DNA of 31,982 nucleotides from a virus (IMGVR_UViG_3300042898_004535:1-31982); one strand, 5' to 3'. Shown: positions 1 through 31,982, counted from the first letter of the stretch. Notes: generated by a model not told the origin, from the letters alone. Numbers and translations are program-made.

Positions 1-344
1 TGATTTTTTTCCCCAACATAATAGGTAAAGAAAAAATCCGATGAATCTCCCTTCGAATTTTCAAATCTGTCATTAGCAGATTTATCTGGGCTGGCACTGT
101 TTACAGGGAAAAAATTCTTCCCAATCAACTTAAGAGCCTGAGCAATTCTAAATCTAGTCTGATTGTCAATTTTTCCATATACCTTTTGAATGTTAGCAAA
201 GCTAAGACCAGTAGGTTCTGCATCTTTATTCTCCTTATATCTCTTCATTATCTCATCGATAGCGGTCTGGGCTTTCTTAGGATCCCATGGTGCTGCTTCG
301 TTGATGGCCTGAACAAAAGAGTTAAAATCTGATAAATTTTTCAT
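1..344 (-). CDS. Hypothetical protein, C-terminus cut by window edge
   Basis: An open frame begins with ATG at 344 (protein start MKNLSDFNSFVQAINEAAPW) and stays open to the window edge, giving about 114 residues with no stop. It is rich in charged residues and looks soluble: no signal peptide or membrane segment is visible. A segment around residues 48-75 (FANIQKVYGKIDNQTRFRIA) could form helices. It follows the second tail tube gene after an 19-base gap, so it belongs to the same structural block. In T4 the portal gene (20) follows gene 19, but this sequence does not look like a portal N-terminus to me, so I give no function. I do not recognise the family. Confidence 0.7.
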   Translation of the reverse strand, partial: MKNLSDFNSFVQAINEAAPWDPKKAQTAIDEIMKRYKENKDAEPTGLSFANIQKVYGKIDNQTRFRIAQALKLIGKNFFPVNSASPDKSANDRFENSKGDSSDFFFTYYVGEKN

Positions 345-363
345 TTAGTTTTAATTTTTAAGT

Positions 364-942
364 TTATAGGAATTGATCCTGCCAGTAGTCTGCCTTCCAG
401 CTGGTTTCTAGGGTGTAGAGAGTTTCACCTGCATTATAATCTAGATTCATCGGATTGATGTTTGCAGTCAGGAAGCAGTTGTTTAGACTTATTCTTCTGA
501 AGACGTCTCCCTGCTTATTGAAGATTGAAACCACCATAGATCCCACGTAGTCCTTCTTTATGCCCATTGCACCGGTCAGAGGGTTGTAAATTAGATCTGC
601 CCACTGTCTCATGATTTTGTACACGATCATCGAGTTCTGTTCGTTTAAGTTCACCTCAAATTCTACGTTGAATGCAACTGAAGTATCTGCTGGAGCACCT
701 CCTGCATATCTTCTCTCTGCAAACTTGTAGAACTGACTAGAAACTCCTGCTGGTTGAATATCAACTGCAAGACCAGAGATTTTCTTCACCTGCTGGGTTA
801 GAATCCCCTCTCCCTTAAATCTAGTGTTAGCCAGAGTAACACTTGGTGGTGGGGTAATTAAAACCTCAAACTGGTTGAGGTAAACTGGTTCGTATAGTTT
901 TACTCCTGCCGCGGAGTTTGTAAAATGTGGTAGTCCTGCCAT
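364..942 (-). CDS. gp19: Tail tube protein, second paralogue (T4 gp19-like)
   Basis: This 192-residue protein would polymerise as hexameric rings to form the inner tube of the contractile tail. The C-terminal half aligns by eye with T4 gp19: a beta-rich stretch (DVFRRISLNNCFLTANINPM) followed by LDYN and a terminal strand ending DYWQDQFL, matching the gp19 pattern of a GLWPTN-like turn, LDWD and a final LDYWE. It is longer than T4 gp19 (163 residues). It is a clear paralogue of the gene directly upstream: both begin MAGLPH.NS and share PVYLNQFEVLITPP, LIYNPLTGAMG and DYW.DQFL. The gap between the two genes is only 14 bases. Family assignment is strong; why the phage keeps two copies is not visible. 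Confidence 0.85.
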   Translation of the reverse strand: MAGLPHFTNSAAGVKLYEPVYLNQFEVLITPPPSVTLANTRFKGEGILTQQVKKISGLAVDIQPAGVSSQFYKFAERRYAGGAPADTSVAFNVEFEVNLNEQNSMIVYKIMRQWADLIYNPLTGAMGIKKDYVGSMVVSIFNKQGDVFRRISLNNCFLTANINPMNLDYNAGETLYTLETSWKADYWQDQFL

Positions 943-956
943 TTCTCTTTGTTATT

Positions 957-1508
957 TTATAGGAATTGATCGTCCCAATAGTCTACTGCCCATGTCATAG
1001 TAACGTTATAAATATCAGTAGCTTGATAATCTAGCTCCATTACTGTCAGAGGAGAAGTTGGGAAGCAGTCCTTACAGGTAATTCTTCTAAATACATCTCC
1101 CTGTTTATTAAAGACGGAAATAACGATAGATCCGATATAGTCTCTCTTCACGCCCATTGCACCTGTCAGAGGGTTGTAAATCAAGTCTGTCCACTGTCTT
1201 AGGGTTTTGAACACGTACATGGAATTAGCATCGTTTAAGTTGACCGTAAAACTAAGAGACAGATCAAATACTGTCCGATCTGGTTTTGCACCAGCATAGT
1301 TTCTAACTGCAAACTTATATCTTTGCTCGATTGGTGCAGGTGTTTTATCAACTTCTAATCCGCTGAGATTTGTTACCTGCTGAACGAGGATCTGCCCGCC
1401 CAAAACTGGTCCTGGAGGGGTAATTAGAACCTCGAACTGGTTGAGGTAAACAGGTTCGTAATTGTTTATCCCAAACAGTGAATTTTGATAATGTGGTAAT
1501 CCAGCCAT
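957..1508 (-). CDS. gp19: Tail tube protein, first paralogue (T4 gp19-like)
   Basis: This is the first of two tandem tail tube proteins, 183 residues. It shares the start MAGLPHYQNS, the block PVYLNQFEVLITPP, the block LIYNPLTGAMG and the end DYWDDQFL with its downstream neighbour, and has the gp19-like C-terminal strands (ITCKDCFPTSPLTVMELDYQ). It follows the sheath gene by 61 bases, which matches the T4 order 18-19. An AGATAWATA promoter-like motif lies 23 bases before the ATG. Compared with the second copy it has a shorter loop near residues 30-40 and an altered segment around 60-75, so the copies have diverged in surface loops rather than in the core. One copy could serve a specialised position such as the tube end; that is inference. 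Confidence 0.87.
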   Translation of the reverse strand: MAGLPHYQNSLFGINNYEPVYLNQFEVLITPPGPVLGGQILVQQVTNLSGLEVDKTPAPIEQRYKFAVRNYAGAKPDRTVFDLSLSFTVNLNDANSMYVFKTLRQWTDLIYNPLTGAMGVKRDYIGSIVISVFNKQGDVFRRITCKDCFPTSPLTVMELDYQATDIYNVTMTWAVDYWDDQFL

Positions 1509-1531
1509 TTAGTTCGTTTTCTTATTTTCTA

Positions 1532-1540
1532 TATTTATCT
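1532..1540 (-). promoter_or_regulatory. Candidate late promoter core before tail tube gene
   Basis: On the minus strand this reads AGATAAATA, 23 bases before the tail tube ATG at 1508. It matches seven of eight positions of the T4 late promoter core TATAAATA and resembles motifs in front of the sheath, the 851-residue structural protein and the 104-residue protein. Function is inferred from position and similarity only. Confidence 0.4.
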
Positions 1541-1569
1541 GCTTCTTTGCTGCTGCTAAAAATTCTAGG

Positions 1570-4500
1570 TTATGCAAACTGGATAAATCCTCCTGCTGCA
1601 ATACCTCCTGTTCTAGTAACAGTAATTCTGTTGATAAACTTCTGGATTCCTCTTGCAGGCTCAAGAATAACATCGATGATACCGATATTTTGATCGATTA
1701 CTGAAGGAGGGTTGTTCGAAGCATCCATGATTACCTGGTAAGCATAAATTCCTCCACCCGATCTAACTCCGTCAAGGTAGTTGTCCACCAGAGTCTTAAT
1801 TTCAAGTCTAATAGAATCTTCGTTGAAGTCGAATAGGTAGTTAGAAAGAATTTGTTCCACGTCGTTCTCTACGCTGATCAGTAGATCTCTTACGTGAACC
1901 AAGCTGAATGCAGAATTAACTGTCTGGTAAGCAGTTTGGTTACCGAAGATAACAACACCAAGTCCTCTCTTTTTGATGATTGGGTTGATACCGAAAGGCT
2001 CTAACCATCCTCTGTCTTCTAGAGTAAAGTCATATTCAACTCCGACTAGGTTTGTTCCTGCGATTGTTCCTCTCTTCTGACCTGCCACGATAGCGTATGG
2101 TTCACCATTTGCAAATTTAGCAACGAAGTTGTTGGAAACAAATGCTGCTGGTGGAACGTTTACGTTTCTATTGTTCTCTCTTAGAGTGATATAAGGAGCG
2201 TAGTATGCTGCGTAAGAAGCACCTAATGCTTGAGGTGGAAGCGAGAATGTGTAGGTTGGGTTCAGAGATAAGTTACCACCATCTGCAATGTATTGAGTTT
2301 GTAGAGATGGATATGGATCTGCTGCGGTAGGAGCTGCAGTAAATCTAGGATCTACAGAAGCTTGGAATTGAGCCATCGAAGGTGCATTAATCAAAGCAAG
2401 TGCTTGTCCTCTCATCATAGCCAGTTTACTCAACTGGTACTTAGAGTTAGGAAGAATTACTCCACTGAATGTGTCCACGATGTATCTGAAAGAGATAACG
2501 TCTTTGGTTGCAAGAGTTGCTGCTATGTTTGTGTTATACATAACATCCAGGATCGCGGTTACTCTAGCATCAGTTCCGTTAGGTCTATGGAAATCAGATA
2601 GTTGGAATCCCTCCAAATATGTGAAGTCAAATGAAGTTGTAAACTGTGGAATAGACTGGAACTTCTGAACTTGAAGTCCTGTATCTCCTCCTGAGTAGAA
2701 GTAGATTGGCCTAGCAGTTGTAACAGTTACTATATTACCTAGAGAAGTGGTAGCTACAGATGTAACTTTAGTCAATCTCTGTTGTCTGTTGGTATTTTCA
2801 ATCTGACATAGATCTTGGTCGGTAGAAACTAGAAGATCTCCAACCGAAACAGTGAATAACGAGCTGTCCATCTTAAAGGAAGTAACGCTGGTTTTACCTG
2901 CAATTCCTCCGTTAACATCAATGTATTCGTTGATACTTGCAACAGAAGAGATAATATCTAGTTTGTTTGTTGCTGGGTATCCTGCAAATTGTCCATTGTC
3001 TATAGAAGGGAAAGATGATCCAAAGTTGGTAATTCCCTCTAGTGTGTTTCCTGTTCTAGAAATGTTGGTGTACCCAAATGCATAGTAGATTGAATACTGA
3101 TCTCTATCAACGTCTTGATTGTACGAAAGGTATTGAAGATTTGTCCCTGCTGCATTCTGGTAGATTGTATCTCCGTCCTGTAGCTCTGCAAAAAGAACGT
3201 TCTGGTAGAAAGGAGTTGTGATCTGTCCAACTAGTGCATTAGCATATCCGGTTGGAGCAGAAGTAGAAGTTGCTCCGGTTCCACCTGGTCCTAGAGTGAA
3301 CTGGATTCCAAGAGAATCTGAAGCTCCGAACTGGTAGGTTGCAGTTGCTCCAATATCTCCAGTTATTCCAAAAGGAGCATAGGTTGTAGTTCCGTAATCT
3401 GAAGAATGCGGAGTTACTACAACACCAAGGTTTCTATATTGGGTGGTGTCCAGAGGGTGGGTAAATGCAATCTGAAGATTTCCATTAACTTCGTTAACAT
3501 TGGCAACCTTAAGTTTTACTAGATCTCCCTGAGAGAATTGGTTTATAACAGAGCCTGTTAGGCCTGCAGGTAGAGTAGTAATCTGTCCAACTACGTAGGG
3601 GTTATAGGTAGAGGTAGGAGTTAAAAAATCTTTAAGATCCTGTAAACCGGCTGCACCAATTCCTGAGAAAGGTCCAGAAGCTCCAGTAACTCCAATTAAG
3701 AAGTGTAGGCCTGCAACATATTGTGCTGGATCATACGGAAGGAATCCATATTCAGAGATACCCGCTGTTCCACCAAATGTAGTGGATGCTTTGAAACCAG
3801 GAAGACAATATAGGCTACCAACTGGTCCAGTTTCTCCCGATCCGTCTGTTAGAATAGAGTAGTTCTGGGTGTATAGATAATCTTGAAGAAGATTCTGGTC
3901 ATAGCTCAAGAAATTAAGCTTGGCATCAGCAATATCTCTGTCTCCGGAAAGTTCGTCGATCAAGTGGTTACCAACCAAGTCAACCTTGTATGGGTTGGTA
4001 CAAAGGTTTTCCAAAGCTTCTTCATCAACTGCACAGAATAGTCCGTTAGCTGGTGTATTGTTATTGATAAGGGTTTGAATGTACTCGTTGTTTCCGTTTA
4101 GGTTAACGAAGTCGATAATCAAACATCCGGTTGTAATAGAGACGATTTCAACGTCCTGTTGGTTCAAGAAGTTAGTCATTTGACTCTTGATGAATCCATT
4201 AGGGGTAAAGAAGCTGCTCCACTGTGGGTCCTGAGAAAGGGCTGTATAGTCTGTCCAATCCCCTGCAACTGCGATTACATCAATGAACCAGTCAGAAATG
4301 TAGTCGTATGGGTTAACATAAGACGGAACGTTTCCTGCTCCATACCAATCAATTGCAAAAATATCATATCCCTGTAGAGGCGGATTAGCATCTGTTGATT
4401 TTCTAACTATCACAGACATTGCCGTAGAGCCAAGATTTACTAGGTTGAAAATTCTTCCCTGGTCGACAATAGATCTAGTTGCCAAGAAATAGTTGGTATC

Positions 4501-4929
4501 TGCATACCAGAATCTCTCCTTGTTATAGTAAGAAGCTAGAAGCTTGTCACGAAGGATCCCGTTTGGCTGCTCAGTGTCTACAGAATACCCGAAATAAGGG
4601 GTTTTATCTGCAGTTGGACTGCTGTCGTCGCTGTTAAGTCTCAGAAGATTTAGAGCGAAGACTGGTCCTGCATTCAGACAGGTGAAGATGGATCTTTGAA
4701 AGAAAGAACCTTTTGCTTCGAGTGTTCTATCGATGTCCCCAAAGATAGCCAGAGCCGTTGTGACGTCCGGAATGTACACAGGAGCATTGAAAGGACCTTT
4801 ATTAGAGAATCCCACCACCAGACGAATGGTCTGAGTTGTTAAGATGACGTTCGCTGACGCATCGAACTCCAAGGTATAAACTCCAGAAGCTTTAAATTGG
4901 GATAAATCAAGTTTGACTTTTTGTGCCAT
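1570..4929 (-). CDS. gp18: Tail sheath protein, oversized (T4 gp18-like)
   Basis: This protein forms the contractile outer sheath that drives the tube through the host envelope. The N-terminus has a sheath-like pattern (LTTQTIRLVVGFSNKGPFN, then IPDVTTALAIFGDIDR and LNAGPVFALNLLRLN). The C-terminus, about residues 850-1119, carries the conserved core that links neighbouring subunits (KRGLGVVIFGNQTAYQ, LVHVRDLLISVENDVEQIL, IDVILEPARGIQKFINRITV). Terminase upstream and tail tube downstream match the T4 order 17-18-19. At 1119 residues it is far longer than T4 gp18 (659). The extra length lies in the middle, about residues 350-800, which is rich in Gly, Thr and aromatic residues and probably forms surface domains. 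Two AGATATATA motifs precede it. Confidence 0.9.
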   Translation of the reverse strand: MAQKVKLDLSQFKASGVYTLEFDASANVILTTQTIRLVVGFSNKGPFNAPVYIPDVTTALAIFGDIDRTLEAKGSFFQRSIFTCLNAGPVFALNLLRLNSDDSSPTADKTPYFGYSVDTEQPNGILRDKLLASYYNKERFWYADTNYFLATRSIVDQGRIFNLVNLGSTAMSVIVRKSTDANPPLQGYDIFAIDWYGAGNVPSYVNPYDYISDWFIDVIAVAGDWTDYTALSQDPQWSSFFTPNGFIKSQMTNFLNQQDVEIVSITTGCLIIDFVNLNGNNEYIQTLINNNTPANGLFCAVDEEALENLCTNPYKVDLVGNHLIDELSGDRDIADAKLNFLSYDQNLLQDYLYTQNYSILTDGSGETGPVGSLYCLPGFKASTTFGGTAGISEYGFLPYDPAQYVAGLHFLIGVTGASGPFSGIGAAGLQDLKDFLTPTSTYNPYVVGQITTLPAGLTGSVINQFSQGDLVKLKVANVNEVNGNLQIAFTHPLDTTQYRNLGVVVTPHSSDYGTTTYAPFGITGDIGATATYQFGASDSLGIQFTLGPGGTGATSTSAPTGYANALVGQITTPFYQNVLFAELQDGDTIYQNAAGTNLQYLSYNQDVDRDQYSIYYAFGYTNISRTGNTLEGITNFGSSFPSIDNGQFAGYPATNKLDIISSVASINEYIDVNGGIAGKTSVTSFKMDSSLFTVSVGDLLVSTDQDLCQIENTNRQQRLTKVTSVATTSLGNIVTVTTARPIYFYSGGDTGLQVQKFQSIPQFTTSFDFTYLEGFQLSDFHRPNGTDARVTAILDVMYNTNIAATLATKDVISFRYIVDTFSGVILPNSKYQLSKLAMMRGQALALINAPSMAQFQASVDPRFTAAPTAADPYPSLQTQYIADGGNLSLNPTYTFSLPPQALGASYAAYYAPYITLRENNRNVNVPPAAFVSNNFVAKFANGEPYAIVAGQKRGTIAGTNLVGVEYDFTLEDRGWLEPFGINPIIKKRGLGVVIFGNQTAYQTVNSAFSLVHVRDLLISVENDVEQILSNYLFDFNEDSIRLEIKTLVDNYLDGVRSGGGIYAYQVIMDASNNPPSVIDQNIGIIDVILEPARGIQKFINRITVTRTGGIAAGGFIQFA

Positions 4930-4953
4930 TATTTAGTGATATTTTTTGCTTTG

Positions 4954-4962
4954 TATATATCT
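4954..4962 (-). promoter_or_regulatory. Candidate late promoter core before sheath gene (proximal)
   Basis: Minus-strand AGATATATA ends 24 bases before the sheath ATG at 4929. Its spacing matches the motif before the tail tube gene. It lies in the 97-base gap after terminase, the place where strong separate expression of an abundant sheath protein would be expected. Confidence 0.42.
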
Positions 4963-5001
4963 AACCGCATTCCCATAAAAAGTGGGCTTACTAGTTCGAT
5001 T

Positions 5002-5010
5002 TATATATCT
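5002..5010 (-). promoter_or_regulatory. Second candidate promoter core before sheath gene (distal)
   Basis: A second exact AGATATATA copy on the minus strand, 72 bases before the sheath ATG and in the same intergenic gap. Between the two copies lies a short hairpin (CCCA/TGGG) with no T-run after it, so I do not call it a terminator. Two promoter cores in tandem could raise sheath output; one copy may equally be chance in an A+T-rich gap. Confidence 0.3.
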
Positions 5011-5026
5011 GATGAGGAAATGATTT

Positions 5027-6832
5027 CTAGAGGAGGGAATTGAAGGAGTCGTAAAATCCTCCGTCCTTGGTCTTCATCTTGCTGTCAGACTGATTCCCAT
5101 TTTCTCCATCCACCTTAATTTCGATCATTCTTCTGTAGGTGGGATCAATTTCATCGTAGAGATCCTCGATTAGATCGTTAAAATCACTGGATTCAAAGAG
5201 GGCAGAAAGGTTAACTAGGGTCATTGCAACATCGTCGTGTCCAGACTGGGAAGAGTAAGTTCCCCTTCCGTTCATCCCGAAGGAGAATAATTCTGCAATC
5301 GTCCACTTCTTTTCGTTAACGATCACTCGGTTCGTTCTGATGATCTGTCTCAACGACTCACAGTATTTTAATTTATTATTTCCGCTGTATTTGATTCCTG
5401 GTTTTTTAATTCTTGCAGTCTCGCTGTGTTTGGTGTAGACGAAGATTTCCTCCGTAATGGAATCGTTGTTCAACAGTTTGTCCATCAGGAGTTCACCTTT
5501 ATAGTTCAATTCCAGCAGGATCTTAACCCTATCAGGCTCAAAGATATCAACAATAGCGCTCTCCACTAACTTTTTAAAGTCTTCGACCTGAACCTCGTTG
5601 TCTCTGTAGACACCAACTTGAAGCAGGCCAAAAAAATCAGACTCGTCTTCAAAGTCGTCTATCTCTTCTATCACCTTCTTGGGGAGTGGAACAACCTTGA
5701 ACACGTTCATCACAGTAAAGTCCCCTCCACCTCCACCGGCAAGATCAATTGAGAGAACAAATTTTCTTCCTGACTGTTCTATTGAGTTGGGATCAAATTT
5801 AGGGTGCCACCTAAAATTATCGTATTTAATTCCAAGATCCTCAAAAGCATCAACCTCTTTCCACGCGTATTCGGTTTCGTTAACTTTAATCCTCTGGAGT
5901 TCTTTTGATCCCAGCAGAAGTGTAGACGAGCTTAGAAACTGATTCCCGTATTCCTGGTTGAACAACTCTTCGCTGCCCAAGTTGGCAATCTCGTTCTTCT
6001 TCCATTGATCGTCTCTGCCTGGGACCTGCCACCAATCGACTCGCACTGGATTAAATGTGTTTTCTCCAGTCAGTGCTCCCTGATAGATCTCCCAGAATTT
6101 ATTCTGTCCGTTTGGGGTAGAAGTAATGATAATTCTGGAAACCTTAGAAGAAGAAACCGTTGGGTATGTTGATCTAAAGAAGGACTCGATAAAGTTTGGG
6201 TGAATGTGAGCAAACTCGTCCATGTACAGGAAGTGGATGGTAAAACCAATCGCCGACGTTTTAGTTGTTGTCTTAGCAATCGCTCTGCATCCATTGTCGA
6301 ACTTCATCGACATGACGTTATTAACCACTATTCCTGGTTTTAGAAAGAAGGGAAGTCCCTTTACGATCGCTTTGATCTTGTCCATTAACTCTTCTGCAGT
6401 TGACCCAACGTTCGCCAGGATCATTGCATTTTTATCGTGGTTGAACAGCAGATACCAAACGAGAATGATCGCAGATGTGATGGATTTTCCGACCTGTCTC
6501 GGTGCTAGAAAGACGTTAAATCTGTGATTCTGATATTCTTTTAGAACTGAAGTCTGATAGTCCCTCAGAGTAATGTAATTTAGTCCTTCGTCGGTCATTA
6601 CCTGACAGTACTTAGAGAAGTAGGTCACGTCTTTAGCGCACTTTTGGATCTCGAGAATCTCCTCCTTTGTGTACTCCCACAGGATATTTGCCCTCTTTAG
6701 GTCGGGGTTTCCATCGTGGAATGGGTTGTCGATAGACTTATAGTCCAGCCCAAGCTCCTCGATCTTCCAGAGCAGGTCGTCTACCCTTTCGGTCGACCAG
6801 TAATTACTTTCTACTTCTTCTTCGGTACTCAT
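5027..6832 (-). CDS. terL: Terminase large subunit (T4 gp17-like)
   Basis: This is the packaging motor: an ATPase that pumps DNA into the prohead and a nuclease that cuts the concatemer. At 601 residues it is close to T4 gp17 (610). Visible motifs are Walker A APRQVGKS at 110-117, Walker B FLYMDE at 201-206, the coupling motif TSTPNG at 237-242, and an RNase H-like nuclease with Asp363 (SIDLAGG), Glu441 (LLELNYKG) and Asp533/Asp534 (GHDD). All catalytic positions appear intact. It follows the small subunit by seven bases, as in T4. ATG start at 6832. A long acidic insertion (EEIDDFEDESD, about 389-399) sits inside the nuclease domain. Confidence 0.96.
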   Translation of the reverse strand: MSTEEEVESNYWSTERVDDLLWKIEELGLDYKSIDNPFHDGNPDLKRANILWEYTKEEILEIQKCAKDVTYFSKYCQVMTDEGLNYITLRDYQTSVLKEYQNHRFNVFLAPRQVGKSITSAIILVWYLLFNHDKNAMILANVGSTAEELMDKIKAIVKGLPFFLKPGIVVNNVMSMKFDNGCRAIAKTTTKTSAIGFTIHFLYMDEFAHIHPNFIESFFRSTYPTVSSSKVSRIIITSTPNGQNKFWEIYQGALTGENTFNPVRVDWWQVPGRDDQWKKNEIANLGSEELFNQEYGNQFLSSSTLLLGSKELQRIKVNETEYAWKEVDAFEDLGIKYDNFRWHPKFDPNSIEQSGRKFVLSIDLAGGGGGDFTVMNVFKVVPLPKKVIEEIDDFEDESDFFGLLQVGVYRDNEVQVEDFKKLVESAIVDIFEPDRVKILLELNYKGELLMDKLLNNDSITEEIFVYTKHSETARIKKPGIKYSGNNKLKYCESLRQIIRTNRVIVNEKKWTIAELFSFGMNGRGTYSSQSGHDDVAMTLVNLSALFESSDFNDLIEDLYDEIDPTYRRMIEIKVDGENGNQSDSKMKTKDGGFYDSFNSLL

Positions 6833-6839
6833 TCAGAGT

Positions 6840-7616
6840 TTAATTAAAGAGATCGTCCTCGACCTCAAATCCATCTTCACTGTTAGAATCCAGCTCTTCT
6901 CTAGTAATCGAGAGTTCAGCCTTTCTCTTGGCATTAACGATTGCGTTCTCGTTGGTCTCTTCCAGATGAACGTCTTCAATCTCGGTTCCTAGGATGTCTC
7001 TAAGACCCTCCATGAGACCCTTAGTTCCTCTAACTTTGATGCCTGTTTCTATCTGACTGGGGCTACCAAAAACCGGTGCTCCATCTTCGCCATTGTATTC
7101 CATTCTCACCCCTCCGGCATATGCTTTCTGCTCCCCCTCAGACCTTAGTCTGATGTAGCTTTCTTCCATCTTGTTCATGTACTGCTGATAATCTTTAGGC
7201 ATCTGCATAATCTGAGACTGAAGCTGAGCTAGAACTTCGAACATTCTCGGATTTGCATTTCCAAGGTCGATTTCTTCTAGCAGTTTGGTGATTGCGTGCT
7301 GGGCAGTTTTCAGCTGAAGCATCATAGAAGAGATGTTCATCGCATCTATCTTCTGCTTATAGTTTACATAGTCTGATTTCTCGATCAGATTTTCTTTGAG
7401 GTAAAAGTCGACGATGGAAGTCATCAGCAGTCTAGCGTCGTTTCCGACGTCGGACTTAACCGAGGCAAAATCCATAATGTCTGTCGTCTTCATCCTTGGA
7501 AGTTCGGAAGGGGAAATTCCCATGTCGTCCAGACCTTCGTCCATCAGAATTTGATCCAGTGTGGACTTGATGTTCTCCTGGACAACCTTCTCTGGTTTTG
7601 GTTTTCTTCTTGGCAT
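6840..7616 (-). CDS. terS: Terminase small subunit (T4 gp16-like)
   Basis: This protein would recognise phage DNA and regulate the large subunit. It sits directly upstream of terL, as gene 16 does in T4. The match to gp16 can be followed by eye: a helical segment with DARLLMTSIVDFYLKENL, then NPRMFEVLAQLQSQIMQM and YMNKMEES (in T4 a similar helix pair containing MEVFATLMGQM), then a C-terminal VFGSPSQIETGI that mirrors VFMGSPTELMDEI in gp16. At 258 residues it is longer than T4 gp16 (164), with a basic N-terminus (PRRKPKPEK) and an acidic C-terminal tail ending EDGFEVEDDLFN. The acidic tail could contact the motor or prohead; that is inference. Confidence 0.85.
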   Translation of the reverse strand: MPRRKPKPEKVVQENIKSTLDQILMDEGLDDMGISPSELPRMKTTDIMDFASVKSDVGNDARLLMTSIVDFYLKENLIEKSDYVNYKQKIDAMNISSMMLQLKTAQHAITKLLEEIDLGNANPRMFEVLAQLQSQIMQMPKDYQQYMNKMEESYIRLRSEGEQKAYAGGVRMEYNGEDGAPVFGSPSQIETGIKVRGTKGLMEGLRDILGTEIEDVHLEETNENAIVNAKRKAELSITREELDSNSEDGFEVEDDLFN

Positions 7617-7634
7617 ATTCTTGTAATTAAGAAA

Positions 7635-10190
7635 TTACTTTCTGTTAGCAAATTTAGGAAGCTTAAGCTTCGGTTGGGCATTATCTATAACGTGAGCCAG
7701 TTGAGCATCTCTAACGATGTTCTGGTTCAGAACTATAGATTGTTTATCTATATCTATCATCTGCTTAAACAATCTGATATTGCTGACAAACAGAGGTGAA
7801 GTCATCACCCGATAAGAATTGTTGTCAGTTCCGTAGTATGGACTATTTAGATCTGTGTTTAGATCAGGTTCTGCAGCAAATGTATAAGGAGTGGCTAGGG
7901 ATCTAACATACTCATGAATGTTGACCAGATTGCTAGACTGCTCCTGGGGGTTTGTTGGATCGTAGGACATCTCCCACATGTTGATCGCAACCTGTTTGTA
8001 CTTATTAGAAACGTTAACCACCATCGCATACCAATCTCCAAAGACTGGTGTAAACTGAAGAGGGGAGTTGATGATTAGATCATTGAGCACAACTTCAACA
8101 CTACCTACTCCCAGATAGCTAGAGTTTGCGGGCTCGTTGACCCCAGAATGTATAATGTCGATTCTAAATCCTTTTACCGATCCATTTGTGCTAACGTACA
8201 GCCCGTTTAAGAAGTTTCTAGCCTGAGCCTTCTGCATTCTCCAAGATGATCTGTTCTGAGCCATCGGCATGTTTGGATTGGCAACAGAGAACTGGAACTC
8301 GTTGATGACGGATCTAACTCTAAATCCACCGGTGTGGTTTGCATCCGCCGAGATGGCAACATATCCTTCTGGATTTTCCGAGTAGGACATCCAAGGCTGG
8401 AGGCCGTGGCGATACGGGTGGGTGCTGTAGACGATCTTGGTGTCGTCTTGAGAAACGACTGTGATAGGAAGAGAAGGGTATGCCCTCTTCGTCATCTTAG
8501 ATTGATCGAAGTAGTTTCTAATGTTGAACCAAGCAGTGTAAGCTAGCTCTCCGGCCTCTGTTAGAATAGGAAGGGTTCTGTACCTCAATGCTTGTCTGTA
8601 TTCCGCAGGATCGTAGATAAACTCCGGATTGTACTGGAAGGAGTCGTCCATATCGTAGTAGTGGTTGAACACTATCGTCCAGTTATTGTTTAGGTCGTAC
8701 CCAACAATCGGGAGGTCGTTGTAAATATAAGACCTGATTGGATCCGGATCTCTATTCTGTGTGCTGGTGACGTACTGCTGAGGCTTGGTCAACTTCTCCT
8801 CTTCTGCTACGGTCTCTGCTCCGAACAAGGTCTGGGAATTTAAAGCAATTCCGTCCAGCTGTTCTTTGTAGGCTGGATCGTTGAAGTAGGTGTTGGACTT
8901 CGGTTGATACTTCTTCAGTTCGATCTTAAAGTAGACCGGGGAGTACATAAAGTCTCTGAAGAGATACATCGAATTGATCTCGTATATTCTGTTGGTCAGA
9001 GGGAAGTAGATAATGTCTCTCTTTCTGGGCTGAGCACCTCTTCCAAAGAAGGACTCGAAGTAGATCTTATCAATATGGATCTCGAAGGGCTCTTCAAACT
9101 GAAGACCGAACGGGTCGAAGTTGATCTTGTTATCAGGGAACTGGTTCTGTGGAACCATCACCTTGACGCACTTCTCGTCAACAACGTCGTAGAGGGTAAA
9201 CTCTTTTAGGATCACGTCCTTAGATCTAGACTGGGCCTGAACCGAGTAGTAGTTTACCTCCCATCCGAACAGCTTATTCACGGAAAGACTTAGATCTTGA
9301 TATAGATTCAGAGCAGAATTAACTGCATAAGGGTTGAACGTTATTTGAGTACAGTCTGTATTAAAAACGACCGGACGGTTGCTTCTCTCTTCTGAGCAGG
9401 AAGGAACTGGATTTCTGATGATCTCGTTCGTTGGATCAAAAGGGAATGCGTAGGTCACATCCAGATTGAAGTCAATAATGATAACAGACGGAGAGATCGG
9501 CTGATCCCCCTGATAAGCTATCGTCCCATCATTGTTCTTGACGGTTGATGTGAATCTGAATTCGGGATAAAATGGCTGATCTGGATTTAGCTCGATAAGG
9601 AAAAGGTTGGACTTTTCGTTCGATGTGTTGGACTGGGAAATACCGGTGAGTGCCGTTCCAACGTTAGTCCAGAGGGACCAGGTTTCCCCGTCGACAGAAT
9701 ATCTAAAGTCAATAGAAATATCTTGGGTGTCTAGATCGACTGGATTGGAAGAAGTATTTAGACAATCGATGATCCATCCGTTTAGGGAAGAGACGTTGCG
9801 ATAGGGCTTGTCCCAGCTCAGAACCCTATAACTTCCTATGTAGGTAAAATTAAGTGCAGAATCAATCTGCTCCTTTCTAAGGGCAAGCCATTCTGCTCCG
9901 GTTACGTCAATATAGTTGTCTCCGCAGGGTGCATAGTAGTAGGCTGTTCCTCCTTCAGGATAGGGAATACCCTGAATGTGATATCCGTTACACCCAATCT
10001 GGGCTGCTCTGGCTAGAGCTCCTTCTACCGTTGTAAACAGATCGTTAGTTGAAGATGGCGGGGGCTTCGCAGTATTTGGGAGGTCGTCCGCATAGGCATA
10101 TCTCGGATCGGTAATGTCATACTGCTCACCGTTTCCGTTATAGACCGGCTGGCCTTCTTTGGGAAATCTATTTTCTGGGTAAAATGTCAT
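7635..10190 (-). CDS. Large virion structural protein, family not recognised
   Basis: This 851-residue protein is placed just upstream of gp16/gp17, where T4 keeps neck genes 13-15. It is rich in aromatic residues, Asn, Asp and Pro with alternating beta patterns and has no signal peptide, membrane segment or enzymatic motif that I can see, all typical of a virion component. The N-terminus has a compact region around residues 50-100 (GALARAAQIGCNGYHIQG, YYYAPCGDNYIDV). Two beta-sandwich-like stretches follow, near 150-250 (FRYSVDGETWSLWTNVGTAL) and 640-740 (GDWYAMVVNVSNKYKQVAIN), the latter reminiscent of lectin-like folds. A helical tail closes it (PLFVSNIRLFKQMIDIDKQS). It could be a neck, collar, baseplate or fibre protein; I cannot decide. 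Confidence 0.6.
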   Translation of the reverse strand: MTFYPENRFPKEGQPVYNGNGEQYDITDPRYAYADDLPNTAKPPPSSTNDLFTTVEGALARAAQIGCNGYHIQGIPYPEGGTAYYYAPCGDNYIDVTGAEWLALRKEQIDSALNFTYIGSYRVLSWDKPYRNVSSLNGWIIDCLNTSSNPVDLDTQDISIDFRYSVDGETWSLWTNVGTALTGISQSNTSNEKSNLFLIELNPDQPFYPEFRFTSTVKNNDGTIAYQGDQPISPSVIIIDFNLDVTYAFPFDPTNEIIRNPVPSCSEERSNRPVVFNTDCTQITFNPYAVNSALNLYQDLSLSVNKLFGWEVNYYSVQAQSRSKDVILKEFTLYDVVDEKCVKVMVPQNQFPDNKINFDPFGLQFEEPFEIHIDKIYFESFFGRGAQPRKRDIIYFPLTNRIYEINSMYLFRDFMYSPVYFKIELKKYQPKSNTYFNDPAYKEQLDGIALNSQTLFGAETVAEEEKLTKPQQYVTSTQNRDPDPIRSYIYNDLPIVGYDLNNNWTIVFNHYYDMDDSFQYNPEFIYDPAEYRQALRYRTLPILTEAGELAYTAWFNIRNYFDQSKMTKRAYPSLPITVVSQDDTKIVYSTHPYRHGLQPWMSYSENPEGYVAISADANHTGGFRVRSVINEFQFSVANPNMPMAQNRSSWRMQKAQARNFLNGLYVSTNGSVKGFRIDIIHSGVNEPANSSYLGVGSVEVVLNDLIINSPLQFTPVFGDWYAMVVNVSNKYKQVAINMWEMSYDPTNPQEQSSNLVNIHEYVRSLATPYTFAAEPDLNTDLNSPYYGTDNNSYRVMTSPLFVSNIRLFKQMIDIDKQSIVLNQNIVRDAQLAHVIDNAQPKLKLPKFANRK

Positions 10191-10221
10191 CTAGTCGAAT
10201 ATATTTAGGGATTAACCCTAT

Positions 10222-10230
10222 TATATATCT
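10222..10230 (-). promoter_or_regulatory. Candidate late promoter core before 851-residue structural gene
   Basis: Minus-strand AGATATATA, identical to the two copies before the sheath gene, 31 bases before the ATG at 10190. It lies between the end of the sugar cassette and the restart of virion genes, a natural place for a new transcript. A short inverted repeat TAGGG-TTAAT-CCCTA follows it. Confidence 0.42.
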
Positions 10231-10235
10231 CAGAT

Positions 10236-10269
10236 AAAAGACCTTATGCACAAAGACCATTACAAGGTC
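10236..10269 (-). terminator. Possible weak terminator after gmd
   Basis: Downstream of the gmd stop the minus strand can form GACCTT/AAGGTC with an 18-base loop, followed by TTTT. The stem is only six pairs and the loop is long, so this is a weak candidate. Its place, at the end of the sugar cassette and directly before a promoter-like motif, is what makes it worth listing. Confidence 0.28.
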
Positions 10270-10279
10270 CAGATTGACA

Positions 10280-11257
10280 TTACAATTTCTCCAGCCAATA
10301 CTCGATCATCTCATCTATCATGGTTTCGAAAGTATAAGAAGGAGACCAGCCAGTTTCATTTCTCAACTTAGAAGAATCCCCCTTGAGGTCCTGGAGTTCT
10401 TCTGGTCTAAAATACTTATCTCTTTGTTCTAGGTGAGATGTCCAATCTAGATCAAGTTTACGGAATACGTACTCGACGAGTTCCTTTACACTATGGGAGG
10501 TTCCCATCGAACAAACATAATCTCCGGGATTGTCCATCTGGAGTATCATCCACATTGCCTTGACATAGTCTTTTGCGTGCCCCCAATCCCGGGTGGATTC
10601 TAGATTTCCTATGTAAAGTTTATCTTTAGTTCCTTTTTTTATTTCGACCGCAGTTTTTACAACTTTATTGGTGACAAAATTAATTCCTCTCCTAGGTGAT
10701 TCGTGATTAAATAAAATCCCATTAGAGATAAACATTCCATAGGAGTTCCTATAATTTCTAGATATGTTATAGGCAAAGACCTTAGAGCACCCATAGGGTG
10801 AAACTGGATCCATTGGGGTAGTTTCCCTCTGGTATCCATCCGAATCTATATTATTGCCAAACATCTCAGACGAGGAAGCTTGATAAACTTTTATCTTTGG
10901 ATTTACAACTCTCACTGCTTCTAACACATTAAGTGAGCCAATCCCGGTTGCATTTGCAGTATAAAGGGGTTGATCGAAGCTGATCCTTACATGGGATTGT
11001 GCTGCTAAGTTATAGATTTCGTCAGGATTACATTTTTGAATAACTCTCACCAGCGAGGACAGATCTGTTAGATCCGCATATTCTAAATTGTCCTTAATTC
11101 TGTCGTAATTTTTTTCTATCCTAGAGGTTTGATTTTCTGAGACAGAATTTCTCTTTATTGTTCCCCAGACGTCGTAATTTTTTTCTAGCAAAAATTCAGC
11201 AAGATAAGATCCATCCTGCCCATTAATTCCCGTTATTAGTGCTGTTTTCTTTTTCAT
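10280..11257 (-). CDS. gmd: GDP-mannose 4,6-dehydratase
   Basis: The enzyme converts GDP-D-mannose to GDP-4-keto-6-deoxy-D-mannose, the branch point to GDP-fucose, GDP-rhamnose, GDP-perosamine and related sugars. It is an extended short-chain dehydrogenase. Visible motifs are the NAD(P)-binding GINGQDGSY at 10-18, the active-site region SSSEMFG at 128-134, the YGCSK pair Tyr155/Lys159, and the substrate-binding NHESPRRG at 184-191, all hallmarks of Gmd. I start it at ATG 11257; a TTG one codon upstream is also possible. It overlaps the end of the preceding SDR gene by 35 bases, so the two are probably translationally coupled and act in one pathway. At 325 residues it is slightly shorter than most Gmd enzymes. 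Confidence 0.93.
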   Translation of the reverse strand: MKKKTALITGINGQDGSYLAEFLLEKNYDVWGTIKRNSVSENQTSRIEKNYDRIKDNLEYADLTDLSSLVRVIQKCNPDEIYNLAAQSHVRISFDQPLYTANATGIGSLNVLEAVRVVNPKIKVYQASSSEMFGNNIDSDGYQRETTPMDPVSPYGCSKVFAYNISRNYRNSYGMFISNGILFNHESPRRGINFVTNKVVKTAVEIKKGTKDKLYIGNLESTRDWGHAKDYVKAMWMILQMDNPGDYVCSMGTSHSVKELVEYVFRKLDLDWTSHLEQRDKYFRPEELQDLKGDSSKLRNETGWSPSYTFETMIDEMIEYWLEKL

Positions 11258-12050
11258 CAATTTTTCGATTTATATCATTTATAGTGTCCTCCATTAACCT
11301 AGAATAAGGGTAGAGAGGAAGTCTGCTCTTGAGGTAGTATTCATATTTTATCTCATATTCTCTGAAAGACTCTAAATTTTCTTTAACTAAGTCGTCATAA
11401 GATAAGTCGTATGCACTAAAAAGATCACGGATAAAGTCATTCACAAAGGTTAACCTACCGGATCCTATTATCTTGTGTTCAGATGCATTCAAAATTTCCT
11501 CTATTATAAATTTAGGATGGAAAAGGTCCCTGTAATAATAGGTATCCCCAATTTCCACCTCCTCTTTGTTTATGATGGAGTTAAATATCTTCCCGAAAAG
11601 AAAATCCTTGGATCTTTTTGTTGAGTTGAAATTAAAGGGGAATAGAATCACAACGTTAGAATACTTGTCATTATTGTCCAATATTCTTCTAGTCATCTCA
11701 AACTTAGACCTAGTATAATTAGTTTCATAGAATTCCATTGGGGTTTTTAAATCTATTCCACCGAAATGTTTGTTCCATAACTCGCACGTAGAAAAAACTA
11801 CTATTCTAGAACACTTATTCTTCAGAAAATCTAAGGTCTTAAAAGTTAGATCTATGTTTATTTTTTCGTATAGACTATATGGTTCTAAGTTTTTTCTATT
11901 CTCACCAAAAGCTAAAATAGCTAAATCCCATTTACCATCTATATCGGATTCAGAAAAATCCCTAGAGTTTACTTTTTTAAATTCGTGATCCGGTAGGAAA
12001 CTAGAGATCTGAGAAGTACTTCCAATTATGAGTTTTTTTTTCTGCTCCAC
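11223..12050 (-). CDS. SDR-family NDP-sugar epimerase/reductase-like protein
   Basis: This 275-residue protein has the outline of an extended SDR fold: an N-terminal beta-alpha start (KKLIIGSTSQISSF), a strand ending in FSTCELW and a YTRSK motif that fits the catalytic YxxxK. The glycine-rich loop is degenerate compared with GxxGxxG, and the middle is short, so its cofactor binding is uncertain. Next to gmd, the natural role would be to reduce or epimerise the GDP-4-keto-6-deoxy sugar, as Rmd or GDP-fucose synthase do, but I see no signature specific to either. The start is GTG at 12050. The C-terminal tail is highly charged (INRKIDEKENSTN) and overlaps the gmd start. Sugar specificity is unknown. 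Confidence 0.65.
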   Translation of the reverse strand: MEQKKKLIIGSTSQISSFLPDHEFKKVNSRDFSESDIDGKWDLAILAFGENRKNLEPYSLYEKINIDLTFKTLDFLKNKCSRIVVFSTCELWNKHFGGIDLKTPMEFYETNYTRSKFEMTRRILDNNDKYSNVVILFPFNFNSTKRSKDFLFGKIFNSIINKEEVEIGDTYYYRDLFHPKFIIEEILNASEHKIIGSGRLTFVNDFIRDLFSAYDLSYDDLVKENLESFREYEIKYEYYLKSRLPLYPYSRLMEDTINDINRKIDEKENSTNNGN

Positions 12051-12102
12051 GTTAGACTTGTATCTAAATTTTATCTATAATAATCTATCACCAATTTAAT
12101 TT

Positions 12103-12999
12103 TTATAGCCATTTATCTATTTGGGATATAACATCATCCACAGTTATCGATTTATGGCATTCAAATTGTCTTTCAGTGTTTTTATGCCTCGGGCACCAAT
12201 ACCAATCATCAGGATCGAACGAGTGCTCAATATCTATTTGGTTCCAACAGCCGTGGCAAACGGATTTGTTCGTTATCCGGATATAATCATCTAGAGATAA
12301 ATCAAACTCGTTACAGTCTTCGCTAAAATTAGATATCATAACAACTCTTTTACCTAATGCATGAGCCAGCCATGCCATCCCTGAATTTAGACCGATATAG
12401 AACTCGCTATGCTGAATTAATTGAAGAGATTCTAATAAATCAACACCAATTTTTTTATTGGATTTTGAAGGAACACCATTGAAAAATGGAGGGGTCCCAA
12501 ACAATTCGTCTCTTTCAACAGTTACCGGGGTGTAGCCGAGTTTCCTTAATCTACCAGAAAGATCATTCCAATTTGGTGTAGATGGCTGAGACTTAATACC
12601 TGTCGGATGGTTCCAATATCTAATTTGTCCAGTAGAATGAACACCTAGAATAATGTATTTATTTTTAATTGGTCGGGTTGAGTCAGAGATGGCAATTTCC
12701 GGCCTAATGTATGATGGATTCTCAAATCCCAGCTGTTCAGCAAAACCTCCTTGAACATTTTTACTAAAAATATATTTTAAAATTATTTGCTCGTCAAATT
12801 CAACAGTTGTTTTTTTATCAATGAAATTAATGTTTGTGTATACATTTTCTAAAAACGGAATTAAGCGGCCATTTATTTTATAGTAAATTTTACAGCCGTG
12901 TTTTTTCTGGTATTCTGAAACGTATGGGGTTGATGCGATGGTATCGCCAATAGAGGTTGATAGAATTTCTATTAAAATTGTTTTCATTGTAATAAGCAT
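12103..12999 (-). CDS. TibC/Aah-like O-heptosyltransferase (GT9-like), short form
   Basis: Members of the bacterial autotransporter heptosyltransferase group (TibC, Aah) transfer heptose from ADP-heptose to Ser residues on protein repeats. This 298-residue protein has the GT-B pattern of that group: STSIGDTIASTPYV near residues 14-27, SEFYIGLNSGMAWLAHALGK near 200-219 followed by VVMISNFSED. It ends with four cysteines in the spacing Cys248-x2-Cys251, Cys269 and Cys281 (CHGCWNQ, WYWCPRHK, FECHKSIT), like the iron-binding cysteine set known in TibC. It lacks the N-terminal beta-rich domain that its neighbour at 13630 carries. An internal ATG at 12987 (MKTILIEIL) is an equally good start. The actual sugar and acceptor are unknown; it could use another NDP-sugar. 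Confidence 0.8.
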   Translation of the reverse strand: MLITMKTILIEILSTSIGDTIASTPYVSEYQKKHGCKIYYKINGRLIPFLENVYTNINFIDKKTTVEFDEQIILKYIFSKNVQGGFAEQLGFENPSYIRPEIAISDSTRPIKNKYIILGVHSTGQIRYWNHPTGIKSQPSTPNWNDLSGRLRKLGYTPVTVERDELFGTPPFFNGVPSKSNKKIGVDLLESLQLIQHSEFYIGLNSGMAWLAHALGKRVVMISNFSEDCNEFDLSLDDYIRITNKSVCHGCWNQIDIEHSFDPDDWYWCPRHKNTERQFECHKSITVDDVISQIDKWL

Positions 13000-13012
13000 T
13001 ATATTCAGTTAA

Positions 13013-13630
13013 TTACCACATCAACCTATCAGAATAGTCTGTGTTTATAAATTCACTTTTTACACATAAGTACCAGCCAAAACTAAAGTAGGTTGAAATC
13101 ACTGTATAGCCATTTCTTTTTAGCATTTCAATTGATGATTTTGTCGCATCTGAATATTTAGGGTCCATCCAATCATGAAAGCTAATAATAATTTGATTTA
13201 TTTTAGAAAAATCGGATCCATCTAAACTGTCTAAAAAAGAGTATTCGGAACCTTCAATGTTGATTTTTAATATTGAGACTTTATCAATATTAAATTTTTT
13301 ACAAAAGGTTTTCCAAGATATCATTTCATATAAATTAACATCATCTTCGTTAATATTATAATTTACCACACCTTCTATTTCATTATTGTTTATCTTATCC
13401 ATTTTAATTTTACAGTCTAATGGACCTAAAACCCCGTTAAATAATTCAGCACCAATTGGTACCGTGGTTTCAAACGGATCAACCCCAATTACCCTCTTCA
13501 TACCAAACCAATAATTTGACCAATCCCAATACAAACACCCCAAATCAACAATACATCCTTCACTGTCAACGGAATTCCAATCGAATGTTGACCAGAATTC
13601 TCCTTTTATTGTTTCTTGTAATTTAAGCAT
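13013..13630 (-). CDS. FkbM-like SAM-dependent methyltransferase
   Basis: This 205-residue protein resembles FkbM methyltransferases, which commonly O-methylate sugars. Motif I is present as IVDLGC at 27-32, the second strand ends in GVDPFE at 49-54, and the family-typical acidic motif appears as LKINIEGSEY at 121-130, with a later strand FHDWMDP. The start codon overlaps the stop of the upstream heptosyltransferase-like gene by one base (TAATG), implying coupled translation, and another such gene follows after 13 bases. The likely job is methyl capping of a sugar added by its neighbours. Motif I is less glycine-rich than usual (DLGCLYWDW), so activity should be regarded as probable rather than certain. 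Confidence 0.75.
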   Translation of the reverse strand: MLKLQETIKGEFWSTFDWNSVDSEGCIVDLGCLYWDWSNYWFGMKRVIGVDPFETTVPIGAELFNGVLGPLDCKIKMDKINNNEIEGVVNYNINEDDVNLYEMISWKTFCKKFNIDKVSILKINIEGSEYSFLDSLDGSDFSKINQIIISFHDWMDPKYSDATKSSIEMLKRNGYTVISTYFSFGWYLCVKSEFINTDYSDRLMW

Positions 13631-14886
13631 TATAATAAATTTTTTATTTGTTCGATTACCATTTCTGGTGTTATTGATTTATGGCATTCAAATTGTCTAT
13701 CAGTCCCTTTGTGTGCTGGACACCAATACCAATCACCTTTATCAAACTTAAAGTTGGGGTTATTCCAGCATCCATTACATACTAAAGGATTGGTTATTCT
13801 CGTAGTATTATCGGTGAATTCGTGGCCGTCTTCAGAAAAATTAGAAATCATAACGACGTGTTTGTTAACCGCCCATGCTAACCAGCTTAATCCAGATCCT
13901 AACCCAATATAAAATTCGGAATGATAAATTTGACTCATCCTTTCTTGTAATGGTTTATTTCCCGTCCAATCTAAAGCATTTTCAATACCCGAGAATTCCT
14001 CCTTTTGGATGACAGCAACCTTATACCCCAAATTATTTAGATGATTTATCAAGGTTTGCCATCCATTGGGATGCGACCATTCTTTACATCCAGCGGTTGT
14101 GCTCATACCAATTGTTATGTATTTTTCTTCAATAGGTCTTGGTCCTGGGATAAATGATAATTTAGGTCTTATTTCTGAAAAATCTAAACCCAGAATATTT
14201 GTTGCAGCTTTTTGTAAAGGTATCGTATTTGGCTCTTCGGGTTCTTTGTCTTTATCATAAAACCACCCAAGCCTATATAAAGCTTTAATATCTGATACCA
14301 CAACACCCCTATCAACAAATTCAATCTCCGGATATTGGCCTTCAAAAATCGAGTTCATAAAACTAGAAACAATAACATGACAATTATGTTTTTTCCTAAA
14401 TTCTTCACAATATGGCATCCAAGCAAGGGTATCCCCCAATGAACTTGATTCAAAAACAATAAACACTCTACTATTTTCTAGATCAAATTCGTGCTCAAAA
14501 GACAAATTGTCCGAGCTAAACTTAGTTTTCCATTTAGTGTAATATCCTCTATTCAGTTTAGCATACATCCCAGACGATAATTCGGTTTTAAAGATTAAAT
14601 TTTCCCCGTGGTCAAAAAATTCTACCAGGAAATTTTCTACCGAGTTGGTTTTTAATTCGAGGAAATATCCATCCACATTGTTTGAGTTGACCCCTATTGT
14701 TAGCGGGGGTTTATATTCATCTCCAAATGCTTCAATATGCATTTTTTTATATTCTTCCCCCGTCGGAGAGGATAAATTATATTCTTTACCGTTAATATTA
14801 ATCACGTTCGAAGTATCTCTCATATCCAATTTTATTTTTTTATAATTACTGGGGTTTTCTAAATACAGAAATGCAATCCACTCCAT
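13630..14886 (-). CDS. TibC/Aah-like O-heptosyltransferase, full-length form
   Basis: This 418-residue protein is the full-length version of the TibC/Aah type (TibC is about 406 residues). An N-terminal beta-rich domain (about 60-135) is followed by VFIVFESSSLGDTLAWMPY at 141-159, the nucleotide-sugar GT-B fold with SEFYIGLGSGLSWLAWA, then ISNFSED, and the four-cysteine set Cys370, Cys373, Cys389, Cys401 (CNGCWNN, WYWCPAHK, FECHKSIT). This arrangement strongly suggests a protein O-glycosyltransferase acting on Ser/Thr in repetitive beta or fibrous proteins. The ATG at 14886 overlaps the preceding methyltransferase by 41 bases; an internal ATG at 14823 would remove the overlap. No heptose synthesis genes are visible, so the donor would come from the host or be a different sugar. 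Confidence 0.86.
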   Translation of the reverse strand: MEWIAFLYLENPSNYKKIKLDMRDTSNVININGKEYNLSSPTGEEYKKMHIEAFGDEYKPPLTIGVNSNNVDGYFLELKTNSVENFLVEFFDHGENLIFKTELSSGMYAKLNRGYYTKWKTKFSSDNLSFEHEFDLENSRVFIVFESSSLGDTLAWMPYCEEFRKKHNCHVIVSSFMNSIFEGQYPEIEFVDRGVVVSDIKALYRLGWFYDKDKEPEEPNTIPLQKAATNILGLDFSEIRPKLSFIPGPRPIEEKYITIGMSTTAGCKEWSHPNGWQTLINHLNNLGYKVAVIQKEEFSGIENALDWTGNKPLQERMSQIYHSEFYIGLGSGLSWLAWAVNKHVVMISNFSEDGHEFTDNTTRITNPLVCNGCWNNPNFKFDKGDWYWCPAHKGTDRQFECHKSITPEMVIEQIKNLL

Positions 14887-15493
14887 TCCAAGAATTTATT
14901 GGGTTAAAATGTATGGGATTTTGCGAGATAATTTCCATGTTGTTATTCTCAACAAACTCTTTAAATTGCTCAGGTGACATGTTTGCTCTTCCTGCGGAAT
15001 TTTTAAAAGAGTTCTCGTTACCCGCGTAAATCCAAGAGTGATGAATAAAAGAATATCCGCCAGGTTTTAATACCCTATAAATTTCTTTAATGTACTCCTC
15101 CGTTACATTTGAGTGCATATGAACGAAAGAGTCATAGGAGAAAACTAGGTCTTGGGAATTATTCCTAACTCCCTTTAACGATTTACCGTCGTTAAGAAGG
15201 TAAGCTAAAACATGATGACCCAGTTTTTCTTTTGTTTTTTGGATGCAGAGTGGGTTTAAATCAATTACAATGAGTTCACCGGCTAAGATCGAAAGAAATT
15301 GGGTCATCCTTCCAAACCCAGGTGCAATTTCTAGTATTTTTTTTCCTCTAAATTCTTTCACGACATCAAAAATTTCTTTATTCCATAAATTTTCTGTCGT
15401 TCCAAACGGAACTGACCATTCGTGTCCACCCTCCGCCCACATGTGAGGTTCATTCCATAGCCTTTGCTCTTCTATATTGTAAAATTTTTCCAT
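14846..15493 (-). CDS. Class I SAM-dependent methyltransferase
   Basis: A 215-residue Rossmann methyltransferase. Motif I is ILEIAPGFGR at 53-62, the acidic end of strand two is IDLN at 77-80, motif IV-like residues are DLVFSYDSFVHMHSN near 115-129, and the post-motif VLKPGGYSFIHHSW at 141-154 is typical of Methyltransf_11/25-type enzymes that modify small molecules or sugars. It overlaps the next gene, a heptosyltransferase-like protein, and sits inside the sugar cassette, so a sugar O-methyltransferase is the natural reading. It is not of the FkbM type used elsewhere in the cassette. The substrate cannot be read from sequence. A 209-base gap containing a gene remnant lies upstream. Confidence 0.8.
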   Translation of the reverse strand: MEKFYNIEEQRLWNEPHMWAEGGHEWSVPFGTTENLWNKEIFDVVKEFRGKKILEIAPGFGRMTQFLSILAGELIVIDLNPLCIQKTKEKLGHHVLAYLLNDGKSLKGVRNNSQDLVFSYDSFVHMHSNVTEEYIKEIYRVLKPGGYSFIHHSWIYAGNENSFKNSAGRANMSPEQFKEFVENNNMEIISQNPIHFNPINSWNGVDCISVFRKPQ

Positions 15494-15552
15494 TTCATTA
15501 GAAATTATATTTTTTATATTTTATCATATCTTCAAATGCGGGTAAGAATGAA

Positions 15553-15696
15553 CTAAAATCCAGAGGATTTTAACAATTTTCGAGACACCGAGTTCAAGTA
15601 CAGGTTTTTATTATACCGATAATAACCATGAAGTTTCAAAAGAATCCCCACAAATTCGCCAATCGATTTATCCAGTATATTAAGAGTTAGAGGTAT
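15553..15696 (-). pseudogene. Gene remnant after the GT4-like gene (in-frame, no start)
   Basis: The largest gap in the cassette (15494-15702) contains 47 sense codons that read like real protein (SIGEFVGILLKLHGYY, then LNSVSRKLLKSSGF) and end in TAG. It has no ATG. It is in the same frame as the upstream glycosyltransferase gene and is separated from its TAA stop only by one codon and a TGA. It may be the old C-terminus of that gene, or the tail end of another gene lost by recombination. The rest of the gap is A+T-rich and I see nothing else in it. Confidence 0.35.
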
Positions 15697-15702
15697 TCAA
15701 AA

Positions 15703-17385
15703 TTAATTAATATCTTTTTCTAGGTAGTCTAAAACAGAATATCCTTCTTTTTGATACACTAGCTTTTCCTTGCTAACTAGTATTTTGGATTTCATGTTAT
15801 AGTTCCACGCTAACCAAAAATCCGGTGAGTGCCATCCGGTATTCAGAATGTTATATGACATATTTTCTCTTTCCGATTTCATAATTAGATAAGTAGTTCC
15901 CATCAAGAAATGTGGTACTTCTAACCAGTCCCCGTGGTCTTTCGTCATATTCCACCATTCTCCCCCGGTCATGTAACACGGTCCAGCAAAACTAATCAAT
16001 TTAGCATTTATTCTGAGGGAGAGATTATATGCGTCTATTATGCTAGCATAAAATTCATCCGGAGATAAATCGGTGAACGAGTCTCCTTCAGCAATAATTA
16101 ACATGTCAACATCCTCACTAAAATTCTCATATATCCCTTGTGTGTGTGCTTTATATGCACCGTAGTGTCCATAGGTTAAAACTGGGGGCTCGTTCTTAAA
16201 TTCCTTAGAAGGGTTTATAATAGAAGGGTCTTTACAGTTTTCGACAGGTAGTTCAGTTCTATTGACGACAGAATATCTTTTCACGTACGATGTAAACTTA
16301 TGTTCCATGTTTTCCCAACACTGGATCGATAAATTCTGTTTTTCGATTGTTGACTTCCAATTGGATTCCAAAATATCCTGCGGTTCATTTGGGTCTAGTA
16401 ATAAATGGACAACTTTGATATTAAGATTTTTTTCTTTCATGGGTTCAAACCCGAGAGAAATTAGAAGTTGATTTGCATCTTCTCTTGCTTCCCCTGTTAA
16501 AAAGATAACATTTTCTTCGTTGTCATATTTTCCTTTATAGGTGTGCAGATTAAAAATAAAAGTAGGTAAACTATACTCAAGAGACTCTTTAATTGCTAAA
16601 GGGTTTAATTCCATATTGGAAGTAAATAGATGGACATCAGAAGCCTGGAGAAAGGTATCAGTGTCATTTCTTTCCCCCCAAACAATACAGTTATCTGGCT
16701 TTGTATCAATTATGGGCTCCCAATAGTCCGCAAAATTTGAAGCCTGGTTGCCCAGAAAGTGAAATTTAATTTTATAATCCTGCAGCAATCTAGCAATCTC
16801 AAATGCATACCCCTGATTTTTACCCCGAGTAAATAGTCCTATGTTCACAACGTGTTTATAATCAGGGTCTAATCCTAAGGTGGATTGAGATAGGGATTTA
16901 CCTGGTATTTTTTTATCAATTGGATATTCAATCAAATCAAAAGGTACACCGGTATCTTTAAATGTTTCACAGCTAAACGGGGACACAAATATAAATTTAT
17001 CCGGCATAAATTTTTTCCACTCGACTCTTGAATGAGAACTATGAGTGGTTTCAAAAATTTTATAGCTTCTGCTAGATGAATATAGTCTTTTAATAATATG
17101 GTGATCCATGAAAGTCTCTGGGAATTCCTCAATAAAAATGTGATCTGGGTTATAATCTTCAATAGCATTAAATAAATCATACTCTTTATTCTCTGACAAG
17201 GATATAAATTTATCTCCGATCATCTCAATTACTCGATTCCTCTGGACAACATAAGACCACGCCAGCATTTCATATTCGATGACAATAACGTTATAGAAGT
17301 CTTTTAATAGTTCTACTTTTTTTGCAACCACTTGCGGACATCCTCCTGTCGACATATGCGGTGATATAATCATCAATGTTTTCAT
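15703..17385 (-). CDS. Two-domain glycosyltransferase (GT4-like plus second GT-like domain)
   Basis: The N-terminal half (about residues 1-330) resembles GT-B enzymes of family GT4: MKTLMIISPHMSTGGCPQVV, then a strand-rich acceptor domain, HVVNIGLFTRGKNQGYAFEI at the start of the donor domain, and DVHLFTSNMELNPLAIKESL where the EX7E-type motif is expected (E-x7-E visible). The C-terminal half (about 390-560) is separate: YGHYGAYKAHTQGIYENF, DMLIIAEGDSFTDLSPDEF and HSPDFWLAWNY, which looks like a GT-A-type domain similar in style to GT25, though I am not certain. I start it at ATG 17385; a TTG at 17430 would add 15 residues but overlaps the upstream gene by 29 bases. One protein would then add two sugars in sequence. 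Confidence 0.75.
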   Translation of the reverse strand: MKTLMIISPHMSTGGCPQVVAKKVELLKDFYNVIVIEYEMLAWSYVVQRNRVIEMIGDKFISLSENKEYDLFNAIEDYNPDHIFIEEFPETFMDHHIIKRLYSSSRSYKIFETTHSSHSRVEWKKFMPDKFIFVSPFSCETFKDTGVPFDLIEYPIDKKIPGKSLSQSTLGLDPDYKHVVNIGLFTRGKNQGYAFEIARLLQDYKIKFHFLGNQASNFADYWEPIIDTKPDNCIVWGERNDTDTFLQASDVHLFTSNMELNPLAIKESLEYSLPTFIFNLHTYKGKYDNEENVIFLTGEAREDANQLLISLGFEPMKEKNLNIKVVHLLLDPNEPQDILESNWKSTIEKQNLSIQCWENMEHKFTSYVKRYSVVNRTELPVENCKDPSIINPSKEFKNEPPVLTYGHYGAYKAHTQGIYENFSEDVDMLIIAEGDSFTDLSPDEFYASIIDAYNLSLRINAKLISFAGPCYMTGGEWWNMTKDHGDWLEVPHFLMGTTYLIMKSERENMSYNILNTGWHSPDFWLAWNYNMKSKILVSKEKLVYQKEGYSVLDYLEKDIN

Positions 17386-17401
17386 CCTTGATCTAAAAAA
17401 A

Positions 17402-18043
17402 TTAGGGTCTCCAAATTCCAATTCCTCCAAAATGTTCTTTTAGATTCTTGTCATAGGGAACATACCCCTTCCCGTTCGATTTTTGACATATGATCTCGAC
17501 CTTTGTTCCATAATTTAGCTCTTCCCAGAATCTTCTTACCTTTCCTGTCGTAGGCTCATCGGGGCTATAGATATTTCTAAATACATGATCAGGATCTATA
17601 TCATGGAAACCAATGTAACCCCGTGGACTTAACAATTCTTTATACAGTTCAAAATCTCTTTTTACCCCTTCGTAATTATGGTCTCCGTCAATAAAGATAA
17701 AATCAAATTGGGGACAAATACTTTTAACCTTTTCGAAGGTTTCTATAGATTGAGAGTTCCCGCACAAAAAATGAAAATCCTCACCCATCATAGAAAGATA
17801 TATGCTATCTTTAAATGCTTTATCAATATCTACAGCTATTTTTGTACCCGTTGAAACCTCATTAAATAATAAAAAAGTACCACCTCTTGCACCTATTTCT
17901 AAGATGTTATGAGGCTTTAGGCTATTTAAAAAATGCCCAAGATGGACAAGTTCCTCGTATACCTGTATAGTTACATTTCTGTCTATTAGATCTTTTTCTA
18001 AAATGTAATCTGCGATTTCTTCGATCGATAAATTTTTTCTCAT
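17402..18043 (-). CDS. Class I methyltransferase (Methyltransf_24 / CmcI-like)
   Basis: A 213-residue Rossmann methyltransferase. Motif I is ILEIGARGG at 47-55, strand two ends VDID at 71-74, and the strongest signature is DFIFIDGDHNYEGV at 114-127 followed by LSPRGYIGFHDI near 138-149, typical of Methyltransf_24 and of the cephalosporin hydroxylase-like (CmcI) methyltransferases found in many polysaccharide clusters. The His and Asp in GDH and FHDI could bind a metal ion, as in related enzymes. It begins six bases after the upstream glycosyltransferase and is followed 16 bases later by the two-domain glycosyltransferase. A sugar-modifying role is inferred from this context. Confidence 0.8.
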   Translation of the reverse strand: MRKNLSIEEIADYILEKDLIDRNVTIQVYEELVHLGHFLNSLKPHNILEIGARGGTFLLFNEVSTGTKIAVDIDKAFKDSIYLSMMGEDFHFLCGNSQSIETFEKVKSICPQFDFIFIDGDHNYEGVKRDFELYKELLSPRGYIGFHDIDPDHVFRNIYSPDEPTTGKVRRFWEELNYGTKVEIICQKSNGKGYVPYDKNLKEHFGGIGIWRP

Positions 18044-18049
18044 TTTTAA

Positions 18050-19219
18050 TTATATTAGTTTAGCTGTATCTCTGATTATATCTTCATCCCGGATAATAAA
18101 GTGGGTATCTTTTACTAACAGATCCCTATTTTTACATATAAAGTAATTAACTCCGGACATTAAATGCATGATAAATACTTGCTCTTCTTTTGGCCTGAAT
18201 AGGGACACTATAATTACTTTATAAGTTTTATCGTAGGTATCATCTACATTAAATCTGATAATCTCGCAATCTTCTTCTTTTTCTATAGAGAAAATATTAA
18301 TTTTATTTTCTTGAGATTCCCTCTTCGATAATATATCAAATATCCGATCGTATTCTTCCGTATTAGTGTTGCTAAAATCTTTACCAGATGGATTATCTGT
18401 GATGTATCTTTTTGTATGAATGAACGAGACGAAATTATTTATTTTTTCTAAATTACTTACTGCAGAAGATATACCTAGGAAAGGATTTATGTTATAACAA
18501 AGATACCCGGAAATAAATTTGCTAAAATTATACTTTGAATATAAATAATTGAACACGGTTTCGTCGCCCAGCGGCAAGTACTTTTTATAATCTCTGATTA
18601 CATTCTCATCAAAGCATATTCGTTCAACTTCATCTATAAAATCATAACACTCTCTAGTGTAATAAATACAATACGTTGTTAGGTAGTCTATTTCGCTGAA
18701 ATCCGTATTGTATAATTCGATCAGGGGATAATAGCCCAATGACTTTGGGTTGAATTTTCCAGCCTCATCGAAAATAGATTCGGTAGGCCTGTGAGTGTCG
18801 CTATATTGATAAAAATATTTTACACTAATTGGGAACTTAGAATGGCCAAACTCATTTATGGTATTGATAAATAAAATATCTGAATTTTTTGTAAACAAAA
18901 TATCCGAGTCCACAAAAAAATAATAATCGTACGAATCCGAAAAATTCTTCAAAACTTTAGACTTAAGTAGGGTTGTGTACTTATGCTTCTCGTAGTCGTT
19001 TTTGATAAATCTATTATTTCCAGTCAGTTCAAACTCATTTAAGTCATCGTCGATGAATTTTATAAAATTTATGTTTTTATAATTTTTTAATTCGTAATCG
19101 AAATTAATTGTATAGACGGTTAAATCTATTCGACTAAACATTTGGTGTGACCTAATCAGCTGTTCTAAATAGGGTAAAAAATGTTCATTAACAATAGTTG
19201 TATATGTAATTTTCAGCAT
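18050..19219 (-). CDS. GT-A-type glycosyltransferase
   Basis: The N-terminal 250 residues look like a GT-A nucleotide-sugar transferase: TYTTIVNEHFLPYLEQLIRS at the start and YYFFVDSDILF near 99-109, in which Asp104-Ser-Asp106 fits the metal-binding DXD motif. A second conserved-looking patch is LPLGDETVFNYLYSKY near 220-235, where the catalytic Asp/Glu of such enzymes is often found, and FIHTKRY near 270. The last 100 residues form an extra module rich in Ile, Asp and Arg (CEIIRFNVDDTYDK) with no clear match. I cannot assign a CAZy family with confidence. It is the middle gene of a tight run with gaps of 16 and 6 bases on either side. Confidence 0.72.
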   Translation of the reverse strand: MLKITYTTIVNEHFLPYLEQLIRSHQMFSRIDLTVYTINFDYELKNYKNINFIKFIDDDLNEFELTGNNRFIKNDYEKHKYTTLLKSKVLKNFSDSYDYYFFVDSDILFTKNSDILFINTINEFGHSKFPISVKYFYQYSDTHRPTESIFDEAGKFNPKSLGYYPLIELYNTDFSEIDYLTTYCIYYTRECYDFIDEVERICFDENVIRDYKKYLPLGDETVFNYLYSKYNFSKFISGYLCYNINPFLGISSAVSNLEKINNFVSFIHTKRYITDNPSGKDFSNTNTEEYDRIFDILSKRESQENKINIFSIEKEEDCEIIRFNVDDTYDKTYKVIIVSLFRPKEEQVFIMHLMSGVNYFICKNRDLLVKDTHFIIRDEDIIRDTAKLI

Positions 19220-19235
19220 AACTTAAATAATATTT

Positions 19236-20126
19236 CTAAGATAGGAAAGCAAAGGAATTCCAGTAGTCATATTTTACTACGTAGCCATTTGAATTTAGCC
19301 AATCGAAAAGTTTATCAATACGAGTCGAATCCCCGGTTCTTTCTTCAGAAAAATTAATGGTCTCGAATACAATAAGCTTTGGTTTCTTTATAAAGGAAAA
19401 GTCCAGTCCCATTATGATTTCATCGTCAATTGCTTCGGTGTCTAGATGAATCCAATCTAGGGTATTTTGTAAATTTTCCTGAACGATTAAATCATTAACC
19501 CCAAGAGTTTTAGTGAGAATTATGTTAGATAAGTCCTGGGTAAATACGTGTTTTTCGTAATGTTCTTTACTCACAGTATTTGCGTGGCCAGAGCCAAATT
19601 CGAAAAATTCAGTTTCCCTACCGTCTGAAGTTATAATTTCTTTCCTAAATTTAACATTATTAAACCCTTCATAATTAGATTTAAGTTCATTAAATTGTTT
19701 TTCTGATGCTTCAACTAATATAACGTTTACCCGATTATTTTTAACGTGTTTAACCCATTCACCACTTGTACCATCGTGGGTACCGATAACAATACCACTT
19801 GAATTTGGGTTTTTCATTACCCAGGTATCAAAAAATTGCTCGGTTGAATTTCTATTAACCCACATATCTAATTTGAAATGTGATATTATATTATCTTTTG
19901 AGTCTTTAATCAATGCTTGTAACTCATCGGATTCTAAACAGTCCCAGCTTGCCCAACCGTTAGGTAATAAATTATTACTCCATGCTAATTTATTCTTAAC
20001 CCAGACTTCAAAAATAAAGGGTAATTCATTTTCTTTGTATATCCAACTAGCCTCATCAAATATTTGTGCAAATATTTGACCATTTGGATGCTCTCTACTT
20101 TTTTCAACGTATCTGATACTAAACAT
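19236..20126 (-). CDS. FkbM-family methyltransferase with N-terminal beta domain
   Basis: Residues 100-296 form an FkbM-type methyltransferase: motif I IVIGTHDGTSG at 112-122, strand two with LVEAS at 137-141, FKNI-like region VKFRKEIIT at 158-166, and the family-typical acidic motif DWIHLDTEAIDDEI at 224-237. FkbM enzymes O-methylate sugars in many glycan clusters. The first 90 residues are a separate module (PFIFEVWVKNKLAW, NNLLPNGWASWDCL) that resembles beta-rich modules in two TibC-like proteins of this cassette. The gene starts three bases after the upstream GT34-like gene ends. The unusual TEAID in place of VEGxE is a variation within this family, not an obvious inactivation. Confidence 0.82.
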   Translation of the reverse strand: MFSIRYVEKSREHPNGQIFAQIFDEASWIYKENELPFIFEVWVKNKLAWSNNLLPNGWASWDCLESDELQALIKDSKDNIISHFKLDMWVNRNSTEQFFDTWVMKNPNSSGIVIGTHDGTSGEWVKHVKNNRVNVILVEASEKQFNELKSNYEGFNNVKFRKEIITSDGRETEFFEFGSGHANTVSKEHYEKHVFTQDLSNIILTKTLGVNDLIVQENLQNTLDWIHLDTEAIDDEIIMGLDFSFIKKPKLIVFETINFSEERTGDSTRIDKLFDWLNSNGYVVKYDYWNSFAFLS

Positions 20127-20129
20127 AGC

Positions 20130-20819
20130 TTATTTTAGAATATTTTTTATTCTTTCGAGTTTGGTTAAAGTATTCCCTCCGGCGTGATAAACATAATTTA
20201 TTACACCGTCTTCAAAATATCTATGGTATGAATACGGTATAATTTTGATATTGTTTAATATAATAGGGATTTCTATATCATCAACCAATTTATTAAAAAT
20301 ATTTTCTCCCCCCGGTAAATAAAATAAATCCTGGAGAAGTTCGTCCAGCCTTGTTTGTTCATGGAAAGAACCAAATCTATAGTGACCGGGATTACTCCAA
20401 AGATTATTTAATAGATTAAGCGACCACTCGCTATTTTTCCATATCATAAATCCTGTGGTAGTATTAGTCCAGACGTTACCCGTCAATTTGTCCATTTCTA
20501 ATTTGGGTAAAATTAGATCAATGCCATCTTGAACGAAATTTTCAATCTTTACATCTTTGTTTACGAAAACTGCATCAGCATCAATCCAAACCACATAGTC
20601 GAACAGAGGTAATGTTTTTATTAAAATATCTATCTTTATCCAGGTTGGGTGCCAATCTAAATAATCGAGATCTCTTACAATTTGTTTTAAGTAAGAATAC
20701 CCATGTTTATTTGCATAATCTAAATGGTTGGTCGATGCTAAATCCCCATAATCGCATTTACCATAATCACCCCACCTTATTTTGTCGGTGTATGATGTTA
20801 GAATACATATTTTATCCAT
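20130..20819 (-). CDS. GT34-like galactosyl/mannosyltransferase (GMA12/MNN10 type)
   Basis: This 229-residue protein matches the outline of the GMA12/MNN10 group: NHLDYANKHGYSY near 31-43, WHPTWIKIDILIKTLPLFDY near 56-75, the metal-binding motif VWIDADAVFVN with Asp80-Ala-Asp82, NTTTGFMIWKNSEWSLNLL, then FHEQTRLDELL and a terminal YHAGGNTL. In fungi and plants this group adds galactose, mannose or xylose; here the sugar is unknown. It is a compact single-domain enzyme without a membrane anchor. The start overlaps the stop of the upstream GT2 gene by one base (TAATG), so the two are likely made together. Confidence 0.8.
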   Translation of the reverse strand: MDKICILTSYTDKIRWGDYGKCDYGDLASTNHLDYANKHGYSYLKQIVRDLDYLDWHPTWIKIDILIKTLPLFDYVVWIDADAVFVNKDVKIENFVQDGIDLILPKLEMDKLTGNVWTNTTTGFMIWKNSEWSLNLLNNLWSNPGHYRFGSFHEQTRLDELLQDLFYLPGGENIFNKLVDDIEIPIILNNIKIIPYSYHRYFEDGVINYVYHAGGNTLTKLERIKNILK

Positions 20820-21967
20820 TAATTATTAATAATAAAATGTCTTATATATGTCCACCAGCCATAGTTTGTGTATTTCCCAATGATATTACGATAGTAATCT
20901 AACTGTGTTTGTAATTCTCTATCCTTCTTATCGTTGTCGGAATGAAATTTTTGATTTTGGTAGTAGAACAACATTTTTTTACTACCTACCTTATCTAATA
21001 TTTTTTCTAGATCGGTATCATTAAAGAAATTTAGGGCAAATATATGGGTATCAGCATTTTCATTATTAAAAGTTAAATCTGAATCCGAATACAGTTTTGT
21101 TAGTTTTTGTTTTTGTGTTTCTGATAGAGGTCTTGTCCACAAAGAAACCTTCTTATTTTTTAAACTACCGATTTCACAAGAGCCTAGCGAGCAGGTTTCT
21201 AAATAAATTTCATTAAAAAAAGTATCAACCCCATAATCGCTGTTTTTTAATTTGCTTAATGACATTTCAAAATTACCATTAAAATTAGGAGGGACTGACT
21301 TAGCATGTGATTCTGAATCATCCCTCAAAAACCAAAAATATAGAGGTCTTGGTATGTGCAGGTACTTACCGTGTGAATTCGACCAAAATACATGATAACT
21401 ATCCTCAGCACATGCCAGCATGTCGTCGACATCAAAAGAAGGTATGGTATTTTTGAAACCTCTTAAATGACCAAAACAACTGTACGATACATTATTTAAG
21501 TAGTCACAACTTGGGTGGTATTTTAATATTTTGTCAGTAATTTTATCCTCATTTATAACATAGGAAATTGAATGTAGGGAATTAGATCTTTCGTTTACTT
21601 TAAAGAAATCAGAGGAAACTAAAGAAACGTCATCTCTATTCTCTAGGAAATCATTATACACTGAAAGAAAATTATAATCAAAATCATCATCAGCATCGAC
21701 CAATATTATCCAATCAAACGTGTCATCAAAAAAGAGATTTGGCTTCCAGTACATTTGTTTTTTCTCGGTCTGTTCGCAATACAAAATTTTATGCTTAATT
21801 GGACTTTTTTCTATCCTATTTAAAATTGATTGTCTTGTATTATCAGAGGAATAATCATCAGTAATGTGCCACTCAAAATCTTCGTAAGATATAGATTCTA
21901 TTGACGAGAATATTTTATCAATAAATCTCTCACAGTTATAAAAAGTTGTATAAATTCCAAATTTCAT
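20819..21967 (-). CDS. GT2-family glycosyltransferase with C-terminal extension
   Basis: The first 240 residues are a GT2 (GT-A) glycosyltransferase: YTTFYNCERFIDKIFSSI at 6-23, HITDDYSSDNT at 34-44 for nucleotide binding, and WIILVDADDDF at 86-96 with the DXD-type metal site. A likely catalytic acidic patch is DDMLACAEDSYHVFW near 180-195, and RPLYFWFLRDDSESHAKS around 208-225 resembles the GT2 lid. The last 140 residues are a separate module (KKVSLWTRPLSETQKQKL, ADTHIFALNFFNDTDLEKIL) ending in a helical tail with YYRNIIGKYTNYGWW. I do not recognise that module. It begins one base after the large fusion gene upstream. Confidence 0.84.
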   Translation of the reverse strand: MKFGIYTTFYNCERFIDKIFSSIESISYEDFEWHITDDYSSDNTRQSILNRIEKSPIKHKILYCEQTEKKQMYWKPNLFFDDTFDWIILVDADDDFDYNFLSVYNDFLENRDDVSLVSSDFFKVNERSNSLHSISYVINEDKITDKILKYHPSCDYLNNVSYSCFGHLRGFKNTIPSFDVDDMLACAEDSYHVFWSNSHGKYLHIPRPLYFWFLRDDSESHAKSVPPNFNGNFEMSLSKLKNSDYGVDTFFNEIYLETCSLGSCEIGSLKNKKVSLWTRPLSETQKQKLTKLYSDSDLTFNNENADTHIFALNFFNDTDLEKILDKVGSKKMLFYYQNQKFHSDNDKKDRELQTQLDYYRNIIGKYTNYGWWTYIRHFIINN

Positions 21968-21968
21968 A

Positions 21969-23876
21969 TTATTTTATTTTTATTACTGAAGATGAGAATG
22001 CAAAAAGTATGTTACCTTTACTGTGAATTTCAAAATTATTTTCGGCTAAAACATTTCTAATGTAAGTATCAATATAGTCAGAATGAGTCTCTATAACCAT
22101 CTTACCAATTCTATTTAAATTTTCAGGTTTTATACTTTCGAAAATATCTAACTCAGCACCTTCGCAGTCAACCTTTAATAGGTCAATATATGATCCAACA
22201 GATTCTATCAAATTATTAATATCTATTGTTTTAACCAATAATTTTCCACCATCATTATTAAAAATATCGTTGTAATCCGATAAACAATTAGTTGCCGAAC
22301 AGCCTGGATTTATGGACATGTACAAATCTTCCGACTTTGAAGAAACCGCTTTATTTATCGGTACGATATTAAAATCTTTTGATAGGCTAACAACATTTTC
22401 AAATGCTTGCGGAAAAGGTTCAACACAATAAATTTTATTAGCTCCATTTTCCAATGCATACAAAGCAAAGAAGCCAAAATTTGCTCCAACGTCTAATACC
22501 TGGTCTCCCTTATCTACGATGCTTTTACCGTTAATGACATATTCCTCATGAATGAATATTTCCCAAAAAGTTGAGTAATTATAATCGTCAAATTTATCCA
22601 GATAAAACTCTTTATCTTTAACTATAAACTTTTTACCTCCTGGGATCTTTAATAAATATTCCCCTTTATATTCATCACCAATAAATAGTTTAAGTATAAT
22701 ATCTCCTAGATTTTTTAATCTACCTGGACTCGGTGCCCACCAATAATTACCTGAATCTAGTCTTTTACACGTTCCCTCCCATTTATCTCTTTTCAGTCCG
22801 GTATTAACATCAATCGCTTCAATTTTTACATCCAAATCCAGAGATATTTTAAAGTTAAAATCTATTCTATTCTCATCAGATTCAAAAAATTCTATATAGT
22901 CAGTAAATAATTTTGTATTTTCTATAGCTAAAATATTTTTTACCTTTTCAATAACCTGAGGGACAAATGGATGGCACTCGAAGGTTGGTTTGTTTTCTAG
23001 ACAATTTGGTTGGGGTGGTACAGAATTAATGTCCCCCCATTCCTTTATGTTATAGAATAAATTAGAATTACAGAATAAATCACAGGTACCCTCCAAATAA
23101 TGGTATTTGTAATCTTGTCTGCCATTTCTATACGGAGCTCTGAGTTTTGGATTAATTGCACTTCCAAGCTGAATAATTTCAACATCTGTTGTTCCTGCTA
23201 AATGAAGAGGCCCAGAGTCCATAGTGATTAAACATTGTGACCTATTAATAACCCACCACATATCACTTATACTTCCTCTGTTTGTTAAATCTAATCCATA
23301 GTAGTCATCAAACATCGGGCAATCTTTTTCTAGAGATCCACTACTATAGGATCTGTGAAGTTCTTCTTTGTAACCAGCACCAACTAGTACAGTAAATATG
23401 TTATTTTCTTTTAGCCATTTAATTAAAGCAACCCAATTATTATAGCCCCAGGTACGATTTGGCCAATTTGTTGTTACGTGTAAAACAACATACTTTCCAG
23501 GCAATTCAATATCTAGGGAAAGAGGGTCTGGGAAGAAATCGTAATATAACTCTTCATTTGGTAATTGAAATCCCAAATCCATGGAATGGATTTGTCTGGA
23601 ATCTATATGCGAAAATTTCTTTTCGATCCCATTATTATCTTTTCTCCCTGCAAAAGTAAAACTTTCATATCTTACTATTTCATCTAGAGTAAGATTATTA
23701 AACTCCGAAAAACTAAATGTATTTTGGACATAGGGATTATTTCCAAAAACATCCTTTTTGTGGGTAACGATGTTTATTTTTTGTCCGTGGGATTTTGACA
23801 GATATCTAAGGGTTGGAGTTGATGCTAGCGTATCTCCAAAACTATTACTGTGAACTAAATAGTAAATTTCTTTCAT
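21969..23876 (-). CDS. Fusion: TibC/GT9-like glycosyltransferase plus FkbM methyltransferase
   Basis: Two enzymes are joined in 635 residues. Residues 1-320 are GT9/TibC-like: LVHSNSFGDTLASTPTLRYL, VVLHVTTNWPNRTWGY near 130-145, CLITMDSGPLHLAGT near 215-229, and a cysteine set Cys265, Cys269, Cys292, Cys301 (CDLFC, NCLENK, FECHPF) like its two cassette relatives. Residues 330-445 form a beta-rich linker domain. Residues 455-635 are an FkbM methyltransferase: VLDVGANFGFF at 460-470, YCVEPFPQA at 483-491, LLKVDCEGAEL at 566-576. Adding a sugar and methylating it could be coupled in one chain. It is the first gene of the cassette, 53 bases after the coiled-coil gene. Confidence 0.87.
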   Translation of the reverse strand: MKEIYYLVHSNSFGDTLASTPTLRYLSKSHGQKINIVTHKKDVFGNNPYVQNTFSFSEFNNLTLDEIVRYESFTFAGRKDNNGIEKKFSHIDSRQIHSMDLGFQLPNEELYYDFFPDPLSLDIELPGKYVVLHVTTNWPNRTWGYNNWVALIKWLKENNIFTVLVGAGYKEELHRSYSSGSLEKDCPMFDDYYGLDLTNRGSISDMWWVINRSQCLITMDSGPLHLAGTTDVEIIQLGSAINPKLRAPYRNGRQDYKYHYLEGTCDLFCNSNLFYNIKEWGDINSVPPQPNCLENKPTFECHPFVPQVIEKVKNILAIENTKLFTDYIEFFESDENRIDFNFKISLDLDVKIEAIDVNTGLKRDKWEGTCKRLDSGNYWWAPSPGRLKNLGDIILKLFIGDEYKGEYLLKIPGGKKFIVKDKEFYLDKFDDYNYSTFWEIFIHEEYVINGKSIVDKGDQVLDVGANFGFFALYALENGANKIYCVEPFPQAFENVVSLSKDFNIVPINKAVSSKSEDLYMSINPGCSATNCLSDYNDIFNNDGGKLLVKTIDINNLIESVGSYIDLLKVDCEGAELDIFESIKPENLNRIGKMVIETHSDYIDTYIRNVLAENNFEIHSKGNILFAFSSSVIKIK

Positions 23877-23929
23877 TTCGATGTTGTGATCGTAAGAGGT
23901 CTGAGAAGAATTACGGATTAAGGGGGCAA

Positions 23930-24205
23930 TTAGGACTTAGGGCTATACATCCCGGTATTAAAATCTAAATCACCGTCTCCATACTTCTCAACCGTCTCTT
24001 TAACTAGTCTGTCCTCTTCCATGCTTAGATTTTCGGACTCCTCGTAAGCGTGGATTAGGTCTTCCTGGACTGTCTTTAATTCTAATTCAATAAAGTGTCT
24101 CTTGATGTTTAGTCTTCCTATCGACTCGACGTTTGCTCTGATTTTTTCTCTCAGAATTAGAATGTTGTCTAGTTCTTCCTGGGTTAATTTAGTAGATTCT
24201 GCCAT
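23930..24205 (-). CDS. Small coiled-coil protein, function unknown
   Basis: A 91-residue acidic protein, nearly all helix-forming from residue 8 to 75, with regular hydrophobic spacing (LDNILILREKIRANVESI, FIELELKTVQEDLIHAYEES) that suggests a coiled coil. It ends with a short non-helical tail GDLDFNTGMYSPKS. No catalytic or DNA-binding motif is visible. It stands alone between the terminator after the LamG gene and the sugar cassette. A chaperone, assembly or virion role is possible, but nothing in the sequence decides. Upstream on the minus strand are AT-rich elements (AGATAGATA at 24218-24226 and GAATAAATG at 24233-24241) that loosely resemble the late promoter-like motif seen elsewhere. 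Confidence 0.7.
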   Translation of the reverse strand: MAESTKLTQEELDNILILREKIRANVESIGRLNIKRHFIELELKTVQEDLIHAYEESENLSMEEDRLVKETVEKYGDGDLDFNTGMYSPKS

Positions 24206-24254
24206 GTTATTACTTTTTATCTATCTTCATATCATTTATTCATTAAATAGTTTC

Positions 24255-24282
24255 AACAAAAAAAACCGGATAGATCCGGTTT
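24255..24282 (-). terminator. Rho-independent terminator after LamG gene
   Basis: The minus strand reads AAACCGGA-TCTA-TCCGGTTT followed directly by five more T residues. The stem is eight perfect pairs with a four-base loop and a T-run, a textbook intrinsic terminator. It lies 25 bases past the LamG stop codon and separates the fibre genes from the small coiled-coil gene and sugar cassette. Confidence 0.88.
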
Positions 24283-24307
24283 AGATTAATTAATTTCGGT
24301 TAAATTT

Positions 24308-25036
24308 TTATAGCCCGTATCTAGCCTTGTCCGTATCAAACATCTCAGCTATAACTGACGTGCTTAAAGATTTCCCTTTATAGTATCTGAATTGTCCCCA
24401 AGTCATTGGGAGATATCCAGATCCTGTATTGAAGTCTCTACCTATCTCCAAATTAGAGGTTCCGGATAAACTCTGGCTAGGTGTGCTCAAAGAAAGTACC
24501 GGGGAGGAATTATCATCGACGTAGATCTTAGAAGTTCCTCCGACGATAACAGTGGTAATCATAGTCCAGGTATCTGCAGTAAAAGCTCCAGTAGAGCTAG
24601 GTCCTTTGCTGTCATAACCAGACCCATTGACCCCCAAATAGAATGCTTCTGAGGTATATGCTAGAAGTCTTATTCCGTCGTAAGAAGGTGCTTCGAACTC
24701 TTTGTTCCAGATCCCTTCGTTAGCAGAGTACCCCGATCCAATTTTAGCCCAGATAACAATCGATATAGGAGAAGAAATATTACTAAAATTAATAGAAGAA
24801 TTTTGGGTAACCGATACTAAGCTGTTAGTTCCTCCCATCACGATAGTTCCCCCGTTTGACGAGGAGTATGACCAGTCTCCACTTAGCGTCCCGTCGTTAT
24901 TATTTCCGGAAATATCGTTTATCGAAGTTCCAGATCCAGAGTAGCAAGCAGGGTCTCCAATATCAAAATATAAAGTAGCATCTGGTATTGGTGGGGGACC
25001 AGATGTCTTGATAAAAGACATAGGATAAACTATCAT
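24308..25036 (-). CDS. LamG/concanavalin-like virion protein, probable fibre or receptor-binding
   Basis: Of 242 residues, about 20-240 form a LamG-like jelly-roll domain: DATLYFDIGDPACYSGSG, then DISGNNNDGTLSG, a hydrophobic SPISIVIWAKIGSG strand, WTMITTVIVGGTSKIYVDD and NLEIGRDF ending WGQFRYYKGKSLS. This domain binds carbohydrate or protein in many phage fibres and bacterial surface proteins. It is four bases after the collagen-like fibre gene and is closed by a strong terminator, so both are probably made on one late transcript and may act together at the tail tip or capsid surface. Gly, Ser and Thr are abundant. No signal peptide is convincing. Whether it binds host receptor or its own glycosylated neighbour is unknown. 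Confidence 0.75.
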   Translation of the reverse strand: MIVYPMSFIKTSGPPPIPDATLYFDIGDPACYSGSGTSINDISGNNNDGTLSGDWSYSSSNGGTIVMGGTNSLVSVTQNSSINFSNISSPISIVIWAKIGSGYSANEGIWNKEFEAPSYDGIRLLAYTSEAFYLGVNGSGYDSKGPSSTGAFTADTWTMITTVIVGGTSKIYVDDNSSPVLSLSTPSQSLSGTSNLEIGRDFNTGSGYLPMTWGQFRYYKGKSLSTSVIAEMFDTDKARYGL

Positions 25037-25039
25037 ACA

Positions 25040-25885
25040 TTAGGCAAAGTCTTGAACGTAAGATCCGTAGTACTTACCATTCGCATACACAAAAGTGTAA
25101 ACGTCGTATTGGTTAGCGGTAGAAGTCATAACAGGGGTAGATCCTCCGCTCCAAGAAACAGTGGGCCACGTAACAGTATATCCTCCTGCTGCTGCCTGTC
25201 TAACAATTAGAATGTAGGTTGCACCTGCATTTGGGTTGCTGAAAGTAAATGTTGTACTAGCTGTTAGGGTATAAGTCTGAACGTTCCCGTTGTTCCAGCT
25301 TATAGCAGTGGTTGAAGCATAGGAGGAAACCCAGGCCTGGCCAGAGGTAACGTTCAAATTCCCGGAATAAGGGGAAGAAAAAGAAGTTCCGCTAGTTCCG
25401 GAGGTTCCGGAGGTTCCAGAAGATCCGGAGGTTCCAGAGGATCCTGATGTTCCAGAAGATCCTGATGTTCCGTCTGTTCCTGAAGATCCTGAGGTTCCGG
25501 TGGATCCTGATGTTCCAGAAGATCCCGAGGTTCCGGAGGTTCCAGAAGATCCTGATGTTCCGTCCGTTCCAGAAGATCCTGATGTTCCGCTGGATCCTGA
25601 GGTTCCAGAAGATCCTGATGTTCCTGATGTTCCAGATGTTCCAGAAGATCCTGATGTTCCATCCGTTCCTGAAGTTCCAGATGTACCAGCAGCTCCAGTT
25701 GGCCCAATCGGTCCGCTCGGTCCAGTTCCACCGAAGTAGGTCAACTGGGACCACGTTGAACTTCCGTCCCCTATCTTTGCAAATCCAGTATCTAATGAGT
25801 ATGCAAATTCTCCCTGGAGAAGGATAGGATTGATGCTGGTCCAGTTTGCTGTGGTGTCTCTTCTAAATTGTATTCTATAAGCCAT
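25040..25885 (-). CDS. Tail fibre-like protein with Ser/Thr-rich collagen-like stalk
   Basis: Three parts are visible in 281 residues. Residues 1-51 match the short N-terminal module common in phage fibres (IQFRRDTTANWTSINPILLQ, then GEFAYSLDTGFAKIGDGSS), similar to the start of the major tropism determinant. Residues 52-168 are about 39 Gly-X-Y triplets, first GPS/GPI/GPT, then almost only GTS and GSS with GTD at intervals. Residues 169-281 are a beta-rich tip (TYTLTASTTFTFSNP, TYILIVRQAAAGGYTVTWP, YDVYTFVYANGKYYGSY) seen in many phage fibre C-termini. It should trimerise into a thin stalk. With hydroxyl residues at nearly every X and Y position it is a plausible target for the O-glycosyltransferases downstream; that is inference. 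Confidence 0.83.
   Translation of the reverse strand: MAYRIQFRRDTTANWTSINPILLQGEFAYSLDTGFAKIGDGSSTWSQLTYFGGTGPSGPIGPTGAAGTSGTSGTDGTSGSSGTSGTSGTSGSSGTSGSSGTSGSSGTDGTSGSSGTSGTSGSSGTSGSTGTSGSSGTDGTSGSSGTSGSSGTSGSSGTSGTSGTSGTSFSSPYSGNLNVTSGQAWVSSYASTTAISWNNGNVQTYTLTASTTFTFSNPNAGATYILIVRQAAAGGYTVTWPTVSWSGGSTPVMTSTANQYDVYTFVYANGKYYGSYVQDFA
25382..25723 (-). repeat. Collagen-like triplet repeat within fibre gene
   Basis: About 38 nine-base units encode Gly-Thr-Ser, Gly-Ser-Ser and occasional Gly-Thr-Asp. GTD recurs about every 10-11 triplets, hinting at duplication of a longer block of roughly 90 bases. Proline appears only in the first few triplets. The DNA is low in complexity and stays open in several frames, which is a by-product of the repeat. 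Slippage or recombination could change stalk length. Confidence 0.9.
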
Positions 25886-25900
25886 TCTGCTTTGATATTT

Positions 25901-26215
25901 TTATAACTGATTTAATAGTCTAGTTTGGGTTGGGAACTCCCCTCCGACGATCGGACCGAAGAACTGTGCTGTTCCTGGTTCAGAATCTCCTCCGTCTAGA
26001 ATGTCGCTAAAGTTGTTCTCCACCGAGACCTGCTTCAGCCAGAAGTTACCGAATGTCGAGTAGTTTCTGGTCTCACTCTGGGCAGATTTTTTAACGTAGT
26101 TGTTCTCCGTTCCAATGAAATATAAGGTGTCATTGGTCTGACTGCTAGACCCATCAATAATTCTAACGGATAAGCCCGGTTCTAGAATTGGATTATTTGG
26201 AAAATTATTAGCCAT
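25901..26215 (-). CDS. Small probable virion protein, function unknown
   Basis: A 104-residue protein with no recognisable domain. It is rich in Asn, Gly, Ser and Thr with short beta-like segments (LSVRIIDGSSSQTNDTLYFI, then FGNFWLKQVSVENNF), and has no enzymatic motif, signal peptide or membrane segment. It lies between the gp15-like gene and the collagen-like fibre gene and so is most likely a minor virion or fibre-attachment protein. A promoter-like GAATATATA sits 21 bases before the ATG, and the sequence AAATATCAAAG precedes both this gene and the next. The gap after its stop codon is 15 bases. Confidence 0.65.
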   Translation of the reverse strand: MANNFPNNPILEPGLSVRIIDGSSSQTNDTLYFIGTENNYVKKSAQSETRNYSTFGNFWLKQVSVENNFSDILDGGDSEPGTAQFFGPIVGGEFPTQTRLLNQL

Positions 26216-26236
26216 TAGACAACTTTGATATTTCTG

Positions 26237-26245
26237 TATATATTC
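26237..26245 (-). promoter_or_regulatory. Candidate late promoter core before 104-residue gene
   Basis: Minus-strand GAATATATA, 21 bases before the ATG at 26215, in the 50-base gap after the gp15-like gene. It is a one- to two-base variant of the AGATATATA motif before the sheath gene. It would drive the small virion protein, the collagen-like fibre and the LamG gene as one unit up to the terminator at 24255-24282. Confidence 0.35.
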
Positions 26246-26265
26246 AACTCAGAAAAGAATCTGGC

Positions 26266-27015
26266 TTAGAATAAGCTAGATTCTCCAGGAAGGATTGTGG
26301 TCTCGTCCGTGGATACCTTTAGCTTAATTCCTGCCTGCATGAGATTTCCTCTGAATCTCTGAGTTGCAAGATCCTTCTGAGGGTAATACGTTTCGACTGC
26401 AACTGTAAATGAGGTCTCGATCCACTTCTGGGTATTAAGGTAACTGAACTCTAACTGCTTGTCGTTCTGGTACTGTTCAGGAAATCCAACCTGGACAGGA
26501 ATTCTCATCCCGCCAAATTCGACGTTGAAGCTGTATACCTTATAGAAGGTCTGGATAACAGACTGGAAGATCTTAAACGTGTCCAACAAACTGTCTGCCC
26601 TAACCTTCACGTCGAAAGTCATCGCCAGTGGAATTGAACTTGTATAGGCAGAATATGCCTTCATCTGGCCCTGGAGATCCTCAACATTGTAGGTTGCCCT
26701 GACGAATCCGTTGGTTAGAGATCCAGTTTCAATATTAACTCCGGATAGAGTAATAACCCCTCTCGGGATGATGTCGTAATTTCCCTCTGCAAAAGGTGAT
26801 TGACCGTCGCAGTCTAGATAATCCAAATAGAAATCCTGAAGGAAGGTCTCGTCTCCCGCCATCGAGTAGAAAAAGGGGATATAAACCTCTAGTATCTGCT
26901 GCTGTTGGTTAATTTGGGTGTACGTCACCTTCTCGTTTAGACTTCTAAGAAGTCCAACTATGATCCCCCTTAGGAATACTTCATCTACGTTATATTTTTC
27001 TAAAAATCCAGCCAT
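26266..27015 (-). CDS. gp15: Tail completion / sheath stabiliser protein (T4 gp15-like)
   Basis: T4 gp15 forms a hexameric ring that caps the tail and joins it to the neck. This 249-residue protein follows the gp15 layout: early strand VYIPFFYSMAGDETFLQDFY, then a central IPRGVITLSGVNIETGSLTN like the gp15 ILPRINLHLVDF segment, a strand-helix IPLAMTFDVKVRADSLLDTF and FQSVIQTFY (gp15 has IKMIYELSIFTRYEDDMFQI before a similar helix), MRIPVQVGF, and a closing strand WIETSFTVAVETYYPQ that mirrors the gp15 end. Length is close to T4 gp15 (272). Gene order also fits, since gp16 lies downstream although separated by the fibre genes and sugar cassette. This is a by-eye match, not a computed one. Confidence 0.65.
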   Translation of the reverse strand: MAGFLEKYNVDEVFLRGIIVGLLRSLNEKVTYTQINQQQQILEVYIPFFYSMAGDETFLQDFYLDYLDCDGQSPFAEGNYDIIPRGVITLSGVNIETGSLTNGFVRATYNVEDLQGQMKAYSAYTSSIPLAMTFDVKVRADSLLDTFKIFQSVIQTFYKVYSFNVEFGGMRIPVQVGFPEQYQNDKQLEFSYLNTQKWIETSFTVAVETYYPQKDLATQRFRGNLMQAGIKLKVSTDETTILPGESSLF

Positions 27016-27016
27016 A

Positions 27017-27937
27017 TTAAGATACTGTTACAAAATTAGTTTTGGTGATACTCGACGTTCCGTTCGCATTAGTAGCCGTGAGGGTAACCGTATAAGATCC
27101 TGCTATGCTAAATGAAACCAGTGGGTTTTGTGCGGTAGCTCCGGTCGATCCTGCACATGCTCCGGTTCCTCCAAAGTCCCAGAGAACGGAGGTCGGTTGA
27201 ACCGTAGTTGGTACTCTAAGAGATAAATCTAGGAATCCAACTGTCCCGCCGGCAGAAATTGCAGTTCCTCCAGTCTGACCGTAGTAGGTCGAAAAGTTTG
27301 GATACGGAGGCATCGGAAGCATTCCTTGCTGATAAGAAGCCTTTGTTGGTGTTAACGGGAAGTTTGGTGCACCAATTGGAACATTATCAAGTCTTCCAGG
27401 AACGGTTTGAAGGATCACAGGAACTTCAGTGTACATAAATGACAAGGGAAAGTTCTCCATGTCTGTATAGATCGGGTGCTGGAAAGATCCGGTTTCGTAC
27501 TGTGTGGTGGTTAGACCATAGACGTTGGCCTGCTTCATCCCTAGCTGAACTGCACACTCGCTAGCAGAGATCGGGTTTAGTGTTCTGACTATAACGAAAG
27601 AATACAACTTCTCGTCTCCAGCAGGGATATATGTGTTCTCGTATTGGGCAAAGAATAGAGAATACGTCTGAACTGTTGTTTTAGAATAGACTGGATTTCC
27701 CTTAGTGTTGATGATCGGAACGTAGTCCGTTGGAGTTACAGGAAGTGGCTTGAGTAGACCGATCCCAAGAAGTCCAGCCCCTTGAGTGCCAGGAACGACC
27801 ATCGTCGCCTGCACCGCAGTTAGACCTTTCTTTTTCAGATCCGACTTGGTGACGATTAAATTTTGGTTTCTACTGTATAAGGGTTTCAAAACTCCAGACT
27901 TATTTCCTCTATATATCTGGAGAGGAAAAGATCCCAA
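27017..27937 (-). CDS. Virion protein with C-terminal PKD domain
   Basis: The first 205 residues are a domain I do not recognise, with beta-rich stretches (FPLQIYRGNKSGVLKPLY, TTVQTYSLFFAQYENTYIP). After a Pro/Gly-rich linker (MLPMPPYPNFSTYYG), residues about 225-306 form a PKD-like immunoglobulin fold: SVLWDFGGTG, then VSFSIAGSYTVTLTATNANG. PKD domains usually mediate surface binding and occur on phage heads and tails. The start codon is TTG at 27937, set directly against the TAA stop of gene 46; no ATG lies nearby (the next Met is residue 46), so TTG is probably real. It is followed one base later by the gp15-like gene. It may be a tail, neck or decoration protein. Confidence 0.68.
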   Translation of the reverse strand: MGSFPLQIYRGNKSGVLKPLYSRNQNLIVTKSDLKKKGLTAVQATMVVPGTQGAGLLGIGLLKPLPVTPTDYVPIINTKGNPVYSKTTVQTYSLFFAQYENTYIPAGDEKLYSFVIVRTLNPISASECAVQLGMKQANVYGLTTTQYETGSFQHPIYTDMENFPLSFMYTEVPVILQTVPGRLDNVPIGAPNFPLTPTKASYQQGMLPMPPYPNFSTYYGQTGGTAISAGGTVGFLDLSLRVPTTVQPTSVLWDFGGTGACAGSTGATAQNPLVSFSIAGSYTVTLTATNANGTSSITKTNFVTVS

Positions 27938-29602
27938 TTAGAACTTGTCTATCGAGATCGAAGAGAAGTTGTTTGCCTTGGCCACCTCCAGCTTCCAGTC
28001 GAAAATCTCATGGGGCATTGGAGCATGGTTGATGACGAAGATGTTCAGACCTAATTCTTTACACACTTCTCTCAGAATTCTAAGAATAGAATGAACACCA
28101 TCAGGATCCACCGAGCTAAATAGCTCGTCCAAGAAGAGGAGGTTGATGCTGCTGAACTTCATCTTCATGAGCTTCATGATAGCTATCAGAACGACGAAGT
28201 CAACTTTTTTCATCTCCCCAGTACTTAAAGTTTGGGTTGGAATTTCCACACCCATGTGATAGATTGTGGCATTAAATTCCTCGTCGAACACGACCTGGTA
28301 GTCCAGGTGCATCTTGGCAAGTAGATCTAGAATCTCAGAATTTAGTGAGGGGAGGATGGTTTTGATCGCCATTTGCTTAACCCCTTTTTCTCCCAGGATT
28401 TCGTCCAGGGTTCTCAGCCAGTTGTTCTTCTCCTGATTCTTAAAAGACTCGGTCGACATCTTATCCCTCTCCACCTGAAGGTTATCCACTATTCTCTGGA
28501 GAGAATTCAATTGTTTGTCTCCGGTCGACTCATTAAGAATTTTAATGTCTCTCTTAATCTCGCTGATCTTGATTTCAATCTTTCTTCCTTTGTCCATAAT
28601 CTCCCTTTTAGTGGTGGAGATTTCTCTCTCTTTGTCTTTCAGTTCCGTCACAGTGGAATTTAGGGAGTCTAACTGGGAAGTAACTGCGGTGTGATCTGCA
28701 ACCAGTCCATCTTTAACACAGTGATGGAACTCTGAATCTAAAGAGGTTTGACAAGTCGGACACTGGTCTAATTCATACAATTTGATCTTCTTGTTTAGCT
28801 CCTGAAGCTTAGCTCTAGACTCAATTAGCAGACGATTGGTGTTGGAGATTTCATCCTGAACTTGATTCTCGATATCTCTAAACTCCTCGGTCCTTTGTGA
28901 ATGGATAACCTGAAGTCCTTCGAACGTTTCCAAAGATCTCTGGAGTTCTTCCTTCTTGGTGGTAGATTCCTCTTCTATCTGATTGGCCAACGATTCCATC
29001 TCGTTGAGTGAGCTCTCGATGGTCGACTCTAAAGAAGAAAGCCTTCCCGATAGATTTTCGAGGGTCTCCTTGATCTTTCTGTTCTCGTCCTTCAGCAGGT
29101 CTCTCATCTGATTCAACACATGGAATCCGAAGATCTTATCGATAATGCTTCTCTTGTCCTGTGAGGACATTTTGATAAAGGACTTGAAATCATTAATGGA
29201 GAGTGAAATAGTGTTGTTAAACACGTAGTAGGGGATGCCTAGAATGTCCTCGGAGAGATAGTCTTGAACAGATCTAACTCCAGCTTGATCGTACTCGACA
29301 CCGTCTAGGAATAGCTTAAATAAGTTGGGTTCAAGTCCTCTCTCGACGACAACTTCTGTTCCGTTAGAATCTAGAGTGATTCTGACCCAGGCATTTCCGT
29401 TGATTCGATTCGGAATGTCCTTCAACTTCTTTCCCTCTAGCTTTCCGTAGAGACCAAAAGTAATCACCTGGGAGATTGAAGACTTTCCAGCTCCATTTTC
29501 TCCGACTACTTGATAGAGGCAGGATTCACCTTCAAATTCAATCTCTTGCTTTCTGTTTCCGTAAGAGGAAAAATTTCTCCACTCGATCTTCTTAATTCTC
29601 AT
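27938..29602 (-). CDS. 46: Recombination endonuclease subunit gp46 (Rad50/SbcC-like)
   Basis: The ATPase half of the nuclease complex that resects DNA ends for recombination-dependent replication. The 554-residue length fits T4 gp46 (560). Walker A is GENGAGKSS at 34-42. A long coiled coil spans about 165-400, with a zinc-hook CPTC at 281-284 at its tip. The ABC signature is LSTGE at 459-463, Walker B LLFLDE with Asp492/Glu493, and the H-loop His lies in FVINHAP near 522-528. All key residues are present, so the enzyme should be active. Its ATG overlaps the gp47 stop by four bases (ATGA), giving equal expression of both subunits. It acts on DNA in the host cytoplasm. Confidence 0.95.
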   Translation of the reverse strand: MRIKKIEWRNFSSYGNRKQEIEFEGESCLYQVVGENGAGKSSISQVITFGLYGKLEGKKLKDIPNRINGNAWVRITLDSNGTEVVVERGLEPNLFKLFLDGVEYDQAGVRSVQDYLSEDILGIPYYVFNNTISLSINDFKSFIKMSSQDKRSIIDKIFGFHVLNQMRDLLKDENRKIKETLENLSGRLSSLESTIESSLNEMESLANQIEEESTTKKEELQRSLETFEGLQVIHSQRTEEFRDIENQVQDEISNTNRLLIESRAKLQELNKKIKLYELDQCPTCQTSLDSEFHHCVKDGLVADHTAVTSQLDSLNSTVTELKDKEREISTTKREIMDKGRKIEIKISEIKRDIKILNESTGDKQLNSLQRIVDNLQVERDKMSTESFKNQEKNNWLRTLDEILGEKGVKQMAIKTILPSLNSEILDLLAKMHLDYQVVFDEEFNATIYHMGVEIPTQTLSTGEMKKVDFVVLIAIMKLMKMKFSSINLLFLDELFSSVDPDGVHSILRILREVCKELGLNIFVINHAPMPHEIFDWKLEVAKANNFSSISIDKF

Positions 29603-30720
29603 AATCTGATTTCTTGATCCTTTTCAACTACAATCTTATACAATTTTTCTAGACTTCCTACTAGCTTATCCTTAGTTTCTACATCATATTCCATCCCTCC
29701 GACGTATTCCTTGACGAAATCCATTACGCTAAATTGCTTTCCGTCCGTGTCGTAGATTTGAGAAGAAAGTGAATTGGCCTGGTTCGGGTCATAGGGGTGG
29801 AACCCTAATTTTCTCTGGGACGTAATGCTTTCTGTTAGAATATTTAGAGGTGCTCTCAGAGCCATCTTTGGGTCGATCATAATGTCGACAAAGTTGTTTC
29901 TGAATTCTGGCTCTAGATCTTCGATCGTCATCTCTAGAATCTGGTCGAAGATGAACTTCTTAAACTTCGGAGAGAAGTTGTTGATGAACTTTGTTTCTTC
30001 TCCGGACTGAAGATCTAGCAGGGTCACCGACTTTGGATTTCCCATATCAGATCTGGTCAGTTCATAAGGAGATCCCAACATGTGGATGTTGTTTACCGTC
30101 TGGGAGTAGTGGATATGACCAGAATAAACGGTCTTGAATTTGCTGAACTTCTTAGAGTCTGCTCCTTCTTCCACGGTCACATAACGATTAAACTTTAGAC
30201 CTCTAATGTCTGCGTGACAGCATAGGTAGTCGTGTGGCCCCGAATTGTCTAGAAATTCCTCTTCTGATGCGTGGTCTTTTCTCCATGGCATCATTAGAAA
30301 TTTCTTATCACCAAGAACTAACATGTCTGGCTCTTGGAAGATCTCGACGTTTGGAATCCACTTTAAAGACTTAAGAGAATTGACGTCGTTAGATGTCTTT
30401 CCCCAGATGTCGTGGTTGCCGATCAAAACATAGACTCCGTCGGTAAAAACATTGGAGAGTTCTTCTGCAACTTCTACTCCTAGGTTTAAGACTTTTAGAT
30501 TTACGCTCTGTCTAGAATCGTACCAGTCCCCAAGGTGGATTAAAACGTCACCTGGTCTGTAGTTCTCCTTCACCATCGGAATAAACCAATCGAAGAAGTA
30601 GTCTCGCATAATGTCGATCCATTCGTTAGAAGAGTTTCTAACTCCGAAGTGTGTGTCGGTAATAAACCAAACCCTCTTAGCTTCAGGGTTTAGAGTTCTT
30701 TTGGTTCCTAGTCCGGCCAT
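29599..30720 (-). CDS. 47: Recombination endonuclease subunit gp47 (Mre11/SbcD-like)
   Basis: The metal-dependent nuclease partner of gp46. Calcineurin-like phosphoesterase motifs are in order: TDTHFG with Asp22 and His24, HLGDWYDSR with Asp65, GNHD at 101-104, CCHADI with His169, and the final metal-binding GHIH at 201-204. All metal ligands are present. At 373 residues it is a little longer than T4 gp47 (339). The C-terminal third (about 250-373) would cap the active site and contact the coiled-coil base of gp46. It lies five bases after the preceding hypothetical gene and overlaps gene 46 by four bases. Confidence 0.95.
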   Translation of the reverse strand: MAGLGTKRTLNPEAKRVWFITDTHFGVRNSSNEWIDIMRDYFFDWFIPMVKENYRPGDVLIHLGDWYDSRQSVNLKVLNLGVEVAEELSNVFTDGVYVLIGNHDIWGKTSNDVNSLKSLKWIPNVEIFQEPDMLVLGDKKFLMMPWRKDHASEEEFLDNSGPHDYLCCHADIRGLKFNRYVTVEEGADSKKFSKFKTVYSGHIHYSQTVNNIHMLGSPYELTRSDMGNPKSVTLLDLQSGEETKFINNFSPKFKKFIFDQILEMTIEDLEPEFRNNFVDIMIDPKMALRAPLNILTESITSQRKLGFHPYDPNQANSLSSQIYDTDGKQFSVMDFVKEYVGGMEYDVETKDKLVGSLEKLYKIVVEKDQEIRL

Positions 30721-30725
30721 TGCTA

Positions 30726-31220
30726 TTAAAATAGTCTTTTTATCTTTCTTTTAGATAAGATGCTAAACTTAGTTTCCAGCTCGTTAATGATGATTTCTTT
30801 GTATTTTGCAGGGATAAGCTCGTAGGCTTTCACGTACGGAATGGAAACAAAATCACAGATGACCACGAACTTTTCAGAGAAAGAAAATTCAGTTCCATCC
30901 AGCTTCTCCAGGACGTCCTGGAAGAGATGAGGGACCAGATCTTTTGGAATTTTTTTCTTGTAGGATAGTGGATACCATCTAGACGACTGGAATGCCTGAT
31001 AGACGGTCTCCTCTAGCTTTTTACGGTGAAGGTATTCCTCCTCGTCGTAGCTGTCCTCCAGCATCTTGTGACCCTGGTCCATGTCAAAGCTCTCCTTGAA
31101 CTCGTTTGTAGCCTCAGAGTTGTTATGTGCTCCGAAGATTTTATCTCCGAGCTGGACTTTCTTAGGATCAGTTTCTAACCCTCCAGTTCCTCCTACCGGT
31201 GCTTTCTTTTTATTCCACAT
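30726..31220 (-). CDS. Hypothetical protein between helicase and gp47
   Basis: I do not recognise this 164-residue protein. The N-terminus (about 1-60) is polar and probably disordered, with a Gly-rich patch (APVGGTGGLE) and acidic stretches (SYDEEEYLHRKK). The second half is more ordered and helical: YQAFQSSRWYPLSYKKKIPK, FQDVLEKLDGTEF, FVVICDFVSIPYVKAYELIP and a basic end LSKRKIKRLF. The ATG lies inside the end of the helicase gene (11-base overlap), and gp47 follows five bases later, so it belongs to the replication/recombination operon and may act with those proteins. No nuclease, polymerase or zinc motif is visible. Confidence 0.75.
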   Translation of the reverse strand: MWNKKKAPVGGTGGLETDPKKVQLGDKIFGAHNNSEATNEFKESFDMDQGHKMLEDSYDEEEYLHRKKLEETVYQAFQSSRWYPLSYKKKIPKDLVPHLFQDVLEKLDGTEFSFSEKFVVICDFVSIPYVKAYELIPAKYKEIIINELETKFSILSKRKIKRLF

Positions 31221-31982
31221 GCATCTGTTCGTTGCTTTCTGTAATTCTCATATAGTTGTAGTCGACGTTGAAAATCTTGTGAGAATTCTTGTATCCGTCG
31301 TCTCGGTTTGCAATGATCTTTAATTTGTACTCTCGGTTGGCATACATAATTGGATCCTGGATAATACCAAAGAGTCCATCCACCGTTGCAACCAGTCCAG
31401 AAGATTCCGCTGCAGAAGTGATGGTCAAATCTGTAGAATCAAAATCCCCCTGTTTAGTCTGAGTAGCAGTCAAGATTGCCCATTCGTTTGCCATTGCAAT
31501 ACCTCTTAGATCTTCCGCAATCTGCTTGATCTTCATGTAGGTGTTCTCCGAGTTTGGATTTCTCCAGTTCTTCAGAATGTTGATGTAGTCAATTACCACA
31601 ACCTTAAATTTAATTCCGTGGTGCTCCTCAACCTTTCTGAGGTATCTCTCAATGTCCAGAGAAGAAGCCTGGGAGGTTGGGAATTCCTTGATCCAAATTC
31701 TGCCAGGAACTTTCAAGTTGTCGTACTGGACAGAACTGATCTTCTTCTTGATCATCTGGGTGTCGTTGGCTGCATTGTTGTACTCACCGATTGGGATGTT
31801 CAACATGTTAGCTCCGATCCTCTTAGCATACTTTCTGTCGTTCATCTCGAGGGTAATAATTGCCACGTTATTTCCCATCTTAGATGCTTGAATAGCCAAA
31901 TTACCCAGCCACAGTGACTTTCCGACTTTGGGCATTCCCATAAAGACGTACAGAGACTTTGCTGAAAATCCTCCACCCAGTA
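31210..31982 (-). CDS. 41: Replicative DNA helicase (T4 gp41/DnaB-like), N-terminus outside window
   Basis: The frame is open to the window edge, so this is the C-terminal ATPase domain of a longer protein. The ATG at 31941 is not the start: it falls inside the Walker A region (LYVFMGMPKVGKS), and upstream codons (LGGGFSAKS) continue the conserved strand. Other motifs are NVAIITLEMNDRKYAKRI (motif 1a), VVVIDYINIL (Walker B), AILTATQTKQGDF (motif 3) and KIIANRDDG near the C-terminus, in line with the RecA-like fold of hexameric helicases. It would unwind DNA ahead of the phage polymerase on the lagging strand. The last 11 bases overlap the next gene. RadA/KaiC-type ATPases are a less likely alternative. 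Confidence 0.88.
   Translation of the reverse strand, partial: LGGGFSAKSLYVFMGMPKVGKSLWLGNLAIQASKMGNNVAIITLEMNDRKYAKRIGANMLNIPIGEYNNAANDTQMIKKKISSVQYDNLKVPGRIWIKEFPTSQASSLDIERYLRKVEEHHGIKFKVVVIDYINILKNWRNPNSENTYMKIKQIAEDLRGIAMANEWAILTATQTKQGDFDSTDLTITSAAESSGLVATVDGLFGIIQDPIMYANREYKLKIIANRDDGYKNSHKIFNVDYNYMRITESNEQMHVE

Follow-up and report, generated by a model that had tools for sequence, protein, structure and literature searches.

Two TibC-like glycosyltransferases of a T4-like phage and their probable link to collagen-like Gly-[Ser/Thr]-[Ser/Thr] proteins

A sugar cassette of a T4-like tailed phage was found to encode two proteins, W418 and W298, that belong to the TibC/Aah group of glycosyltransferases and not to the lipid-acting GT9 enzymes. 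On the basis of sequence features and gene neighborhoods, both are probably protein O-glycosyltransferases of a thumbless branch of TibC-like enzymes, which would use collagen-like Gly-[Ser/Thr]-[Ser/Thr] domains as acceptors and decorate the tail fiber of the phage. Gene pairing makes these repeats the most likely acceptor.

The stretch of DNA analyzed here, referred to as the window, comprises 31,982 bases, a fragment taken from a virus record, and carries genes for a tail tube, tail sheath, T4-type terminase, and neck protein, as well as recombination genes; all window features given below with coordinates lie on the minus strand. Between the neck gene (head closure Hc2; 7635..10190; PHROG 679, 1e-9; Pfam T4_neck-protein, 2.5e-5, just under its cut-off) and fiber-type genes is a cassette of sugar and methyl enzymes (10280-23876), with a GC content mostly of 0.30-0.36 compared to 0.39-0.47 in the flanks. 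It begins with a GDP-mannose 4,6-dehydratase-like (gmd-like) gene (10280..11260; Pfam, 9e-118; TIGR01472, 392 bits against a cut-off of 415), adjoined by an uncharacterized gene with no family match (11223..12050), for whose product a sugar-nucleotide reductase is a guess. Next in coordinate order are W298 (12103..12999, 298 aa), an FkbM-type methyltransferase (13013..13630; Pfam Methyltransf_21, 1.9e-7), a 79% identical counterpart of which adjoins the TibC gene in viral locus L007, and W418 (13630..14886, 418 aa). The remainder comprises a class I SAM methyltransferase (14846..15493; Pfam Methyltransf_11, 8.5e-14), a GT4-type glycosyltransferase (15703..17430; Pfam Glycos_transf_1, 1.5e-6), a Methyltransf_24/RMNT_CmcI methyltransferase (17402..18043; Pfam, 1.1e-13), one protein with no family match but a homologue in the cassette of L005 (18050..19219), one with no Pfam match (19236..20126), a GT34-like glycosyltransferase (20130..20819; Pfam Glyco_transf_34, 2.3e-11), a GT2 glycosyltransferase (20819..21967; Pfam Glycos_transf_2, 1e-10), and a GT9 domain fused to an FkbM methyltransferase (21969..23876; Pfam Glyco_transf_9, 6.7e-9, and Methyltransf_21, 6.8e-10). 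This last product, a third GT9-type protein that the original prediction did not mention, has in its GT9 domain a Cys-rich C..C..C..FEC tail with FECHPF, resembling a variant iron finger; a TIGR04414 search gave no match to it, and its best PDB match was weak (3tov, 0.027). Beyond the cassette are genes for a small 91-aa protein (23930..24205), a concanavalin A-like (Laminin_G_3) virion-type protein (24308..25036; Pfam, 4.6e-7), and a tail-fiber-type protein combining Mtd_N with a collagen triple-helix repeat (25040..25885; Pfam Mtd_N, 9e-12, and Collagen, 1e-16).

The original prediction, which described two TibC/Aah-like proteins with shared motifs, one full-length and the other lacking the N-terminal domain, was borne out. 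W418 matched the family model TIGR04414 (hepto_Aah_TibC) at 6e-91 (305 bits, cut-off 200), and W298 matched it marginally at 6e-61 (206 bits, 199.9 for the domain alone). In sequence searches of the PDB, TibC was the only significant match of either protein (1.7e-57 and 3.3e-36, respectively). Both reading frames exist with the motifs as quoted, namely SGLSWLAWA, ISNFSED, and CNGCW..WYWCPAHK..FECHKSIT in W418 and SGMAWLAHA, ISNFSED, and CHGCW..WYWCPRHK..FECHKSIT in W298. The lipopolysaccharide heptosyltransferase model TIGR02193 gave 15.5 and 19.1 bits for the two proteins, against a cut-off of 185. AlphaFold models were then compared with TibC, a check that had been proposed at the outset. 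The W418 model (pLDDT 79.9, with the iron-finger loop 375-384 below 50) aligned with TibC residues 21-387, including the N-terminal beta-barrel (Z 35.2, rmsd 2.9, 349 residues aligned), and the W298 model (pLDDT 89.6) aligned with residues 89-387 (Z 30.7, rmsd 2.4, 281 aligned); the start of W298 corresponds to about TibC residue 97, so that the barrel is absent. The next GT9 structures in the fold comparison, for which Foldseek was also run, reached Z 20-21. The lipopolysaccharide heptosyltransferases WaaC and WaaF (GT9) share the GT-B core with W418 and W298 but have neither iron finger nor barrel, with Z about 18-20 compared to 31-35 for TibC. Chance similarity and a lipid-acting GT9 identity were thus ruled out by family, PDB, and fold comparison, and a placement among lipid-acting GT9 enzymes with no BAHT match was not seen.

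Residue roles follow the 2014 eLife paper on the structure of TibC, the BAHT of enterotoxigenic Escherichia coli (ETEC; PDB 4rap/4rb4; PMC4358343). By alignment, the catalytic Asp D110 of TibC corresponds to D152 of W418 and D19 of W298, and its iron-finger cysteines (339, 342, 358, and 370) correspond to C370/373/389/401 and C248/251/269/281, so that the four cysteines of the predicted iron motif are kept in both proteins. All four donor-site residues of TibC (T226, K230, R286, and W305), including the phosphate-binding Thr/Lys, are kept in W418. W298 retains T226 and W305 but carries Arg for K230, Ser for R286, the adenine-contacting Arg of TibC, and Asn for P300; R286 and the barrel are therefore shared by TibC with W418 only. 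The thumb of W418 is 8 residues shorter than that of TibC (13 versus 21), and the thumb of W298 has the TibC length (21) with a hydrophobic tip, PFF. Relative to canonical BAHTs, W418 is without the thumb and W298 without the barrel, R286, and K230, and both retain the catalytic and cysteine residues. TibC dimers are built by the barrel and iron finger and joined into a dodecamer by the beta-hairpin thumb, and activity is abolished by deletion of 80-95 N-terminal residues or by mutation of the thumb tip (PMC4358343). Because TibC requires both thumb and barrel, W418 (thumbless) and W298 (barrel-less) must have modes of action other than that of TibC. The true start of W418 is probably at 14823 rather than 14886, since close homologues begin there, residues 1-24 of the model are of low confidence, and this start removes the overlap with the gene upstream.

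W298 is maintained under purifying selection, with pN of 0.19-0.25 compared to a near-saturated pS of 0.75-0.84. A viral scan with W298 as sole query returned no relative, and its orthologues turned up at other loci (L003, L004, and L110), where the adjacent pair of W418-type and W298-type genes is conserved; together the four proteins make up one clade, set on a long branch within the viral portion of the tree. W298 is a second copy that has diverged fast and has an altered donor pocket; it probably serves as a second O-transferase that uses another donor or is complexed with W418. A different role, which we regard as tentative and which is compatible with the favored explanation for W418, is that W298 is not catalytic alone and is a regulatory or structural partner in a hetero-oligomer. 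The complementary loss, in which W418 would contribute the barrel and W298 the thumb, fits this role, as do the dimer and dodecamer contacts of TibC and the conserved gene pair; however, W298 keeps D110, T226, W305, and the four cysteines and is under purifying selection, and the W418 type occurs alone in most phages.

Relatives were collected by viral scans, which gave 18 close loci first and then at least 572 candidates, and by a genome scan, which gave 284 cellular relatives. In a tree of 94 domains, W418 and W298 grouped within a branch of 42 domains, all viral (SH-aLRT 97), and the TibC/autotransporter clade stood apart (35 rows, support 100). D110 and W305 were invariant in a survey that covered 80 viral and 98 cellular domains, and the four iron-finger cysteines were present in 80/80 viral and 97/98 cellular domains, the one exception being gapped. 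The thumb is shortened in 71 of the 80 viral domains; cellular members mostly keep the full-length thumb (87/98) and R286 (91/98). Although Arg was seen at this position in just 3/80 viral domains of this first sample, a virus-wide loss of R286 was ruled out, as neck-linked viral relatives keep it in 28/31 cases; the loss is confined to a fusion branch and the W298 type. The autotransporter heptosyltransferases, Aah and BimC among them, fall under the same family model as W418 and W298. The original assignment to the autotransporter heptosyltransferase group stands in so far as the family is TibC/Aah and a protein acceptor is likely; it reaches neither to heptose as the sugar nor to an autotransporter-like acceptor. 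Family scans of the window, a part of an incomplete genome, found no autotransporter partner and a collagen-like fiber instead. W418 and W298 also differ from TibC in being phage-encoded members of a separate viral clade. Two further patterns were noted among the relatives. Negativicutes and their relatives have tandem full-length TibC-like genes, often with an overlap of about 10 bp, whose products may form hetero-oligomers (L043, L051, L052, L056, L062, L063, L077, L079, L088, L096, and L098), and TibC-like genes occur in two megaphages (L495, LR756501, 735 kb; L496, LR756504, 636 kb), with a Gly-Ser/Thr repeat protein about 5 kb from the gene in L495.

The original prediction had tied the enzymes to no particular acceptor class. 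On bacterial chromosomes, a Gly-[ST]-[ST] repeat protein was encoded near the enzyme at 10 of the 11 short-thumb loci, and the eleventh (L021) matched under a looser repeat pattern, giving 11/11. No such neighbor was found at any of 69 full-thumb (canonical) loci (0/69; p = 6.7e-12 for the contrast). The repeat partners lie 8-1116 bp from the enzyme gene, and most are small and, on visual inspection, have a signal peptide or lipobox. A later genome found with the enzyme as sole query (L493) has a repeat gene 108 bp away. Loci in which the enzyme is accompanied by a small, apparently exported (Gly-Thr-Ser)n protein are L023 (from Methylobacter), L024, L025, L026, L027, L028, L029, L030, L031, and L493. 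An origin of these pairs in prophages was set aside, as the surroundings of L023, L025, L026, L030, and L031 look chromosomal by eye. The bacterial pairs look like an undescribed glycoprotein system.

A corresponding pairing was seen in viruses. The tail-fiber-type protein of the window has 39 G-X-Y triplets with Ser/Thr at 68 of the 78 X/Y positions, and its gene is about 10 kb from that of W418 and does not adjoin it. When viral records were scored for at least 5 consecutive Gly-[ST]-[ST] codon triplets, repeats were present in 42/50 TibC records compared to 0/50 neutral records, the latter being picked by an arbitrary 14-base word, shorter than the TibC records, and not lineage-matched. In the reverse direction, TIGR04414 was matched in 14/50 repeat-picked records compared to 0/50 neutral records (p = 4e-5); the viral contigs are akin to one another and fragmentary, so these co-occurrence counts are not independent. 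The 8/50 TibC records in which no repeat was found, which may be fragments, include close relatives of the window (L004, L007, L101, and L110), and L241 has repeats but no TibC within its 50-kb record. Long repeat proteins adjoining viral TibC genes match tail-fiber families, with composition accounting for part of the similarity. In Mel-JY01, a Microcystis phage in culture, an FkbM-TibC fusion is encoded close to the terminase, and the adjoining reading frame contains about 600 residues of such repeats. Positions 2-3052 (+) of the Mel-JY01 record (L494) form an open frame of 1016 aa with abundant Gly-Ser/Thr repeats; the annotation instead places two minus-strand hypothetical genes and one short plus-strand gene there, probably in error.

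Viral TibC domains usually reside within larger proteins with GT4, GT2, or FkbM domains (GT4/GT2-TibC-FkbM fusions), and 80 of 93 viral reading frames with the domain exceed 500 aa. A protein similar to the GT4 enzyme of the window was present in 84/90 viral TibC loci, mostly adjacent or fused to TibC. Loci were also anchored on related terminases of 68-99% identity, with several contigs near-identical and hence fewer independent cases. Of the 51 such loci with enough sequence, 44 have TibC upstream of the neck gene, mostly 40-73 bp apart, and preceded by a GT4 gene and by the small 91-aa gene, which marks the upstream end of this GT4-TibC module; of 8 records without TibC at the neck site, 3 have it elsewhere. 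The window looks like an expanded form of this conserved module in the virion gene block. The position beside the neck gene in most related phages would also fit a reading in which W418 and W298 were true heptosyltransferases of beta-structured acceptors (strand-loop-strand, AIDA-I/TibA type) in another virion protein, and the repeats were bystanders. TIGR04414 is named for such acceptors, and the adenine contact R286 is kept in W418. We judge this reading distinctly unlikely, because the Gly-[ST]-[ST] pairing recurs on bacterial chromosomes and is absent at canonical full-thumb loci. The candidate acceptors here would be the neck, sheath, or lectin-like protein, with the repeats merely coming from the same phage lineages.

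The same gene order bears on the possibility that the cassette remodels host surface polysaccharide for superinfection exclusion or receptor masking, with the TibC-like enzymes acting on a glycan or lipid carrier. Pelagimyophage glycosyltransferases have been interpreted so in print (PMC7029224), and a gmd-like gene along with many glycosyltransferases in the cassette would suit such a function. W418 and W298, however, fall in the protein-acting TibC family, the genes of their relatives immediately precede the neck gene within the virion module, the pairing with repeat proteins occurs in bacteria too, and no flippase, polymerase, or other membrane step was found among the cassette proteins scanned; a host-surface role is, in our estimation, rather unlikely.

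Under the favored explanation of fiber glycosylation, W418 would start each glycan by attaching a sugar to Ser/Thr in the (GTS/GSS)n part of the fiber (25040-25885), the neighboring GT4, GT2, GT34-like, and GT9-FkbM enzymes would extend the glycan, and the cassette methyltransferases would cap it. W298 may act as a second O-transferase with another donor or in complex with W418; we infer both the order of steps and this role. Host ADP-heptose may be the donor of W418, in which R286, the residue contacting adenine in TibC, is retained. W298 has lost this contact, and a GDP-deoxysugar, for which there is the gmd-like gene in the cassette, is a guess. Among 50 viral TibC records, rfaE domain II was above cut-off in none and gmd was present in one, which rules out that phages generally make their own ADP-heptose or GDP-sugars.

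Glycosylation of phage virions is known already, and so are collagen-like proteins that carry sugars. In mycobacteriophages, glycans are reportedly carried on the capsid and on tail-tube C-termini (Freeman et al. 2023, cited in PMC12619734); that system likewise places sugars on virion proteins. BclA of Bacillus and C. difficile and mimivirus collagen are glycosylated collagen-like proteins (PMC8968730), with sugars on Gly-X-Y repeats as proposed for the fiber of the window. Compared to TibC, the partner here would be a collagen-like repeat protein and not an autotransporter, and viral relatives carry GT4/FkbM fusions. Neither a phage TibC nor a link between heptosyltransferases and collagen-like repeats was found in the open literature searched; what appears new relative to that literature is a thumbless TibC branch, carried by phages, whose pairing with Gly-[ST]-[ST] proteins is seen in phages and bacteria alike.

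Overall, we lean toward an undescribed type of O-glycosylation of collagen-like Gly-[Ser/Thr]-[Ser/Thr] domains, common to bacteria and widespread large aquatic phages and carried out by TibC-related, thumbless enzymes. If so, bacteria would have the enzyme with an adjacent, apparently exported repeat protein, and phages would have it among the virion genes, in many cases as a fusion with GT4 and FkbM domains. Phage genomes commonly carry glycosyltransferases, which are usually explained as modifiers of DNA or of the host surface; here there is a family-level reason to consider protein, together with a concrete virion acceptor. Such a system would explain what many collagen-like, Ser/Thr-rich phage fibers carry and would tie a bacterial protein-glycosylation family to virion decoration. 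It also raises the question of how TibC chemistry proceeds without the dodecamer, and since the cultured phage Mel-JY01 carries the enzyme-repeat pair, the matter is testable now.
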